A DNA stretch of 64,000 nt from Pandoraea oxalativorans (GTDB taxonomy: Bacteria; Pseudomonadota; Gammaproteobacteria; Burkholderiales; Burkholderiaceae), in contig NZ_CP011253.3 of NCBI RefSeq assembly GCF_000972785.3, positions 2,542,001 to 2,606,000 of the forward strand. The letters are read 5' to 3'. Position numbers and translations under genes: made by a program. The notes beneath the pieces are model-generated. The model was not told where the DNA came from. It searched no databases and saw nothing but the letters and a program-made list of their open reading frames with translations. Positions 1 to 64,000 of the stretch are shown piece by piece. Position 1 is the first letter of the stretch. Each line of letters opens with the position of its first letter.

Positions 1-1580
1 CGTCGGCCCCCTTCGGTGTCGCGCCTTCCACTGCGACGCCAGCGGCAAACTTCACCGCAGCCACGCCTTACGAGCTACCGCCGCCGCGTGTCGCCATCGA
101 TTACGACCTGCCTGCGCTGGACCTCCTGGCACCGGCAACGGCCAGCGACCATGCCAACGTTGTTTCGGACGAAGCGCTCGCTGCAGTGAGTCAACTGATC
201 GAGCAACGCCTCGCCGAATTCAAGGTGCCGGTGACGGTCGTCGGCGCATCCGCCGGACCGGTCATTACGCGCTTCGAAGTGGAGCCGGCGGTCGGTGTGC
301 GCGGCGCGCAGGTCGTGGGTCTCATGAAGGATCTGGCGCGTGCGCTGGGCGTTACGTCCATCCGCGTGGTCGAGACGATTCCCGGCAAGACGTGCATGGG
401 GCTTGAGTTGCCGAATGCACAGCGTCAGATGATCCGCCTTTCGGAAATTCTGACTGCGCCGGTCTTCGATGCGCATCGCTCGCGTCTCGCGCTGGCGATG
501 GGCAAGGACATCACGGGCGAGCCGATCGTGGCCGATCTGGCACGTGCGCCGCACTTGCTCGTGGCCGGTACGACGGGCTCGGGCAAATCGGTGGCGGTCA
601 ATGCCATGATCCTGTCGCTGCTCTACAAGGCGACGCCGGACGACGTTCGTCTCATCATGATTGACCCGAAGATGCTGGAGCTGTCCGTCTACGGCGGTAT
701 TCCGCATCTGCTTGCACCGGTCGTCACCGACATGAAGCAAGCTGCGCATGCGCTGAACTGGTGCGTCGGCGAAATGGAGAAACGCTACCGGCTGATGTCG
801 GCGCTGGGCGTGCGTAATCTGGCGGGCTACAACGACAAGATCGATGCAGCGCGCGCCGCTGGCGAGAAGGTCGGCAACCCGTTCTCGCTGACGCCGGACG
901 CGCCCGAACCGCTGGACCGTTTGCCGTTCATCGTCGTGGTCATCGACGAACTGGCCGATCTCATGATGGTGGCGGGCAAGAAGATCGAGGAACTGATCGC
1001 GCGTCTGGCCCAAAAGGCGCGTGCCGCCGGTATCCACCTGATTCTGGCGACGCAGCGCCCGTCGGTCGACGTCATCACCGGTCTGATCAAGGCGAATATT
1101 CCGACGCGGGTCGCCTTCCAGGTATCGTCGAAAATCGACTCCCGCACGATCCTCGATCAAATGGGGGCAGAGTCGTTGCTGGGGCAGGGCGACATGCTGT
1201 TTCTGCCACCGGGCACGGGGTATCCGCAACGCGTGCACGGCGCGTTCGTCGCCGATGACGAGGTGCACCGCGTGGTGCAGCATTGGCAGCAGTACGGCGA
1301 GCCGGACTACGACGAGGCCATCCTCGCAGGCGATCCGGCCGACGCAGCGTCCGCCGATCTGTTCGGCGACACGGCGGGCGACGCCGAAGCCGATCCGCTC
1401 TACGACGAAGCCGCGGCTTTCGTGCTGAACTCGCGGCGCGCGTCGATTTCCGCCGTGCAGCGGCAATTGCGCATCGGGTACAACCGGGCGGCGCGGCTGA
1501 TCGAGCAGATGGAAGCGGCCGGGCTCGTTACGCCGATGGGCCGCAACGGCACCCGCGAAGTGGTCGCGCCGGGCGAATAG
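1..1580 (+). CDS. ftsK: DNA translocase FtsK, C-terminal part (5' end outside window)
   Basis: The open frame runs from the left edge (first whole codon at 3) to TAG at 1578-1580, so only about 525 C-terminal residues are seen. They hold the FtsK motor: a Walker A motif GTTGSGKS at 567-590, a Walker B segment [13 protein letters not shown] near 930-965, the [12 protein letters not shown] segment near 1050-1080, and a C-terminal winged-helix gamma domain (about 1400-1570) that in the family reads KOPS sequences and contacts XerD. FtsK pumps DNA at the division septum and activates dimer resolution at dif. The N-terminal membrane domain and linker lie before the window. An internal GTG at 186 could be mistaken for a start, but coding sequence continues upstream without a stop ([20 protein letters not shown] type linker end), so this is a truncation by the window and not a short gene. 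Identification is secure. Confidence 0.96.
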
Positions 1581-2029
1581 TGCATCGGGCATGCGTCGTC
1601 CGGGCGGCGATCATGCGTCGCCCCGGCACTGATTAATCGCCTTCGCTTACAACTCGCTTACGACCCGTCATACGAGTCGAACTCTTTGGCACTCCGTGCC
1701 GTTCTCCTGACACGCGCCGTACATGGCCGCGCGGCACAAAACCCCTTGGAAACCCGCGCCAAATGGCGATAACGGGGCGCAAACCCACGCCCCCGTAGGG
1801 GTATTCCCGCCTTTGCGGGCGAAACTCAGCGATCACATAATCGGCGCGCTAGGTTGGTCGTTCGACGCGTGCTTGACGGTATCGCCCTGACACGAAATAC
1901 AAGGACCGGGGCGGTGCGACGGGGGGGAGACATCCCGGGATTCGCGCATCCACGGCAGGGCCTGCGACACCAAGGAAATCGCAGCAAAAAAGCGTCATAT
2001 CGAAACGCATCGCACCGAAGGAGACCCTT
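1581..2029. other. Intergenic region ftsK-livK, no gene seen
   Basis: About 450 bases without a convincing gene. A short hairpin CCCGC-CTTT-GCGGG lies at 1806-1819 and overlaps a candidate promoter for the liv operon. The 3' half is GC-rich leader sequence. Open frames here lack ribosome-binding sites and family resemblance. Confidence 0.6.
1813..1841 (+). promoter_or_regulatory. Candidate sigma-70 promoter for the liv operon
   Basis: TTGCGG (1813-1818) and CATAAT (1836-1841) are separated by 17 bases, which fits a sigma-70 promoter. It would give a leader of about 180 bases before livK. The placement is an inference from spacing and box similarity only. Confidence 0.35.
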
Positions 2030-3256
2030 ATGCAATTCCGATTCAAGCTCATGGCTGGCGCCGTCGCGTTCGCCCTGTCCGCCTCGATGGCCATCGCGGC
2101 CGATCCGATCAAGATCGGCGTGTCCGGCCCGTTCACCGGCGGCTCGTCGTCGATGGGCGTTTCCATGCGCGACGGCGTGCGTCTCGCCGCTGCGGAGATC
2201 AACAAGTCGGGCGGTGTACTTGGCCGTCAGATCCAGCTCGTCGAGCGCGACGAAGAAGCCAAGAACGAGCGCGGCGTGCAAGTCGCGCAGGAACTGATCA
2301 ACAAGGAAAAGGTGGTAGCCACCGTCGGTTACATCAACACCGGCGTGGCGCTCGCGTCGCAGCGTTTCTATCAGGACGCCAAAATTCCGGTGTTCAACAA
2401 CGTGGCCACGGGCACGGTCATTACCGACCAGTTCAAGCCGCCTCAATATCCGGACAACTACGTCTTCCGCAACGCCGCCAAGGACAGCATTCAGGCACCG
2501 ATGATCGTGGAAGAAGCGATTACGCGCCGTGGCTTCAAGAAGCCGGCCATTCTCGCGGACTCGACCAACTACGGTCAGCTCGGTCGTGAGGACCTTGAAA
2601 AAGCGCTCAAGGCCAAGGGCATCACGCCGGTCGCCGTCGAGAAATTCAACATCAAGGACGTCGACATGACGGCCCAGTTGCTCAAGGCCAAGCAAGCCGG
2701 CGCCGACGTGATCCTCACGTACGGTATCGGCCCGGAACTGGCGCAGATCGCCAACGGCATGGGCAAGCTCGGCTGGAAGCTGCCGATCGTGGGCAGCTGG
2801 ACGCTCGCGATGGCGAACTACATCGACAACTCGGGTGCGAACGGCGAAGGCGCGCGTATGCCGCAGACGTTCATTCAGGAGCCGAACACGCCCAAGCGCA
2901 AGGCCTTCATCGACGCCTACGTGGCCATGTTCAAGCCGAAGAATAACCGTATCGACTCGGCGGTGTCGGCTGCGCAAGGCTATGACTCGATCTACCTGCT
3001 GGCCGCTGCCATCAAGCAAGCCGGCAGCACGGACGGCCCGAAGGTGCGCGCAGCACTGGAAGACCTGAAGACGCCGGTCGAAGGCGTGGTCACGACGTAC
3101 GATCGTCCGTTCACGCATGACGATCACGACGCCATCACGGCCAACATTCCGGTGTTCGGCGAAGTGAAGGGCGGCCGTGTCGTGTATGCCTACGACAGCG
3201 ACCTGAAGGCGGGTAGCAAGGTTCGCGAGAAGGCGGGCGCGACGGCCTCCAAGTAA
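2030..3256 (+). CDS. livK: Branched-chain amino acid ABC transporter, periplasmic substrate-binding protein
   Basis: 408 residues. A Sec signal peptide of about 23 residues (KLMAGAVAFALSASMAIAA, then DPIKIG) precedes a type I periplasmic binding fold of the Leu/Ile/Val-binding (peripla_BP_6) family, seen in IKIGVSGPFTGGSSSMG, the GVRLAAAEIN helix and the TYDRPFTHDDHDA region near the C-terminus. It should capture branched-chain amino acids or a related amide or aromatic ligand in the periplasm and deliver it to the permease encoded just downstream. The start is set by the ribosome-binding site GAAGGAGA a few bases before ATG 2030. It is the first gene of a livK-livH-livMG-livF operon. The exact ligand cannot be read from sequence; many Burkholderiales carry several paralogues with different ligands. 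Confidence 0.9.
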   Translation: MQFRFKLMAGAVAFALSASMAIAADPIKIGVSGPFTGGSSSMGVSMRDGVRLAAAEINKSGGVLGRQIQLVERDEEAKNERGVQVAQELINKEKVVATVGYINTGVALASQRFYQDAKIPVFNNVATGTVITDQFKPPQYPDNYVFRNAAKDSIQAPMIVEEAITRRGFKKPAILADSTNYGQLGREDLEKALKAKGITPVAVEKFNIKDVDMTAQLLKAKQAGADVILTYGIGPELAQIANGMGKLGWKLPIVGSWTLAMANYIDNSGANGEGARMPQTFIQEPNTPKRKAFIDAYVAMFKPKNNRIDSAVSAAQGYDSIYLLAAAIKQAGSTDGPKVRAALEDLKTPVEGVVTTYDRPFTHDDHDAITANIPVFGEVKGGRVVYAYDSDLKAGSKVREKAGATASK

Positions 3257-3495
3257 GCCGCACCTCCTCCCAAGGCTGCCGTTGCAGCCATGACGGGTGA
3301 ACGACGGCGCGCACCGTCTCTTCCGCCTCTTACGCCCGCGCCCCGAGCCATCGGCTTCGGGGCAGTCGGGCGAGGCGGGCGTGCCGTCTTCACGCAACTG
3401 TCGCCTGCCGCCGGCACTCGGGACCGGTGTGCGGCACAAGTACCGAATGCCTCCCGAGCATCGCTCGTAGGCTCGCACTCGCGAGAGAGGACCGC

Positions 3496-4374
3496 ATGAC
3501 CATCCTGATTCAACTCGTCTACAGCGGTATCGCGCTGGGGATGATTTACGCCGTGATCGCCTTCGGTTACCAACTGACGTTTGCGACATCCGGCACGCTG
3601 AACTTCGGCCAGGGCGAAGCGCTGATGCTCGGCGCACTGGTCGGCCTGACGCTCGTCGACACCCTCGGGCTGAACTACTGGCTGATGATTCCCATCGTCT
3701 GTCTGTTTGGTCTCGTGCAAGGCGCGTTCGTCGAACGCATCGGCGTGAAACCCGCTTTGCGGATCAAGTCGGAATTCGGCTGGATCATGTCCACCATTGC
3801 GCTGGGCATCATCTTCAAGAACGTCGCGGAAAACCTCTGGGGTCGTGACGACCTCAAGTTCCCGTCGCCGCTGCCCGAAGCCCCGATCAATCTGCTCGGC
3901 GCGAACGTGCTGCCGATGGAACTGCTGGTGGTCGTGGGCGCGCTGCTCATGATGGCCGCCGTCGAGTTCTTCAACCGTCGCTCTATCTACGGCAAGGCCG
4001 TGGTGGCCACCGCGAACGATCGCGACGCCGCCGGGCTCATGGGCATCAACACCAGTCTGGTGATTACGTTCTCGTACGCGCTGTCGTCGATGGCTGCGGC
4101 GTTTGCCGGTGTGCTGGTCGCACCGCTCACGCTGACCGGCGCCACGATGGGTGCCGTGCTCGGCCTCAAGGCATTTGCCGTGGCGATTATCGGCGGGCTG
4201 TCGAGCGGCATGGGGGTGCTCGTCGGTGGCGTGATTCTCGGCGTGGCCGAAACCACGACGGCGTTCTACATTTCCACCGGCTACAAAGACGTGCCGGGTC
4301 TCGTACTGCTGCTGCTCGTGCTGGCTGTGAAGCCTGCAGGTCTGTTCGGCAAGACCGCCATCAAGAAGGTGTAA
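3496..4374 (+). CDS. livH: Branched-chain amino acid ABC transporter permease LivH
   Basis: 292 residues, almost wholly hydrophobic with about eight membrane segments, typical of the LivH inner membrane permease (AIAFGYQLTFATSGTLNFGQGE at the N-terminus and the GLKAFAVAIIGGLSSGMG loop near residues 220-245 are family hallmarks). It pairs with the LivM half of the next protein to form the channel. I chose ATG 3496, preceded by GAGAGAGGA, over an in-frame ATG at 3427 that lacks a ribosome-binding site and would add a non-hydrophobic leader. The stop at 4374 is two bases from the next start at 4377, so the genes are co-transcribed. Confidence 0.92.
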   Translation: MTILIQLVYSGIALGMIYAVIAFGYQLTFATSGTLNFGQGEALMLGALVGLTLVDTLGLNYWLMIPIVCLFGLVQGAFVERIGVKPALRIKSEFGWIMSTIALGIIFKNVAENLWGRDDLKFPSPLPEAPINLLGANVLPMELLVVVGALLMMAAVEFFNRRSIYGKAVVATANDRDAAGLMGINTSLVITFSYALSSMAAAFAGVLVAPLTLTGATMGAVLGLKAFAVAIIGGLSSGMGVLVGGVILGVAETTTAFYISTGYKDVPGLVLLLLVLAVKPAGLFGKTAIKKV

Positions 4375-4376
4375 CC

Positions 4377-6365
4377 ATGACCGCACAGACCTCCACTGCA
4401 CGCGGGGCCGGCGATCTCGGCGGCATGCGTACGTTGACCAAGATCGCTGCCGTACTCGGCATCGTCGCGCTGTTCGGCTTTCCTCTGGCCATCGGCAACC
4501 CGTATTACATCCACATGATCGAGACGATCATGATCTACGCGATCCTGCTCTTCGGGCTGGACATCGTCGTGGGTTACACGGGACAGGTGTCGCTGGGCCA
4601 CGCCGGGCTATTCGGCATCGGCGCCTACGTCGCGGGTGTGTTCTTCGCCAAGCTGGGCCTCTCGCTCTGGCTCGCGCTGCCTGCCGCGATTCTCGTCACT
4701 GCGGCCTTCGGTGCAGTCCTCGCATTACCTGCCTTGCGCGTGATCGGGCCGTATCTCGCGATGGTGACGCTGGCTTTCGGCACGATCATCCAGATTCTGA
4801 TCAACGAGATGGATTTCCTGACGTCCGGTCCGATGGGCATCAAGCTCACGAAGCCGGTCATCGGCGGTCATCCGATCGACGAGGTCGAGTACTACTGGAT
4901 CGTTGCCGTGCTGCTGCTGTTGAGCATGCTCGTGGCCCACCGCATCCTGAAGTCGCACCTCGGTCGCGCGTTCGAAGCGTTGCGCGATTCGCCGGTGGCG
5001 TCCGATTGTATGGGCGTGTCGGTGTATCGCTACAAGGTGTATGCGTTCGTGATCAGCGCCGGGTTTGCCGGTCTGGCCGGTAGCCTTTATGCCTACTCCG
5101 AGCAGTACATCTCGCCGAACACGTACAACTTCGAGCTGACGATTCTGTTCCTGCTGGCCGTCATCATGGGCGGACGCAAGACGCGCAGCGGTTCGCTGCT
5201 GGGCGCGGCGATCATCGTGTTGCTGCCGCAGTTGCTCGACGACATCAACATCTTCCGCATTGTGGCGTCGGCCATCGCTGCCGTCACGACGGTTGCAGCG
5301 GTAGCCGCAGTCGCACGTGGGCGGACCACGCTCGCCAAGGCCGCCGTGCCGGTCATCGGCACCATCGCACTGGCCGGTGTGACGTGGTGGCGCGACAGCA
5401 TTACCGACTGGCGTCTGACGATCTTCGGTCTGATGATTCTGTTCGTCGTGTACTACCTGCCGGACGGCATCATCGGTTTCCTGCGCTCGCGCATTCTCCA
5501 TCGTCGCCGCACGCTCACGGTGTCGGCCACGCAGGTGGACGAAACGGCCGCCAGCAGCAGCGACCTGGTGCTCATGGCGGCGGCCAGCGGCCCGGACGAG
5601 TTGCTGAAGGTGCGTCAGTTGCTCATGCAGTTCGACGGCCTGAAGGCGCTCAATCAGGTGGACCTGACGGTCAAGCGCGGCACGATTCACGGGCTGATCG
5701 GCCCGAACGGCTCGGGCAAGAGCACGATGATGAACGTGCTGACGGGCATCTACGTGCCCACGGCCGGGAGCATCGAGTTCGCCGGTGAGTCGCTGGCCGG
5801 ACGCACGTCCGCCGACATTGCCCTCTCGGGTGTCGCGCGTACGTTCCAGAACGTGCAGCTCTTCGGTGAAATGACGGCGCTCGAAAACGTGCTGGTCGGT
5901 CTGCACCACACGTTCCATTCGACGCTGGTCGATGTTTCGCTGCGTCTGCCGCGCTACAAGCGCGAAGAAGACGGTGCGCGTGCGCGTGCCATGCGTTTGC
6001 TGGAGTTCGTGGGGCTGGCGTCGCTGGCCGACGAGGAGGCGCGCAACCTGCCGTACGGCAAACAGCGCCTGCTCGAAATCGCACGTGCGCTCGCACTCGA
6101 TCCGCGTCTGCTGTTGCTCGACGAACCGGCAGCCGGGCTGACGGCACCCGACATTCGCGAGTTGCTTGCCATCATCCGCAAGATTCGCGATCACGGCATC
6201 ACGGTGATTCTGATCGAGCACCACATGGACGTGGTGATGAGCACCTGCCAGACGGTGTCGGTGCTGGACTTCGGGCAGAAGATTGCCGAAGGGCTGCCCG
6301 CGCAGATTCAGGCCGACGAGAAGGTGATCGAGGCGTATCTGGGCGGCGCATCGACCGCGCACTGA
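4377..6365 (+). CDS. Fused LivM permease - LivG ATPase of branched-chain amino acid ABC transporter
   Basis: 662 residues combining two usually separate subunits. Residues about 20-370 are a LivM-type permease with multiple membrane segments and the conserved GYTGQVSLGHAGLFGIGAY motif. Residues about 395-662 are a LivG-type ABC ATPase: Walker A GPNGSGKS from residue 442, a signature helix LPYGKQRLLEIARAL and Walker B LLLLDEP near residue 580, followed by the LivG-family IEHHMDVVM segment. It energises and forms half of the inner membrane channel with LivH and LivF. It starts two bases after livH and ends 28 bases before livF. Such permease-ATPase fusions are known in Burkholderiales; here the open frame is continuous, so it is a real fusion and not two adjacent genes. 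Confidence 0.9.
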   Translation: MTAQTSTARGAGDLGGMRTLTKIAAVLGIVALFGFPLAIGNPYYIHMIETIMIYAILLFGLDIVVGYTGQVSLGHAGLFGIGAYVAGVFFAKLGLSLWLALPAAILVTAAFGAVLALPALRVIGPYLAMVTLAFGTIIQILINEMDFLTSGPMGIKLTKPVIGGHPIDEVEYYWIVAVLLLLSMLVAHRILKSHLGRAFEALRDSPVASDCMGVSVYRYKVYAFVISAGFAGLAGSLYAYSEQYISPNTYNFELTILFLLAVIMGGRKTRSGSLLGAAIIVLLPQLLDDINIFRIVASAIAAVTTVAAVAAVARGRTTLAKAAVPVIGTIALAGVTWWRDSITDWRLTIFGLMILFVVYYLPDGIIGFLRSRILHRRRTLTVSATQVDETAASSSDLVLMAAASGPDELLKVRQLLMQFDGLKALNQVDLTVKRGTIHGLIGPNGSGKSTMMNVLTGIYVPTAGSIEFAGESLAGRTSADIALSGVARTFQNVQLFGEMTALENVLVGLHHTFHSTLVDVSLRLPRYKREEDGARARAMRLLEFVGLASLADEEARNLPYGKQRLLEIARALALDPRLLLLDEPAAGLTAPDIRELLAIIRKIRDHGITVILIEHHMDVVMSTCQTVSVLDFGQKIAEGLPAQIQADEKVIEAYLGGASTAH

Positions 6366-6393
6366 CCGGGATAGACGGACAAACGGAACCACT

Positions 6394-7116
6394 ATGCTTT
6401 CCATTCGTAATCTGCAAGCGGGATACGGCAAGGTGCAGGTGCTGCACGGCATCGACATCGATGTGCCGGGCGGTCAGGTCGTCACGCTCATCGGCTCGAA
6501 CGGCGCGGGCAAAACAACCACCATGCGTGCGGTGTCCGGCATGATCAAGCCCTCGTCGGGCGAAATCACGCTCGGCGAGAAGCGTATCGACGGACTGGAC
6601 TCTCACCGCATTGCGAAGCTCGGTCTGGCGCATTCGCCGGAGGGGCGTCGTGTGTTCGCCACGATGTCGGTGACGGACAATCTGCGCCTCGGCGCATTTC
6701 CGCGTCTGACCGGCAGCCGCCCGCGCGGCGACGTCGCGGCGGATCTGGAGCGCGCAATGGACTTGTTCCCGCGCCTGAAGGAGCGTCGAAATCAATTGGC
6801 GGGCACGCTTTCCGGCGGCGAGCAGCAAATGCTGGCGATGGCGCGCGCGGTCATGCTGCGTCCGGACATCGTGCTGCTCGACGAGCCGTCGATGGGTCTT
6901 GCGCCGATTCTGGTCGACGAGGTATTCCGCATCATCAGCAACCTGAAAGCGGAAGGCGTGACGATGCTGCTCGTGGAGCAGTTCGCCGCCGCCGCACTGG
7001 CCGTGGCCGACTATGGCTACGTGCTGGAGAACGGCAACATTTCCGTGCACGGCCCGGCGGAAAGCCTGCGTAACGACGACAAGGTACGCGCGGCCTATCT
7101 GGGGGGAAGTCACTGA
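6394..7116 (+). CDS. livF: Branched-chain amino acid ABC transporter ATP-binding protein LivF
   Basis: 240 residues, the normal length for LivF. It shows Walker A IGSNGAGKTTT near residue 35, signature LSGGEQQMLAMARA near residue 145, Walker B VLLLDEPSMGL near residue 165 and the H-loop replaced by the LivF-typical LLVEQFAAAAL. It should form the nucleotide-binding dimer with the LivG half of the upstream fusion. It is the last gene of the importer operon and is followed 30 bases later by a strong terminator. Confidence 0.93.
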   Translation: MLSIRNLQAGYGKVQVLHGIDIDVPGGQVVTLIGSNGAGKTTTMRAVSGMIKPSSGEITLGEKRIDGLDSHRIAKLGLAHSPEGRRVFATMSVTDNLRLGAFPRLTGSRPRGDVAADLERAMDLFPRLKERRNQLAGTLSGGEQQMLAMARAVMLRPDIVLLDEPSMGLAPILVDEVFRIISNLKAEGVTMLLVEQFAAAALAVADYGYVLENGNISVHGPAESLRNDDKVRAAYLGGSH

Positions 7117-7146
7117 CGCGAGCGTTGCACGTCGTCGTCAGTTCGG

Positions 7147-7170
7147 AGGGCAGCCAGTTGGCTGCCCTTT
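7147..7170 (+). terminator. Rho-independent terminator of liv operon
   Basis: A perfect 10-bp stem AGGGCAGCCA (7147-7156) / TGGCTGCCCT (7159-7168) with a two-base loop, followed by T residues. The stem is nearly symmetric and sits between the converging livF and reductase genes, so it may also stop the minus-strand transcript ending at 7207. Confidence 0.8.
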
Positions 7171-7206
7171 GTCTTTGCTGCGGATGTTGCTGCGGATGCG
7201 GAAATA

Positions 7207-8193
7207 TCAGCGATTCACATTCACGACCACGCGGCCGTGGATCTCGCCATTGACGATGCGTTGACCGATGCCGATGGCGTCTGCAAGGCCGACGTCATGG
7301 GAAATGCCGCCGAGCTTTTGCGGTTCGAGATCGCGCGCCAGCCGTTGCCACGCTTCTTCACGTATTTCACGCGGCGCCATCACGCTGTCGATGCCGTGCA
7401 ACGTCACGCCGCGCAAAATGAACGGTGCCATATTGGCCGGAAAGTCCATGCCTTGCGCGAGACCGCATGCCGTTGCGACGCCGCCGTAATGCAATTGCGC
7501 GATGGCGTTGGCCAGCGTGTGCGAGCCGACGGAATCGACCACCGCCGCCCAACGCTCCTTCTGCATCGGCTTGCCCGGATCCGACATCAGACGACGGTCG
7601 ATGACCTCCGACGCACCGAGCGCCTGCAAATACTCCATCTCATGCAACTTGCCGGTGGACGCCACGACGCGATAGCCGAGCGAACTGAGGAGCGCGATGG
7701 CGACCGATCCCACACCGCCCGAAGCGCCCGTCACGAGCACATCGCCGTGATGCGGCAGCACACCGCTGCGCTCCAGTGCCATGACCGAGAGCATGGCCGT
7801 GTAGCCCGCCGTGCCGATGATCATGGCGTCGCGCGGCGTGAAGCGTTCGGGCAGGCGCACGAGCCAGTCGCCGCGCAGCCGGGCCTTTTGTGCGAGGCAT
7901 CCCCAGTGGGTTTCCCCCACACCGTAGCCGTTGAGCACCACGCGATCGCCCTTTCGCCACGAGGGGTGCGACGATTCGAGTACGGTGCCTGCCCCATCGA
8001 TGCCAGCGACCATCGGCCACGCGCGTACGACGGGCGCTTTGCCGGTGATGGCGAGGCCATCCTTGTAATTGATGGTCGAGTAATCGATGGCGACGAGGAC
8101 ATCGCCGTCGGCGGGCAGTGCATCGTCTTGCAGTTCGGTCACCTGGGCGTGGGTGACACCGTCCGACTGCGTCAACAGGATTGCATTGAACAT
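7207..8193 (-). CDS. NAD(P)H-dependent MDR-family reductase, YhdH/AcuI type
   Basis: 328 residues. This is a medium-chain dehydrogenase/reductase without the zinc ligands, of the YhdH/YhfP/AcuI branch: N-terminal DYSTINYKDGLAITGK, a GYGVGETHWGC loop, and a Rossmann nucleotide-binding stretch VTGASGGVGSVA near residue 155. AcuI members reduce acrylyl-CoA to propionyl-CoA with NADPH; YhdH members are general enone reductases, and I cannot separate these from sequence alone. The start MFNAILL at 8193 is preceded by GGAG on the minus strand; the longer frame upstream is arginine-rich non-coding sequence. It lies 98 bases downstream of a nitronate monooxygenase gene and may be read through from it. 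Confidence 0.88.
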   Translation of the reverse strand: MFNAILLTQSDGVTHAQVTELQDDALPADGDVLVAIDYSTINYKDGLAITGKAPVVRAWPMVAGIDGAGTVLESSHPSWRKGDRVVLNGYGVGETHWGCLAQKARLRGDWLVRLPERFTPRDAMIIGTAGYTAMLSVMALERSGVLPHHGDVLVTGASGGVGSVAIALLSSLGYRVVASTGKLHEMEYLQALGASEVIDRRLMSDPGKPMQKERWAAVVDSVGSHTLANAIAQLHYGGVATACGLAQGMDFPANMAPFILRGVTLHGIDSVMAPREIREEAWQRLARDLEPQKLGGISHDVGLADAIGIGQRIVNGEIHGRVVVNVNR

Positions 8194-8291
8194 GCCTTGA
8201 AGTCTCCGAAGCGGGTGGGCCGTGAGGCTACGAGCACAGGCGGCAGCGACGCTCTTCGCGGGGGCGAGACAACCGTCGCCAGGAAGTGGCT

Positions 8292-9404
8292 TTAGCCGGA
8301 GATGGCCGCCGCAATAGCGTCGCGTGTTTCCCGCGCGAGAACGTCGATGAGTTCCGCTGCGGGAAGTGCACGCGCAAGCGGTGCCGCCTGACCGGCCCAT
8401 TGTGCCGCATAGCCACTTTCCTTGTGCGCCTTTGCGGCTGCGTTGAGCGTTTTGCCCGCGTCGTAGGTGATCGGATAGTCCGGGATTGCGGGCCGGTCGG
8501 CGACTTGCTCCAATGCCCAGAAGCGATTGGCGAGACCGCGCGCCGGACGTCCCGAGATGGCACGGATGAGCGCGGTGCGCGGCGGTTGCCCGCCGAGCAG
8601 CGCATCGCGATAGGCCATGTCGGCACCGGATTCCGCACAGGTGACGAAGGCCGTTCCCATTTGGGCCGCTTGTGCACCGAGGGCCAGGACGGCCGCAATG
8701 CCCGCACCATCCATGATGCCGCCCGCTGCAATGACGGGCAGCGACGTGCGTGCCACCAGCCGCCGCACCAGCGCGAAGGTGCCGAGTTGCTCGTCTTCGC
8801 TTGGCTGGCGGTCGCCTTCGTCGTTGAAGCGTCCGCGATGTCCACCGGCTTCCCAGCCCTGCGCCACGATGGCGTCGATGCCTGCGGCTTCGATGGCGTC
8901 GGCCTCCGCTTCATTCGTGGCCGAAGCGAACAGCACGATGCCTGCGGCTTTCAATGCGTCGATCCAGTCCTGCGACGGAAGGCCGAAATGAAAGCTCACG
9001 ACGGCCGGTCGTTCCTCAAGGAACATCTCATACATCGCGACGTCTTCGACAAAGCTCAGATAGATCTCGCGCAGGGCTTCCGGCGGCTTTGCGTCGTAGC
9101 GCGCAAATTCCGGTGCGAGGTAGGCGAGCCATGCGGCTTCGCGCACGGCGTCGGCCTGCGCGGGCGTGTGCGTGAACACATTGACGTTGAACGCGCGGGA
9201 GGTCAGCGCGCGGGTTTGGCGGATCACGTCGCGCGCGGCGTTGGCATCCATATTGCCGACGGCGAGCGAACCGAGGCCTCCCGCGTTCGAGACGGCGGCG
9301 ACGAGCGCGGGCGTCGACGCGACAGCCATCGGCGCCTGAATGATCGGCGTCGACATGCCGAGACGTTGCGTGATGCGGGCCGACGGAGACACTGTGGTAG
9401 TCAT
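8292..9404 (-). CDS. Nitronate monooxygenase (2-nitropropane dioxygenase family), copy 1
   Basis: 370 residues with the FMN-dependent TIM-barrel of class I nitronate monooxygenases: [10 protein letters not shown] at the N-terminus, VSFHFGLPS near residue 135, and the [12 protein letters not shown] loop with the histidine that acts as catalytic base in characterised members. These enzymes oxidise alkyl nitronates such as propionate-3-nitronate to the aldehyde or ketone plus nitrite, detoxifying a plant and fungal nitro toxin. It is 15 bases downstream of a close paralogue (9420-10553), sharing long blocks such as [18 protein letters not shown] and the whole FMN loop, so the pair arose by tandem duplication. 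Physiological substrate unknown. Confidence 0.88.
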
Positions 9405-9419
9405 GGTCTGGGCCTCGTC

Positions 9420-10553
9420 TCAGAAACTGGCGGCCAGATCGCGCAGCGCGTCGAACGTTTCGTGCACTTCCGCACGCAGCACGCCCACGAGTTCAGCGGC
9501 TGGCATCGCGCGCACAAGCGGCGCAGCCTGACCGGCCCACTGCGCGGCGTAGTCGCTGTTCCCCTTGGCCTTGGCGGCGGCGTTGATGGCCTTGCCTGCG
9601 TCGTACGTCACAGGATAGGCGGGCAAGTCGGGACGCTCGGCGGTTTGTTCAAGCGCAAAGAGCCGATTGACGAAGCCGCGAGCGGGGCGTCCGGAGATGG
9701 CGCGAATGAGGGCGGTGCGCGGCGGATTCGGTCCGGTGAGTCGCGCCCGGTAAGCCGCGTCGGCCGACGATTCCGGGCAGGCGACGAAGGCCGTGCCGAG
9801 TTGTGCGGCTTGCGCGCCGAGCGCGAGCACGGCGGCGATCCCTGCCCCGTCCATGATGCCGCCAGCGGCGATCACGGGAACGGACGTGTGCGTCACGATC
9901 AACCGCACCAGCGCCAGGGTGCCGAGCTGCTCGTCGTCGGTCGGCACGCGGTCGCCGAGATCTTCGAAGCGTCCGCGATGGCCACCGGCCTCGTATCCCT
10001 GCGCGACGATGGCGTCCACCCCTGCCGCTTCAATGGCGCGGGCCTCGGCGAGATTCGTCGCCGTGGCGAACAGCATGATGCCAGCGGCGTGCAGCGCGTC
10101 GATCTTCTCTTGCGAGGGCAAACCGAAGTGAAAGCTGACGACGGCCGGGCGCTCTTCGAGCAGCATGGCGTACATCGCGTCGTCGGCGACGAAGCTCGTA
10201 TAGATCTCGCTGAGCGCGGCGGGCGGCGTGGCGTCGAAGCGCGCGAATTCCGGGGCCAGATAGGCGAGCCAGGCGGCATCGCGCGAGGCGTCGAGTTTGG
10301 CCGGCGCGTGGCAGAACACGTTGACGTTGAACGGCTTGCGCGTAAGGGCACGCGTTTCGTGAATGGCTTTGCGAGCCGTTTGCGCATTCCCCGCCGCCAC
10401 GCCGATGGAGCCGAGCCCGCCTGCGTTTGAGACGGCAGCAGCAAGCGCCGGTGTGGACGTGCCCGCCATCGGCGCCTGAATGATGGGAGTGAGCAGGCCG
10501 AGTCGCTCGATGAGCGCGCGATTACGGGATTGGGAAGCAAGGGAGCTAGGCAT
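9420..10553 (-). CDS. Nitronate monooxygenase (2-nitropropane dioxygenase family), copy 2
   Basis: 377 residues, colinear with copy 1 through its length ([44 protein letters not shown]). It is expected to bind FMN and oxidise nitronates in the cytoplasm. I set the start at ATG 10553, which has AGGTG about nine bases upstream; a GTG four codons earlier (10565) is possible but lacks a ribosome-binding site. It is the first gene of a minus-strand unit with copy 1 and perhaps the AcuI-like reductase. Having two copies side by side suggests differing substrate range or dosage; neither can be decided from sequence. Confidence 0.88.
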
Positions 10554-10751
10554 GACGATCTGCACCTAAGAGTGTTCAATGGGGGGAACAGCAGCAGTCA
10601 CAGCAGGCGGTATGTTCACTATGGCATACGCCCAACGCCACAAAAGATACCACTTAAATACATCTTTATGCCAACCACCCTTGACGCTGTCGGGGCATCT
10701 CGCCGTGGCATGCGCTCGCCGGGCAATAGCTGAGCTTCGCTCACGTAATGC

Positions 10752-11864
10752 TTATTCGTGCGCGCCGTCGTCGGCGCCCATCAAATCGGAGGCACGCGAG
10801 CGTTGCATGTCTGCCCGACGGAAGTATCCGACGACGGTGGCCACGCTGGTATGTCCGGTCATCGACATCGTCTCGGCCAGTGGCACTTGCCGAAGTGCCG
10901 CTTCCGTCACGAAGCCTGCGCGCAACGAGTGTGCCGAGAAATCGCCCTCGAGGCCCGCCAGTGCGCAGCGCTCACGCACGATATCGCGCACTGCGGCCTC
11001 CGAAAGCGCTTCTCCGATATGGCCCCCGCGCCGCACCCGCCGAAAGATCGGACCGCCATCGATGCCCGACGCTGCCAGCCAGTCCGTGAGCGCGGCGGCG
11101 GCAGCACCCGTCACCGGCTTTTCATTCTCCGGGCGGTCGGTCCCCTGCTGGTTCGTCTTCGACCAGCCCAGCGTGTAGACGTAATGTTCCGGTCCACTTC
11201 GTCGCACGTTCTCACACGTTGCGCGAACGACTTCGGAGCGTCGGCGTCCGCCGCTCGCCCATGCAAAGAGCAGCAATGCCCGGTCGCGCTTGCCGCGCAG
11301 CGAGTCGTCGCAGGTGGCCAGCAGCGCGCGCAACGGTTCGCGGGTGAGCGCATCTTTCTTGGCGGTCTTCACGCCACGTTTCGCATAGGCACGCCGCGTT
11401 CTGGCGAGCAACTCCCGAACTGCCGGTTCGGCGCAGGGATTGGGCAGATCGCGCGAGGTGTGCAGCTTGGCGATGACGCTGATCCGGTGGCGCAGTGTCG
11501 CGAGCGCGGGCGGACCGGTGCGCGCTTTGAGCCCTTGTGCGACCAGCGCCGCATCGAGGGCCTCTGGCATCTCCGTCGTCAGCCCATGCTTGCCCTGACG
11601 CTGTGCGTGATCGACAACGAATTGCACGATCACTGCGGGCGTTAGCGGGGGGATCAGCGGCGCACCGTAGCGCAACCGATACCAACCCATCCAGTAACGC
11701 ATGGCCGACTGGTAACTCTGGCGTGTATTTGCCGAGTCGCCTTCACGAACGAGCGCCTGCGCGGCTTCCCGAGCGTCGGCATTCAGCGTGGCCGGATCCA
11801 GCGGCGTAGGGAGGTGGGTTGCATCCACGATTTTCACGAGATCGCCAGCGTTGCTTTTGCGCAT
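10752..11864 (-). CDS. Tyrosine-type site-specific recombinase/integrase
   Basis: 370 residues. An N-terminal SAM-like DNA-binding domain (TRQSYQSAMRYWMGWYRLRYG near residues 45-70) is followed by a catalytic domain with the tyrosine recombinase residues: Arg in SGGRRRSEVV, HxxR in HSLRAGF, and the GHTSVATVVGYFRR block carrying the second His and the nucleophilic Tyr. All expected catalytic residues are present. Start ATG 11864 has AAGGCGG upstream; a longer frame to 11966 runs through AT-rich promoter sequence. It is divergent from a KfrA-like gene 150 bases away. No attachment-site duplication, tRNA target or other phage gene is visible, so it may be a resident chromosomal recombinase. Confidence 0.85.
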   Translation of the reverse strand: MRKSNAGDLVKIVDATHLPTPLDPATLNADAREAAQALVREGDSANTRQSYQSAMRYWMGWYRLRYGAPLIPPLTPAVIVQFVVDHAQRQGKHGLTTEMPEALDAALVAQGLKARTGPPALATLRHRISVIAKLHTSRDLPNPCAEPAVRELLARTRRAYAKRGVKTAKKDALTREPLRALLATCDDSLRGKRDRALLLFAWASGGRRRSEVVRATCENVRRSGPEHYVYTLGWSKTNQQGTDRPENEKPVTGAAAAALTDWLAASGIDGGPIFRRVRRGGHIGEALSEAAVRDIVRERCALAGLEGDFSAHSLRAGFVTEAALRQVPLAETMSMTGHTSVATVVGYFRRADMQRSRASDLMGADDGAHE

Positions 11865-11952
11865 TGAACCGCCTTGAAACGTAATTTTTCTACAGAACAT
11901 ATGAATTTTTATGTGATATGTAGTAAATATAACGTATGCGAGAAATAAGTAT

Positions 11953-11971
11953 CGATAATCTTCCATTATCG
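11953..11971. promoter_or_regulatory. Inverted repeat in integrase/kfrA divergent promoter region
   Basis: CGATAAT (11953-11959) and ATTATCG (11965-11971) form a perfect 7-bp dyad with five bases between. A second, looser dyad ACATAT...ATATGT lies about 40 bases to the left. The region 11865-12013 is much more AT-rich than its neighbours. The dyad is a plausible operator for the KfrA-like protein, which in plasmids represses its own promoter; this is inference. Confidence 0.4.
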
Positions 11972-12013
11972 TGACCTATTTGGCAATGCCGTCGAATTCA
12001 AGGAGTATTCACG

Positions 12014-13060
12014 ATGACTGCGTCCCACACCCCGAAATCCGCCACGCTCGCGCCGTCGCCTCGACAGGGCGGTCGCGGTATTTCCGAGCATGACGTATGG
12101 ACGGCCGCCGATACGTTATTGATGTCGGGGCAGCGTCCGACGATTGAGCGGATTCGCCAGCAACTGGGGCGCGGATCGCCGAACACCGTGAGTCCTTATC
12201 TGGATGCGTGGTTTGCGGGATTGGGGGCGCGTCTGAAAGGTGCGGACGGTGCCGGTGGCGGCGTGATGGGTTTGCCGGACGGAGTGCCCATGCCGGAGCC
12301 AGTGGCCCGGGCCGCATTGGATTGGTGGGCGTTGGCGATACACGAAGCCCGTACGGCGCTGGCCGAGGAGGCTGCCGCGCAGCGCGCGGCGCTCGATGCG
12401 CGGGAAGCCGAATTGGCGGCGGATCGCGAAGCGCTGGAGCAAGCCCGCGCTGTGCTGCACGAGCGGATTGCTTCGGCGGAGACGGCTGCGGCGGATGCCC
12501 GTCAGGCGCGCGATGAGGCGCAGGCACAGGCACGTCGCGCCGAGGCGTTGCTCATCGATGCGCAGGCGGATGCCGTGGCCTCGCGTCAGTCGCTTGCCTC
12601 GGCGCGCGACGCGGCGCAGGCGATGCAGGACGCGCATGCCTCGCATCGAGCAGACTGGGATGCCGAGCGCGCGAAGCTGGTGGAACGTGCCGACGCCAAC
12701 GAACGTCGCTTGATGCTGGAGCTGGATACGGCGCGCGAATCCATCAAGTCGTTGCAGCAGGAGCGCAAGCAGGCACAACGTCAGTTGCAGGACGCCGAGG
12801 CCAGTCTCGCGGCGATGACCGAAGCGCAGCACGAGATGCGTTCGGCCAAAGCGTTGCAGGACGTCGTGATCGCGCGCCTTCGCGAACAGGTCGGCACGCA
12901 GGAAGCACTGGTCTCGACCTATCAGTCGATGTTGGCGGCGCCGCCTGCATCGGTGGCCGGACGCGGCGTGGCGTCGAGCGCGACATTGGGCGTCAAGCGG
13001 CGTCTTAGCAGCGCCGTCGCGCCGACGGCTTCAGTGTTACGTCGGGCGCGGCGTCCGTGA
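12014..13060 (+). CDS. KfrA-like coiled-coil DNA-binding protein
   Basis: 348 residues. The N-terminal 75 residues match the KfrA_N helix-turn-helix DNA-binding domain (SEHDVWTAADTLLMSGQRP, TIERIRQQLGRGSPNTVSPYLDAWF). Residues about 115-310 are a long alanine-, glutamate- and arginine-rich coiled coil. In plasmid RK2 KfrA is a repressor that forms filament-like assemblies tied to stable inheritance; chromosomal relatives are uncharacterised. The start is supported by AAGGAG ten bases upstream. It is divergent from the tyrosine recombinase gene, and this pairing suggests joint regulation. The coiled-coil tail ends in an unstructured, basic C-terminus. Confidence 0.82.
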   Translation: MTASHTPKSATLAPSPRQGGRGISEHDVWTAADTLLMSGQRPTIERIRQQLGRGSPNTVSPYLDAWFAGLGARLKGADGAGGGVMGLPDGVPMPEPVARAALDWWALAIHEARTALAEEAAAQRAALDAREAELAADREALEQARAVLHERIASAETAAADARQARDEAQAQARRAEALLIDAQADAVASRQSLASARDAAQAMQDAHASHRADWDAERAKLVERADANERRLMLELDTARESIKSLQQERKQAQRQLQDAEASLAAMTEAQHEMRSAKALQDVVIARLREQVGTQEALVSTYQSMLAAPPASVAGRGVASSATLGVKRRLSSAVAPTASVLRRARRP

Positions 13061-13086
13061 CATTCGGCGATGGGCTACCTGGACCT

Positions 13087-14628
13087 TCACTTCGCCTGCG
13101 CGAGCGTCGGTGTGCTGGCCTCCCATCCACCTCCCAGCGCGCGGAACGTCGCAACGGCCGCCCGAGCGTTGTCTGCCTGTGCGCGGGCATCGGCGTCGCG
13201 CACCGTCAATAACTGGCGGTCGGCGTCCAGCACTTCGTAAAGACTCACGGTCCCGCCCGTGTATGCCTCCTGCGCGCTGTCGCGCGCGCGTGTCTGCGCG
13301 TCGACGGCGCTCGCCAGATCCTTGCGTTGCTGTTCGAGTTCCACCAGTGTGACGATGGCGTTTTCGACGTCTTCCGTGGCGTGCAGCATCGACAGCCGGT
13401 ACTCCGCCAAGGCTTGTGCGTTTGCGCCGCGCGCCTGAGCGACTTCGGCGTCGATGCGTCCGAAATCGAACAGACGCCAGCGCAGGCCCAGCGCGGCAAG
13501 CGGCTGGAACGTCGCGGCGCTCGGCACACGTGCGCCAGCGAGCGTGTCGAATCCCAGCACACCGGAGAGCGATAGCTTGGGGTAGTACTCCGCGAGCGAT
13601 GCGCCAATCCGTTCATTGGACGCTGCCAGTTTGCGTTCTGCGGCGATGACGTCCGGTCGGCGGCGCAGCAAATCGGTGGGGGCGCTGGCGTCACCGATGG
13701 CCGGAATCGTCAGCGGACGCGCCTTCAGATCGTCATCCTGCGTGACCACGCTCATGCGTCGCGCATAGGTGCCAGGTGCTGCGCCCATCAACACATCGAG
13801 TCGATTGAGTTGCGTCTCACGCTCAATGCGTAGCGGTGGCAGCGTTGTACGCGCCTGTGCCAGCAACGCTTCCGATTGCGCGAGTTCGCGCGCCGTCGCC
13901 AAGCCATCCTTCAGCCGCAATCGGACGATGTCCATCAACCGCGCGTCGGTGTCGATCTGGTCCTGTGCAATCGCCAATCGTCGCTGGGCGGCCCTGACGC
14001 GGAAATAGGCATCGGCGGCCTCGGCCACGATGCTCACACGCACGCCGTCACGCTGTGCCTGCGCCGCTTGCGCCAACGCACCTGCGGCTTGTGCCGAGCG
14101 TTGCAGTCCGCCAAACAGATCCAGCTCCCAGCTTGCGCCCGCGCCGATGTCGTAAATCGTCATGTTGCGGTTATAGCCGGGGAGGTTGCGCGCCACCACG
14201 CCAAGCGGGCTTTCCAGCGACTGATGCTCGCGCGTGACGCTGCCGTCCAGGGTGAGCGAGGGCAGTCGTTGCGCGCCAGCCGCACGCGCCTGTGCCCGGG
14301 CTTGTTCGACGCGTGCCACGGCAGCCTGCAAGTCGAGGTTCTGCGCGAGCGCCTGCTCGACGATCCCTGTTAGCACCGGGTCATGAAAGCGCGTCCACCA
14401 GGTCTCCAATGCCACGCCGTTTTCTGGCGGCGAGTCCGTCAGTCCATGGCTCGCATCGCGTTGCGCGAGCGCTGCGCCGCCCTGGAAATGCGTCGGCAAA
14501 TCGGCCTTCGGCGCGACGTAATCGGGGCCGACCGCGCATCCGGCCATTGCGCTGACAGACAGCGCCAGTAAGGCATTGCGCAGAATCGACGGGGTAGCGC
14601 CGGGCACCGTGAGCAGGGTTGCATTCAT
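13087..14628 (-). CDS. Outer membrane efflux lipoprotein, NodT/OprM family
   Basis: 513 residues. The lipobox MAGC puts the lipidated cysteine at residue 31, followed by the family signature AVGPDYVAP. Two repeats of the outer membrane efflux (OEP) domain follow, with alternating coiled-coil and barrel regions (RIDAEVAQARGANAQALAEYR, VSLYEVLDADRQLLTVRDADAR). It should form the trimeric outer membrane channel for the EmrAB-type pump encoded divergently at 14759-17601. ATG 14628 is preferred over a TTG four codons upstream. The gene shares its promoter region with emrA, and a putative operator there (14642-14659) resembles one upstream of the nearby HxlR regulator. Confidence 0.9.
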   Translation of the reverse strand: MNATLLTVPGATPSILRNALLALSVSAMAGCAVGPDYVAPKADLPTHFQGGAALAQRDASHGLTDSPPENGVALETWWTRFHDPVLTGIVEQALAQNLDLQAAVARVEQARAQARAAGAQRLPSLTLDGSVTREHQSLESPLGVVARNLPGYNRNMTIYDIGAGASWELDLFGGLQRSAQAAGALAQAAQAQRDGVRVSIVAEAADAYFRVRAAQRRLAIAQDQIDTDARLMDIVRLRLKDGLATARELAQSEALLAQARTTLPPLRIERETQLNRLDVLMGAAPGTYARRMSVVTQDDDLKARPLTIPAIGDASAPTDLLRRRPDVIAAERKLAASNERIGASLAEYYPKLSLSGVLGFDTLAGARVPSAATFQPLAALGLRWRLFDFGRIDAEVAQARGANAQALAEYRLSMLHATEDVENAIVTLVELEQQRKDLASAVDAQTRARDSAQEAYTGGTVSLYEVLDADRQLLTVRDADARAQADNARAAVATFRALGGGWEASTPTLAQAK

Positions 14629-14641
14629 GGAATTTACCAAG

Positions 14642-14659
14642 TTACTTGCAAGATGATAG
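14642..14659. promoter_or_regulatory. Candidate HxlR-type operator, copy A (efflux promoter)
   Basis: TTACTTGCAAGATGATAG at 14642-14659 matches TCACTTGCATGGTAATAG at 17762-17779 in 14 of 18 positions, core ACTTGCA-N-G-N-T-N-ATAG. It sits in the divergent promoter between the outer membrane factor and emrA genes. A related TCACTTCCATTATG is found at 14674-14687. Shared occurrence upstream of the pump and of the HxlR gene suggests a common regulator; binding is not shown. Confidence 0.4.
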
Positions 14660-14758
14660 TCACAACTCTATACTCACTTCCATTATGAAAGCAACCCCTG
14701 GTTGCGATTTCCCGTTCTCTGTCTCATGACCGCCTTAAGCGCGAAGAAGGATCGACCC

Positions 14759-15916
14759 ATGACATCCCCGAGCACTCCCGCCCAACACGCCAGCCAACCG
14801 GGCGGTCCCTCTGAGAAGCGCAAGTTCCTGCGCAGCCTCGCCATGCGCGGCGCGGTTGTCGCCGCGGCGATCGCGGTGCTGGGTTACGGGACTTACTGGT
14901 GGACGACGGCGCGCTATCTGGAATCGACGGACGATGCCTATGTCGGTGGCGACGTCACCGTGCTCGGCCCCAAGGTGCCGGGGTACATCGCGCAAGTGTT
15001 GGTGACGGATAACCAGACCGTGCATGCGGGTGACGTGCTGGTGCGGCTGGACGACCGCGACTACCGCGCTGCATTGGCGAAGGCCGAAGGCGCTGTTGCC
15101 GCGCAGCAGGCGCTGATTGCGAATCTCGATGCAACGGCGAAGCTGCAGGCGGCGGTCATTGCGCAGGCGCGCGCCAGCGTGGTGGCGGTGACTGCCGACG
15201 CACGACGTGCGCATGACGACCAGGTGCGTTATCAGGATCTCGTCGCCAAGGCGGCGGTGTCGGTGCAGAGCGCGCAGAAGGCGGACGCCGACTACAAGCA
15301 GATCGTCGCGAATCGCGATCGGGCGGAGGCAGGGGCCGTGGCGGCCGAGCGTCAACTGGACGTGATTGCCACACAGAAGCAGCAGGCGCAGGCGGCACTG
15401 GCACAGGCCATCGCCGAGCGCGACATCGCCAAACTCAACGTCGAATACACGGTCCTGCGTGCGCCGGTCGACGGCACCATCGGGAACCGTCGGGCGCGTC
15501 CGGGCGCGTACGCGCAAGCGGGCACGCAACTGCTGGCCGTCGTACCGGCGCACGGACTTTGGGTCGATGCGAACTTCAAGGAGGGGCAGGTGGCGCATCT
15601 GCGTCCCGGCATGCCCGTGAAGATCGAGGCAGACGTGTTGCCCGGTCGCGTCTTCCACGGCCGAGTGGCGAGTCTTGCCCCTGCGACGGGCGCGCAATTC
15701 AGCGTGTTGCCGCCGGAAAACGCGACGGGCAACTTCACGAAGATCGTGCAGCGCGTGCCGGTGCGAGTGCAGCTTGACGATGCGGATGCGCGTCTGGGGA
15801 CGTTGCGCCCCGGTCTGTCGGTGACGGCCGAGGTGGATGCGCGCGGCGAAGGTAGCGGTGATGGCAGGGGCGACAAGTCGTCGGCCCCGGCACCCGCCAA
15901 GGTAGCCGCGCGATGA
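14759..15916 (+). CDS. emrA: HlyD/EmrA-family efflux periplasmic adaptor
   Basis: 385 residues. One N-terminal membrane segment (about residues 33-55, GAVVAAAIAVLGYGTYWW) is followed by ESTDDAYVGGDVTVLGPKVPGYI, the typical EmrA biotinyl-lipoyl start, a coiled-coil hairpin (about 95-215) and the second lipoyl half LNVEYTVLRAPVDGTIG. It bridges the inner membrane EmrB-type transporter to the outer membrane factor encoded divergently. ATG 14759 has AAGGAT upstream and gives a normal EmrA length; an upstream TTG in frame lacks support. Its stop overlaps the emrB start (ATGA at 15913-15916), so translation is coupled. Confidence 0.9.
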   Translation: MTSPSTPAQHASQPGGPSEKRKFLRSLAMRGAVVAAAIAVLGYGTYWWTTARYLESTDDAYVGGDVTVLGPKVPGYIAQVLVTDNQTVHAGDVLVRLDDRDYRAALAKAEGAVAAQQALIANLDATAKLQAAVIAQARASVVAVTADARRAHDDQVRYQDLVAKAAVSVQSAQKADADYKQIVANRDRAEAGAVAAERQLDVIATQKQQAQAALAQAIAERDIAKLNVEYTVLRAPVDGTIGNRRARPGAYAQAGTQLLAVVPAHGLWVDANFKEGQVAHLRPGMPVKIEADVLPGRVFHGRVASLAPATGAQFSVLPPENATGNFTKIVQRVPVRVQLDDADARLGTLRPGLSVTAEVDARGEGSGDGRGDKSSAPAPAKVAAR

Positions 15917-17601
15917 GCGCCACGAACCCGGGGGGCGCGCAACCGCTGCCTTCCAGTGGTGACGCCGGTAGATCGCCGGCGCACTCTGCGAATGACGAGC
16001 GACCGCGACTGGCGGCGGCCCCGGCACCGGCGGGTGGCGGCTTCTCGGTTGACGCCATGTCGACGCCCGCCAAGATCATCGCCTTCGCCACGATGGTCGT
16101 CGGCATGTTTATCGCGCTGCTCGACATTCAGATCGTGTCGGCCTCGTTGCGCGATATCGGCGGCGGCCTTTCGGCGGGCGCGGACGAAACGGCCTGGGTG
16201 CAGACCAGTTACCTGATCGCCGAGATCATCGTGATTCCGCTCTCGGGCTGGCTGTCTCGCGTGATGTCGACGCGCTGGATCTTCGCTGCCTCGGCGGCGG
16301 GCTTTACCGTGGCGAGCCTGCTGTGCGGCGCGGCGTGGAACATCCAGAGCATGATCGCGTTCCGTGCGCTGCAAGGGTTTCTCGGCGGTTCGATGATTCC
16401 ACTGGTCTTCACCACGGCGTTTGCCTTCTTCAGTGGGCCGCAGCGCGTGGTGGCGGCGGCTGTGATCGGCGGTCTTTCGTCATTGGCGCCGACACTCGGG
16501 CCGACCATCGGCGGGTGGATCACGGACAACTACTCGTGGCACTGGCTGTTTTTCATCAACATCGTCCCGGGCATCTTCGTGACGGTGACGGTGCCGTTGC
16601 TGGTGCGCATCGACCGTCCCGACTTCTCGCTGCTGCGTGGTGCGGATTATCTGGGGATGGTCCTGATGGCGGTGAGCCTCGGGTGTCTCGAATACACGCT
16701 GGAAGAGGGGCCGCGCTGGGACTGGTTCGGTGACGACACCATCCGTGCGACGGCGTGGCTGGCCGGGCTGTGTGGCGTGGCGTTCATCTGGCGCAGTCTG
16801 GTGTATTCGCAGCCGATCGTGGATTTGCGGGCGCTCAAGCAGCGGAACTTCGCGCTCGGGTGCTTCTTCTCGTTTGCAACGGGCATCGGCATTTTCGCGA
16901 CGATTTACCTCACGCCGCTGTTCCTTGGACGCGTGCGTGGATTTTCGGCGTTCGAGATCGGCATGGCGGTGTTCTCGACCGGGGTCTTCCAGTTGTTGTC
17001 GATTCCTATCTACGCAATGCTGGCCAACCGGATCGATTTACGCATCCTGATGATGCTCGGGATCGGTGGGTTTGCCTCGTCGATGTGGCAGTTCGCGCCC
17101 ATCACGCACGATTGGGGTTCGCTGCAACTGATGCTGCCGCAGGCGCTGCGCGGTGCGTCGCAACAGTTCGCGGTGGCGCCGATTGTCACGCTGACGCTGG
17201 GCAGCCTTGCGCCTGCGCGATTGCGTCTGGCGTCGGGGCTTTTCAATCTGATGCGCAACCTCGGCGGTGCCATTGGCATCGCAGTCTGTACGACGGTCCT
17301 TAACGACCGGACAAATCTGCACTTCTTCCGGCTCGCCGAGCGCATGGGTGAGGGCAATCCGGCGGTCGGCCAGTGGTTGGCGAGCGTGGGCGCTCGGTTG
17401 GGTGCGACAGGACTGGACCTGGTCGATGCGCAGACGGCTGCGCTTCGACAACTTTGGCTGCTGACGCTGCGCGAAGCCCAGACGATTACGTTCGGCGATA
17501 TCTTTGGCGGGCTGGGGCTGATTTTTCTGGGGGTGACGCTGATGGTGCCGCTCATGCGTCGGGTTGCACCGCCCAAAGCGCCGAGCGCAGATGCGCACTG
17601 A
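15913..17601 (+). CDS. emrB: EmrB/QacA-type MFS drug exporter (DHA2 family)
   Basis: 562 residues with about 14 membrane segments after a 55-residue hydrophilic N-terminal extension that is longer than usual. Motifs of DHA2 drug:proton antiporters are clear: DIQIVSASLRDIGGGLSAGADETAWVQ around the first helix, and the motif C region GPTIGGWITDNYSWHWLFFINIVPG near residue 195-220. It exports hydrophobic drugs, fatty acids or phenolics across the inner membrane, handing them to EmrA and the NodT-type channel. It overlaps emrA by four bases. Substrate unknown; the HxlR regulator 220 bases downstream may sense it. Confidence 0.9.
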   Translation: MSATNPGGAQPLPSSGDAGRSPAHSANDERPRLAAAPAPAGGGFSVDAMSTPAKIIAFATMVVGMFIALLDIQIVSASLRDIGGGLSAGADETAWVQTSYLIAEIIVIPLSGWLSRVMSTRWIFAASAAGFTVASLLCGAAWNIQSMIAFRALQGFLGGSMIPLVFTTAFAFFSGPQRVVAAAVIGGLSSLAPTLGPTIGGWITDNYSWHWLFFINIVPGIFVTVTVPLLVRIDRPDFSLLRGADYLGMVLMAVSLGCLEYTLEEGPRWDWFGDDTIRATAWLAGLCGVAFIWRSLVYSQPIVDLRALKQRNFALGCFFSFATGIGIFATIYLTPLFLGRVRGFSAFEIGMAVFSTGVFQLLSIPIYAMLANRIDLRILMMLGIGGFASSMWQFAPITHDWGSLQLMLPQALRGASQQFAVAPIVTLTLGSLAPARLRLASGLFNLMRNLGGAIGIAVCTTVLNDRTNLHFFRLAERMGEGNPAVGQWLASVGARLGATGLDLVDAQTAALRQLWLLTLREAQTITFGDIFGGLGLIFLGVTLMVPLMRRVAPPKAPSADAH

Positions 17602-17761
17602 GGACATCGGTCGGAGAATTCACTTTAGATTATTTACGTCCCAAACCGTCTGTAAATAGTTGATTTTTAATAATTAAGAACGGTGACGCCTCGTTGTTCA
17701 AGTGAAATGTGAGGTTCTTGAGACGCGGTCGGCTTGCCCGCAGGTGTTGACGCGCTTATGC

Positions 17762-17779
17762 TCACTTGCATGGTAATAG
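17762..17779. promoter_or_regulatory. Candidate HxlR-type operator, copy B (hxlR promoter)
   Basis: TCACTTGCATGGTAATAG lies 42 bases upstream of the HxlR-family start and matches the sequence at 14642-14659 in 14 of 18 positions. An inverted CAAGTG half-site occurs at 17699-17704. Position and similarity fit autoregulation, by inference. The rest of the 219-base gap after emrB is AT-rich with an ATTTAC...GTAAAT dyad and no gene. Confidence 0.4.
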
Positions 17780-17820
17780 GCAGCGGTCGTCATCGACGGC
17801 GCTGAACAGGGGGAATCCTT

Positions 17821-18381
17821 ATGCAACGAAAGACATTCCGCGACATGCAATGCCCCATTGCCCGCAGCCTTGAGCGCGTGGGCGAATGGTGGAGCATCCT
17901 GATCTTGCGCGAGGCAGGCTACGGGACCACGCGCTTCGACGATTTTCAGCGTCGCCTGGATATCGCGCCCAACATGTTGACCCGACGTCTGAATGCGTTG
18001 GTGGAAGAAGGCTTGCTGGCGCGTCGTCAGTACTGCGATCGCCCGCCGCGCTTCGAATACGTGCTCACCGACGCCGGTCGGGATTTCCGTCCGGTGCTGT
18101 GGGCATTGCTCGCATGGGGTAATCGGCACTTTGCGCCGGAAGGCATTGCGGCTCAGTTGGTGGACCGGGAGACGGGGCAAGTGGTCGAGCCGGTCGTGGT
18201 CGATGCAGTGACCGGGGTGCGACTGGACCCGAAGCGGCACGTGCCTAGCGCAGGTCCGGTGGCCACCCAGGGCATGCGTGCGCGCCTGGCGCGAGCCGCA
18301 GCGTTTGCGACGGGGCAGCCTGTGGCGGAGGCAGAAGGAAAAGCGGAAGCCAGTTCTGAGGAAGTGGCGGCTGATCGTTGA
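17821..18381 (+). CDS. HxlR-family winged-helix transcriptional regulator
   Basis: 186 residues. The first 110 form the HxlR winged helix: CPIARSLERVGEWWSILILREA with the early conserved cysteine, the LDIAPNMLTRRLNALVEEGLL recognition region, and YVLTDAGRDFRPVLWALLAWG. The remainder is a longer, low-complexity tail than in most HxlR proteins. HxlR regulators act as dimers on dyad operators and often respond to quinones, aldehydes or oxidants through cysteine. AGGGGGAAT precedes the ATG. The location downstream of emrAB and the shared sequence motif at both promoters suggest it controls the pump and itself. Confidence 0.88.
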   Translation: MQRKTFRDMQCPIARSLERVGEWWSILILREAGYGTTRFDDFQRRLDIAPNMLTRRLNALVEEGLLARRQYCDRPPRFEYVLTDAGRDFRPVLWALLAWGNRHFAPEGIAAQLVDRETGQVVEPVVVDAVTGVRLDPKRHVPSAGPVATQGMRARLARAAAFATGQPVAEAEGKAEASSEEVAADR

Positions 18382-18406
18382 TTTTGTTTGGTTTTCTGGC
18401 GGCCGC

Positions 18407-20527
18407 TCAGGCCATCACAGGCGTGCCCGGGATGCCCGGCAGCGATGCGAGCAGGCGGGCAAAGGCGTCACCGGTCAGCGGTTTGCCCAGCAGGAAACCC
18501 TGTAGCTCGTCGCAATCGAGTGTCTTGAGCGCTTCGCGTTGCGACGCCGTCTCGACGCCTTCGGCCACCACGTCCATATCGAGCGAGTGGGCCAGCGCAA
18601 TGATGGCGGACACCACAGCACTGCCTTCGCGTCCGCAAGTATCCAGTCCGTTGGTGAAAAAGCGGTCCATCTTCAGCTGCTTGACGCGGAAGCGTTGCAA
18701 GTACGCCAGACTCGAATAGCCCGTCCCGAAGTCGTCGATCGCCACCTCGAAGCCGTGATCCTGAAAGGCGCGGATCACGTCGATCGTGTGCTGTGCGTCG
18801 AACATCGCCACCGTCTCGGTGATCTCGAACATCAGACGCGTGCAGGCGATGCCAGCGTCCTGCACGATTTGCACGATGTTCTCGACCAACTGCGACTGCG
18901 CCATCTGGCGCGGCGACAGGTTGATCGCCACCTTCACCGGCGGCAACCCGGCCGCATCCCACTCCTTGATGTGCTTGCACGTGGCACGCACCACCCAGTA
19001 ACCGATCTGCACGATCTGACCCGTGCGCTCGGCGACCGGGATGAAGTCGGCCGGCTGCAATTCGCCGAAGGTCGGGTGCGTCAGGCGTAGCAGGGCCTCG
19101 GCACCCGCCAGCGCTTCCGTGTCGCCACGATACTTCGGTTGAAAATTCAGCGAGAAGTACTGCGCGCTCTCGGCGTCGTGCAGCGCTTGCTGAATTTCCC
19201 AGGTGCGCTGGGCCGCCGCGTTCATGCGCGGCTCGAAGTACCGGAAGATGCCCCGGCCCGCGCGCTTGGCTTCGTACATGGCGGTGTCGGCGTGCTTGAG
19301 CAGCAAGTCGATGCTGTCGCCGTCGTCAGGAAACAGCGCCACACCAATGCTGGGCATGACGTGCAGCGACTGGGTGCCGACCTTCAGACCGTCGCGCATG
19401 TCGTCGAGCAGTCGCTGTGCCACACGTCCCGCGACTTCGGGTGACGACAGCGAGCCGAGCAGCACCACGAACTCGTCGCCGCCCAACCGGGCCACCACGT
19501 CGTCGCCATTCACGTTCTTGCGCAGTCGCTTGGCGAAGGCGCGCAGTACGTCGTCGCCTACGTTGTGGCCCAGCGAATCGTTGATGGTCTTGAAGCCGTC
19601 CAGATCCATGAACAGCACCGCAAACCGGCGCTGGTCGCGACGCGAGTTGATCAGCATGCGCGCGGCCGCGTCATGCAGGGCGCGGCGGTTGGGCAGATCC
19701 GTCAGCGCGTCGTACGTCGCCATGCGGGCGATCTGGGTGTTCAGTTGCAGGACGGAGTTGGCCAGGAAGCTCGTACGCGCGTCCAGACGGGAGACCAGCA
19801 TCGTGGTGATCAGAATCAGGAAGGTAAACAGGCTCACGGTCGTCACCAGCCACGGCGAACTCACGCCGTTGGCTGCGCCGCAGACGGCGCCCGCGGCGAA
19901 CGTGGCGGCCGACATGCCGGTGTAGTGCATCGCGGTGATGGCAAGCCCCATGACGACGGCGGCACCCATGCGCTTGGCCATCACATACCGCAGGCTGCCG
20001 TCGCGCAGCGTCCGGGCGATCCACAGCGCCGCCGTGGCGGCCGCAATGGCAATGGCGATCGACGCGGCGAAGAGCAGCGGATCGTAGCTGATGGCTGGGT
20101 CCATCTTCATGGCGGCCATGCCGGAGTAATGCATGGCGGCGATGCCGATGCCCAGCGTGACGCCCGCGCATCCGAGGCGCCACCGGGTGAAGCGTTCGCT
20201 GGCGACGAGCCAGAGCGCTGCCCATGAAATCGCGATGGCAATGCCGAGCGACGCCGCCGTGATGGCCGGGTCGTAGCCGAGGGCGAGCGTGGCTTTCGAG
20301 TCGAGCGGCGACCACGAAGGCGAGAGCGACAGGGCGAGCATGCCGATGAAGTGCATCGACCAGATGCCGATACCCATGGCGGTCGCGCCTACGGCAAGCC
20401 ACGCCTGGCGCATGCCACGGTGGGTCAGAAGATAGATGCGACCTGACAGGTCGAGCGCCGTGAACGACGCCAGTACCGCCACTGCTAGCGATAGCGCAAC
20501 AAGCCAACCACTGTACGAACTGGACAT
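18407..20527 (-). CDS. Membrane c-di-GMP protein, MHYT-GGDEF-EAL
   Basis: 706 residues. Residues 1-240 contain seven membrane segments of an MHYT sensor (SMHFIGM, AMHYSGM and AMHYTGM repeats), thought in the family to bind metal and sense O2, CO or NO. A GGDEF diguanylate cyclase domain follows with an intact GGDEF near residue 345, then an EAL phosphodiesterase domain with intact EALLR near residue 477 and DDFGTGYSS. Both catalytic motifs are intact, so it may make and degrade c-di-GMP. The inhibitory RxxD I-site five residues before GGDEF is absent (NGDD is found). It converges with the HxlR gene, 25 bases away, and is divergent from the MscS gene. Confidence 0.92.
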   Translation of the reverse strand: MSSSYSGWLVALSLAVAVLASFTALDLSGRIYLLTHRGMRQAWLAVGATAMGIGIWSMHFIGMLALSLSPSWSPLDSKATLALGYDPAITAASLGIAIAISWAALWLVASERFTRWRLGCAGVTLGIGIAAMHYSGMAAMKMDPAISYDPLLFAASIAIAIAAATAALWIARTLRDGSLRYVMAKRMGAAVVMGLAITAMHYTGMSAATFAAGAVCGAANGVSSPWLVTTVSLFTFLILITTMLVSRLDARTSFLANSVLQLNTQIARMATYDALTDLPNRRALHDAAARMLINSRRDQRRFAVLFMDLDGFKTINDSLGHNVGDDVLRAFAKRLRKNVNGDDVVARLGGDEFVVLLGSLSSPEVAGRVAQRLLDDMRDGLKVGTQSLHVMPSIGVALFPDDGDSIDLLLKHADTAMYEAKRAGRGIFRYFEPRMNAAAQRTWEIQQALHDAESAQYFSLNFQPKYRGDTEALAGAEALLRLTHPTFGELQPADFIPVAERTGQIVQIGYWVVRATCKHIKEWDAAGLPPVKVAINLSPRQMAQSQLVENIVQIVQDAGIACTRLMFEITETVAMFDAQHTIDVIRAFQDHGFEVAIDDFGTGYSSLAYLQRFRVKQLKMDRFFTNGLDTCGREGSAVVSAIIALAHSLDMDVVAEGVETASQREALKTLDCDELQGFLLGKPLTGDAFARLLASLPGIPGTPVMA

Positions 20528-20822
20528 ATGAAAACCGACCGAAAAGTCCCGCTTAACTGGTTATCGGCACGCAGCGCCAATAGTTGAGGATTGCGGTGGA
20601 ATATTGCCGAGAATCTGGGAACCTGCGACTGCCTGCACCTCGCGCGCGCGTATTCGCGCCTGCTGCGTCGATGCTCGACAGTGCCGATGCCATAGTGAAT
20701 AATCCGTCCATACCCGCCCGCGCGGGGCGAAATACAGCAGCCCTAGATTTTGCCTGATTTCCTTGGGATTTCCTCTCACTGAGTGCAATCTTGGTGGCCA
20801 ACGTGCCCGCAGGAGCCGTGAT

Positions 20823-22559
20823 ATGCGCATTCGCATGAGGCTGTTGCAAGTGCTGGTGGTGGTTGGAATGGCCGTCGCGCCGCTCACTGAAGCGGTATCA
20901 GCGACATCTGCGGTCGCGGCTTCGCCGCCGGCGTCCTCGGGCGTGGCAGACGCGTCCGCCAACGCGCCGAACGACGGGGCCGAGCTTCGCTTCATGGACC
21001 GGCCGGTTGTCACGTTCCGCGGCACGCTTGGCGGCGCAACCCCCGAGGTGCGGGCGGCACGGGCCCAGGCGGTGCTCGACAGTCTGCCCGGCGGCACCTT
21101 CGATTTGCCTGTCGACGTGCTGCACGCATCGCTCGGCGGTGCGTCCGGCGTGGCGTTCCGCGTGCGCGACCGAATCCTCTTTGCGCTGACGACCGACGAC
21201 CTCGCACCGGGCGACCCGCGCCCGCTCGACGCCGTGGTGGCCGAGGTGCAGACGAATCTTCAGACCGCCTTCGCCGCGCGGCGCGCGCAGCTTCACTGGC
21301 CGACGATTCTGCGCGGCATCGCGCTCAGTGCGCTCGGGGCCGTCGTGCTGACGATCATCGTGATCGGCATCGGGCGCATGCGGACCCGGCTTGAGACGCG
21401 CCTTCAGACCGCCTTCGAAAAGCGTGTCCTGCAACGCACGGCCCGCACCTTCGACTGGACAGGGTCGGCTTTTCACCTTGTGCATCAGGTCGTGCAGATC
21501 GGGGCCGTGTGTCTGGCGCTGGCCTTCGCGTATCTTTACCTCATCTTCGTGCTGATGCAGTTCCCGGCCAGCCAGCCACTGGCCGGACGCCTGTCGGACT
21601 TCCTCTGGACGCTCGTGGACCGTTTCGGCATCGGCGTGGCCGCCGCCATCCCGGGCATCCTCACGGTCATCGTCATCTTTCTTCTCACGCGTGCCCTGCA
21701 GAGCCTCGTCAACAACGTCTTCGACGCGGTGCAAAGCGGACGCCTGTCCATTCCCGGCATGCACCCCGAGACCGCTGGCGCAACACGGCGTTTGGTGTCG
21801 GTGGTGGTCTGGGGTCTTGCGCTGACATTCGCTTACCCCTACATGCCGGGCGCGCAGAGCGACGTCTTCAAAGGTCTGTCGGTTCTGCTCGGTCTGATGG
21901 TCACGCTGGGATCCAGCGGCATTGTCAATCAATTGATGAGCGGGATGGTCGTGATCTACAGCCGCTCGCTGAAGAAGGGCGATCTCGTGTCGATTGGTGA
22001 CGCTACCGGCGTAGTCGTCGGCGTCGATGCGCTTTCGGTCAAGTTGCGCAATCTTGCGCAGGAAGAACTGACGATCCCGAACGCCGTCGTCGTGGCCTCC
22101 ACGGTACGCAACTTCACGACGCATGGGCGTGGGCACGGTGTTGCAATCAGCACGACGCTGACCATCGGCTACGACACGCCGTGGCGTCAGGTGCACGCCA
22201 TGCTGATCGAAGCGGCGACGCACACGCCGCAAGTCGCCGCTGAGCCCGCGCCGTATGTATTGCAACGGGCGCTGTCGGACTTCTACGTCGAGTACGAAGT
22301 CTTTGCCACCTTGCGCGATCCGGCCACGCGTTTCGGGGCGATTTCCGCGCTTCACGAAAACATTCAGGACGTCTTCAACCGCTACGGCGTCCAGATCATG
22401 TCGCCGCATTTCGAAGAGCAACCCCACTCGCCGCTGACGATCCAGCCAGAACATTGGTATCCGGCCCCGGCGCGCGCACCCGTGGATGCGGGCAGCGCGC
22501 CATCGACATCCGCACCATTGCCGACATCACAAGAACAAGGAACCGGTCATGCCCGTTAA
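20823..22559 (+). CDS. MscS-family mechanosensitive ion channel protein
   Basis: 578 residues. A signal-like N-terminus (RLLQVLVVVGMAVAPLTEAVSA) leads to a periplasmic region of about 150 residues, then four or five membrane segments and a C-terminal MscS core: the pore helix SSGIVNQLMSGMVVIYSRSLKKGD and the beta domain VSIGDATGVVVGVDALSVKLRN...ELTIPNAVVVASTVRNF. It should gate under membrane tension to release solutes during osmotic downshock. ATG 20823 is preceded by AGGAGC; the in-frame 20763 start lacks one. The stop overlaps the DUF2252 start at 22549 by 11 bases, an unusual coupling for a channel gene. Confidence 0.88.
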   Translation: MRIRMRLLQVLVVVGMAVAPLTEAVSATSAVAASPPASSGVADASANAPNDGAELRFMDRPVVTFRGTLGGATPEVRAARAQAVLDSLPGGTFDLPVDVLHASLGGASGVAFRVRDRILFALTTDDLAPGDPRPLDAVVAEVQTNLQTAFAARRAQLHWPTILRGIALSALGAVVLTIIVIGIGRMRTRLETRLQTAFEKRVLQRTARTFDWTGSAFHLVHQVVQIGAVCLALAFAYLYLIFVLMQFPASQPLAGRLSDFLWTLVDRFGIGVAAAIPGILTVIVIFLLTRALQSLVNNVFDAVQSGRLSIPGMHPETAGATRRLVSVVVWGLALTFAYPYMPGAQSDVFKGLSVLLGLMVTLGSSGIVNQLMSGMVVIYSRSLKKGDLVSIGDATGVVVGVDALSVKLRNLAQEELTIPNAVVVASTVRNFTTHGRGHGVAISTTLTIGYDTPWRQVHAMLIEAATHTPQVAAEPAPYVLQRALSDFYVEYEVFATLRDPATRFGAISALHENIQDVFNRYGVQIMSPHFEEQPHSPLTIQPEHWYPAPARAPVDAGSAPSTSAPLPTSQEQGTGHAR

Positions 22560-24060
22560 ATCATTGACGACAAAGGAAAGTGCCGCGAAAGCGGCCCCAG
22601 CCGCACCGACCGCAGCGTCTGTCGCGCCCGTCTCATCGTCGCAACCGACGGTGCCCAGCGTTCCGTTCGAAGCCCGCGTCGCAGCGGGGCGCCAACTGCG
22701 CGAGAAGACACCCCGCAGCAGTCATTCGCACCTCGGTAACACCGACCGCGACATCGTGGCGTTGTTGCGAACGAGCAGCGAGGGGCGGGTGGCGGCGCTC
22801 GTACCGTTGCGTTACGGTCGGATGCTCGCGTCGCCGTTCGCCTTCTATCGCGGCAGCGCGATCGTCCAGGCGCACGATCTGGCCGGTACGCCGAACACCG
22901 GGCTCACCCTGCAGATCTGCGGGGATTGCCATTTGGCGAACTTCGGCGGTTTCGCCACCCCTGAGCGGAGCTTGATCTTCGATCTGAACGATTTTGACGA
23001 AACCGCGCCCGGCCCGTGGGAATGGGATCTGAAACGGCTGTGCGCGAGTCTGGTGCTCGCCGCCCGGCAGTTCGGCTTCGGCGACACGCTGGGTGTCGAG
23101 ATGGTGCGCACGGCCGTAGACAGCTATGCCCGACGGCTGGACGAGTACGCCCACATGCCGACCATTGAACTCTGGCACGAGCAGATCACCTTTGAGCGCA
23201 TGCTGAACCTGGCCGGGTCCGACCGGGTGCGCGAGGGCGTCAAGCGCGGCATCGCCCGGGCGTCCGGCCGCACCCATGAGCACGTTCTGCCGAAGTTCGC
23301 TCAGCAGATCGGCGATTACTGGCAGATTCGCGACACACCGCCCACGGTGTTTCACGTCCATGGCGCGACCACGCTTTTCGGTCCGGAAGACGACTGGCTG
23401 GGTCTGGGCGACTGGCGTACTTTGTTCGCTCCGGTCTACAAGAGTTACACCAACTCACTCCCGCCCGATCGCGCCCGCATGCTCGATAGCTACACGCAGC
23501 AGGACCTGGCGTTCAAGGTCGTGGGCGTCGGCAGCGTCGGTACGCGCTGTCTGGTGTTGCTGATGATGGATACCCACGCGCAGCCGCTGTTCCTTCAGTT
23601 CAAGGAGGCGTCGCGTTCGGTCGTCTCTCGCTTCTTCCGCAATGCCACACCCAAGCATGACGGACGTCGTGTGGTCGAGGGGCAGCGTCTCATGCAGGCG
23701 GCCTCCGACGCCTTCCTCGGTTGGGGTTCGGGACCGTTCGGTCGTTGTATCTATGGCCGCCAGTTGCGCGACATGAAGATCTCCGCACAGTTCGAGTTGT
23801 TTCGTGCCGACGGCTTTCGCGAGTACGCCAGTCTGTGCGGCTGGGTGCTGGCCCGTGCGCATGCCAAAGCGGGCGGATGCGCGCCCGAACTCGTGGGTTA
23901 CGTCGGCAAGGGGATTCGTCTGGGCGAGGCGCTGATTCATTACGCGACGGACTACGCCGATCAGGTCGAGCGGGACTACGAAGTGTTTCGCAAGGCATGC
24001 CGTGACGGAAGGCTCGAAGCGCGCACCGACGCGGATATGGCCGCCGACTTTATGGCCTGA
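22549..24060 (+). CDS. DUF2252 family protein
   Basis: 503 residues of the DUF2252 family, whose function is not established. Visible blocks: VALLRTSSEGRVAALVPLRYGRM (residues about 60-85), FYRGSA, QICGDCHLANFGGFATPE followed by IFDLNDFDE near residue 150, and FLQFKEASRSVV. The GDCHLANFG...FDLNDFDE pair resembles the catalytic HGDxHxxN and DFD/DxD elements of aminoglycoside-phosphotransferase-like kinases; that is my inference. The first 45 residues are an Ala/Pro/Ser-rich tail. ATG 22549, preceded by AAGGAACC, overlaps the MscS gene. A membrane diguanylate cyclase follows 68 bases downstream, so the three may be one transcript. Confidence 0.85.
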   Translation: MPVKSLTTKESAAKAAPAAPTAASVAPVSSSQPTVPSVPFEARVAAGRQLREKTPRSSHSHLGNTDRDIVALLRTSSEGRVAALVPLRYGRMLASPFAFYRGSAIVQAHDLAGTPNTGLTLQICGDCHLANFGGFATPERSLIFDLNDFDETAPGPWEWDLKRLCASLVLAARQFGFGDTLGVEMVRTAVDSYARRLDEYAHMPTIELWHEQITFERMLNLAGSDRVREGVKRGIARASGRTHEHVLPKFAQQIGDYWQIRDTPPTVFHVHGATTLFGPEDDWLGLGDWRTLFAPVYKSYTNSLPPDRARMLDSYTQQDLAFKVVGVGSVGTRCLVLLMMDTHAQPLFLQFKEASRSVVSRFFRNATPKHDGRRVVEGQRLMQAASDAFLGWGSGPFGRCIYGRQLRDMKISAQFELFRADGFREYASLCGWVLARAHAKAGGCAPELVGYVGKGIRLGEALIHYATDYADQVERDYEVFRKACRDGRLEARTDADMAADFMA

Positions 24061-24128
24061 AGCGATGATGGGCCGACGTCGCCATTCGCTTGACGCTGGA
24101 CCCGACTAAGGAAGGAGCGCATTGAAGT

Positions 24129-25679
24129 ATGCCGCTGCATCGGTTGCAGGCACGTATCGTCGTCGCGTTGGAAACGGCGGTGCGCTGGGTCGTGCGCACG
24201 CCGACGCTCATCGTATGGAGTGGCGTGGGAATATCCATTCTCGTCATGATGGTGGCCGTGGCGTTGCTCTACGAAGGTCGGCTGCTGGTGCTCGCCCGTG
24301 CGGCCGATAACCAGCGCAACATCGCCGAAGTCCTGGACCGGGATCTGGAGCTCAACTTTCAGCTGTACGAGGCTTCGCTCGACGCGGTCGTGAAGTTGCT
24401 GGCGCGTCCCGACATCGAGGCCATGGCGCCCGCACTTCGTCGTGAGCTGATCTTCGAGCGGGCAGGGGCGTCGCGTTACATCGGGTCGCTCGTCGTGCTC
24501 GATCCCGAGGGAAACGTCGCTATTGACGCGCAGAGCGAGGTGCCGCGTCCGTTCAACTTCGCCGACCGGGACTATTTCGGCGTCCATCGCGCCAACCCGG
24601 ATGCCGGATTGTACGTGAGCGGCTTTCTCCATTCGCGCCTTCGCAACGACGCGCCGACCATGGTCATGAGCCGACGCATCTCCCGCGCGGACGGCTCGTT
24701 CGGCGGCGTCGTATCGCTCGCGGTGGACATCGAGTATTTCCGTCACTTGTTCGATCACATCGAAGTCGGACGTCAGGGGGTGATCCTGCTGCTCGGCAAG
24801 GGCGGCGTAATTCTCATGCGCAAACCGTACGACGAAAATGTCATCGGGTTGACGATGGCGCAGAGGGGTCGCTACGAATCGTTGCCCCCGGGGCGTGACG
24901 AATATCGCATTTATCCGATCCGCTTCATGGGGCGCGACAGCCTGATGTCCCGCCGGTTTCTGAGTAATGCGCCCCTGACGCTGATCATCGTCACGTCCAG
25001 CAACGAGACGCTTGCACCGTGGCACAAGCGCGTCATCGAGTTCGGCGGACTGTTTCTCCTGCTCAACGCGGGGTTCGTGCTGACGTCGTTACTCCTCGCA
25101 GCCCAGTTGCGCAGACGCCTGCGGGCCGAGCGGGAATTGAGCCTTCTGGCCCGTACCGATGGTCTCACCGGCCTCTCGAACCGCCGCTCGCTCGACAAGA
25201 TCCTTGCGACGGAGTGGCGGCGCATGCGCCGCGCCGGTCATTCGCTGGCCGTCGCCTTCATCGATATCGACTGGTTCAAACGCTACAACGACACGCACCG
25301 GCATCAGGCGGGCGACGCCGCACTCGCTGCGGTCGCCAGCGCCATCGGGGCGGCGCTGCAACGCCCGTCGGATGCCGCCGGTCGCTATGGTGGAGAGGAA
25401 TTCATCGTCGTGCTGCCGGACACCGATGCACAGGGCGCTCAGCGCGTAGCGGAGGGTATCCGTCTAGCGGTCGACCGCCTCGACCTCGACCATGCATCGA
25501 GCGACTTCGGTCATGTGACGGTGAGCATCGGTGTGGCTTGCCGACAGCCCCGCGCCGGGGAGTCGGTCGATATGCTCGTCAAGGCTGCGGACCGCGCGCT
25601 TTATCGGGCCAAAGCCACCGGCCGCAATCGCGTGATCGTCGCTTCGGAAGACGATGCTACGGCCGCATTGGCATCGTAA
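24129..25679 (+). CDS. Membrane diguanylate cyclase with extracytoplasmic sensor domain
   Basis: 516 residues. A membrane helix (about 28-52) and a second near 300-325 frame a periplasmic PAS-like (dCache) domain of about 240 residues. The cytoplasmic GGDEF domain has an intact active motif GGEEF near residue 420, and an RPSD inhibitory I-site exactly five residues upstream, so product inhibition by c-di-GMP is expected. It synthesises c-di-GMP from two GTP in response to an unknown periplasmic ligand. AAGGAGC lies upstream but about 12 bases from the ATG. It follows the MscS-DUF2252 pair and is followed by a hairpin at 25804-25834. Confidence 0.9.
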   Translation: MPLHRLQARIVVALETAVRWVVRTPTLIVWSGVGISILVMMVAVALLYEGRLLVLARAADNQRNIAEVLDRDLELNFQLYEASLDAVVKLLARPDIEAMAPALRRELIFERAGASRYIGSLVVLDPEGNVAIDAQSEVPRPFNFADRDYFGVHRANPDAGLYVSGFLHSRLRNDAPTMVMSRRISRADGSFGGVVSLAVDIEYFRHLFDHIEVGRQGVILLLGKGGVILMRKPYDENVIGLTMAQRGRYESLPPGRDEYRIYPIRFMGRDSLMSRRFLSNAPLTLIIVTSSNETLAPWHKRVIEFGGLFLLLNAGFVLTSLLLAAQLRRRLRAERELSLLARTDGLTGLSNRRSLDKILATEWRRMRRAGHSLAVAFIDIDWFKRYNDTHRHQAGDAALAAVASAIGAALQRPSDAAGRYGGEEFIVVLPDTDAQGAQRVAEGIRLAVDRLDLDHASSDFGHVTVSIGVACRQPRAGESVDMLVKAADRALYRAKATGRNRVIVASEDDATAALAS

Positions 25680-26011
25680 GTCCGTCGATTCCCCGCGGGT
25701 CGTCCCCATCTCCTCGTAGGAATTGTCTGGTTTCGCACTTGCAACGGGTGCGGATCGACGATTCATGGTCCGCATTTTCTCGCGAATCTCTCGTTCTTCA
25801 AGAGGATCAAAAGACGGCTGTAAGTCTTTGATCCTTTGGTGACTCTTTGCGTATCGACGGAATGATGCATCCGTCATTTACGTCTTGCCAGCGCCCGCCT
25901 ACACGTCTTTCAGATTCCGCCGATTCGCCGAATGCGGCGGGCTCTCTACAATCGATTTCAACAAGTCCGGTGCGAGATGCAATAGCACGGACGGCAGCCA
26001 AGGAGTTTGTC
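25680..26011. other. Intergenic region before BON/PRC stress cluster
   Basis: 332 bases with no gene. A hairpin GGATCAAAAGAC (25804-25815) / GTCTTTGATCC (25824-25834), with one bulged base, is followed by TTT and may end the diguanylate cyclase transcript. A TACAAT box about 60 bases before the next start is a possible minus-10 element without a good minus-35. Confidence 0.5.
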
Positions 26012-26956
26012 ATGGCGAAGCGTAACCCCCCGTCGCCCGTAGCGCCCACCCACACGGGCAAGCGTGGGTTGGCGGAAGAAGAAGCGCGCAAAGGCACGTC
26101 GTCAAATCGGCCGGAACGCGAGGATCACGAACTCACGCATGAAGACGGCGATGCCGAAACGCACGGAGCGCCACAGCCTGTGACGGACGATGCGGACAAA
26201 GCACAGCCGCATGAGGCCAGGCAGGCGGCGGCGCGCGACGAACAAACGGCGCGCGCGGTCCAGCAAAGCGAGCCGGAATGGTTAGGGGCGTCGTCGCCGA
26301 AGCGCGCCGCGTCCCAGGGAACAGAAAAGAGGTCGACAAGTGGTTCGGGCGGTCACGGCTATGCGCCGCAGATCGCTCATGGCGAGGAGAGCGGCTATGG
26401 CCCGGCAGATGCAGTGCCGGGCGAGCACCCGAGATTCGGGCGGCAAAGCGCTTATGGTCCGCACGACGACTATGCCGGTACCGGACGGGATGCCTCGGGA
26501 TCGATGCCGCCGGTGAGAAGTCCGGCGCAGTCGCGGCAAGTCGACTGGCCGAAGGGCACGGTCGGCGTCGAACCGGTGGATGCGCTCAAGCGCAATGCGA
26601 AGGCGAGCAGCGTCGAGGATATCGAGGGCGAAGCCGGACAGGCAGCAGGGCGTCGGGGCCGTAGCGGTGGGCGTGGCAATGAGAACGAAGACGTCAAGGC
26701 CGATGGCGCGATACACGACGCGATTCGCAAGTCGCTGTCCGACGCCATCGACCTCGATGTGTCCCACGTCGAAGTGAGCGTGACGTCAGGCCTGGTACTG
26801 CTGACTGGCTATGTGCCCGAACGCTGGATGCAACACGTCGTGCAGACGGAAGTGGAGAAGGTCGACGGCGTGAAGGGCGTCGACAACCGGTTGCACGAGC
26901 GGCGTATGAAATCGATGAGCCGCCCGGGCGAGAGCCAGGAAGGTCACAAGATTTAA
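26012..26956 (+). CDS. BON-domain protein with long disordered N-terminal region
   Basis: 314 residues. Residues 1-225 are hydrophilic and low in order (rich in His, Gly, Tyr, Ala, Arg, Glu), while about 230-305 form a BON domain: ALKRNAKASSVEDIE leader, then IHDAIRKSLSDAIDLDVSHVEV and SGLVLLTGYVPERWMQHVVQTEVEKVDGVKGVDNRL. BON domains bind phospholipid or carbohydrate and occur in osmotic-shock proteins such as OsmY. No signal peptide is visible, so this one appears cytoplasmic, which is unusual for BON proteins but seen in relatives from Burkholderiales. Start ATG 26012 has AAGGAG seven bases upstream. It heads a group of small stress-type genes. Confidence 0.8.
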   Translation: MAKRNPPSPVAPTHTGKRGLAEEEARKGTSSNRPEREDHELTHEDGDAETHGAPQPVTDDADKAQPHEARQAAARDEQTARAVQQSEPEWLGASSPKRAASQGTEKRSTSGSGGHGYAPQIAHGEESGYGPADAVPGEHPRFGRQSAYGPHDDYAGTGRDASGSMPPVRSPAQSRQVDWPKGTVGVEPVDALKRNAKASSVEDIEGEAGQAAGRRGRSGGRGNENEDVKADGAIHDAIRKSLSDAIDLDVSHVEVSVTSGLVLLTGYVPERWMQHVVQTEVEKVDGVKGVDNRLHERRMKSMSRPGESQEGHKI

Positions 26957-27186
26957 CGCAAACAACCTAATAAAGGACAAACCGGCATCGGGGGGTGCAG
27001 CGATACAGGCAATGCACCGAAGACGCCGGTCAAGAGGCAAGACCGGGCATCTCCGGGCGAGGGGATGTATCACCTAAGACTCGGTCGTCGTGTGGGCGCC
27101 GCGCGCTTGACGTGCAGGAGGTGACGCCCATAGGCAATGCGACGCAATGCCAGTGACGCGACGGCCAATTTCGGGAGGTCAACACA
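26957..27186 (+). other. Structured leader between the two BON genes
   Basis: 230 bases without a gene. A nested stem can be drawn: ACCGGC (26981-26986) with GCCGGT (27025-27030) outside, and GGTGCA (26994-26999) with TGCACC (27013-27018) inside. It might attenuate or terminate transcription; there is no T-run. Confidence 0.35.
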
Positions 27187-27549
27187 ATGAAACAAGCCAA
27201 TTTGCTCAAATTCGTCATGGCGGGTGCCCTTGCTACCACGGGTATCGCAGCTCACGCGCTCGATCAGGGCGGGATCATCAAGATTGCCGATAACGCGAGC
27301 GCCAGCAGCGTGATGAGCGATACCGGCCGCAAGATCGACGATTCGGCGCTGACCGCCAAGGTCAAGGCCGAGTTGCTCGCGAAGAAGGACGTGCCGTCGA
27401 CCAAGGTCCACGTCACGACGCGCCACGGTGTGGTGCATCTGACGGGTTCGGTGCCCGAGTCGGCGCAGAAGACCCTCGTCGAGGATACGGTCAAGGGCGT
27501 GGATGGCGTGGTCGATGTCAAGAACGACCTCAAGGTGTCCGCCAAGTAA
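27187..27549 (+). CDS. Exported BON-domain protein (OsmY-like)
   Basis: 120 residues with a signal peptide ending near AHA (residue 26), then a single BON domain (residues about 50-118): KIDDSALTAKVKAELLAKKDVPSTKVHVTTRHGVVHLTGSV and ...VDGVVDVKNDLKV. OsmY-type proteins are periplasmic and rise in osmotic and stationary-phase stress; single-BON forms are shorter than OsmY. GGGAGG is 7 bases before the ATG. A perfect stem TTGCGGCGAC/GTCGCCGCAA follows at 27570-27593. Confidence 0.87.
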   Translation: MKQANLLKFVMAGALATTGIAAHALDQGGIIKIADNASASSVMSDTGRKIDDSALTAKVKAELLAKKDVPSTKVHVTTRHGVVHLTGSVPESAQKTLVEDTVKGVDGVVDVKNDLKVSAK

Positions 27550-27566
27550 GCGCCAGTCATTGCAGC

Positions 27567-27596
27567 ACGTTGCGGCGACTCATGTCGCCGCAATGT
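27567..27596 (+). terminator. Hairpin after BON gene, terminator-like without T-run
   Basis: TTGCGGCGAC (27570-27579), loop TCAT, GTCGCCGCAA (27584-27593), extendable by three pairs with one G-U. No run of T follows, so it may act as a mRNA-stabilising 3' hairpin or a weak terminator. Confidence 0.45.
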
Positions 27597-27707
27597 ACAA
27601 GAGACCGCACTCTCGCCCTGTCGAAGACGCATTGTTGGGATGACGGCGTAAGTTACTCGCCGTTGTTCTGAAATGCGTGCTTCGACTTCATTAGCGAAGG
27701 AGGAATC

Positions 27708-28148
27708 ATGAACATGCAATCAGGCCGGGGCCAGACGCCCCAACCCAATCAACCCGGTGCTCGCATCGTCGGCGCATCGCACAAGCTGCCCGATGGCCCG
27801 GGTCCGTCCGTGATGGCGGCCGACACGCTCGACGCGGAAGACGTCGTGAATACCGCAGGCGAGAGCCTCGGGAAGGTCAAGCACATCATGCTCGACGTCC
27901 AGCGCGGGACCGTGGCTTATGCCGTGTTGTCCTTCGGTGGCTTCCTCGGCATGGGGGACAAACTGTTCGCCATTCCGTGGCATGCCTTACAGCTCGACGT
28001 GGAGAACAAGCGCTTCATCCTGAACATCGACAAAGAGGCGCTCAAGAAGGCGCCGGGGTTCGACAAGGACCACTGGCCGAGTATGGCCGACATGCATTGG
28101 GCCGAGCAGGTGCATACGTATTACACCGTCGACCCGTACTGGCATTGA
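27708..28148 (+). CDS. PRC-barrel domain protein
   Basis: 146 residues, no signal peptide. The PRC-barrel spans about 35-110: DTLDAEDVVNTAGESLGKVKHIMLDVQRGTVAYAVLSFGGFLGMGDKLFAIPWHAL. The C-terminal GFDKDHWPSMADMHWAEQVHTYY is the usual tail of the stress-type PRC-barrel family of proteobacteria. PRC-barrels act as adaptor modules; this stand-alone type is of unknown role, often grouped with BON, CsbD and ChaB genes as here. AAGGAGGAATC directly precedes the ATG. Confidence 0.87.
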   Translation: MNMQSGRGQTPQPNQPGARIVGASHKLPDGPGPSVMAADTLDAEDVVNTAGESLGKVKHIMLDVQRGTVAYAVLSFGGFLGMGDKLFAIPWHALQLDVENKRFILNIDKEALKKAPGFDKDHWPSMADMHWAEQVHTYYTVDPYWH

Positions 28149-28167
28149 GCCGCACGAGTCTTTGCTC

Positions 28168-28491
28168 ATGCCGAGCCCAAAACAAATTCGTCGGCTGACG
28201 CGGGTGCCCGGTCTGGAAGGGCATTTGCCGGAGCCGTTTGACCCGAGCAAACCGCCGGGGACACCGCCGCCGAAGTCGCCTCCTGACGAGGACGAACCGA
28301 CGCCGATGCCGCCGCCCGACCGGCCGCTCGATCCGCCGGTGGAAGATCCCCCGGTCCGCCCGCCCGGCAAGTATGTCGAGCGGTCGTGCGGTTGGGGCGG
28401 GACAGCGTGCAGGTCGCCCGGATGGCTGGCAGGTGACGGACGTCGTCAGGTCGGCAAGGGAGGAAAGTCATGCTTGGCACCATCTTGTTGA
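28168..28491 (+). CDS. Proline-rich small ORF, uncertain
   Basis: 107 residues from ATG 28168. Residues 20-68 are dominated by Pro, Asp and Glu (for example PPPKSPPDEDEPTPMPPP), a composition I would not expect by chance in this frame; the last 40 residues look less coherent. No clear ribosome-binding site. It overlaps the DUF3309 gene by 22 bases in another frame. It may be a true small disordered protein whose C-terminus was altered by a frameshift, or a spurious frame. I do not recognise it. Confidence 0.4.
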   Translation: MPSPKQIRRLTRVPGLEGHLPEPFDPSKPPGTPPPKSPPDEDEPTPMPPPDRPLDPPVEDPPVRPPGKYVERSCGWGGTACRSPGWLAGDGRRQVGKGGKSCLAPSC

Positions 28492-28625
28492 TTGTTTTGG
28501 TGTTGCTGTTGATCGGTGCGTTACCCGCGTGGCCGCATAGCCGGGAATGGGGGTACTACCCATCCGGCGGGCTCGGATTGGTCGTTCTGATTGTGGTGTT
28601 GCTCGTGGTGATGGGGCATATCTGA
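28470..28625 (+). CDS. DUF3309 family small membrane protein
   Basis: A 51-residue protein: MLGTILLIVLVLLLIGALP, then AWPHSREWGYYPSGGLGL, then a second hydrophobic helix ending VVMGHI. The two-helix layout with the WPHSRxWGYxPSGGLG connector is the DUF3309 signature. It is predicted to be an inner membrane hairpin protein of unknown function. AGGGAGGAAAGTC precedes the ATG, an excellent ribosome-binding site. It lies 38 bases before chaB. Confidence 0.85.
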   Translation: MLGTILLIVLVLLLIGALPAWPHSREWGYYPSGGLGLVVLIVVLLVVMGHI

Positions 28626-28663
28626 CGGTTGGCCCCACCCAAGGAGGACAAGGAGGACGCGTC

Positions 28664-28900
28664 ATGCCGTATCGACAGACTCACGATTTACCGGCGAGCG
28701 TGAAAGACAACTTGCCGGCGCACGCTCAGCAGATCTATCTCAAGGCGTTCAATTCGGCTTGGGATGAGTACAAGGATCCCGGCGAGCGACGCGGTCATGA
28801 ATCGCGTGAAGAGACGGCGCACAAAGTGGCATGGAGCGCCGTGAAACAGACTTACGAAAAGGATGACAAGTCCGGGAAGTGGCATTCGAAGCATCATTGA
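28664..28900 (+). CDS. chaB: ChaB family protein
   Basis: 78 residues of the ChaB family: LPASVKDNLPAHAQQIYLKAFNSAWDEYKDP, then HKVAWSAVKQTYEKDDKSGKWH. E. coli ChaB is linked with the ChaA cation antiporter, but its molecular role is unsettled; no chaA is nearby. AAGGAGGAC sits 8 bases before ATG 28664. It ends the cluster of small stress-type genes and is followed by a terminator at 29038-29067. Confidence 0.88.
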   Translation: MPYRQTHDLPASVKDNLPAHAQQIYLKAFNSAWDEYKDPGERRGHESREETAHKVAWSAVKQTYEKDDKSGKWHSKHH

Positions 28901-29273
28901 CCACTGACCGGTGGTTCCGGCGAGGGCGCGGAAGCTTTGCGCAGTGGCATCCGTGCGGCGTACGCGAAGCGGCACTCGCCGTTGACCCCCAATACGATTG
29001 CATTCGGTTCCCGCAACCGGAGCGCATTCGTAGCTTGCCGGCCCACCCACTGGGCCGGTTTTTTTTTACGTCGCCCCCGCGCGTGCACGCGTGTCGCGAT
29101 GTTGATGGGGGCGCGTCTCGTCGCTTGCCATATTGCGGTGCGGCAGATGCATGCAAAAACGAGGCCAATTGCCCGCATTTGTGACGTTTTGATAATGTTG
29201 CAACGCCGCAGTGAGTCTGCAGACTTTGACGGCTTCGCGTAAAATCCTTGCTTGCTGTCATCTCCGAATCCCG
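28901..29273 (+). other. Intergenic region chaB-MFS, terminator only
   Basis: 373 bases with no gene. It contains the strong terminator at 29038-29067. The 120 bases before the MFS start are comparatively AT-rich (TTTGTGACGTTTTGATAATGTTGC) and probably hold its promoter. Confidence 0.55.
29038..29067 (+). terminator. Rho-independent terminator after chaB
   Basis: CCGGCCCA (29038-29045), loop CCCAC, TGGGCCGG (29051-29058), then nine T residues. Textbook intrinsic terminator on the plus strand, closing the 26-29 kb stress cluster. Confidence 0.9.
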
Positions 29274-30488
29274 ATGAGTTCCCCCCAAATCCTCCCCGTC
29301 GAGGCGACCGAAACGTTGCCCCGTTCATCCATTCCCGTCTGGCTTTCGTTCGTGGCGCTCGCCATGGGCGGCTTCGGTATCGGGACCGGCGAGTTCGTCA
29401 TCATGGGCCTGTTGCCCGACGTCGCCAAAGGTCTGGACATCAGCATTCCTCAGGCCGGTCACGCCATCAGCACCTATGCACTGGGTGTCGTGATCGGCGC
29501 GCCATTGCTTGCGGTGCTCGGCGTGCGTCTGCCGCGTCGCGCGTTTCTCGTCGCCCTGATGGCGATGTTCGCCATCGGTAATTTCGCAAGTGCGCTGGCC
29601 CCGGGTTATCTCTCGCTGATCGTGTTGCGCTTTCTCAGCGGTCTGCCGCATGGCACCTATTTCGGTGTGGCGGCGCTCGTCGGGGCGTCGCTCGTGCCGC
29701 CGCATCGCCGAGTGCATGCCGTCGGACAAGTCATGCTCGGACTCACGCTCGCGACACTCTTCGGTGTGCCGATTGCCGCAGGCCTTGGCCAATGGCTGGG
29801 CTGGCGTGCGGCGTTTGTGATGGTGGGGGTGATCGGCGCGCTGACGGCCTTGCTCGTGTGGCGCTGGGTGCCGGACGCGCCTGCACCGCATGGCGCGAGC
29901 CCGCTGCGCGAGTTGGGCGCACTGCGCAACTCGCAGGTCTGGCTCACACTGGGAATCGGCGCCATCGGCTTCGGCGGCATGTTTGCTGTCTTCAGCTATA
30001 TCAAGCCGACGCTGATGCAAGTCGCCGGTGTGCCCGAGTCGTGGGTGCCGTTCTATCTCGCGCTGTTCGGCGTGGGGATGGTCGGTGGCACGATCATCGG
30101 CCCGCGTCTGGTGGCGGCGGCCACGTTGATGCGCGCCATCGGCGGCACGCTGATCTGGTCGGCATTGTTGCTCGTGGCCTTCGCGTTCACATCGTCGAGC
30201 CCCTGGCTGGCGGGAGTGAACGTGCTGGCGATCGGCACGATCATCATCATCGGCCCCGCATTGCAGATTCGTTTGATGGACGTGGCAGGCGAGGCGCAAA
30301 CGCTCGCGGCGGCGCTGAATCATTCGGCCTTCAATATGGCCAACGCCGCCGGCGCATGGCTCGGCGGTGTGGCGATCACTGCGGGTTACGGCTGGACGTC
30401 GACCGGTTGGGTCGGCGCATTGCTCTCCTGCGCGGGCATGGTCATGTTCTTCTGGGCGCGGCACGATGCCCGCCGGAAGGCCCGGTAA
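29274..30488 (+). CDS. MFS exporter, DHA1 family (AraJ/YdhP-like)
   Basis: 404 residues, 12 membrane segments. The first helix GGFGIGTGEFVIMGLLPDVAKGL and the loop QAGHAISTYALGVVIGAPLLAVL are typical of the AraJ/YdhP/PbuE group of sugar, purine or drug exporters. Motif A RLPRRAFLVALM and motif C GVPIAAGLGQWLGWRAAFVMVG are present. Start MSSPQ at 29274 is chosen because the in-frame upstream start would add a non-hydrophobic segment in the promoter region. The last 103 bases overlap the 3' end of the convergent MATE gene. Substrate unknown. Confidence 0.87.
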   Translation: MSSPQILPVEATETLPRSSIPVWLSFVALAMGGFGIGTGEFVIMGLLPDVAKGLDISIPQAGHAISTYALGVVIGAPLLAVLGVRLPRRAFLVALMAMFAIGNFASALAPGYLSLIVLRFLSGLPHGTYFGVAALVGASLVPPHRRVHAVGQVMLGLTLATLFGVPIAAGLGQWLGWRAAFVMVGVIGALTALLVWRWVPDAPAPHGASPLRELGALRNSQVWLTLGIGAIGFGGMFAVFSYIKPTLMQVAGVPESWVPFYLALFGVGMVGGTIIGPRLVAAATLMRAIGGTLIWSALLLVAFAFTSSSPWLAGVNVLAIGTIIIIGPALQIRLMDVAGEAQTLAAALNHSAFNMANAAGAWLGGVAITAGYGWTSTGWVGALLSCAGMVMFFWARHDARRKAR

Positions 30489-31816
30489 CACAAGCCCTGC
30501 ATCGTCAGCATGGCGATGAACGCGAGCGGATACGCCCACCAGATGCCGGTGAGTCCGGCGATCCGCTCGAACATCCACGCGGCGGGCACTTCGATGCCCA
30601 ACAGCCCGGTCATGCCGAGTAGCGTCGGCACCCACACGCGGCCGCTGGCGCGCATGGCGCCGGTCATCACTGCGGTGGCTCCCATCACCAGCACACTCCA
30701 GGCGACGATGTAGAGCAGGTGCGTCGCGAGCGACAGCACGTCGGGATCGGTCAGGAAGCCGCGAAGGAGCGTCGGTGCGATCGGATAGATCACCATGATC
30801 AGGCTGCCGGTCAGTCCCAGATTGCACAGCAGACCGGTGCGCACGATCGCGCCGACGCGCTCACCGCGTCCTGCGCCGATGGCATGGGCGCACAGGATCG
30901 ACGCCGTGATGCCCAGCGTCATCACCGGCATCTGCAACCAGCTCATCACCTGCGTCACTGCGCCGTAAGCGGCGGTGGCATTCGCACCGTGTCGGTTGAC
31001 CATGCTCAGCAGCGCCATCTCGGCAATCGCCATCGTCAGCATCTGAATCGCTGCGGGCACGCCGATGTGAAGGATGCCGCGCGCCAACGCCGGATTCCAT
31101 CGAATCGCGCGCCACAGATCGGCGCTCGGCGCCAGCGGATGCCCCTTGCGTCGCCAGTGGATGGTCATCCAGAGCAGGGCGACGGTGAACGCGAGCATCG
31201 TCGACGCCACGGCACTCGCTACGCCCAGTGCGGGGAACGGTCCCCAGCCGTAGATGAACGCCGGTGTCAGACCAAGCGACAGCAGCGTTGCGATCAGTAG
31301 GGCGATGAGGGGAGACACTGCGTCGCCGGTGCCCCGGCTCATCGACGTCGTCAGCCAGAGCATAAAGATGACAGGCATGCCGATGAGCATCCATCGGGCG
31401 TATAGCGTCGCGGCGTCGAAGACGGGCTCGGGGGTACCGAACAGGCGCATCAGCGGCGTCGCAAACAGGCCACCCAGCACGCTGATCACGAGGCTCGCGC
31501 CGCACATCATCACGAGCGCCGTGCCTGCAATGTTGCGCACGAGCGCCCGATCCTGCGCGCCCCATGCCCGGCCGATCATGACGGTTGCACCGGCAGACAG
31601 ACCGATCACGATGGCCAGCAAAAAGAAGAAGACGGGAAAGAACGCGGAGACGGCCGCAATCGCGTCGGTGCCGATCAGGTGGCCGAGATAGATGCCGTCG
31701 GCGGTGCCTGCAATGGACTGGAGCGCGTTGGTCAGCATCATCGGCACGGCGATGAGGAGCCAGGTCTTCCAGAGCGGTCTGGGCGGCTGCGGTGGGGTGG
31801 AGGGGTGTTGCGTCAT
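30386..31816 (-). CDS. MATE-family multidrug efflux transporter
   Basis: 476 residues with 12 membrane segments and the MatE repeats (LWKTWLLIAVPMMLTNALQSIAGTADGIYLGHLIGTDAIAAVS; second half GVPAAIQMLTMAIAEMALLSMVNRHGANATAAYG). It exports cationic compounds using a Na+ or H+ gradient. Start MTQHPS at 31816 has AAGGAAAAC upstream. The C-terminal about 30 residues are hydrophilic and lie in the stretch shared with the convergent MFS gene, so its end may have been extended by loss of an earlier stop. No regulator gene adjoins it. Confidence 0.88.
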   Translation of the reverse strand: MTQHPSTPPQPPRPLWKTWLLIAVPMMLTNALQSIAGTADGIYLGHLIGTDAIAAVSAFFPVFFFLLAIVIGLSAGATVMIGRAWGAQDRALVRNIAGTALVMMCGASLVISVLGGLFATPLMRLFGTPEPVFDAATLYARWMLIGMPVIFMLWLTTSMSRGTGDAVSPLIALLIATLLSLGLTPAFIYGWGPFPALGVASAVASTMLAFTVALLWMTIHWRRKGHPLAPSADLWRAIRWNPALARGILHIGVPAAIQMLTMAIAEMALLSMVNRHGANATAAYGAVTQVMSWLQMPVMTLGITASILCAHAIGAGRGERVGAIVRTGLLCNLGLTGSLIMVIYPIAPTLLRGFLTDPDVLSLATHLLYIVAWSVLVMGATAVMTGAMRASGRVWVPTLLGMTGLLGIEVPAAWMFERIAGLTGIWWAYPLAFIAMLTMQGLCYRAFRRASCRAQKNMTMPAQESNAPTQPVDVQP

Positions 31817-32094
31817 GGTTCGTTTTCCTTGGTGAGAACGCAAACGTCGGACGGGACACGTCGGACAAGGACGTCGGTAAACAGGGACGTCGACAGGGGG
31901 GCATCGAACGGGATACCGCAAAAGCGACAGGCAAAGCGAGGCCTATCCGGGACGGCGGTCCGCCCGGTGAGCAGTGAAATCCGTGAAGGGGGCGCGAGGG
32001 CGCGGCGGCACCTCGCGCCGATGGCCTACGGCGTGGTCAGTCCGGTGTGACGGATGTCAGGCACCCTCGCCAGCAAATGGCCCGCCGGTGTGCA

Positions 32095-32724
32095 TCAGGC
32101 CAACGCATCGACCAGATCGTCGGTGGACGTGAGGCGCATCAGGTGCGTGCGCACGTCTTCGGGCCATTCGACGATGCGCTGGGCCAGTGCGTCGAGATCG
32201 TTGGCGAAGAGCGCGCGAGACGCCTCTTCGAAGTGCGCCAGGTCGCCTGCCATCGTCGACATGAAGCTGTACGAACGCTCCTGCGCACGACGTTGCATAT
32301 CGCGCTCGGCATTCGCGCGACGGGCTTCGTCGATCAGCTTGCGCAGGGCGACGGACGCGCCGCCGCGCTGCTCGGAGAGCCAGTCCCAATGACGCGGCAG
32401 CAGCGTGACTTCGCGTGCCACGACGCCGAGCTTCGGGCGGCCCCGGCCTTTGGGGGCATCGGCCGGTTCGGATGCACTGTCGGCACCCACGGGGCTGTCG
32501 GGGCTGTCGGCCACGGCGGCGGGGTAGCGCGCACGGATGTCGGCGGCGCTACCGCGTGCGTCTACATCGCGCGTGTCGCCCGTCAGGTTGTCGAAGATGA
32601 GGACCGACGCGTGCGGGTCGGCGAGCATCGCCTGCTGATAGGCAATGGCGGCGTCGGCAAGCGAACCGGAGGCAATGCGACGCTTGTCGCGAAAGACGGT
32701 ATAGCCAAGAGATTGAGCAGCCAC
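32095..32724 (-). CDS. DUF2239 family protein
   Basis: 209 residues of the DUF2239 family: YTVFRDKRRIASGSLADAA at the N-terminus, VLIFDNLTGDTRDVD, the GRGRPKLGVVAREVTLLPRHWDWLSEQRGGASVALRKLIDEAR core and FMSTMAGDLAHFEEASRALFA. The conserved core looks like a nucleic-acid or protein-binding module with charged helices (my inference); no function is established. The gene is monocistronic, with a promoter and a large inverted repeat immediately upstream (32764-32811) that suggests tight control by a dimeric repressor. Confidence 0.82.
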   Translation of the reverse strand: MAAQSLGYTVFRDKRRIASGSLADAAIAYQQAMLADPHASVLIFDNLTGDTRDVDARGSAADIRARYPAAVADSPDSPVGADSASEPADAPKGRGRPKLGVVAREVTLLPRHWDWLSEQRGGASVALRKLIDEARRANAERDMQRRAQERSYSFMSTMAGDLAHFEEASRALFANDLDALAQRIVEWPEDVRTHLMRLTSTDDLVDALA

Positions 32725-32763
32725 AGCGGACTCCGATAACAGTGACGGACGGTCGATGTGGCG

Positions 32764-32811
32764 AATATTACCCGGGTGTTATTTGAATTGCAATATCATC
32801 CGGGTAATATT
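32764..32811 (-). promoter_or_regulatory. Promoter with paired inverted-repeat operators for the DUF2239 gene
   Basis: AATATTACCCGG (32764-32775) and its exact complement CCGGGTAATATT (32800-32811) flank 24 bases. On the minus strand TTGCAA, 17 bases, then TAATAT form a good sigma-70 promoter lying between and within the arms, so a bound repressor would cover the minus-10 element. Each arm contains its own CCGGG-centred quasi-palindrome. The regulator is not identified. Confidence 0.55.
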
Positions 32812-32836
32812 GTCGGCGGTGTAGCAAGTCGGCGTT

Positions 32837-34132
32837 TCAGGCGGTCAGTGCCACGCCGCCGTTCAGTCGCTCCAGCACGGTGGCCTTGACGGCACCCGGT
32901 GCCTCGTCGAGCAAGGTGGGCCAGACGGTCTGCGCTTCACGAACTGTCTCACGGGCGATCGTCATCAGCCGTCCCACGCGCAGCAGTCCTGCGCCTTTGA
33001 GCAGCGCTTCGAGGGCGGGCCAGTCGAACGCCCGCAGCGTCTTGTCGATGGCCCGGTTTACGCCGTAGTGCGAGAGCGGTACATCGTGAAAGAAGGCTGC
33101 GACGCACACCGGATCGTAGACGGGGGCGAGTTGTGGTGTCTGCGCGTCGGGATAGATCAACGCCCAGTTCTTGAGATGCGCGTCGGTGTTGCCGAGCAGG
33201 ATGAACGCGATCAGACGCCGCATGAACTCGCGCACGTCCCGTACGGGCTGGCCGGAGAGTTGGTCGAGCACGCGCAGCATCGTGGTGTAGTCGACGTCGA
33301 GGCCGCGTCCGTATTTGCTGCGCGGCGGGTATTGCAGCACCTGAGCGAACTCTTCCATATGCACACGTCGGCCATCGGGCAGCCGGTCGAAGCGCGGCAC
33401 CGCAAGGATGTGCTCGAACGGTACGTGCTCAGGCAGATCGGCGTCGTGCCGCGAGATGATTTCGGCTTTTGCGCATTCGAGATCGAGGGCTTCGCACAGC
33501 CGATAGCCGGTGAATTCGTTCTCGACGAGATCGGGGTGGCGCGTGGTCGGCAGCTTGAGAATGACCGATCCCGCGCGCCCCTGACGCTTCACGATGTAGC
33601 GGCGGCCGTCGCGAATGGCGGAGAACTTCGTCACGACGCCGGGCAGCGACGCCGCATCTTCCACTGGCGTGTCGACGAAGCCCGGCTCGACCATTTCGAG
33701 TCCCAATGCGGTGTGCCAGCGATGCACGACGTCCGGCACGCCTTCGCGCGGCGGTACCGGCTCGACTTCCAATGCGCCCATCAGATCATGACCGGCGGCG
33801 GCGAGCAGTTCGAATTCGTCGTCGGGACTGCAATGGCGCTCGGCCGCGAGGCGTTCGCGGTTGTGGCCTTCGGGCAGCAGATTCTCGAAATACACAGGCC
33901 AGCGGCCATCGGTGCGCACGAGACGAACGTCCTGCGGAGAGGCGAGAATTTCGCGGGTCGCCGTCTCGTTGGCCCCGCGATAGGCGAGCGAGAGGACAGG
34001 ACGTCGTGCGTCCGCAATGTAGTCCTCGTCGAACGACATGCGCAGGATGTCCCCGTACTGGGAGAGATAGCCGATGGCGCGACGGCTGCCGTCCGGCTGG
34101 TGCAGATAGGCGCGCAAGTACTTGATATTCAT
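32837..34132 (-). CDS. hipA: HipA-family serine/threonine kinase (toxin), module 1
   Basis: 431 residues. N-terminal HipA_N-like subdomain (GYLSQYGDILRMSF, YFENLLPEGHNRERL), then the kinase core: KFSAIRDGRRYIVKRQGRAGSVILKLPT near the ATP lysine, NEFTGYRLCEALDLECA, and the catalytic and metal motifs GNTDAHLKNWALIY followed by LAPVYDPV near residue 330. HipA kinases phosphorylate targets such as GltX, halting translation, and are held inactive by HipB. All core kinase residues look intact. A hipB-type gene lies 69 bases upstream. This protein belongs to a branch distinct from the second HipA at 49626-50963 (different N-terminus and core spacing). Confidence 0.88.
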   Translation of the reverse strand: MNIKYLRAYLHQPDGSRRAIGYLSQYGDILRMSFDEDYIADARRPVLSLAYRGANETATREILASPQDVRLVRTDGRWPVYFENLLPEGHNRERLAAERHCSPDDEFELLAAAGHDLMGALEVEPVPPREGVPDVVHRWHTALGLEMVEPGFVDTPVEDAASLPGVVTKFSAIRDGRRYIVKRQGRAGSVILKLPTTRHPDLVENEFTGYRLCEALDLECAKAEIISRHDADLPEHVPFEHILAVPRFDRLPDGRRVHMEEFAQVLQYPPRSKYGRGLDVDYTTMLRVLDQLSGQPVRDVREFMRRLIAFILLGNTDAHLKNWALIYPDAQTPQLAPVYDPVCVAAFFHDVPLSHYGVNRAIDKTLRAFDWPALEALLKGAGLLRVGRLMTIARETVREAQTVWPTLLDEAPGAVKATVLERLNGGVALTA

Positions 34133-34201
34133 GGCGAGAGTCTCGTTCGGGCGGTCATGTGTCGAGGGTGCCGCCAGTGCCGATAATGCCCGTCGGGCGG
34201 G

Positions 34202-34504
34202 TTAGCCCCGAAGCGTATCCACGATGGAGGGCGGGGCCGACACGCCGCTCGGCTGCCCGAGATATTTGCCGCCGGAGCGCAGAAACGCTTCGACTTCCTG
34301 ACGCAGTGCGGCGGGCACGAACATCGGTTCCAGTCCGAGCGCGCGCGCCGTCTCCAGCAAGGTCGACATACGCGGATCGAGCGCGCCCGACTCCATTTTT
34401 TGCACGGTCATGCGCGACAGCCCGGCCTGATCCGCCAGTTCGGCCTGGGTCAGTCCGGCGTCTTTGCGTGCCGAGATTAGCGGTTCCATGAAGCTCATTA
34501 TCAT
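34202..34504 (-). CDS. hipB: HipB-type XRE-family antitoxin, module 1
   Basis: 100 residues. The first 60 form an XRE helix-turn-helix: LISARKDAGLTQAELADQAGLSRMTVQKMESGALDPRMSTLLETARALGL. The C-terminal 30 residues probably contact HipA or are disordered. It should neutralise HipA and repress the hipBA promoter. Two other ATGs follow in frame within six codons, so the exact start is uncertain. The upstream sequence carries a GATAA-N8-TTATC dyad over the minus-10 region and two further dyads (34567-34612). Confidence 0.85.
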   Translation of the reverse strand: MIMSFMEPLISARKDAGLTQAELADQAGLSRMTVQKMESGALDPRMSTLLETARALGLEPMFVPAALRQEVEAFLRSGGKYLGQPSGVSAPPSIVDTLRG

Positions 34505-34515
34505 GTGCTTTTCGG

Positions 34516-34559
34516 GATAAATGATGACTTATCTTAGCATTTTCCCGGGCGACGTGCAA
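34516..34559 (-). promoter_or_regulatory. hipBA (module 1) promoter with overlapping dyad
   Basis: On the minus strand TTGCAC (34554-34559), 17 bases, TAAGAT (34531-34536). The dyad GATAAATGATGACTTATC (34516-34533), GATAA-N8-TTATC, covers the minus-10 and start point. An 8-base spacer is the same architecture as E. coli hip operators (TATCC-N8-GGATA), so HipB autorepression is likely. Confidence 0.55.
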
Positions 34560-34566
34560 AAAATAA

Positions 34567-34612
34567 GCTAATTAAAATTAGCTTTTATGTGTTAATGCTA
34601 ATAAAAATTAGC
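34567..34612. promoter_or_regulatory. Tandem palindromes GCTAAT-N4-ATTAGC upstream of hipBA
   Basis: GCTAATTAAAATTAGC (34567-34582) and GCTAATAAAAATTAGC (34597-34612) are two near-identical dyads exactly 30 bases apart, about three helical turns, just upstream of the hipB minus-35 box and abutting the arfB stop. The spacing suggests cooperative binding of two dimers on one DNA face. Confidence 0.55.
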
Positions 34613-34613
34613 C

Positions 34614-35030
34614 TTAACCCTCGTGTCCGGAATGTACCTTGCCTCTCGATGCTTTAACGCGAGAGCGCACCTGCTTGGCATCGCGGCGGCGCACCTGACT
34701 CGCGAGCGTGGGGCGCGTGGGCACGCGGCGGCGGGGGGCGATGGCTGCGGCGTCGATCAGCGCTTGAAGACGCGCCAGCGCGTCGGCGCGGTTGAGTTCC
34801 TGCGAGCGATGTTGTTGCGCCTTGATGATGATCACGCCGTCTTGCGTAATGCGGTGATCGAGCCGGGCGAGCAGGCGGGCTTTCACTTCGTCGGGCAGCG
34901 ACGAGCGCATGACGTCAAAGCGCAAATGGATGGCACTGGAGACTTTGTTGACGTTCTGGCCGCCTGCGCCTTGCGCGCGCATGGCCGTGAGTTCGACGTC
35001 TTCGGGGGCGATAAGAATGCGACGGTTCAT
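34614..35030 (-). CDS. arfB: Alternative ribosome-rescue factor ArfB (peptidyl-tRNA hydrolase)
   Basis: 138 residues, the normal ArfB (YaeJ) length. It has the release-factor catalytic loop GAGGQNVNKVSSAIHLRFD at residues 25-43 and a basic C-terminal tail (RRRDAKQVRSRVKASRGKVHSGHEG region) that in the family threads into the empty mRNA channel of stalled ribosomes. It hydrolyses peptidyl-tRNA on non-stop complexes. Start MNRRILIAPEDVEL is at 35030; the frame extends further upstream but that part does not resemble the family. Confidence 0.92.
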   Translation of the reverse strand: MNRRILIAPEDVELTAMRAQGAGGQNVNKVSSAIHLRFDVMRSSLPDEVKARLLARLDHRITQDGVIIIKAQQHRSQELNRADALARLQALIDAAAIAPRRRVPTRPTLASQVRRRDAKQVRSRVKASRGKVHSGHEG

Positions 35031-35143
35031 GGGCTCAAGAATAACGTTCCCGATGCGACGCCCACAAGCGACACCCCAAAAGCGATGCGGCAGCGCCGGA
35101 GATGATATCCGGTGCTGCCGACATGCGCGCTGAGATAGCTGCC

Positions 35144-35902
35144 TCAGTGAGGTGCCGTCACGACGACGAACTGGACGGTAGTGCCGGAATAGACCGGCTG
35201 ATACCAGGTCGAGCCGCAACGCTGATAGGCAACGTTGTTGACGATAGTGCTCACGCAACTCGGCGGCAACGAAGCAACAGTTGAGCCGATGATGGCTGCC
35301 GATACCCCGATTGTGACGGCGGCCGCCACCGGGTCATACCAACCGCCACCCCAACCCCAATACGGCGGTGGGGGTGGTGGAGGGGGCGGCGGCGGATGTG
35401 GCCCGGGTCCTGGCCCCGGGCCAGGAGGGGGGCCGGGCGGGTGCGGCCCGGGTCCAGGTCCAGGTCCAGGTCCAGGTCCAGGTCCAGGTCCAGGTCCAGG
35501 TCCAGGTCCGGGGCCAGGTCCGGGGCCAGGCGGGTGCGGGCCGGGATTCGGTGACGGATTGGGGCCGGGGTTCGGATGCGGCTGAGGTCCCGGTCCGGGC
35601 GGTTGTCCACCCCCGGCATTGGCATGCATCGCGCCGCCGCCCGCAGGGCCGCCACCGCGCGTGGCACCGCTCAAGTTGCCTTGCGGCGCGCCGCCATGGA
35701 ACCCGCCGCCTCCGTGGAAGCCACCACCGCCGCCAGCGTGAAGACTGGTGCGCGCGCCGCCCCGAAAACCGAAGCCATAACTGGCCGTGGACGTCAGGAC
35801 GAGCACCGCCGCTGTGGCAAGGCACGTCGCACGAGCCACAGTGAGGATGCCGCGTGTGCCCACCGTCGCAGGTGTGCTTGTTGAAGAGGTCGTTCGCGTC
35901 AT
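35144..35902 (-). CDS. Exported Gly- and Pro-Gly-repeat protein
   Basis: 252 residues. A signal sequence (ARATCLATAAVLVLTSTASYGF) is followed by a glycine-rich stretch with GGFHGGGGFHGG units, then a Pro-Gly repeat region of about 70 residues built on PGPG and PNPGP units, a poly-proline run, and a C-terminal folded part (residues about 190-252) with GGGWYDPVAAAVTIGVSAAIIGSTV and two cysteines, ending in YQPVYSGTTVQFVVVTAP. That C-terminal part resembles small exported proteins commonly annotated as hypothetical. The start overlaps the stop of the upstream DUF2092 gene (ATGA) and has a perfect AGGAGG six bases before it. Location is periplasm or envelope; function unknown. Confidence 0.8.
   Translation of the reverse strand: MTRTTSSTSTPATVGTRGILTVARATCLATAAVLVLTSTASYGFGFRGGARTSLHAGGGGGFHGGGGFHGGAPQGNLSGATRGGGPAGGGAMHANAGGGQPPGPGPQPHPNPGPNPSPNPGPHPPGPGPGPGPGPGPGPGPGPGPGPGPGPGPHPPGPPPGPGPGPGPHPPPPPPPPPPPYWGWGGGWYDPVAAAVTIGVSAAIIGSTVASLPPSCVSTIVNNVAYQRCGSTWYQPVYSGTTVQFVVVTAPH
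35451..35510. repeat. Hexanucleotide tandem repeat GGTCCA
   Basis: Nine perfect GGTCCA units followed by GGTCCG, then degenerate GGGCCA/GGTCCG units to about 35530. It lies inside the exported protein gene and encodes alternating Pro and Gly on the minus strand. Changes in copy number keep the frame, so only the length of the repeat would vary. Confidence 0.95.
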
Positions 35903-36732
35903 TGCTGACCTCCTGCGGCAGACGGCGGCCGCATCTCGATGCGTTGCGCGCCGGCCGGGGCCTTGTAAGTGAAGGTCCCTGACGGGAAAGTCGGATTCAC
36001 GTCCCAGCGGTAATTCACGGAATGTCGCGGGCGCGACGGTTGCGACGTATCCGTGATCACGAAGCGGCATGGCAGCGGGCGCGAACCCACCCGAATCCAC
36101 AGCTCCCAGTCGACGTCGGGCTGCTGGAACGCGTAATGGTTGCACCACTCGCCACCCACGCGGTCCAGACCGATAAACAGAGCTGAACGCAATTGCGTGG
36201 CATCGTCCGGGTCCATGCCCCAATAGAAGAGGTCGGCCAATGGCATACCGACCTGATATTTCTCGTCGATATCGCGTATCAGCTCGTCGATGGTCGGCGG
36301 AGCGCTTGCCTGACTGAAATACCGCTTGCCTTGCGATTCTTGATAAAGGGTGAAGGTTTTGCCGTCGTAGACGAACCCGCGATTGCGCGCCTGACCCGTC
36401 ACAACAGCACGGACTTTATCGGGGCGTTGGACGGATAACTCGGTTTGGTGAAGAAAGCCGACATTCTGTCCGGTACTTAACACGGCATCGGTCACGGTAT
36501 CCGCGTGTACCTGAAATCGTTTGAGGGAGCGCAAGTACCGACTCATTGTCGTCAACGCATCGACGGCGCCTTGCTGCATCTCCGGCATACCCTGTACTGG
36601 CAAAGTACTGTCCGATTCAGGGGCCTGCGCCCATGCCGGTGCGGCCACGAGCAGTGCGCCCGTCAACAAGGCCAGCCTCACGCCGCGGGGCGGATATCGT
36701 CGGATTTTTCGTCGGGAGAATGGAAAAAGCAC
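35899..36732 (-). CDS. DUF2092 family exported protein
   Basis: 277 residues with a signal peptide ending in WAQA (about residue 36). The mature part matches DUF2092: MSRYLRSLKRFQVHADTVTDAVLSTGQNVGFLHQTELSVQRPDKVRA, YDGKTFTLYQESQGKRY, and the C-terminal YRWDVNPTFPSGTFTYKAPAGAQRIEM, a layout shared with LolA-like outer membrane lipoprotein sorting folds. A role in handling a hydrophobic periplasmic ligand is therefore possible but unproven. The start is GTG 36732, supported by GAGGT eight bases upstream and by the fit of the signal peptide. It is translationally coupled to the Pro-Gly repeat protein downstream. Confidence 0.83.
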   Translation of the reverse strand: MLFPFSRRKIRRYPPRGVRLALLTGALLVAAPAWAQAPESDSTLPVQGMPEMQQGAVDALTTMSRYLRSLKRFQVHADTVTDAVLSTGQNVGFLHQTELSVQRPDKVRAVVTGQARNRGFVYDGKTFTLYQESQGKRYFSQASAPPTIDELIRDIDEKYQVGMPLADLFYWGMDPDDATQLRSALFIGLDRVGGEWCNHYAFQQPDVDWELWIRVGSRPLPCRFVITDTSQPSRPRHSVNYRWDVNPTFPSGTFTYKAPAGAQRIEMRPPSAAGGQQ

Positions 36733-37300
36733 TGTGTGACCTCATTCGAATGATGGAATTGAACGGGACGACCAACATGTGCGGACGCGACGCCAGATGG
36801 CGCGCAAACATGAACTTCAGGCAATACCCGGGCGGCATGGCGCGCGGTATGTGGGATCAGAATAGTGATTCGGATTGCAAACTGTCAAGCGGCGTAACCA
36901 TCATCCGAACGGATTAAGAATTACTTGAACTTGACGAATAATTTTGTAACAAGCTGTATCCGGGGCGATGCAAAAAGAAAACCTATTACCCCGTGAACCG
37001 TCGGAAAAGCTTGATCTGCATCAACCAGCGATATTCTCGATTCCCATATTTAGTGAATATTAAGAGATTTCGTGGGAATTTGAGGGTAATTTAAATTACG
37101 TAAGTCGATGATGGAATTTGGTATGCAATTCGAAAGAAACTTGCGGCTTTGAATTATTTTGTTACTATCCGATGGAAACATCCGGGTTTTTACGAAGTCG
37201 GCGAATGCCCGGTGTTTTAGTTTGGACAATTAACTAGTTTGCGAAACAATATGCAACGTATGCATTCGATATGCATACATCGATAACAAAAGGACTCAGC
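36733..37300. other. AT-rich intergenic region
   Basis: 568 bases without a gene. From about 36915 to 37300 the sequence is much more AT-rich than the rest of the window. It contains a candidate promoter for the gene at 37301: TTGCGG (37141-37146), 16 bases, TACTAT (37163-37168). A second candidate, TTGACG-N17-CTGTAT, lies near 36936. The composition could mark an inserted or horizontally acquired segment or simply a long regulatory region. Confidence 0.55.
37258..37278. promoter_or_regulatory. ATGCAT-based inverted repeat in 5' leader
   Basis: GTATGCAT (37258-37265), TCGAT, ATGCATAC (37271-37278) is a perfect 8-bp dyad with five bases between, ending 22 bases before the start at 37301. A further ATGCA lies at 37251. 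It could be an operator or a leader hairpin. Confidence 0.45.
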
Positions 37301-37918
37301 ATGAAGCTCACGAATGCCATGATTCTGGCCGGTCTGTTGTCGTTGGGGACGGTGGCGCACGCACAGGATGCGGCGCGTCCGGCACCGATCGTTGCAGGCG
37401 ACGTCGTCGAATTCCGGACCACGTTGCTGGGCGTGGATGTTAAGAAGCGCACCATTCAGGTCGCCGACGATAACGGCAAGCCGGTCACCTTCGTCGTTGG
37501 CCCGGATGTCCGGAATTTCGATCAGATTCGCAAGGGCGACAAAATCATCGTGGCGTTTCAGCGCTCGGTGGCCATCTCCGTCGCGCCGGGCGACGGTATT
37601 CGCAGCCGCGTGCTGACCGAAGGGGCCGACCGCGCGACGCCGGGTCAGAAGCCTGCCGCCGACGCGGCTCGTAATCTGAAGGTCGTGGCGACGGTGCAGC
37701 GTATCGACCGTAAGTCGAATGTCGTGACGTTGCGTGGCCCGAATCGCACGGTCGACGTGAACGTGGAAGATCCGAAGTTGCTCGAAGGCGTGAAGGTAGG
37801 CGACTCCATGACGGTGAACTACACCGAAGCGGTTGCCGTGGCCGTGACGCCCGATCCGGCGGCAAAGAACAAGGCAAAGAGGGTGCCGTCGGTGCCTGCC
37901 TCGGCCCCGAAGCCCTAA
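37301..37918 (+). CDS. Exported protein with two duplicated beta-rich domains
   Basis: 205 residues. A signal peptide (MILAGLLSLGTVAHA) precedes two similar units: residues about 30-90 (VVEFRTTLLGVDVKKRTIQV ... IRKGDKIIVAFQRSVAISV) and 125-185 (KVVATVQRIDRKSNVVTLRG ... VKVGDSMTVNYTEAVAVAV). Each has the pattern of short strands followed by a KGD or VGD turn expected for an OB-like or small beta-barrel fold, and the pair looks like an internal duplication. The C-terminal tail is Lys/Pro/Ala-rich. AAAGGA precedes ATG 37301. I do not recognise a named family; function unknown, periplasmic by prediction. Confidence 0.75.
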   Translation: MKLTNAMILAGLLSLGTVAHAQDAARPAPIVAGDVVEFRTTLLGVDVKKRTIQVADDNGKPVTFVVGPDVRNFDQIRKGDKIIVAFQRSVAISVAPGDGIRSRVLTEGADRATPGQKPAADAARNLKVVATVQRIDRKSNVVTLRGPNRTVDVNVEDPKLLEGVKVGDSMTVNYTEAVAVAVTPDPAAKNKAKRVPSVPASAPKP

Positions 37919-38042
37919 GTTGTGTCACCCGGCGACTGCGCCGCGCAGCGCGCAGTCGCATTGACTGTCGTGTCCCCGGAGGGCCCGTGTTGGCTTTCCG
38001 GGGCGCGATACCCCCTGATACGGTAAGCACCCGGAGATCGCC

Positions 38043-38624
38043 ATGGCACGGTCCGCCTTGCAATTCGACGATGCAACCTACGCTGCCTTGCTCGGCGCTG
38101 CACGCGATGCAGACGCCGCACACCCCCACAACAACCCCGCCTTCCTCGATGCCTTCCTGGCGGATGCATGGAAAGCCGCACGCCGGATCTACGGTGCGCA
38201 AACCTATCTGCGCTTCATGGCGCAGGCCGGTGTGACACGCCGTCCGAGCGCCGGTACCGTGCAAAAAGCCATCGTGCGTGCCCGCAGCATGTACGAAGTC
38301 CCGGTCATCCCGGCGTTCGGGGGAATACCCGTCGCAGGGCAGTCCGTCTGAGCGCAGCAGCTCGAACAGAATCTGGCGCGCGCCATGACGCTGCTCGACG
38401 CGATGCCCGAGAGTCACGGCACGGCCAGCGATGGCGTCACCGACGTAGCCGACGCCATGCGTCGTGTGCAGCATCTGGAACGGGAAAATCTGGAGCTACG
38501 GGCGCGTCTGGCGCAAATGACGGTGGCCGCCGCCTATGCCCGCGAGGCATTGGGCGAAACGCTCACGGTGTTCGCACCGCATGCCGTGCAGCAGGCGAGC
38601 GGCCTGGGTCGTCACGGGGTCTGA
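38043..38624 (+). pseudogene. Hypothetical gene interrupted by in-frame TGA at 38349-38351
   Basis: From ATG 38043 the frame reads 102 residues (ARSALQFDDATYAALLGAA ... FGGIPVAGQSV) to TGA at 38349-38351. The same frame then stays open for 91 more codons to 38624, reading AQQLEQNLARAMTLLDAMP and then a coiled-coil-like segment ADAMRRVQHLERENLELRARL. The second half has no ribosome-binding site at its first ATG (38385) and the 33 bases between code for a helix that continues into it. This fits one 193-residue protein broken by a nonsense change (for example CGA to TGA). Readthrough or two separate small proteins are alternatives. I do not recognise the family. The end overlaps the convergent histidine kinase gene by 13 bases. 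Confidence 0.6.
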
Positions 38625-40108
38625 CGCACGAGCTGAGTCGATGGGGTTGCGGTAGAAGCAGCGAAAGACGTGGCGGGTGGCGTGCCGACGGCACCTGCGT
38701 CTTCGCGATGGCTGACCGAAAAGCCGAACGCGTTGAAACCGTTCGCGCTGTGTGCCCACACCGTACCGCCGTGCATTTCCGCGATGGCCTTGACGATGGC
38801 TAGCCCAAGGCCGTGATTCTCACGGCTATTGGTGCGCGACGCCTCCGCGCGGTAGAACCGGTCGAACAGATGCTTGAGCACGTCCGCCGGGATTTCCGCC
38901 CCCGGATTGACGACTTCGATGCGCACTTGACGGGCACGGTTCGGCTCGGCGGCATTGATGGCCTCGATGGTCGAGGTGGTCTCGGTGGTAATACGCACGT
39001 CGATATTCGCGCCCGGCGCACAATGCTCGACGGCGTTCATCACCAGATTGGCCAGCGCGCGTCCGAACAACGCCTTGTTGACCTGCGCGAACGCGCTGCC
39101 ATGCAGTCTGGCCGTGACCTGGGCCTCTTCCAGCGGAAATTCCAGAAATTCAAGGGTGTGCGCCGCTTCGCTCGACAGCGACACGGCCGTGAGGCCCGTC
39201 GCGCGTTCGCCCTGATCGGCGCGTGAGAGGAACAGCATGTCGTTGATGATAGTGCGCATGCGGCCGAGTTCTTCGAGGTTCGATTGCAGTAGCAGCCGCA
39301 GTTCCTCGACGGGCCGGTCGCGCGTGAGGGCCACTTCCGTTTGTCCGATCAGGATGGTGACCGGCGTGCGCAACTCGTGGGCGACGTCGGCATTGAACGA
39401 TTCCAGCCGTTCGTAGGCGCCGTCGAGCCGAGCCAGCGCACCGTTGAACGAATGCGCGAGATCGTCCAGTTCGACGGGCAGCGAGCGGGTCACGAGGCGT
39501 TGCGAACGGTTATCCGGCCGGATTTCAGACGCTTCGCGCGTGAGCCGCGTAAGCGGCGAAAGACCCAGGCGCGCTACCGAGTAGCTGAGCAGCAGCATGC
39601 CCAGCGCGCCCAATCCGGAGATTGCCGCGAGACTCAGCCCGAACGCGCGCAGCGTCTGCTCGTTGGGGGAGTAACTGGCCGCGACTTGCAGCGTGACGGC
39701 CGGGCGCGCGCCGTAGGGCGGCAAGATCTCGCGGGTCGTCAGCATATCGTCGCCACCGCCGTCCGGGCTCAGGCGCACATAACCGTTGGATAGTCGTTTG
39801 ACGAACATGCCGCTCACCGGCGTGCCGAACGTGTAGCGCGGGTCGTCGCTCGAGACCGCGTACGTCGTGGTGCCGTCGCGCGGGGTCATGTCGCTCAGTT
39901 TTTCCCGCACGATCTGCCACTTCTCGGGCGTGGCGCCGTGATACACGATGATGTGGGCGATCTGCGCGCGGTCGTCCAGCGACTCGCGCAAGTGCCGCTC
40001 CATTTGAACGCGCAGCACCAGATACAACGCCGCGCCGACGAGCGCGAACACCGACAGCGCCACGACGGCGAACATGGCGGCAAGGCGGCGGGAGATCGAG
40101 TGTTTCAC
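38612..40108 (-). CDS. Heavy-metal-type sensor histidine kinase of the RND operon
   Basis: 498 residues. Two membrane helices (about 10-32 and 157-180) flank a periplasmic sensor of about 125 residues, followed by HAMP, the dimerisation domain with phospho-acceptor His in DVAHELRTPVTILIGQTEVAL, and an ATPase domain (NLVMNAVEHC, FDRFYRAEASR, HGLGLAIVKAI). Layout and sequence fit the CusS/IrlS group. It should sense a periplasmic metal or drug and phosphorylate the regulator encoded 32 bases upstream. Last gene of the RND efflux operon. The C-terminal 30 residues are low-complexity Ala/Thr/Ser. Confidence 0.9.
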   Translation of the reverse strand: MKHSISRRLAAMFAVVALSVFALVGAALYLVLRVQMERHLRESLDDRAQIAHIIVYHGATPEKWQIVREKLSDMTPRDGTTTYAVSSDDPRYTFGTPVSGMFVKRLSNGYVRLSPDGGGDDMLTTREILPPYGARPAVTLQVAASYSPNEQTLRAFGLSLAAISGLGALGMLLLSYSVARLGLSPLTRLTREASEIRPDNRSQRLVTRSLPVELDDLAHSFNGALARLDGAYERLESFNADVAHELRTPVTILIGQTEVALTRDRPVEELRLLLQSNLEELGRMRTIINDMLFLSRADQGERATGLTAVSLSSEAAHTLEFLEFPLEEAQVTARLHGSAFAQVNKALFGRALANLVMNAVEHCAPGANIDVRITTETTSTIEAINAAEPNRARQVRIEVVNPGAEIPADVLKHLFDRFYRAEASRTNSRENHGLGLAIVKAIAEMHGGTVWAHSANGFNAFGFSVSHREDAGAVGTPPATSFAASTATPSTQLVRQTP

Positions 40109-40140
40109 GGTGAGGTCGTGGGTGTAGAGGGCGGGGGCGC

Positions 40141-40815
40141 TCAGGCCTCGCGCACTTCCAGCACGTAGCCCATGCCGCGCACGGTATGCAGCAGCTTGGT
40201 GGTAAAGGGGCCGTCGAGCTTGGCGCGCAGCCGTTTGATGGCGGTCTCCACCACGTTCGTATGGCTGTCGAAGTTGACGTCCCAGACCAGTTCGGTGATG
40301 GCTGTCTTCGAGAGAATGTCGCCCTGACGGCGCGCAAGCACCGACAAGAGCTGGAACTCCTTGGCAGTGAGATCGAGCCGGTGACCGTCGCGCGTCGCCC
40401 GGCGGCCGATCAGGTCGACGAACAGGTCGCCCACCGAGATCAGCGTCGATTCCTGCACGCGCGTGCGACGAGCGAGTGCGTGGAGGCGTTCGACCAGTTC
40501 GATGAACGAGAACGGCTTGGTGAGGTAGTCGTCGGCCCCTTCGCGCAGGCCGCGCACCCGGTCGTTCACGTGGTCGCGGGCGGTGAGCATGATGACGGGC
40601 GTGGACTTGCGCTCACGTAGCGACCCGAGCACGGCAAAGCCGTCGCGCTTGGGCAGCATCACGTCGAGCACGACGACGTCGTAGTCGAACTCCAGCGCCA
40701 GGTGCGTGCCTTCCTCGCCGTCGAGCGCAACATCGACCACCCAGCCTTGCTCTGTCAGCCCCGAGCGCAGATAGTCCACCACCTTTTGTTCGTCTTCAAC
40801 GATCAGCACTTTCAT
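40141..40815 (-). CDS. OmpR-family response regulator of the RND operon
   Basis: 224 residues. Receiver domain with the phospho-acceptor aspartate in VVVLDVMLPKRDG (about residue 51), then an OmpR/PhoB winged helix (LDLTAKEFQLLSVLARRQGDILSKTAITELVWDVNFDSHTNVVETAIKRLR...). The DVNFDSxTNVVExAI recognition region is characteristic of the CusR/IrlR heavy-metal subgroup. It begins 9 bases after the outer membrane factor gene and precedes its kinase, so pump and regulators are co-transcribed and probably auto-induced. Confidence 0.92.
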   Translation of the reverse strand: MKVLIVEDEQKVVDYLRSGLTEQGWVVDVALDGEEGTHLALEFDYDVVVLDVMLPKRDGFAVLGSLRERKSTPVIMLTARDHVNDRVRGLREGADDYLTKPFSFIELVERLHALARRTRVQESTLISVGDLFVDLIGRRATRDGHRLDLTAKEFQLLSVLARRQGDILSKTAITELVWDVNFDSHTNVVETAIKRLRAKLDGPFTTKLLHTVRGMGYVLEVREA

Positions 40816-40824
40816 GTCGTCACC

Positions 40825-42315
40825 TCATCTTTGCGCATTATACGAGTCAGGGGACGTCTCCGAGGGCTGCCATCCGCCGCCCAGTGCCTTGACCAGCGCG
40901 ACCGACAGCACGAGTTGCTGCCCTCGGATCTGGACGTCCTGACGCTCACTCGCCAGCGCCGCCTGCTGCGCCGTAATCACGCTGAGATAGGCCGTCAGCC
41001 CGCCCGAATACCGGTCGTTCGCCAGACTCAGCAGGCGCTCGGCATCGACCACAGCTGCGTGCGATTCCTGCGCGGCGGCATTGAGGACCGACAGACCGGT
41101 CACGCCGTCCTGCACTTGCTGGAAGGCGGTGAGTACCGTCTGACGGTAGTTCGCTTGCACGGCGCGATAGCCCGCGCTGGCGTAATCGACCCCTGCCTGA
41201 CGCCGTCCGCCGTCGAAGACGACCTGCGACGCCAACGTGCCCAATGTCCACAACAGGCTGGGGGCAGACAGCAGGTTGGCGAACTCGGTGCTTTGCCAGC
41301 CGATGCCGGGATTCAGCGTCAGGCTCGGGAAGAAGGCCGCTTTCGCCACGCCAATCTGTGCGTTTGCAGCGGCCATGCTACGTTCGGCCGAAGCCACGTC
41401 CGGACGCCGTTGCAGCACATCGCTCGGCACGCCGAGCGGGATCTCGGGCAGCGTTGCAGGCAGGAGCCCCTGCGGAATTGAGAACGCCGGCGCGGGCACG
41501 CCGACGAGCGCCGCGATGGCATGCTCGTACTGGTCGCGTTGCTGATGCAGCAGGCGAGCCTGCACGCGCGTGGTGTCGAGTTGCGATTGCTGCTGTAGGA
41601 CGTCCAGCCCCGAGACCGCGCCGAGATCGTGCTGGGCGCTCACGTAATCGAGCGCTTTTTGCTGCAAGGTGACCGACTGGTCCAGCACCCTGATCTCGGC
41701 GTCGATGGCGCGCAATTGGAAGTAGGCCGTGGCGAGTTGTGTCGTGAGGACGAGTCTGGCATTCGCCAGATCGTCGCCCGCTTGCTCGGCGGACGCCTGC
41801 GCACCTTCGACCTGACGGCGAATGCGGCCAAACAGATCGGTGTCGTAGCTCACGCCCAGTCCTACCTGAACGTTGTTCTGCACGGTCGACATGCTGCTCG
41901 ACGAGTAGCTCGTGACCGGGCGATTCGCCGAGATGCGCTGACGGGCCAGCCCGAACGAGGCATCGACTTCCGGCAGCCGCTGAGCCGAAATGCCGGACAG
42001 CGTCGCCTGTGCCTGATCGTAATGCGCGACGGCGGCGGCGAGCGTCTGGCTCTGTGCGAGGGCCTTGTCTTCGAGGGCGTCGAGCGCCGGTTCGTTGAAC
42101 GCTTTCCACCAGTCAGGCTGCATCGCAGCGCGCGACGGTTGCGCGACCTTCCAGTAACCGTCTGTTTTCCAGACGGGTGGGGTCGAGACTTCCGGACGAT
42201 GGTAGTCCGGGCCAACGGCGCACGCGCTGAGCAGCGCGACGACGGCGAGCAGCGTTGCGCTGAGCCGGATGCCGCTTTTGAGGCGACCCTGGCTGTCGTC
42301 GTCTACGCGGCTCAC
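40825..42315 (-). CDS. RND efflux outer membrane lipoprotein, NodT/OprM family
   Basis: 496 residues. Lipobox LSAC places the lipidated cysteine near residue 32, followed by AVGPDYHRPEV, the NodT-family start. Two OEP repeats follow (SYDTDLFGRIRRQVEGAQASAEQAGDDLANARL; PGIGWQSTEFANLL; GLTAYLSVITAQQAALASERQDVQ). It forms the outer membrane exit duct of the RND pump. Its ATG overlaps the adaptor stop (ATGA at 42312-42315), so translation is coupled. It is similar in layout to the NodT protein at 13087-14628, which serves an MFS-type pump. Confidence 0.92.
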   Translation of the reverse strand: MSRVDDDSQGRLKSGIRLSATLLAVVALLSACAVGPDYHRPEVSTPPVWKTDGYWKVAQPSRAAMQPDWWKAFNEPALDALEDKALAQSQTLAAAVAHYDQAQATLSGISAQRLPEVDASFGLARQRISANRPVTSYSSSSMSTVQNNVQVGLGVSYDTDLFGRIRRQVEGAQASAEQAGDDLANARLVLTTQLATAYFQLRAIDAEIRVLDQSVTLQQKALDYVSAQHDLGAVSGLDVLQQQSQLDTTRVQARLLHQQRDQYEHAIAALVGVPAPAFSIPQGLLPATLPEIPLGVPSDVLQRRPDVASAERSMAAANAQIGVAKAAFFPSLTLNPGIGWQSTEFANLLSAPSLLWTLGTLASQVVFDGGRRQAGVDYASAGYRAVQANYRQTVLTAFQQVQDGVTGLSVLNAAAQESHAAVVDAERLLSLANDRYSGGLTAYLSVITAQQAALASERQDVQIRGQQLVLSVALVKALGGGWQPSETSPDSYNAQR

Positions 42316-43559
42316 GATTCGCCTCCTTGCGCCTTGGCTGCGGGTTTGCTGACACCTTTGGTCTCAAGTGCCTTGGCCTGCACCTGGTCGCCGTCGTCCA
42401 CCGAATCGCTCGGATTGACGATCACGCGGTCTTTGCGCGACACGCCGTCGGCCAGTTCCAGCGTTTGTCCGAGGTCCTGTGCGATCACGATCTTGTGCAG
42501 ATGCACGATGCCCTGATCGTCCACGACCGCCACACGCGGGCCCTCGGCGCGGAACAGCAGCGCGTTGGCAGGCACGCTCAGATGCGGTTGCACGGCGCCG
42601 GGCAGCGCGAGTTGCACATACGCGCCGGGGCGCAGCTTGCCATCCGGATTCGGCAAGGCGGCTTCGATCTGGAGCGAACGCGTCGCGACGTCGATGGCGC
42701 CGGACACGTGCGTGATCTTGCCCTGGAAGTGCTGTCCGGGTAGTTCGGCTTGTGTCACGACCACCGGCTGACCGACGGACACGCTTTGCGCATAGGCCTG
42801 CGGTACTTGCGCGTAGACGCGCAACGGGTCGGTCTGCGCGAGCGAGAACATCGCCTGCGCGCTCCCGCTGCCCGCCGCGATGAGATCGCCGACGTCCACA
42901 TTGCGCTGCGTGATCACGCCGTCGAACGGGGCGACGATGCGCTTGAACGATTCCAGCTGCTCAAGCCGTTTGACGTTGGCGTCGGCCGCTGCGAGATTGG
43001 CCACGCCCTGGGTGTAGGTGCTCTGACGTTCGTCCAGTTCCTGCTGCGAGACGGCGTCGCGCTGACGCAGTTGCTGCCACCGGTCGAGCGACGACCTGGC
43101 CAGGCCGAGGCTGGCGTTGATCTGATTGCGCTGGGCGATGGCCTGCGCCAGTTCCTGATCGGTTTCCGGCGTATCGAGGTCGGCGAGCAACTGACCTTGC
43201 TTGACCTTCGCGCCGATGTCCACGTAACGATGCAGCAAATAGCCCGTCGCACGGGCGTAGATGGGCGACTCGACCGCACCGCGCAGGGTGGCGGGCAGCA
43301 GCGTTTCGCTGGCGGCGGTGGCCTGTGGCGTCACTACGCTTACGAACTGCTTCGCGTTTTGCGACGTCACGTTGGCGACGGCCCGGCGTTGCAGAAAGTT
43401 GGAGAGGGTCGTGCGTGCTGCCCCTGCGACCAGCAGCAGGGCGACGACGATCAGCACGATCTTCGCGCGACGGAACTCGCCGTGACGCGGGGGCAGCTGC
43501 CGTCCGTCGGCAGGATCGTGCTCGGGAATGGCCAGTTCGGCGTGATGTTTCTCGGTCAT
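42312..43559 (-). CDS. RND efflux periplasmic adaptor (membrane fusion protein)
   Basis: 415 residues from ATG 43559 (a TTG three codons earlier at 43568 is also possible). One N-terminal membrane anchor (about 30-50), then the RND-MFP pattern: ESPIYARATGYLLHRYVDIGAKVKQGQLLADLDTPE, a coiled-coil hairpin (about 115-190), IVAPFDGVITQRNVDVGDLIAAG and the beta-barrel region KLRPGAYVQLALPG. It links the inner membrane RND transporter to the outer membrane factor. It overlaps that factor gene by four bases and lies about 50 bases after the transporter gene. It is somewhat longer than AcrA at the N-terminus because of a hydrophilic cytoplasmic segment. Confidence 0.92.
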   Translation of the reverse strand: MTEKHHAELAIPEHDPADGRQLPPRHGEFRRAKIVLIVVALLLVAGAARTTLSNFLQRRAVANVTSQNAKQFVSVVTPQATAASETLLPATLRGAVESPIYARATGYLLHRYVDIGAKVKQGQLLADLDTPETDQELAQAIAQRNQINASLGLARSSLDRWQQLRQRDAVSQQELDERQSTYTQGVANLAAADANVKRLEQLESFKRIVAPFDGVITQRNVDVGDLIAAGSGSAQAMFSLAQTDPLRVYAQVPQAYAQSVSVGQPVVVTQAELPGQHFQGKITHVSGAIDVATRSLQIEAALPNPDGKLRPGAYVQLALPGAVQPHLSVPANALLFRAEGPRVAVVDDQGIVHLHKIVIAQDLGQTLELADGVSRKDRVIVNPSDSVDDGDQVQAKALETKGVSKPAAKAQGGES

Positions 43560-43615
43560 GTCGTTCAACCCGTCAAATCTTGGTATCTGGTGTGTGGAGT
43601 GTCGGTCGCCGTGCC

Positions 43616-46600
43616 TTACTGGCTGGCGTTATCGTCATTCGCGTTGTCATCACTAGGGTCGCCATGCGTCGGCATGGCCGTGTTCCCTTCGCGACGGGCC
43701 TTGCGACGCACCAGTCGCGTGTGTACGCCTGCGAAGACCAGCGGCACGAAGAAGAGCGTCGAGACCGTCGCGAACATCAGCCCGCCGATCACGGCGCGCC
43801 CGAGCGGCGCGTTCTGTTCTGCGCCTTCGCCCAGACCGAGCGCCATCGGCACCATGCCGATGATCATCGCGAGCGCCGTCATCAGCACCGGACGAATCCG
43901 GCTCGCTCCGGCTTCGAGCGCCGCCTTGAGCGGCGCCATGCCCGATTCCGTCCGTTGCCGCGCGAACGCCACCACGAGAATACTGTTGGCGGTCGCGACC
44001 CCCATGGTCATGATGGCCCCCGTGAGCGCGGGCACCGACAGGCGCGTGCCGGTGAAAAACAGCATCCAGACGATGCCGGCCAGCGCGGCGGGCAGGGCGC
44101 TCACAATGATGAGCGGATCGACCCACGACTGGAAATCCACCACGATAAGCAGGTAGACGAGCACGATGGCCATGGCCACACCGATACCCAGCCCCATGTA
44201 CGAGCTTTGCATCGTGCTGACCTGACCGCGCACCACGATCTGGCTGCCGCGTGGCAGATCCTTGCGAGCTTGTGCGACGAGTTTGTCGATATCGTTCGCC
44301 ACGCTGCCCAGATCCCGGCCTTCCACGCTCACGTAGAGGTCGATGACCGGACGAATGTTGTAGTGGCTGACCACGGCGAATTGCTGCGTCGGCTCCACCT
44401 TCACGAAGTTGGCGAGCAACTGCGGCTGGCCGTTGTTGCCCGTGCCCGCCACCGGCAGGCGCAACAGATCGTCGATGGAACTGATACGGTACTGCGGTGA
44501 TTGCACCGAGAGGCTGTACTCCACGCCGTTCTGTTCGTTGAACCAGAAGCCGGGCGACGTTTGCGAGCTGCCCGAGAGCGAAATCAGCACGTTCTGTGCG
44601 ACGGCATTGGCGTTGAGATTCAACTGCTGCAGGCGCGTGCGGTCCATATTCAGGTGGATCGTCGGTGCGTTGACCCGTTGCTGAATATGGGTGTCGACCG
44701 TGCCCGGCACCTGACGCACCTGCTTGAGCAGCCTGGTCGCGACATCGAAGTTCGCCCGTTGCTGATTGCCGCTGATCTGGATGTCGATGGCGGCGGGCAG
44801 ACCGAAGTTGAGAATCTGCGTGACGATGTCCGCCGGTTGAAAGAAGAACTCCACGCCGGGGAAGCGCTGCGGCAGCAAGGCGCGCAGTTTGGCGATGTAC
44901 TCCGCGCTCGGACGATGCTCGGGCGTGAGCGCAATCTGGATCTCACCGTCGAGCGTACCGATCGTCCCCGCGTTGCTGTAAGAGAGGTTGATGCCGCTGT
45001 ACGGCAGACCCAGGTTGTCGAGGATCGTTTCGAGTTCGTTGGCGGGCACGACCTCGCGCACGACCTTCTCGACCTGATCGGCCAGACGCGCGGTTTCTTC
45101 GATGCGTGTGCCCGTCGGTGCGCGCATGTGCATGCGAATGTTGCCCGCGTCGACCGACGGGAAGAAGTCGGCCCCCAATGCGAACACCAGTCCCATCGAC
45201 AGCACGCAGAACGCCAGGAAGCCCGTGGCGAAGACACGGCGGCGCACCAGCAGGGTGGACAGCACGACGATGTACGCCGCGCGCATACGCTCGAAGCTGG
45301 CGTCGAAGCGCAGGTAGATGCGGCGGAAAACGCCGGGCGTCGCGTTCGGATCCGTGGGGTGCGCGTGCCCCATGAGCAGCATGGCGAGCGTGGGCACCAG
45401 CGTACGCGAGAGCACATACGACGCGAGCATCGCGAACACCACCGCCTCGGCCAGCGGCACGAACAGGTAGCGCGCCACGCCTGTCAGGAAGAACATCGGC
45501 ACGAAGACGATACAGATACACAGCGTCGAGACCAGTGCCGGGACCGCGATCTCCCCGGCGCCATCGAGAATCGCCTGATGTAGTGGGGTCCCCATGTGGA
45601 GGTGTCGCTCGATGTTCTCGATGGTGACGGTCGCATCGTCGACCAGAATCCCCACCGCGAGCGCCAGCCCGCCCAGCGTCATGATGTTGATGGTCTGCCC
45701 GAGCGCATGGAGCGCGAGCAGCGACGAGAGGATCGAGAGCGGAATCGAGATGGCGATGATGCAGGTGCTGCGCCAGTTGCCGAGGAACAGCAGGATCATG
45801 GCCGCTGTGAGGGCGGCGGCGATCAGCGCTTCGTGAATCACACCTTGCACGGCGGCCTTCACGAAGACCGACTGGTCGAACAAGGCCGAGACGTGCAGGT
45901 CTGCGGGCAGGGCGGCGCGGGCCTCGGGCAGCAGCGCCTTCATGGCGTCGACGACGGACAGCGTAGACGCATCGCCCGTCTTCATGATCGACATCAGCAC
46001 GCCACGCTGACCGTTTTGCCGCACGATGTTCGTCTGTGGCGAGAAGCCCGTGCGCACGTGGGCCACTTCACGCAGATAGGTGGTCGCCCCATTCACGGTG
46101 CGTACCGGAATATTGTTTAGGCCCTCGACGCTCGGCGGCGAGCCGTTCATGTCGACGGTGTATTCGCGAGGGCCGATCTTCGCTGTACCGGTCGGCAGGA
46201 TCAGGTTCTGTGCGTTGACGGCCGCGACCACGTCCTGCGCCGTCAGGCCCTTCGCGAGCAGGGCGCGCGAGTCGATGTCCACCGAGATCAGTCGCGTCTT
46301 GCCCCCATACGGATACGGTACGGCGGCACCGGGAATCGTCACCAGTTGTGGGCGCAGGAAGTTCAGTGCCGTGTCGTTAAGCGCCGGTTCCGACAGGCTG
46401 GGGCTCGACAGGCCCAACTGCATCACTGGAATCGACGAAGCCGAATAACTGATGACGAGCGGTGGCGTCGCGCCGGGCGGCATCTGCTTGACCTGCGCCT
46501 GCTCGACCGCAACGACCTGTGCAATGGCCGTCTGAATATTGGCCGTCGGTTGCAGGAAGATCTTGATGATGCCGATGCCCGGCAGCGATTGCGACTCGAT

Positions 46601-46840
46601 GTGCTCGATGTTGTTGACGGTGGTCGTCAAGCCGCGCTCGTTGCCGGAGATCATCCGGTCGGCGATGTCCTGTGCGGACAGACCGTTATAGGTCCAGATG
46701 ATACTGATGACGGGGATGTTGATTTCCGGCAGCACGTCCACGGGCGTGCGCAACAGCGCGAGCGGCGTGGCGAGCAGGATCAGAATGGCCATCACGATGA
46801 ACGTGTATGGCCGTTTGAGCGCAACGTTGACAATCCACAT
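43616..46840 (-). CDS. RND multidrug efflux transporter, inner membrane subunit
   Basis: 1074 residues, 12 membrane segments and two large periplasmic loops in the usual RND order. The helix-4 segment GGLALAVGILVDDATVTIENIERHL carries the proton-relay aspartate pair, which is typical of the HAE-1 drug branch and differs from the CusA metal branch. Further RND marks are LRTPVDVLPEINIPVISIIWTYNGLS near the N-terminus and GAIMTMGVATANSILVVAFA late in the chain. It belongs to a subgroup of AcrB-like pumps often found with CusRS-type regulators. First gene of a five-gene operon. Substrates unknown; despite the metal-type regulators the transporter looks like an organic-compound pump. Confidence 0.93.
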   Translation of the reverse strand: MWIVNVALKRPYTFIVMAILILLATPLALLRTPVDVLPEINIPVISIIWTYNGLSAQDIADRMISGNERGLTTTVNNIEHIESQSLPGIGIIKIFLQPTANIQTAIAQVVAVEQAQVKQMPPGATPPLVISYSASSIPVMQLGLSSPSLSEPALNDTALNFLRPQLVTIPGAAVPYPYGGKTRLISVDIDSRALLAKGLTAQDVVAAVNAQNLILPTGTAKIGPREYTVDMNGSPPSVEGLNNIPVRTVNGATTYLREVAHVRTGFSPQTNIVRQNGQRGVLMSIMKTGDASTLSVVDAMKALLPEARAALPADLHVSALFDQSVFVKAAVQGVIHEALIAAALTAAMILLFLGNWRSTCIIAISIPLSILSSLLALHALGQTINIMTLGGLALAVGILVDDATVTIENIERHLHMGTPLHQAILDGAGEIAVPALVSTLCICIVFVPMFFLTGVARYLFVPLAEAVVFAMLASYVLSRTLVPTLAMLLMGHAHPTDPNATPGVFRRIYLRFDASFERMRAAYIVVLSTLLVRRRVFATGFLAFCVLSMGLVFALGADFFPSVDAGNIRMHMRAPTGTRIEETARLADQVEKVVREVVPANELETILDNLGLPYSGINLSYSNAGTIGTLDGEIQIALTPEHRPSAEYIAKLRALLPQRFPGVEFFFQPADIVTQILNFGLPAAIDIQISGNQQRANFDVATRLLKQVRQVPGTVDTHIQQRVNAPTIHLNMDRTRLQQLNLNANAVAQNVLISLSGSSQTSPGFWFNEQNGVEYSLSVQSPQYRISSIDDLLRLPVAGTGNNGQPQLLANFVKVEPTQQFAVVSHYNIRPVIDLYVSVEGRDLGSVANDIDKLVAQARKDLPRGSQIVVRGQVSTMQSSYMGLGIGVAMAIVLVYLLIVVDFQSWVDPLIIVSALPAALAGIVWMLFFTGTRLSVPALTGAIMTMGVATANSILVVAFARQRTESGMAPLKAALEAGASRIRPVLMTALAMIIGMVPMALGLGEGAEQNAPLGRAVIGGLMFATVSTLFFVPLVFAGVHTRLVRRKARREGNTAMPTHGDPSDDNANDDNASQ

Positions 46841-47189
46841 GATTCAGACGCGCTCGGGCGCAGTCACAGGCGTACGGACAAGGGCGGCGCCAACGACGCA
46901 CACGCGGGCGCGTCACCGGTACCGGAAGGAACGCCGCCATGGTATGGGCGCACCCCCAACGCCAAAATGGCGCGAATATGGCGAAATTGACAGAATTCGC
47001 GACATCGCCCGGAAACCCCCGTTGCACAAGGCCCGACACACCGCCATATCGATGAGAGTGGCATATTACGGCGTGTTGCGTTATAACGTTGTCACACTAA
47101 AAGTCGCCGTCCGATAGCCTGGGGTCCACCCGAGGACCGGGCGTTGGCGGCCGACAGCGTCAAGAACTCCAGTCCCACGCAGGCAAGCA
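46841..47189. other. Divergent promoter region, RND operon / DyP-encapsulin operon
   Basis: 349 bases with no gene. A 10-base palindrome CGTTATAACG lies at 47079-47088, in an AT-richer stretch that probably contains promoters for both sides. On the plus strand TTGCGT (47077-47082) could be a minus-35 element for the peroxidase-encapsulin operon. No clear CusR-type box was found. Confidence 0.5.
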
Positions 47190-48311
47190 ATGACCGAACG
47201 TCCGACGTCTCCTCCTCCCGAGCCGCAGCCGGTTTCCGGCAAAGTCACCCGAAGCGCTATCTTCCTCGTCGCCACGATTCGCGACGACGAGGCCGCGCAC
47301 GCCGCCGTGCGGGGCTGGTGTGCCGATGTGGCCGCGTATGTCCGATCCGTGGGCAAGCGTGTGCCGACCGGCAATCTGACCTGTGTGGCCGGTTTCAGCG
47401 ACAGCGCCTGGGACCGCCTGTTCGGCGATCCGCGCCCGGCCGAGCTGCATCCGTTCCGTGAATTCGGCGCGGGCAAGCGCCACGCCCCGGCCACGCCCGG
47501 CGATCTGCTGCTGCACATCCGTGCCGAACAGATGGACCTGTGCTTCGACCTCGCCACGCTCCTGCTGAACAAGCTGGGCGACGCGGTGAGCGTCGTCGAC
47601 GAAGTGCACGGCTTCCGCTATTTCGATATGCGCGCCATGATCGGCTTCGTCGACGGCACAGAAAACCCGGAAGGTCAGGAGGCGCTCGACTTCACCGTCA
47701 TGGGCGACGAAGACCCCGAGTTCGCTGGCGGCAGCTATGTGCTGGTGCAGAAGTACCTGCACGACATGACGGGCTGGAACGCGCTGCCGGTGGAAGTGCA
47801 GGAGCGCATCATCGGCCGCACCAAGTTCTCGGACGTGGAACTCGACGAGGACGTGAAGCCCAGTAATTCGCACAGCGCGCTGACCACGCTCGAAGTGGAT
47901 GGCAAGGAAGTGAAGATCCTGCGCGACAACATGCCGTTCGGTCGTCCCGGCTCGGGCGAGTTCGGCACGTTCTTCATTGGCTACGCGCGCTCGCCGTGGC
48001 CCATCGAGCAGATGCTCGAGAACATGTTCGTTGGCAAGCCGCCCGGTAATTACGACCGCTTGCTGGACTTCAGCACGGCGGTGACCGGCGGTTTGTTCTT
48101 CGTGCCGTCGGCCACGTTACTGGAAGCGCTCGCCGACCGTGCGCCGCAAGCGGCCGCCACCGAGTCCAGCCATGTCATCAAGACGTTGATCGACGCACAG
48201 CCTGCGGGCGTGCAAGTGTTCGACGCCGCTACTGCTTCTCATCAGGCGAGCCCCGCAGTTGCGGACGGCTCGCTGCAAATCGGATCGCTCAAAGGAGTTT
48301 CTCAGGCATGA
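47190..48311 (+). CDS. DyP-type heme peroxidase, encapsulin cargo
   Basis: 373 residues, class B dye-decolorising peroxidase. The GXXDG motif is GFVDGTENP with catalytic Asp155; His228 in SNSHSAL is the expected heme ligand and Arg245 in ILRDNMPFG the distal arginine. These positions agree closely with characterised DypB enzymes. After the enzyme ends near residue 315, a linker rich in Ala, Ser and Val leads to the C-terminal DGSLQIGSLKG, the cargo-loading peptide used to pack DyP inside encapsulin shells. It uses H2O2 to oxidise dyes, phenolics or lignin-like compounds; the in vivo substrate is unknown. Start ATG 47190. The stop overlaps the encapsulin start (ATGA at 48308-48311). Confidence 0.95.
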   Translation: MTERPTSPPPEPQPVSGKVTRSAIFLVATIRDDEAAHAAVRGWCADVAAYVRSVGKRVPTGNLTCVAGFSDSAWDRLFGDPRPAELHPFREFGAGKRHAPATPGDLLLHIRAEQMDLCFDLATLLLNKLGDAVSVVDEVHGFRYFDMRAMIGFVDGTENPEGQEALDFTVMGDEDPEFAGGSYVLVQKYLHDMTGWNALPVEVQERIIGRTKFSDVELDEDVKPSNSHSALTTLEVDGKEVKILRDNMPFGRPGSGEFGTFFIGYARSPWPIEQMLENMFVGKPPGNYDRLLDFSTAVTGGLFFVPSATLLEALADRAPQAAATESSHVIKTLIDAQPAGVQVFDAATASHQASPAVADGSLQIGSLKGVSQA

Positions 48312-49135
48312 ATAACCTGCATCGCGAACTGGCCCCCGTTTCGAGCGCCGCATGGGCGCAAATCGAAGAAGAAGTGGCCCGCACGTTCAAACGCACCGTT
48401 GCCGCGCGCCGCGTGGTCGACGTGAAAGGGCCGGGCGGTCTGGCGCTGTCTGGTGTCGGCACCGGCCATCAGACATCGATTGCATCGCCGTTCAAGGGCG
48501 TGGACGCCCGTCAACGTCAGGTGCTGCCGCTGGTGGTGCTGCGCGTGCCGTTCGAGTTGTCGCGCGAAGCGATTGACGATGTCGAGCGCGGCGCGAACGA
48601 TTCCGACTGGCAACCGGCGAAGGATGCCGCGATCAAGCTGGCCTATGCCGAAGACCGTGCGATTTTCGACGGCTATAAGGCGGCGCAGATCACTGGGGTG
48701 CGTGAAGGCACGTCGAACCCGGTGTTGCCGCTGCCCAAGGACATTGCGGACTACCCGACGGTGATCGCCAAGGCGCTGGAGCAATTGCGGCTTGAAGGCG
48801 TTGATGGCCCGTACAGCGTGCTGCTGGGCGCGGACGCTTATACGGCGGTGGCCGAGGCGAACGACCAGGGTTACCCGATTCTCGAACATATCGGTCACAT
48901 CGTGAGCGGCGAGATCATCTGGGCGCCGGCTATCGACGGTGGTGCCATCGTCTCGACGCGTGGCGGCGACTACGAGATGCACATCGGTCAGGACCTGTCG
49001 ATTGGCTATCTGGACCACAACGCCGAAACGGTGCGGTTGTATCTGGAAGAGACGTTTACGTTCCTGATGCTTACGGCTGAGGCGAGTGTGTCGGTCGCGC
49101 CGGGTGCGGCGGCTAAGGCGGCAAAGGGCAAGTAA
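48308..49135 (+). CDS. Encapsulin shell protein (family 1, linocin M18-like)
   Basis: 275 residues, the usual family 1 length. The start NNLHRELAPVSSAAWAQIEEEV and ARRVVDVKGPGG are the conserved encapsulin N-terminal region that forms the inner cargo-binding pocket; VLRVPFELSREAIDDVERG, SNPVLPLPKDIADYPTVIAKAL, PYSVLLGADAYT and MHIGQDLSIGYLDHNAETVRLYLEETFTFLM complete the HK97 phage-capsid fold. Sixty subunits should assemble a T=1 shell of roughly 20-25 nm around the DyP peroxidase encoded just upstream. AAAGGAG at 48291-48297, within the cargo peptide codons, is its ribosome-binding site. A terminator follows at 49157. Confidence 0.96.
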   Translation: MNNLHRELAPVSSAAWAQIEEEVARTFKRTVAARRVVDVKGPGGLALSGVGTGHQTSIASPFKGVDARQRQVLPLVVLRVPFELSREAIDDVERGANDSDWQPAKDAAIKLAYAEDRAIFDGYKAAQITGVREGTSNPVLPLPKDIADYPTVIAKALEQLRLEGVDGPYSVLLGADAYTAVAEANDQGYPILEHIGHIVSGEIIWAPAIDGGAIVSTRGGDYEMHIGQDLSIGYLDHNAETVRLYLEETFTFLMLTAEASVSVAPGAAAKAAKGK

Positions 49136-49156
49136 AGCCTGAAGTGGCGAAACGGG

Positions 49157-49196
49157 AAGGGCTGAGGACCGTGCGAGCGGTCTCCTCAGCCCTTTT
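49157..49196 (+). terminator. Rho-independent terminator of DyP-encapsulin operon
   Basis: AAGGGCTGAGGA (49157-49168) pairs with TCCTCAGCCCTT (49183-49194), 12 bp, with an inner ACCG/CGGT stem and trailing T residues. It lies 21 bases after the encapsulin stop. Confidence 0.88.
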
Positions 49197-49270
49197 CTGT
49201 TTACGGGGGTTCCCGATGCCGACGGCATACACATGCCCAAAGCGCTCCCTACGGCGATTGCGAGATTCTC

Positions 49271-49366
49271 ACCTAAATAGCAGGTAAAACACATTTACGC
49301 TATATTCAGCTATTTCGCATTTACGCGAATATCAGCTAAAATTCACATTACCTGCATATAAGGTAA
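49271..49366. promoter_or_regulatory. hipBA (module 2) operator-promoter region
   Basis: Two copies of ACCT-N7-AGGT: 49271-49285 and 49350-49364, the latter extended to TTACCT-N7-AGGTAA and ending 9 bases before the hipB start. Between them are two imperfect direct repeats beginning CATTTACGC and ending CAGCTA (49292-49313 and 49318-49339, 17 of 22 identical, 26 bases apart). The stretch is AT-rich. The likely binder is the HipB protein encoded next. Confidence 0.55.
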
Positions 49367-49373
49367 ATTTCTG

Positions 49374-49622
49374 ATGAACCAGCTCATTGCTTCGTCAACA
49401 CACCTCGGCGAAATCTTGCGGTCGGCCCGTCGCTCGGCGGGGATGACGCAGCTTGAGGCGGCTACGCGGCTGGGACTGAGTCAGAGTCGTCTGTCCGCGC
49501 TGGAGCTTGATCCGAAAATCATTTCGGTCGAGCAGTTACTGGCGCTATTGGGCCTTTACCGCCTTGACCTCGTCGTCCAGTCACGCGATGTTGCTCCTGT
49601 TTCTTCCAACACGGAGTGGTAA
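49374..49622 (+). CDS. hipB: HipB-type XRE-family antitoxin, module 2
   Basis: 82 residues, close to E. coli HipB in length. XRE helix-turn-helix: LGEILRSARRSAGMTQLEAATRLGLSQSRLSALELDPKIISVEQLLALLGLYRLDLVVQ. The C-terminal short tail (VSSNTEW) may carry the conserved Trp used by HipB. It should bind the dyads upstream and neutralise HipA, which starts three bases after its stop. Confidence 0.9.
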   Translation: MNQLIASSTHLGEILRSARRSAGMTQLEAATRLGLSQSRLSALELDPKIISVEQLLALLGLYRLDLVVQSRDVAPVSSNTEW

Positions 49623-49625
49623 TCG

Positions 49626-50963
49626 ATGGGGCGCAGGTCACATGCCCGGGCATTGTCCATCTGGGCGAATAATCAGCGTGTCGGCACGTGGCGTGTGCAG
49701 TCACGAAACCGGATGGCATTGCAGTACGACGACGCGTGGCGCGATTCTGCGGCAGGGCGTCCGCTTTCGCTCTCGTTGCCGTTCGGCATCGATTCGACAC
49801 CGCTGACCGGGGACCGGGTCGGTCACTACTTCGAGAATCTTCTACCGGATAGCGATGTCATCCGGCGTCGGCTCGCAGGGCGGTATGGCACGCCATCCAC
49901 CGATGGTTTCGATTTGCTTGAGGCTATCGGACGCGATTGTGTCGGTGCCATTCAGTTTCTTGGCGAAGACGACGTACCCGGCAATGTGCAAACCATTGAA
50001 GCGAGTCCCCTGTCCGAGGAAGCTGTCGCCGAGCATCTGCGCAAAGCCGCTGGCGATGCGTTGCCGGGGCGATATGCTCACGACGACTTGCGGCTTTCGA
50101 TCGCGGGGGCACAGGAAAAGACGGCCCTGCTGCATCACGAAGGGCGCTGGTGTATGCCGCATGGCGCCACGCCAACGACCCATATCCTGAAGTTGCCGAT
50201 AGGGCTCGTGGGCAACCGGCGGGCAGACCTGTCAACGTCCGTTGAGAACGAGTGGCTTTGCATGCAACTGTGCGCGGCGCTCGGTTTGCCGACGGCGGCG
50301 AGTGAGATGCTGACGTTCGGTGATCAGAAAGTGCTGTCGGTGACGCGCTTCGATCGTCAGATGCATTCCAGCGGTACGTGGATCATGCGCTTGCCGCAGG
50401 AGGACTTCTGCCAGGTATTCGGGCTGCCGCCCCATCTCAGGTATGAGGCAGACGGTGGCCCCGGCATTGCCGATCTGGCGGCCACCTTGCGCCAATCGCA
50501 GACATCGGACGATGACCTCGAAACGGTGTTTCGCACGCAGGTCGTGTTCTGGATGCTGGCGGCGACGGACGGTCACGCAAAGAACTTCAGCATCCACCTT
50601 TTGCCGGGCGGACGTTACCGTCTTGCCCCGCTCTATGATGTGCTGTCGATGTGGCCGATTATCGGCGACGGGCCGAATCAGGTGCCATGGCAACGTGCCA
50701 AGCTGGCGATGGCGGTGCCCGGAAAGCACCGGCACTATCGACTTCGCGAGATTCAGCGTCGGCACTTCGATGCAATGGCGGCGAAGTGTTATCTCGGCGC
50801 TGGCGCGGCATCGATCCTCGATGCGTTGCTCGCGAGCGTCCCGCGGGCTATTGCTGAAGTTGCGGGCAGACTACCCTCCGATTTCCCTGAACGCGTGGCG
50901 GAGCGCATTTTTTCGGGGTTGCAGCACGCCGCCGATCACTTGGCAGCGCCTGCATCCCCCTGA
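49626..50963 (+). CDS. hipA: HipA-family serine/threonine kinase (toxin), module 2
   Basis: 445 residues, E. coli HipA-like. N-terminal couple_hipA domain (ALSIWANNQRVGTWRVQSRNRMALQYDDAW; PLSLSLPFG; VGHYFENLLPDSDVIRRRL), then the kinase core DDLRLSIAGAQEKTALLHHEGRWCMPHGATPTTHILK, and catalytic ATDGHAKNFSIHLLPGGRYRLAPLYDVLS near residues 315-345. The SIAGAQEKTAL loop is the P-loop-like motif that holds the autophosphorylated serine in E. coli HipA. It inactivates translation by phosphorylating a tRNA synthetase, if it acts as the family prototype. All key elements look intact. It converges with the glycosyltransferase gene, 28 bases away. Confidence 0.92.
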   Translation: MGRRSHARALSIWANNQRVGTWRVQSRNRMALQYDDAWRDSAAGRPLSLSLPFGIDSTPLTGDRVGHYFENLLPDSDVIRRRLAGRYGTPSTDGFDLLEAIGRDCVGAIQFLGEDDVPGNVQTIEASPLSEEAVAEHLRKAAGDALPGRYAHDDLRLSIAGAQEKTALLHHEGRWCMPHGATPTTHILKLPIGLVGNRRADLSTSVENEWLCMQLCAALGLPTAASEMLTFGDQKVLSVTRFDRQMHSSGTWIMRLPQEDFCQVFGLPPHLRYEADGGPGIADLAATLRQSQTSDDDLETVFRTQVVFWMLAATDGHAKNFSIHLLPGGRYRLAPLYDVLSMWPIIGDGPNQVPWQRAKLAMAVPGKHRHYRLREIQRRHFDAMAAKCYLGAGAASILDALLASVPRAIAEVAGRLPSDFPERVAERIFSGLQHAADHLAAPASP

Positions 50964-50991
50964 TTGGCCTCGGTGTTGACCCGTATCCCGG

Positions 50992-52719
50992 TCAGTTTGC
51001 GCCAGCAGGTTTGGCACTCGCGCCGTCCGCCATCGGCTTTTCGATAATCACACGACGGTTGTCGCGCGCAATCACCTTCATCGGCAGATTCAGCGTCTCC
51101 AGCACGGCGAACTTGTCCGGATCGACCAGCGCGAGCGCCTTGGGGGCTTCCATCCAGACATCCACGAATTTCTCAAGCGTCGGCACCCAGCTGTCCGGGG
51201 CCTGCGAGATGCCGAACTCCAGCTCGTCCTGCACCGCGACCATGATCATCGGCTGACGCAGGTAGTACGGCATGGTGTGGTCGAGCGTGCCGACGGAGTA
51301 GAACGGCGTGTCTGGTCCGAGTCGATCCATCTCCGCCCGGACGGCGGGCACCAGATCGATACCGGAGCTGCCGCGTCCGAACGCCTCGTGCCCCGAGCCA
51401 CCGATCATCACGAAGGCCAGCCACGTGGCCGCGAACGCCACCAACGCCTGCTTGGTGCTGCGCTTACTCAGCCAACGGGTGATGCCGATGCCGATCAGGC
51501 CGACGGCGCTCGCCGCATACACGTAGTACGAGAACGTACGGTACGCCTGCACCGGATTACGGCTGTCCGAGTGATGCGAGAGGAACACCAGACACGTGAC
51601 GATCGTCGCGATGAACAGCACGATGGACACGATGAGGTGCTTGCGTAGCGACTCGCGCGTCATGGTGGCCAGACCGAGACCGAACAGCATCGCGATGGCC
51701 GGCACGATCGGCAGCACATACGAAATGAGCTTCGAGTGCGACATCGAAAAGAAGCAGAAGATGAAGACAGCCCACACCGTGATCATCTGCACCGGACGGA
51801 AACCGTTCGACTGACGTGGCACGGCGCGCGCACCGGCAATGGCGCGCGGAATCGTCGACAGCCACGGCAGGAAACCGATCAGCAGCACGGGCACGAAGTA
51901 CCAGAGCGCGCCCGGACGATGGTGGTCCGGCTTCAGGAAGCGGTTGAAGTGCTCGTTGATGAAGAAGAAATCGAAGAACGACGGATTGCGCGACATCACC
52001 GCAGCAAACCACGGCACCGTGATGGCCAGCATCACGATCAGGCCGCTCACGATGTGCAGACGCTTCCACAAGGCCCAGTCACGCGCGATCAGCGTGTAGA
52101 TGACGAGCACGGCACCCGGCAGGACCACACCGATCAGCCCCTTGCTCAGAATCGACAGGCCCATCGCCGCCCAGCACAGCCACATCCAGTTGCGGGTCTG
52201 CGTGTCGGTGAGCCCGGGGCGCTGTGCCAGCAGCAGTGCGCACAGGACCAGCGTCATCATGAACGACAGGCCCATGTCCAGCACGTTGAAGTGGCCGAGC
52301 AGGCTCCACAGCGGGGCGCTTGCCAGTGTCAGTGCGGCGAACAGACCTGCACGCGCGCTGAACACGCGCCGACCCGTGTAACCCACGAGCAACACGCCGC
52401 CGAAGCCGGTCAGTGCCGTCCACAGACGTGCCTGCCAGTCACCCAGTCCGAAGACCATGAACGTGAGGGCGTTCATCCAGGTCTGGAGCGGGGGCTTTTC
52501 GAAGTACAGATAGCCGTTGTAACGCAGCGTGACCCAGTCGCCGGTGGCCAGCATTTCGCGCGCCATCTCGGCGTAGCGGCCTTCGTCGCTGGGGATCAGA
52601 TGGCGCAGGTTCAGAACACCGAACCAGACCAGCGCGAACGTGGCGATCAGCCAGAGCAGGGCGGTGGGAGAAATCGGCCAGGGTTCTAACCCGGCGTCAC
52701 GTTGAGGACGTGTAGACAT
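50992..52719 (-). CDS. GT39/ArnT-family membrane glycosyltransferase
   Basis: 575 residues with about 12 membrane segments. N-terminal NLRHLIPSDEGRYAEMAREMLATGDW contains the DE catalytic motif of PMT_2/GT39 enzymes, followed by RYNGYLYFEKPPLQTWMNAL, characteristic of ArnT-like lipid A aminoarabinose transferases and related glycosyltransferases that use polyprenyl-phosphate sugars. The C-terminal 150 residues form a periplasmic domain. It sits 65 bases downstream of a PmrB/QseC-like kinase gene, so lipid A or another envelope glycan modified under two-component control is a reasonable role. No arnB-F genes are in the window, so the donor cannot be named. Confidence 0.85.
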   Translation of the reverse strand: MSTRPQRDAGLEPWPISPTALLWLIATFALVWFGVLNLRHLIPSDEGRYAEMAREMLATGDWVTLRYNGYLYFEKPPLQTWMNALTFMVFGLGDWQARLWTALTGFGGVLLVGYTGRRVFSARAGLFAALTLASAPLWSLLGHFNVLDMGLSFMMTLVLCALLLAQRPGLTDTQTRNWMWLCWAAMGLSILSKGLIGVVLPGAVLVIYTLIARDWALWKRLHIVSGLIVMLAITVPWFAAVMSRNPSFFDFFFINEHFNRFLKPDHHRPGALWYFVPVLLIGFLPWLSTIPRAIAGARAVPRQSNGFRPVQMITVWAVFIFCFFSMSHSKLISYVLPIVPAIAMLFGLGLATMTRESLRKHLIVSIVLFIATIVTCLVFLSHHSDSRNPVQAYRTFSYYVYAASAVGLIGIGITRWLSKRSTKQALVAFAATWLAFVMIGGSGHEAFGRGSSGIDLVPAVRAEMDRLGPDTPFYSVGTLDHTMPYYLRQPMIMVAVQDELEFGISQAPDSWVPTLEKFVDVWMEAPKALALVDPDKFAVLETLNLPMKVIARDNRRVIIEKPMADGASAKPAGAN

Positions 52720-52784
52720 GAATACTAGGCTTCCGGTCTTGAGGATGAAGTTGGGGTCGAAGTCGGGGGCGTTGAGTGTTCGGT

Positions 52785-54206
52785 TCAGGACTGACGCGGC
52801 TGGCCGAGTCCACTGGAGTGGACGTCGGGCGCATGCGGTGAGTCGGCCATATCGGGATTAGGCAGCGTCACCCGGACATGCAGCCCGCGCGGCGGCGACA
52901 GGTGCGCGTCTGTCAGATGCACCTGCCCGCCGAGGCGGTCGACGATAGCCCGCACGATCGCCAGCCCCAGGCCGGTCCCGTCGCCACCGTGTTCGCGCGG
53001 TTCTCGGTGATCGGTGGCGCGGTAAAACGCGTCGAACACGCGCTCGCGCTTGTCGACGTCGATCCCGGGGCCTGAGTCGATCACGTCGATCAGGACGTCG
53101 GCTCCCTTGGCCGACAACTGCACGGAGACCGTGCCACCGGCGGGCGTATAGCGCACGGCGTTGCCGACAATATTGCTCAGCAATGTGACGATGTCGCGCT
53201 TCGACCCTGCAACACGCAGGCCTGGCAGGCCGGGCAAGCCGGAGCGGCCCGGCACACCGGTCGACGCGTCAGTCAGATCGAGCATGATCTGCTTGCGATC
53301 CGCCAGCACGAACGCATCTTCTAGCGCTTCGTGCACGGCGGGAAGCAACGTCAGGGGACTCGCGGGGACCGCCGGCGCGCTTTGGGCACGGGCCAGCGTC
53401 AGCAACTGTTCGATCAGTGTGCGTGTGCGATGCAGCCCGCTTTTGAGCTTGGTCAGCCGATGACGCGTTTCGGCGTCGAGTGCCGCCGGTGCGAGCGCAC
53501 GGTCAAGGTTTTCGGACTGAATCACCAGCGCGGTGACCGGTGAGCGCAGTTCGTGCGCGGCGTCCGCCACGAAGCGGCGTTGCTCGTCGAGCGCCTTGGC
53601 CAGCCTTGCCAGCAAGCGGTTGATCGACACGATGAACGGCTCGATTTCCGTGGGTGCGCCTTGTGTATCGAGGCCGCGCAGATCCGTATCGCGGCGCTTG
53701 TCGACTTCGGCAGCCAGTTGTTGCACCGGACGCCAGGCGCGGCGTACCGTCAACACAATGGCCGCGATGAGCAGCGGCAAGAACCCGACGAACGGCATTG
53801 CGGTGCGAAGTCCGCTATTGCGCGCGATCTCGTCACGGCCTTCCGTCGGCTGCGCCACGACAATGCGCAGGTCCGGTTCGATCGTGCGCACGAAGGCCCG
53901 CCAAGTGTGGTCGCCGGTGTTGACGGTGTGAAAACCGTCGGACAGCGTCACGGGAAAGGTGCCGCCAAGGCGCTGGACGGTGAGACGGTAGTCATGATCC
54001 TGAATCGGCAGGCCGTGCATCGCAGAGTCGGCACGGGCCAGATTGCGCGTGTCGACGAGCGCGGCGAGTTGCAGCAGTTGGTCGTCCTGGAAGCGATAGG
54101 CTTCGCGAAAGGCCGCGCCGTACGAAACGAAGCCCGCGACGATGGCCAGTCCCAGCGCACAGGCCGAGAGCGTAACGACGAGCCGTGACTGCAACGAACG
54201 CATCAT
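52785..54206 (-). CDS. Sensor histidine kinase, PmrB/QseC/TctE-like
   Basis: 473 residues from ATG 54206, which overlaps the regulator stop (ATGA). Two membrane helices (about 8-30 and 147-167) bound a periplasmic domain of about 115 residues of the 2CSK_N type (FQDDQLLQLAALVDTRNLARAD). The HAMP-like linker leads to the His box in RRFVADAAHELRSPVTALVIQSENL, then NIVGNAVRYTPAGGTV and GTGLGLAIVRAIVDRLGG of the ATPase domain. It pairs with the regulator just upstream and is followed by an ArnT-like gene, recalling PmrAB control of lipid A modification. The signal is not readable from sequence. Confidence 0.9.
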   Translation of the reverse strand: MMRSLQSRLVVTLSACALGLAIVAGFVSYGAAFREAYRFQDDQLLQLAALVDTRNLARADSAMHGLPIQDHDYRLTVQRLGGTFPVTLSDGFHTVNTGDHTWRAFVRTIEPDLRIVVAQPTEGRDEIARNSGLRTAMPFVGFLPLLIAAIVLTVRRAWRPVQQLAAEVDKRRDTDLRGLDTQGAPTEIEPFIVSINRLLARLAKALDEQRRFVADAAHELRSPVTALVIQSENLDRALAPAALDAETRHRLTKLKSGLHRTRTLIEQLLTLARAQSAPAVPASPLTLLPAVHEALEDAFVLADRKQIMLDLTDASTGVPGRSGLPGLPGLRVAGSKRDIVTLLSNIVGNAVRYTPAGGTVSVQLSAKGADVLIDVIDSGPGIDVDKRERVFDAFYRATDHREPREHGGDGTGLGLAIVRAIVDRLGGQVHLTDAHLSPPRGLHVRVTLPNPDMADSPHAPDVHSSGLGQPRQS

Positions 54207-54862
54207 GCCTTGGGCACCAGCCATCCCGCGCCGCGGATGTTGCGAATGACGTCGGCGCCGAGCTTCTTGCGAATCGAATGGATCAGGAAGTCGATCATGT
54301 TGCTCTCGATCTCTTCGCCCCAGCCGTACAGGCGATGTTCGAGCGCGTCGCGCGAGAGGATCGTGCCGGGGCGCAGCATCAGTGCGTGGAGCAGCGCGTA
54401 TTCGCGCGCGGACAGCACGCAACTGTTCTCGCCGTACGTCGCCTGATGCGTGGCCGGATCGAGCGCAAGTGCACCGTTGGTCAGCACCGGTACGGCCACG
54501 CCTGCGTGACGTCGGATGACCGCGCGCATTCTGGCGAGCAACTCACCCACTTCGAAGGGCTTGACGACGAAGTCGTCCGCCCCGAGGTCGAGGCCCTGAA
54601 TGATGTCCTCAGCGCCGTCGCGGGCGGTGACGACAATGATCGGCGTGCGCCCGCCAGCGCCGCGATGGGCGCGCAGCACGTCCCAGCCGTCCCGGCCGGG
54701 CAGGCCGAGATCGAGCAGCATGAGGTCGTACGCGTGAGCGGCGAGGGCGGCGAGCGCGGCGTCACCGTCGCGACACCAATCGGCGGCGTATGAGGCGTCC
54801 TTGAGCGCCTGCATCATGGCCTCACCGATCATGGCGTCGTCTTCTACAAGCAATATCCGCAT
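54203..54862 (-). CDS. OmpR-family response regulator, PmrA/QseB-like
   Basis: 219 residues. Receiver domain with phospho-acceptor in YDLMLLDLGLPGRDG (residue about 51) and an OmpR winged helix (LDPATHQATYGENSCVLSAREYALLHALMLRPGTILSRDALEHRLYGWGEEIESNMIDFLIHSIRKKLG), whose GWGEEIESNxIDxxIHxIRKKLG block is diagnostic of the PmrA/QseB/TctD subgroup. It overlaps the kinase gene by four bases. Two perfect GAAACTTAG direct repeats with 11-bp period lie about 90 bases upstream, a typical binding site for this subgroup, so it probably regulates its own operon. Confidence 0.92.
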   Translation of the reverse strand: MRILLVEDDAMIGEAMMQALKDASYAADWCRDGDAALAALAAHAYDLMLLDLGLPGRDGWDVLRAHRGAGGRTPIIVVTARDGAEDIIQGLDLGADDFVVKPFEVGELLARMRAVIRRHAGVAVPVLTNGALALDPATHQATYGENSCVLSAREYALLHALMLRPGTILSRDALEHRLYGWGEEIESNMIDFLIHSIRKKLGADVIRNIRGAGWLVPKA

Positions 54863-54952
54863 GGTTTTCCGTACGCATTCTGGCGGGCTGCGATCAGCCT
54901 ACGCCTAATCCTTGCCGTCCGTGGAGGACGGCACGGGCGCACGATAGCGCGC

Positions 54953-54972
54953 GAAACTTAGGAGAAACTTAG
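54953..54972. promoter_or_regulatory. Direct-repeat binding site (PmrA/QseB-box-like)
   Basis: GAAACTTAG occurs at 54953-54961 and again at 54964-54972, giving an 11-bp repeat period that matches PhoB/OmpR-type dimers; in PmrA-box terms it is CTTAGG-N5-CTTAGC. Looser CTTAAG (55014) and CTTAGC (55030) copies lie further upstream. Its position before the PmrA-like gene suggests autoregulation. Confidence 0.55.
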
Positions 54973-55083
54973 CTCGTGCGCGTGTGCATTCGCGCGACTA
55001 TGCCATGCAAACACTTAAGCAATCAATGACTTAGCGATGTTTCTTCAAGTGATGTGATCGCTGGGGCTGTTTCTGCGCCCCCA

Positions 55084-55120
55084 AAGTGAATGGGCCGGCA
55101 TTTCGCCGGCCCATTCACTT
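55084..55120. terminator. Perfect 16-bp palindrome, likely terminator of the LysR gene
   Basis: AAGTGAATGGGCCGGC (55084-55099), loop ATTTC, and the exact complement at 55105-55120. It lies 20 bases past the LysR stop on the minus strand and upstream of the two-component operon. There is only a short T-run on the minus strand, so termination strength is uncertain. Confidence 0.6.
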
Positions 55121-55139
55121 GAAGTACTTTCCTAGTGCG

Positions 55140-56165
55140 CTAATCCGTGGGAATGCGCGCAGCGAGGGTGCGCGAGACATCCTGCAAGACCTCGATGAGC
55201 GCGAGGGTTGCAGCACTCGGCGCGTGCCCGTGGAGGACGCCGACGGTCGGCGCGACGTGAGAGAACGGCAGCCCGAAGTCATGAAGCGCCGACGTGAGCG
55301 GCGAGCGCACCACGCCCAGCGTCGACGCGAGGAAGAGGCACGGCATGGCCTGCGCTACGCTCGCGTTGGTCATGAGCGTGACCGACTCCATGACGACGCG
55401 CGGCAGCGGCAGGCCGTGATGGGCGAATTCGGTGTCGATGGCGCGTCGCATGGGGGTGCCGGGCGGCGGGACGATCCACGGATAGCGTGCGACGTCGGGC
55501 CAGCCGGGCGACGCGTGCGAAGCTAGTGGGTGGTTTCGTGCGCCGAACACCCGCACGTCGTCTTCATATAGCGGCACGGTGCCGAAGCCCGCATTCATGG
55601 CGGTTTCGTCCAACCGGCAGATGAGCAGATCGATCTCGTGCCAGCGCGCGCGGGGCAGCAGACGATCGAGCGTGTCTTCGAACAGATTGATGCGAAGTGC
55701 AGGCCCGGCGCGCTCCAGCCGCGCGAGCGTTTGGGGCATGAGCACGCTCGCCATGCCCGGCAAGATGCCGACGTTGACCGGCTGCGCAAGTCCGTCGCGC
55801 AACGCCTGCATGGCGGGGGCAACACCCGCCAGGTCCGTCAGCATGCGCTCGGCGCGTTCGAGCAGCGCGTCGCCATACGACGTCGGGGTCACGCGGCGCG
55901 TGGTGCGCTCGAACAACGACACGCCCAGCGCGTCCTCGATTTCTCGCAACCACTTCGACAGTGCGGGCTGGGTGATCGCAGCAGCTTCCGCCGTGCGGGC
56001 AAAACTGCGAGTGCGGCCCAGCCAGCGCAGCGTCTCGAGATCGCGGATGCGGAGTTTTCGGAGGACGGCCGGAATGTGGCGGGCGAGTTGGGATGGCGGT
56101 AAGGGAGACGAAAGCAAAGGAGACGGAAGCACGGGATCTCGGTCCGTGGGGGAATCTTCGGTCAT
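55140..56165 (-). CDS. LysR-family transcriptional regulator
   Basis: 341 residues. The DNA-binding domain (residues about 38-97) reads DLETLRWLGRTRSFARTAEAAAITQPALSKWLREIEDALGVSLFERTTRRVTPT, followed by a LysR substrate-binding domain (VNVGILPGMASVLMPQTLARLE ... SATLALIEVLQDVSRTLAARI). The N-terminal 35 residues before the helix-turn-helix are a Pro/Ser-rich extension, so the true start may be internal; ATG 56183 is also possible. It is divergent from a Tat-exported sulfatase gene and most likely controls it in response to a substrate. The divergent promoter carries a nested palindrome (56204-56238). Confidence 0.88.
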   Translation of the reverse strand: MTEDSPTDRDPVLPSPLLSSPLPPSQLARHIPAVLRKLRIRDLETLRWLGRTRSFARTAEAAAITQPALSKWLREIEDALGVSLFERTTRRVTPTSYGDALLERAERMLTDLAGVAPAMQALRDGLAQPVNVGILPGMASVLMPQTLARLERAGPALRINLFEDTLDRLLPRARWHEIDLLICRLDETAMNAGFGTVPLYEDDVRVFGARNHPLASHASPGWPDVARYPWIVPPPGTPMRRAIDTEFAHHGLPLPRVVMESVTLMTNASVAQAMPCLFLASTLGVVRSPLTSALHDFGLPFSHVAPTVGVLHGHAPSAATLALIEVLQDVSRTLAARIPTD

Positions 56166-56203
56166 GTGGGCGAGGCAATGCATTGATGAGTTGCGATACG
56201 TTA

Positions 56204-56238
56204 CCGCATTATTGATGTCATCAGGGTAATGAATGCGG
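56204..56238. promoter_or_regulatory. Nested palindrome in LysR/sulfatase divergent promoter
   Basis: CCGCATT (56204-56210) and AATGCGG (56232-56238) form an outer dyad; TGATGTCATCA (56213-56223) is a perfect inner palindrome. LysR regulators bind such dyads between divergent genes. Regulator assignment is by position. Confidence 0.5.
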
Positions 56239-56341
56239 CATGATTTTTCATCGATCCGTTCAGAATTCAACCGAATAATGAGACTCCCATCCGGTAGTCG
56301 GCGCACGACACGACGCTGGCACCTCATCAGGAGCGAGACGC

Positions 56342-58234
56342 ATGACGACACGAAAACCTTCATCCCCCACGACTTCCGACGATGCGACGCCGACTGACGG
56401 CGCGTCCGCTGCTCAGCCAGGCCGGCCCAGCCGGAACGCACGGCGCGATTTTCTGAAGCAGGCCGGTGTTGCGATGGCATCGGCGGGGCTCGCGCCGTCG
56501 GCTATATCGGCCACTGGCGCCGCATCCGCGACCCGGCACGCGGCCGACGACGGCTACGTCATGCCGACGCAGGCCCCGGCCGTTGCGCCCAAGGGTTACA
56601 ACATCCTGTTCATCCTCACCGATCAGGAGCGGCACTTCGACAAGTGGCCGTTTCCGGTGCCGGGCCGCGAACGGCTGCGCCGCGAGGGTGTGACGTTCAT
56701 GAATCACCAGATTGCCGCGTGTGTGTGTTCGCCGTCGCGCTCGGTCGTCTATACCGGCCAGCACATCCAGCACACGCGCGTGTTCGACAACTGCGGCATT
56801 CCGTGGCAGCCGGATATGTCGACCGATATCCGCACGATCGGCCACATGATGCGCGACGCAGGGTACTACGCCGCGTATCTGGGCGAATGGCATCTGAGCG
56901 GCAAACTGCATCACAACCACACGCCCTACGACACCCCGACGCAGGAATACAACGCGTTGATCCGCGCGTACGGCTTCGACGACTACTTCGGCGTGGGCGA
57001 TCTGATCGGGCGCGTGCGCGGTGGCTATACCTACGACGGATTGACGACGTCGTCCGCCGTGTCGTGGCTGCGCGGACGCGGCGCACAACTGGCGAACGAA
57101 CAGAAGCCGTGGTTCATGGCGGTGAATCTGGTAAACCCGCACGACGCGATGTTCCTGAACACCGATCCGGCGGGCGTGGATACGCAAAACGCCAGCAAGC
57201 CGACGCTGGGCAACGCCCGTGCGCCGAAGGACAGTCTTTACGACAAGCATTGGGACGTGCCGCTCGCCGCCACGCGAAAGCAGGCTTACGACGCCCCCGG
57301 GCGACCCGCTGCACACGGCGTCTACAACGCGTCCGAGGGCGTGCTCGTCGGCGACTATCCGCTCGACGACGCGCGTCTTCAGGTCTATCAGGACTATTAC
57401 TTCAATTGCATCCGCGACTGCGACACCCATGTCGTGACGCTGCTCGATACGCTGCGCGAGTTGGGCATCGACAAGAACACCATCGTCGTGATGAGTGCCG
57501 ACCATGGCGATCACGTCGGTGCGCACAAGCTCGTAGGGAAGGGCCCGACGACCTATCGCGAGCAGAATCACGTGCCGCTCGTGATTCGTCACCCTGCGTA
57601 TCCGGGCGGGAAGCAATGCGCCGCGCTCAGCTCGCACGTGGATATCACGCCGACATTGCTCGGGTTGACGGGGCTAGACGCCGACAGCGTGGCCCGCATT
57701 GCTGGCAAGGCCGCGCATGGGCATGACCTCACACCGCTGCTGCGACGCCCTGAGCGGCAGGCGGTCGATGCGCTGCGTCCGGCCGCCCTGTTCAACTACG
57801 CCATGCTGCTGTTCTACGACAGCGAGTGGCTGGCGCAGGAATATGCGACGCTGCGTGAGAAGGGCCTGTCGGTCGACGAGATCCATCGACGGGTGATCGC
57901 ACGTCAGCCGGACTTCCGGCATCGCGGCATGATTCGCAGCGTGTTCGACGGCCGCTATCGCTTCTCGCGCTACTTTTCGCCGAAGGCGTTCAACCGGCCG
58001 ACGTCGCTGGAGACGCTGTTCGCCAGTAACGACGTCGAACTTTACGATCTGCACGCCGATCCGACGGAGTCGCGCAATCTGGCGCTCGACGCACGTAGCA
58101 ACGGGGCTTTGCTGATGGCGATGAACACGCTGCTCAACGAACGGCTGGACGCGGAAGTGGGCGAAGATCGCGCCGACATCCTGCCGATCCGCGACGGGCG
58201 CGTGTATTTCACGTTCGAGACCCCGTCTCGCTGA
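56342..58234 (+). CDS. Tat-exported sulfatase (alkaline phosphatase superfamily)
   Basis: 630 residues. A twin-arginine signal RRDFLKQAGVAMASAGLAPSA lies at about residues 33-55 after an unusually long polar N-terminus. The sulfatase core follows: NILFILTDQERHFDKWP, and CSPSR at residues 129-133, the C-x-P-x-R motif whose cysteine is converted to formylglycine. LGEWHLSGKLHHN, ADHGDHVGAHKLVGKG and FNRPTSLETLFASNDVELYDLHADPTESRNLA complete the fold. It should hydrolyse a sulfate ester in the periplasm; choline-sulfatase- or arylsulfatase-like activity are candidates. No formylglycine-generating enzyme gene is seen in the window. It is divergent from a LysR gene. Confidence 0.9.
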   Translation: MTTRKPSSPTTSDDATPTDGASAAQPGRPSRNARRDFLKQAGVAMASAGLAPSAISATGAASATRHAADDGYVMPTQAPAVAPKGYNILFILTDQERHFDKWPFPVPGRERLRREGVTFMNHQIAACVCSPSRSVVYTGQHIQHTRVFDNCGIPWQPDMSTDIRTIGHMMRDAGYYAAYLGEWHLSGKLHHNHTPYDTPTQEYNALIRAYGFDDYFGVGDLIGRVRGGYTYDGLTTSSAVSWLRGRGAQLANEQKPWFMAVNLVNPHDAMFLNTDPAGVDTQNASKPTLGNARAPKDSLYDKHWDVPLAATRKQAYDAPGRPAAHGVYNASEGVLVGDYPLDDARLQVYQDYYFNCIRDCDTHVVTLLDTLRELGIDKNTIVVMSADHGDHVGAHKLVGKGPTTYREQNHVPLVIRHPAYPGGKQCAALSSHVDITPTLLGLTGLDADSVARIAGKAAHGHDLTPLLRRPERQAVDALRPAALFNYAMLLFYDSEWLAQEYATLREKGLSVDEIHRRVIARQPDFRHRGMIRSVFDGRYRFSRYFSPKAFNRPTSLETLFASNDVELYDLHADPTESRNLALDARSNGALLMAMNTLLNERLDAEVGEDRADILPIRDGRVYFTFETPSR

Positions 58235-58406
58235 GTCCACCGTCTGGCCGGATTCAATCGGGCGTTGACCTGACGGCACGGCCACCACGCCGTTGCCGTT
58301 GGTGCGCCGGATGACATCGGTGGTACGCTCTTGCGACCTCATGGGAGCGCGCCGAGGCTCCTCCCGCATGAGTCTGCCGCCTCCGTCATTCGCTATCGCC
58401 AACGCC

Positions 58407-59012
58407 ATGAAGAAACGTGAATTCCTTGCCGGTGCCGTGGCACTGGGCGCATCGGTGCCTGTCCTTGCCAAGCCGGGCGCTGCGGGTAACCCCGTCACTG
58501 CCGCACCAGCGTCGACACCGCTCGTCACGCTCAGCGGCGCGATTGCACGTCACAACCGGGAGCCGGTCGACCCAGCCCTCGACCAACTGTTTCACAAACA
58601 ACTCGTGCAATTCGACGCGGCGTACGCGCTCGACTTCGCCATGCTCACGCGCATGCCCGCGCAGACGATTCGCCCCACGCTGGAGTACGACGCAAGGCCG
58701 CATACGTTGCGCGGTCCGCGTCTGGCGGACGTGCTGGTGCAGGCGGGCGCACCGTCGAATCCGCTCACGCAGGTGTTGCTGCGCGCCATCGACGGTTACG
58801 TCGTGGCGACCACGGTTGGGCAGGTGCGGGAGTACGGTTTCCTGCTCGCCACGCGTGTCGACGACAAGCCGCTCGCGCTGGGCGGTCTCGGGCCGCTGTG
58901 GGCCGTATACGACCCGGCCGCGATTCCGGCGCTGGCGGGCAAGCCGCTCAAGGCGCAGTTCGCCCTGTGTCCGTGGGGCGTGTATCACATTCAGATCAAC
59001 GCCGTTTCCTGA
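58407..59012 (+). CDS. Small exported molybdopterin-oxidoreductase-fold protein
   Basis: 201 residues. MKKREFLAGAVALGASVPVLA looks like a signal peptide (Sec, or a weak Tat with KR instead of RR). The rest resembles the oxidoreductase molybdopterin-binding fold of small YedY/sulfite-oxidase relatives: YDARPHTLRGPRLADVLVQAGAP, RAIDGYVVATTVGQVREYGFLLATRVDDKPL and GGLGPLWAVYDP. The cofactor cysteine of YedY is not evident, so catalytic activity is doubtful; such short proteins may act as ligand-binding or electron-transfer partners. The sequence before the start lacks a good ribosome-binding site, leaving the start uncertain. It follows the sulfatase gene by 170 bases on the same strand. Confidence 0.75.
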   Translation: MKKREFLAGAVALGASVPVLAKPGAAGNPVTAAPASTPLVTLSGAIARHNREPVDPALDQLFHKQLVQFDAAYALDFAMLTRMPAQTIRPTLEYDARPHTLRGPRLADVLVQAGAPSNPLTQVLLRAIDGYVVATTVGQVREYGFLLATRVDDKPLALGGLGPLWAVYDPAAIPALAGKPLKAQFALCPWGVYHIQINAVS

Positions 59013-59028
59013 TGCGGCAGATCCTGTC

Positions 59029-61161
59029 TCAGTACGAGGTCGGGCGTCCCGGCGTTGACGTCGCACGCGGCGGCGGATCGATCGCCTGATACGGGTTCGG
59101 ACGCCCGGGCAACTTGACCGGATCGAGTTCGTCGACGTCCTCGTGCAGGATGCGACGGATCTCCAGAATCGCTTGCGGCGTCTCCTGCACGCTATGTCCG
59201 GCGACGATGACGCGCTCGGACTGCGCGCCCGCGAGATGCGCGCTCGTGTACGGCACCACACCATCGCTCGATGCCTCCAGCGGCCCTTTGGCATCGCGTC
59301 GCGCGATGATCGAGTGGTATTGCACGGACGGCGAGATCTTCAGTCCGGCGGCAGCCATAACGTAGGGATCGTCGTCACGTAACTGATCGACGCTGTTGGG
59401 CACGTAGCGGGTCTTGCCCTCCGACGGACTGTCTTCCGACCCTGTCGCGTAGTGCAGCACGTCGTCGATCCCCGAGAGCAGCGTGACCGGCAGCTTGATC
59501 AGGTTCGACACCCAGCGTCCGATGCGGTTACGGGCGAACGGCGTGCCCCGGTGCGGTGCGGCGATGAAGACGGCGCGCTCGAACTGCGGCACCGGCTTGA
59601 AGCTGAACAGCGGATCGAGTCGGTCGCGGGCACGGTCGACCTGATCTTCGTCCAGGTGGTATTCCTGCTGGAAGGTGTCCCAGAGCTGATCGTCCGAGCT
59701 GGACACCATCAGGCGCGCGATCACGCCGCCCATGCTGTGCCCGATGACGACGGCCTCATGCGATGCGGCGGACAGGCCGTCCGGGTCGAAGTGCTTAAGC
59801 GTCGTGCCGAACGCGTTGCGTATGGCCATCGCGTTCACGAGAATCGGCGCATTCGTCGGGTAATAAACCTGCCAGACCTGGAAGTGCTCGCGCAGCGTTG
59901 CATCGCCCTGAATTTCGTTTGCGAGATTCACCCACGCCTCCGGGCTGCTGGCCAGCCCGTGCAGCATCAGAATGACGCGGCGTCCCGGGTCGAAGGGCTG
60001 CATCAGGTAGATGTGGGGACGCACGATGCCGCGGTCGCGTCCGAACAGCGTGCGCAATGACTGCTCGGCAAAGCCCGAGCGCGCCAGCCACAGACCGTAA
60101 CCGGCCGTGAAGTTGCCCGCGAGCGGCACCGTCTGGCGATTCAGTTCGACGGACGTCTGCCGGTATGGGTCGTAGACCACCAGCGTGGCGACCTTCGTCG
60201 TAAGGACCTGTTCGAGCGTGGTGCCGTCGAAGCGCAGCAGCAGCGTGAGCGACGGTGAGGGCATCTCGCTGAATACCGGCCCGGCGTTCGGGTCGGTGGC
60301 GCGCCGGAAATCGCGCGAGGCACGGCTTTCGCGTGGGTTCGGCCTTGTGTCGCGGTTATCCGGACCGGTTGCGGCGTCGCCCCGGGGCGTTGGGTTCTGA
60401 CCGGCGTCGGCGAGCGCCTCGGCGGCAGACTTCTCGTCGAGCACGGCCACCAGCTCGGCGCCGAAACCGTCGCGTCGGTACGGACTGCGCAGTCCCGCGA
60501 AGGACAGTGTGGACGCGGGCAAGACTTCCCGTGGCTGGATGCGGTTATCGGCGAATCGCACACTACTCGCATCGACCGGGAGGAGCCATCCCGCTATCTT
60601 GTCGCTGCCCGTTTGCTGCACGCGACGGAACAACGCGACCGAGAAGTTCTGCACCGCATAGTTGTAGTAGTCGCGGACCTGCGTCTGACGGTCTTCGAAG
60701 GCCCGTTCGCTCGATGGACGTTCGCTGTAGAACAGGTACGCGTAAGCGTAGCGTGCCGAGCGCAGCCACAGATCGAATTGCGCATCGTTCCATTGTCGCT
60801 CGCCAGTGGGTGTCTGGGCGATGGCGAGCTGCATCGACATCTCGGCCATGGCCGCGCGCCGTCGGTCGACGTCGATTTCCTTCGCACGGCCTAACGCGTC
60901 GATACAGTCGAGCGACGATTTGGCGCAAACGGTGTCGTCGAGGCCCGCCACGCGAACGGTCTCGTCGGTCGACGCGCTGAGTTTGCCGGTCGACAGAATG
61001 TCGCCGCGCTTCATGGCGATGTACTGCTCGGGGCCGAGCGAGCGCGCTTCCACCATCGCACAGCCGGACAGGGCCGTCAGCCATACGGCAGCCATCAGCA
61101 TGACCGTACGCCGCAGCGCGATCGCCTTGCTCTGCGGTGTCATGCCGGTCGACGGGTTCAT
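59029..61161 (-). CDS. Alpha/beta-hydrolase lipoprotein
   Basis: 710 residues. A signal peptide with lipobox LSGC puts the lipidated cysteine at residue 34. A helical N-terminal half (about 40-380) of unknown type is followed by an alpha/beta-hydrolase domain: VILMLHGLASSPEAWVNL near 400, the nucleophile elbow GHSMGGVIARLM near residue 472, and AAPHRGTPFARN. A catalytic His is probably in VAGHSVQETPQAI near the C-terminus. It is a predicted periplasmic, membrane-anchored lipase or esterase. Its ATG overlaps the stop of the DUF4105 gene (ATGA at 61158-61161), so the two are made together. The long N-terminal half distinguishes it from ordinary lipases. Confidence 0.85.
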   Translation of the reverse strand: MNPSTGMTPQSKAIALRRTVMLMAAVWLTALSGCAMVEARSLGPEQYIAMKRGDILSTGKLSASTDETVRVAGLDDTVCAKSSLDCIDALGRAKEIDVDRRRAAMAEMSMQLAIAQTPTGERQWNDAQFDLWLRSARYAYAYLFYSERPSSERAFEDRQTQVRDYYNYAVQNFSVALFRRVQQTGSDKIAGWLLPVDASSVRFADNRIQPREVLPASTLSFAGLRSPYRRDGFGAELVAVLDEKSAAEALADAGQNPTPRGDAATGPDNRDTRPNPRESRASRDFRRATDPNAGPVFSEMPSPSLTLLLRFDGTTLEQVLTTKVATLVVYDPYRQTSVELNRQTVPLAGNFTAGYGLWLARSGFAEQSLRTLFGRDRGIVRPHIYLMQPFDPGRRVILMLHGLASSPEAWVNLANEIQGDATLREHFQVWQVYYPTNAPILVNAMAIRNAFGTTLKHFDPDGLSAASHEAVVIGHSMGGVIARLMVSSSDDQLWDTFQQEYHLDEDQVDRARDRLDPLFSFKPVPQFERAVFIAAPHRGTPFARNRIGRWVSNLIKLPVTLLSGIDDVLHYATGSEDSPSEGKTRYVPNSVDQLRDDDPYVMAAAGLKISPSVQYHSIIARRDAKGPLEASSDGVVPYTSAHLAGAQSERVIVAGHSVQETPQAILEIRRILHEDVDELDPVKLPGRPNPYQAIDPPPRATSTPGRPTSY

Positions 61162-62231
61162 GGCTTGACCTTCGGATCGTCGCCCGGCACGCCCTCGCGG
61201 ATGAGGGTGGAGAACTCGGGCGAGTCGCCTGCGGCCAGCGCTCGCGCAACGAAATTGCCCCGTTCATACAGTTGCGCGTAGGTGAAGCCCGGTGTCAGAC
61301 CGCCCTGATCGTAGGCGTACTCGGCGAAGTAGCCCGACAGCAGTAACCGGTAATCGAGCGGCAATCCCGGCGCGATGAGGCGGGCGATCTCGAAGACGAT
61401 GGTCGTGCAGTTGCTCGTCAGCGTGTTGTACCAGGCGGGCGTATCGTGCAGTTCGCGCGCGCGGGCGAGATAGCCGAGGAACACTTCACGCAGTTGTTTG
61501 GGCGGGATGTTGAGTCGATACAGGTAGGTCGTTTCGCCGCGCACGTTGCTGCGAACGCGCAGAATGTCGCGCTCGTCGGCGGCTACGAGCGTGGCCTCGA
61601 AGTCTTTGAAGAACCCGCTGATGGCCGAGAACTTCTGACCCTGCTTCTTGCGAATCTCGATGGAAAACACCACGCGGCGGCCGTCGGAGAAGCCGAACGA
61701 CACCAGCGTGTGGGCAATGGCCGGGCCCATCCAGTACGACAGGACCAGATCGGCATTCTCCAGCTTGTCGAGTTCGTACTCGCGGGTTTCCCAGCGCGGC
61801 GTGAAGTCGGTTTCCGTGCGCCATTCGAAGTTGCGCACGTTGTGCAGCGTGACGTGTTCGCCGTCGATTCGCGAATCGAGCAATTGCGCGACATCGGCCG
61901 CCCAGAGGCGGTCGTTGGACGCACGGATCGTCTGCCACCAACCGATCAGCAGCAGCAGCGCGATCAGAAAAGCGAGCGGCCAGCCCTGCAGCGGCATCCC
62001 GGCGCGCACGCGCAATAGCGCAACGATCGCGACGACCCCGAGCAGTGCCCACACGGCGGTCACGAGGTAGCGCACGAGCGCCGGACCGGGGCAACGGTGG
62101 GCGAGGGCCATCGCCCCCCAGGCGCACGCGCCCAGCACGAGCAAGGCGAGGAACGAGCGCAGCACATAGACGTACCACGCGATGTGATGGCTGGCGAGCG
62201 CGTCGCCAGCATGGGATTGCAGTTGCACCAT
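61158..62231 (-). CDS. DUF4105 domain membrane protein
   Basis: 357 residues from ATG 62231. Three hydrophobic segments within the first 105 residues (VLRSFLALLVLGACAWGAM, LVRYLVTAVWALLGVVAIVALL, PLAFLIALLLLIGWW) precede a DUF4105 domain: VTLHNVRNFEWRTETDFTPRWETREYELDKLENADLVLSYW, IAHTLVSFGF, FSIEIRKKQGQKFS and a C-terminal NTLTSNCTTIVFEIARLI with a conserved Cys. DUF4105 proteins have a papain-like (NlpC/P60-related) look, the HTLVSF and NCTT motifs suggesting His and Cys catalytic residues; that is inference. It is coupled to the lipase-like lipoprotein downstream and lies 75 bases after a P-type ATPase gene. Confidence 0.85.
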   Translation of the reverse strand: MVQLQSHAGDALASHHIAWYVYVLRSFLALLVLGACAWGAMALAHRCPGPALVRYLVTAVWALLGVVAIVALLRVRAGMPLQGWPLAFLIALLLLIGWWQTIRASNDRLWAADVAQLLDSRIDGEHVTLHNVRNFEWRTETDFTPRWETREYELDKLENADLVLSYWMGPAIAHTLVSFGFSDGRRVVFSIEIRKKQGQKFSAISGFFKDFEATLVAADERDILRVRSNVRGETTYLYRLNIPPKQLREVFLGYLARARELHDTPAWYNTLTSNCTTIVFEIARLIAPGLPLDYRLLLSGYFAEYAYDQGGLTPGFTYAQLYERGNFVARALAAGDSPEFSTLIREGVPGDDPKVKP

Positions 62232-62306
62232 ATTTCGCAGAGTTCGATCCGGGGCGGCCGCGTCGCAACGGTTTGCGGCCACCTCGCAACGGCTAAGGCG
62301 ACCGCT

Positions 62307-64000
62307 TTACTGCACAGCCAGCCGCTCGGCCCAACCCGCGCGGCGTACCACCCATTTTTCCAGTTCAGCGCCGAAGAATACCAGCAGACCGGCGCCCAAA
62401 ACTTCCAGCCATTCGCGCGCGTTCAGCGGCGACGAGCCGAACGTCGCCTGCATGAACGGGACATAGGTGTAGAACAGTTGGAGCGCCAGGCACGCCGCAA
62501 TGGTGATCAGTGCGATGCGATTGCCGAACAACCCCTGCCAACTGAGCGACGTCGCGAAGATCGAGCGGCTGCTGATCAGATAGAACATCTCGGCCATGAC
62601 CAGCGCATTCACCGCCATCGTACGCGCCGCGTCCGCACTCGCGCCGTTGCGCCATTCCAGGTAGAACAGCCCGAACGTACCGATCATCATCAGTATCGAG
62701 ACGAGCGTCACTCGCCAGACGAAGAACCACGAGAGCAGCGACGCGCCGGGCGGTCGCGGGGTGCGCGCCATGATGCCCGGTTCGGCACGCTCGAACGCCA
62801 GCGCGATGCCCAGCGTGCTCGACGTCACCATGTTGATCCACAGCACTTGCGCGGGGGTGAGCGCGACGACGCCCAGTGAGAGCATGACCCCGGCTATTAC
62901 CACCAGCGCCTCGCCGCCGTTCGTCGGCAGCATGAACAGGATGAACTTCTTGAGGTTGTCGTAGACGCCGCGTCCCTGACGGACAGCCTTGGCGATGCTG
63001 GCGAAGTTGTCGTCCGTGAGCACGATATCGGCCGCCTCCTTGGCCGCTTCGGTGCCTTTGAATCCCATCGCCACGCCGACGTCGGCGCGCTTGAGCGCCG
63101 GGGCGTCGTTCACGCCGTCGCCGGTCATGGCGACCACCTGGCCGTCGTCCTGCAAAGCCTGCACGAGGCGCAGCTTGTGCTCGGGACTGGCGCGCGCGAA
63201 GACATCGATGTCCAGTGCAACGCGTCGCAGCTCGGCGTCGTCCATGAGCGCCACTTCGGCCCCGGTCACGGCCGGTTTGCCGATCCCGATGTCGAGCTGT
63301 GCGCCGATGGCCTTGGCGGTTTCCGCATGATCGCCGGTGATCATCTTCACGCGAATGCCCGCGCGATGGCACTCGGCCACGGCCGCAATGGCTTCGGGGC
63401 GCGGCGGGTCGATGATCCCGACGAGCGCCAGCAGGGTGAAGCCGTCTTCCACGTCGCTGAATTCCAGCCGTTCACCGGCAGGCTTGGCCTGCTTGTACGC
63501 CAGCCCGAGGACCCGCAGGCCCTGTGCCGCGGTGTCGGTCACCATGCGTCGCCAGTAATCGACGTCGAGGGGCGCACGCGGCTGGCCGCCGGGCGCGACG
63601 ATCTGCGTGCGGCACATTTCGAAGATGCGCTCGGGCGCGCCTTTGACGAAGATCCATGGGGTGCCACTGCCATTGCTGTCGTCGCTGTCGCCCGCATTCC
63701 CCGACTTGTCGAGGTGATACGTCGCCATGAAGCGGTGCTGCGACTCGAACGGAATCGCGTCCAGCCGGGGCCAATGGGCCTGTAAGGCGTCGCGCGTGAG
63801 GCCTGCCTTCGCGCCGAGCACGAGCAGCGCGCCTTCGGTCGGATCGCCCTCGATTCGCCAGTGGCCTTCGGCGTCCTGCAACAGACGGGCATCGTTGCAA
63901 AGCTCGCCTACGCGCGCCGTGAGCGCCAGTTCGGGATGCCCGTGCAGATCGACGTCGGCGCCATCGAGCGAAAAATGGCCTTCGGGCACATAGCCTGCGC
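62307..64000 (-). CDS. P-type cation-transporting ATPase, C-terminal part (5' end outside window)
   Basis: The frame is open to the right edge (codons read AGYVPEGHFSLDG upstream of a GTG at 63989), so the N-terminus with actuator domain and the DKTGT phosphorylation site lies beyond 64000. About 563 C-terminal residues are seen: a nucleotide-binding domain (FVKGAPERIFEMC, TEGALLVLGAKAG), the hinge MTGDGVNDAPALKRADVGVAMGFKGTEAAKEAADIVLTDDNF, and six C-terminal membrane helices (Cation_ATPase_C). This layout fits P-type type II ATPases (Ca2+ or Mg2+ type) or their PMA-like relatives. It exports or imports a cation at the inner membrane; ion not determined. Confidence 0.9.
   Translation of the reverse strand, partial: AGYVPEGHFSLDGADVDLHGHPELALTARVGELCNDARLLQDAEGHWRIEGDPTEGALLVLGAKAGLTRDALQAHWPRLDAIPFESQHRFMATYHLDKSGNAGDSDDSNGSGTPWIFVKGAPERIFEMCRTQIVAPGGQPRAPLDVDYWRRMVTDTAAQGLRVLGLAYKQAKPAGERLEFSDVEDGFTLLALVGIIDPPRPEAIAAVAECHRAGIRVKMITGDHAETAKAIGAQLDIGIGKPAVTGAEVALMDDAELRRVALDIDVFARASPEHKLRLVQALQDDGQVVAMTGDGVNDAPALKRADVGVAMGFKGTEAAKEAADIVLTDDNFASIAKAVRQGRGVYDNLKKFILFMLPTNGGEALVVIAGVMLSLGVVALTPAQVLWINMVTSSTLGIALAFERAEPGIMARTPRPPGASLLSWFFVWRVTLVSILMMIGTFGLFYLEWRNGASADAARTMAVNALVMAEMFYLISSRSIFATSLSWQGLFGNRIALITIAACLALQLFYTYVPFMQATFGSSPLNAREWLEVLGAGLLVFFGAELEKWVVRRAGWAERLAVQ

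Follow-up and report, generated by a model that had tools for sequence, protein, structure and literature searches.

A complete family 1 encapsulin operon with a probable DyP peroxidase cargo in Pandoraea oxalativorans

A gene for a DyP-type peroxidase lying directly before a gene for an encapsulin raises the question whether the enzyme is enclosed in the protein shell and what such a compartment would do for the cell. We examined this question for a locus of Pandoraea oxalativorans situated in the window, that is, the whole stretch of 64,000 nucleotides that was analysed (contig NZ_CP011253.3, positions 2,542,001 to 2,606,000). The first-pass annotation had proposed a complete two-gene encapsulin operon here. 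Both open reading frames were found intact between positions 47190 and 49135, where they share an ATGA overlap, and their GC3 values (0.81 for the DyP gene, 0.76 for the encapsulin gene) are coding-like. They are carried by contig 1 of the 6.5 Mb genome, which gave one match per family and no further DyP or encapsulin gene. With high probability (about 0.93), in our view, the locus represents a complete DyP encapsulin operon of family 1 whose peroxidase is packaged. The two genes, the catalytic residues, the tag, the tag-binding residues, the gene overlap and the fact that tag and shell tend to be present or absent together are read from the sequence; single-unit transcription, assembly, loading, heme binding, preference for H2O2, oligomeric state and access through pores would follow by analogy with homologues. 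The coordinates are collected in Table 1.

Table 1. Position, strand and basis of the features at the encapsulin locus and beside it
Feature	Position	Strand	Basis
RND efflux operon in divergent orientation (outer-membrane factor, adaptor, permease), neighbour only	40825..46840	-	PF02321, PF16576/PF13437, PF00873
Conserved upstream block GAGTGGCATATTACGG...CCGATAG, candidate promoter/operator	47056..47118	+	Alignment of the window and 15 Pandoraea loci
DyP gene, class B DyP-type heme peroxidase, cargo enzyme, 373 aa	47190..48311	+	PF04261 and PF20628, TIGR01413, catalytic residues, nearest solved relatives including encapsulin-associated DyPs
Linker motif HVIKTLID, aa 328-335, helix of low confidence within a tail that is otherwise disordered	48171..48194	+	Pandoraea conservation, DyP model
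Cargo-loading (targeting) peptide DGSLQIGSLKG, aa 359-369, then VSQA	48264..48296	+	Sequence; compare SGSLNIGSLK of KpEnc
Shine-Dalgarno sequence (AAGGAG) for the shell gene, sharing bases with the last tag codons	48292..48297	+	Sequence, relatives
Shell gene, family 1 encapsulin, 275 aa	48308..49135	+	PF04454, NF041155, solved homologues, tag-binding residues
Hairpin, then short T-rich stretch, likely intrinsic terminator	49157..49197	+	Fold, relatives
hipB-hipA toxin-antitoxin pair, outside the encapsulin system	49374..50963	+	PF01381, PF07804, PF13657

The product of the first gene matched both DyP domains of Pfam far above their cut-offs (Dyp_perox_N 119.7 bits against 20.4, Dyp_perox_C 195.2 against 20), and its best solved relative among the PDB sequences had an E value of 3.4e-127. 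The two domains together with the distal Asp and Arg and the proximal His place the enzyme in class B. Asp155, His228 and Arg245, which had been named as intact beforehand, stand at the positions claimed and were identical in all 81 aligned DyPs (the window and the best 80 of 425 relatives); their roles would be those described for D152, H225 and R242 of an enterobacterial DyP (PMC12140327). The N-terminus, MTERPTSPPPEPQPVSG, shows by eye neither a twin-arginine motif nor a hydrophobic stretch, and the family of Tat-substrate type (TIGR01412) reached 59.2 bits against a cut-off of 428. A model built from 40 sequences was of moderate quality (mean pLDDT 67.3), with residues 321-373 below 50. 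Over the best matching segment, identity reaches 98-99% with the DyPs of Pandoraea anapnoica (the nearest), P. aquatica and P. commovens; the ranks after these three were taken by twelve further Pandoraea DyPs (best 80 of 425 relatives).

For the second gene the scores were equally clear. Linocin_M18 (PF04454) gave 317.4 bits against a cut-off of 24.3, the best solved relative had an E value of 1.6e-107 among the PDB sequences, and the NCBIfam model encap_f1 (NF041155) gave 342.4 bits against an equivalog cut-off of 100, so that the description of this protein as a full-length family 1 encapsulin was borne out over its 275 residues. A model from the single sequence was useless (pLDDT 35), and the shell fold therefore rests on homology to solved shells. 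Towards the C-terminus (about 49100-49135) the Pandoraea shells carry a Lys/Ala-rich tail, for example APGAAAKAAKGK or GNAKPAGAKKKSK, which is longer than in most other aligned shells; the C-terminus of encapsulins lies outside the particle.

As a family 1 system requires, the DyP encoded beside the shell bears a cargo tag, GSLQIGSLK (aa 360-368), in the C-terminal sequence ...DGSLQIGSLKGVSQA. The peptide DGSLQIGSLKG had been described as C-terminal; it is present, but not at the very end of the protein, four residues (VSQA) following it. For this reason a truncation by 11 residues would cut into the tag without removing it whole, and 15 have to be removed. In the Klebsiella pneumoniae system the corresponding peptide SGSLNIGSLK was resolved in the shell KpEnc, and loading of KpDyP was abolished by changing Leu, Ile, Leu, the second Gly or Lys of GSLNIGSLK (PMC10960027). 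These essential residues, that is the three hydrophobic ones, the second Gly and the Lys, are all found in the window tag.

The receiving side is mostly conserved as well. R34 and D229 of KpEnc are crucial for tag binding (PMC10960027). The window shell has R34, R35, D38, D229 and S231 with Leu at position 230; with respect to the tag-binding residues of KpEnc this means identity at R34, D38 and D229 and an exchange of I230 for Leu. Among the window shell and the 69 shells from the best 80 of 425 loci, R34, D38 and S231 were found in 70 of 70 and D229 in 65 of 70 (Glu in the other 5), and position 230 is Val in 49, Leu in 20 including the window, and Ile in 1.

Does the shell receive a second cargo? 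A strict tag pattern matched the whole genome once, in the DyP itself. A looser pattern gave 19 matches, seven of them within 24 residues of a stop codon (L119, L122, L126, L127, L130, L131 and L132), L122 being the DyP. L119 is preceded by 320 open codons, yet its sequence LLIGWFSVR is no tag; in L132 the sequence LSIGSLRR ends a 58-aa reading frame that runs antisense to one of 519 aa (EAL-type by eye) and was set aside as a chance match; L126, L127, L130 and L131 have at most 70 open codons upstream and poor tags. Among the genomic pattern matches the DyP tag alone ends a plausible protein, with the restriction that the looser pattern favours G or C at third positions and tags in rarer codons could escape it.

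The end of the tag coincides with a signal of the next gene. The codons CTC AAA GGA GTT, encoding LKGV, contain the AAGGAG of the shell gene, and ten bases separate this motif from the shell ATG. At 64 of the 69 loci with tag and shell among the best 80 of 425, such a motif overlaps the tag codons, as AAGGAG in 48 and as AAGG in 16. At two further loci AAGG lies elsewhere: L063 has a longer tail after the tag, and in L068 the shell gene is located upstream of the DyP gene. The remaining three (L059, L069 and L079) show no AAGG and have other DNA between the genes; the gap measures about 1 kb in L069 and L079, which belong to Burkholderia lata and a relative, and about 0.45 kb in L059. The gap of L069 and L079 holds a reversed reading frame that looks by eye like a GIY-YIG nuclease. 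In more distant operons the residues following the tag vary (KKEV, KDEAGHE, KEEAEHE or a stop after KK), and the bases are purine-rich by eye; among 36 further loci, L097 has no tag upstream of the shell gene and two (L165 and L167) were unreadable. Much of the overlap is to be expected, because Lys-Gly codons nearly give AAGG and because the gene overlap places the ribosome site in the upstream gene, and the 48 full AAGGAG cases are therefore more telling than the AAGG ones. Earlier papers have suggested that translation is strongly coupled in encapsulin operons (PMC7925596, PMC8229669).

A further feature of the DyP tail is confined to a narrower group. A helix was predicted at residues 329-335 (VIKTLID) with a pLDDT below 50 in the model from 40 sequences, and the pattern [AV][IV][KEQR]TL[IL]D is conserved in the window and 15 Pandoraea loci. 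It was also present in all 22 readable tails of 23 Pandoraea loci, the species of which largely overlap with those of the first set. The motif was absent from the other Burkholderiales aligned and from the tails of Sphingobium, Shinella and Tsukamurella; P0006, whose DyP is 82% identical to that of the window, has AIARLIDV instead, and the E. coli DyP has VINTLR at this position. Among 120 matches listed the motif was found in 5 proteins (three from Pandoraea, the two others at 99% and 87% identity) and the tag in 96, so the motif is not general to encapsulated DyPs. We tentatively propose, as a rather unlikely reading, that the end of the tag is dual-coding, serving as Lys-Gly and as the shell Shine-Dalgarno sequence, whereby translation of the two genes would be tied and both would tend to be gained or lost as a unit, and that the Pandoraea motif [AV][IV]xTL[IL]D would form a helix making a second contact, either with the shell or with a neighbouring DyP.

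By analogy with homologous systems the operon may work as follows. A single transcript would yield first the DyP and then the shell, probably by coupled translation from the Shine-Dalgarno sequence overlapping the tag. The DyP would fold, bind heme and oligomerise, and its flexible tail of about 50 residues would present GSLQIGSLK to the inner face of a shell subunit. About 60 shell subunits would enclose one to a few DyP oligomers, with pores that may admit H2O2 and small electron donors. Inside, the DyP would reduce H2O2 and oxidise small aromatics or phenolics. An enclosure of peroxide chemistry in the cell would follow from the family to which the pair belongs. Regarding the oxidant, an encapsulated enterobacterial DyP used H2O2 and none of six organic peroxides, which was ascribed to a narrow tunnel and to where D152 and R242 are placed (PMC12140327). 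As the residues equivalent to D152 and R242 are present here, the oxidant is likely to be H2O2. Any proposal on the natural electron donor or on what the cell gains is a guess.

We considered two alternatives for the net role of the compartment. First, and this is the role we prefer, it would serve the cytoplasmic detoxification of peroxide and reactive aromatics such as small phenolics, not the attack on polymeric lignin; to this we would give about even odds. The DyP compartment of Mycobacterium tuberculosis protects against H2O2 at low pH (PMC8635971). Second, the enzyme could be packaged with the breakdown of lignin-derived phenolics as its main role, in place of a general peroxide defence, which we consider possible but doubtful. 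Pandoraea strains have been described as lignin degraders (PMC6733911), and in the proteome of Pandoraea sp. ISTKB one DyP of 40.756 kDa was detected with 15 unique peptides, so that the protein is made, with a log2 fold change of 1.43 on kraft lignin versus vanillic acid (PMC5987411). It is probably the same gene, since the mass fits the 39.88-41.43 kDa of the Pandoraea DyPs compared here and each carrier genome has one DyP. The proteome weakly favours small phenolic substrates. However, the kraft lignin signal is a weak one, because 1110 of the 1979 quantified proteins, more than half, rose likewise in that comparison (PMC5987411), and since several antioxidant proteins rose too, stress fits equally well. 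Moreover, a Pfam scan of 28 proteins from the window gave no aromatic-degradation family, and with no secretion signal seen by eye polymeric lignin would be out of reach.

The surroundings of the operon bear on its regulation and on a possible link to the adjoining genes. An upstream block of about 60 bases is kept with few differences in all 16 Pandoraea sequences, and its 28-bp core occurs once in the 6.5 Mb genome when up to 3 mismatches are allowed. When the first 32 bases of the block were compared without gaps to 18 upstream regions from outside Pandoraea, 17 matched at 13-16 positions; L073, a shell-less Paraburkholderia DyP locus, matched at 21 of 32 about 108 bases before the DyP gene, no chance level having been computed for either value. 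A consensus scan found no sigma-70 promoter upstream of the DyP gene and two matches preceding hipB, and Rfam gave no RNA element near the operon at gathering scores. Downstream, the region 49136-49215 folds with -44.9 kcal/mol (z = -5.75). A perfect inverted repeat of at least 11 bases follows the shell gene in 12 of the 15 Pandoraea relatives, and one of 8-9 bases in the other 3; a consensus terminator scan reported no terminator after the shell gene.

The first-pass annotation had also placed the operon beside an efflux operon and a hipBA module. Both adjoin it in the window, but the presence of hipBA is not constant: apart from the window it was found at this site in L002 and L003 only, that is in 2 of 15 Pandoraea relatives. 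The RND permease adjoins the operon in 14 of the 15, the exception being L012, and an ArnT-like gene lies downstream in 14 (unseen in L002; in L008 the contig ends inside the gene). Accordingly, hipBA represents an insert of variable occurrence, set between genes that are conserved. A functional tie of the operon to the adjoining genes, either by the pump exporting DyP products or by hipBA as an accessory, is very improbable: the constancy of the divergent permease would agree with the former, but L012 has the DyP operon without an adjoining pump, and among 9 loci from outside Pandoraea only the shell-less L055 showed weak RND-type matches (26-31% identity), the other 8 none; the accessory role of hipBA is contradicted by synteny, and L012 has a distant HipA-like frame (29% identity) elsewhere. 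The suggested link of efflux pump and hipBA to the operon is consequently not upheld.

Elsewhere in the window we observed a second HipA-family gene (32840-34132, minus strand; PF07804, 139.1 bits), preceded by a 100-aa reading frame (34202-34504, minus strand) that could be its HipB partner. The GC content drops to 0.563 at 36001-38000, compared with 0.60-0.67 in the other 2-kb steps, which may mark an acquired segment; a reading frame in this stretch (37271-37918) had no Pfam match.

Packaging as the normal state of the enzyme can be judged from relatives with and without the shell. One genome per species was scanned, 425 loci encode a relative of the DyP, and the best 80 were examined. Tag and shell were both present at 69 of these 80. 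The other 11 have no shell gene beside the DyP, and none was found elsewhere in the genomes of these 11, the completeness of which was not stated. Ten of the 11 are also tagless and end soon after the catalytic domain; they belong to Ralstonia, Pseudomonas, Azomonas, Trinickia and one Paraburkholderia. The eleventh, from Paraburkholderia franconis (L065; DyP frame 5947-7050), retains an altered tag, GSLNIGALKG, which the pattern missed, in a genome without a detected shell, and tag and shell are therefore not inseparable. On the DyP tree it pairs with the shell-bearing L041 with a support of 99. This suggests that the shell was lost first and that the orphan tag is now decaying, although this is a single case. 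In a quick tree built from the catalytic domain, the shell label requires at least 5 changes, at least 3 of them forced by starred branches. Within Pandoraea, 24 of 32 genomes gave matches to both PF04454 and PF20628 and the other 8 to neither, one of these 8 having a size of 1.2 Mb; each of the 24 carrier genomes has one DyP match. In wider samples the shell gene was present in 99 of 299 genomes of the family and in 7 of 299 across the phylum (6 over the cut-off, the window's genome included).

That the DyP acts free in the cytoplasm, with the shell as a relic or a separate protein and packaging of minor weight, can be dismissed as most improbable: the ten tagless and shell-less relatives among the best 80 of 425 imply that the enzyme can serve unpackaged, but Pandoraea keeps or loses both genes together (24 of 32 and 8 of 32), tag and tag-binding residues are conserved, and the genes overlap with the ribosome site of the shell lying across the tag. 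The earlier proposal that the DyP is packaged in the encapsulin is thus supported at the sequence level by the tag, the tag-binding residues, the gene overlap and the joint presence or absence.

With a packaged DyP as the preferred reading, the 8 of 32 Pandoraea genomes and several near relatives without the pair make the genus a natural comparison for the contribution of the shell, and owing to the one DyP match per carrier genome the deletion of one gene would be a clean test of function. A complete and conserved DyP encapsulin is now placed in Pandoraea, an airway opportunist and a genus studied for lignin degradation. It is a sound further example that is ordinary for its family, of which one survey already counted 1505 family 1 DyP systems, 519 of them in Proteobacteria (PMC8346489). 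In passages of two papers that name both encapsulin and Pandoraea, the two are not linked.

Several known systems can be compared with this locus. Among solved structures PDB 9e5e was the best match for the DyP and the second best for the shell; we take it to be the enterobacterial transposon system, because its DyP tail matches that of an E. coli plasmid copy (L157). PDB 3qnr, presumably the DypB of Rhodococcus jostii, is more distant from the window DyP, with 358.7 bits compared with 427.8 for the top match. R. jostii DypB was assembled with its encapsulin in vitro and has been described as a lignin peroxidase (PMC8346489, PMC8197335). The DyP-Cfp29 nanocompartment of M. tuberculosis has the same two components as the Pandoraea operon (PMC8635971), and shells named Cfp29 were among the PDB matches of the window shell. 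For the mycobacterial system a role in resistance to H2O2 at low pH was demonstrated. A DyP-encapsulin pair was also seen on a plasmid of Sphingobium yanoikuyae typed as conjugative (L158, 225201-230220), near a PRC-barrel gene and a RelE/ParE-ParD pair.

In the K. pneumoniae system KpDyP/KpEnc (PDB 8u4z, 8u50 and 8u51; PMC10960027) the tag, GSLNIGSLK, is one residue apart from the GSLQIGSLK of the window. Both shells share R34, D38 and D229, but differ at position 230 (Leu in the window, Ile in KpEnc), and the residues after LK differ as well. The enterobacterial transposon-associated DyP encapsulin (shell WP_001061054.1; PMC12140327) resembles the window in its gene order, its tag (GSLNIGSLK), its catalytic Asp, His and Arg, the contact residues R34 and D229 and its disordered linker. 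The linkers themselves differ, apart from the likeness of VIKTLI and VINTLR. The enterobacterial operon is flanked by genes for a formate dehydrogenase and an RpoH-like sigma factor, neither of which is among the flanking genes identified in Pandoraea, and, in contrast to this transposon-associated system, the Pandoraea operon is chromosomal and stable.
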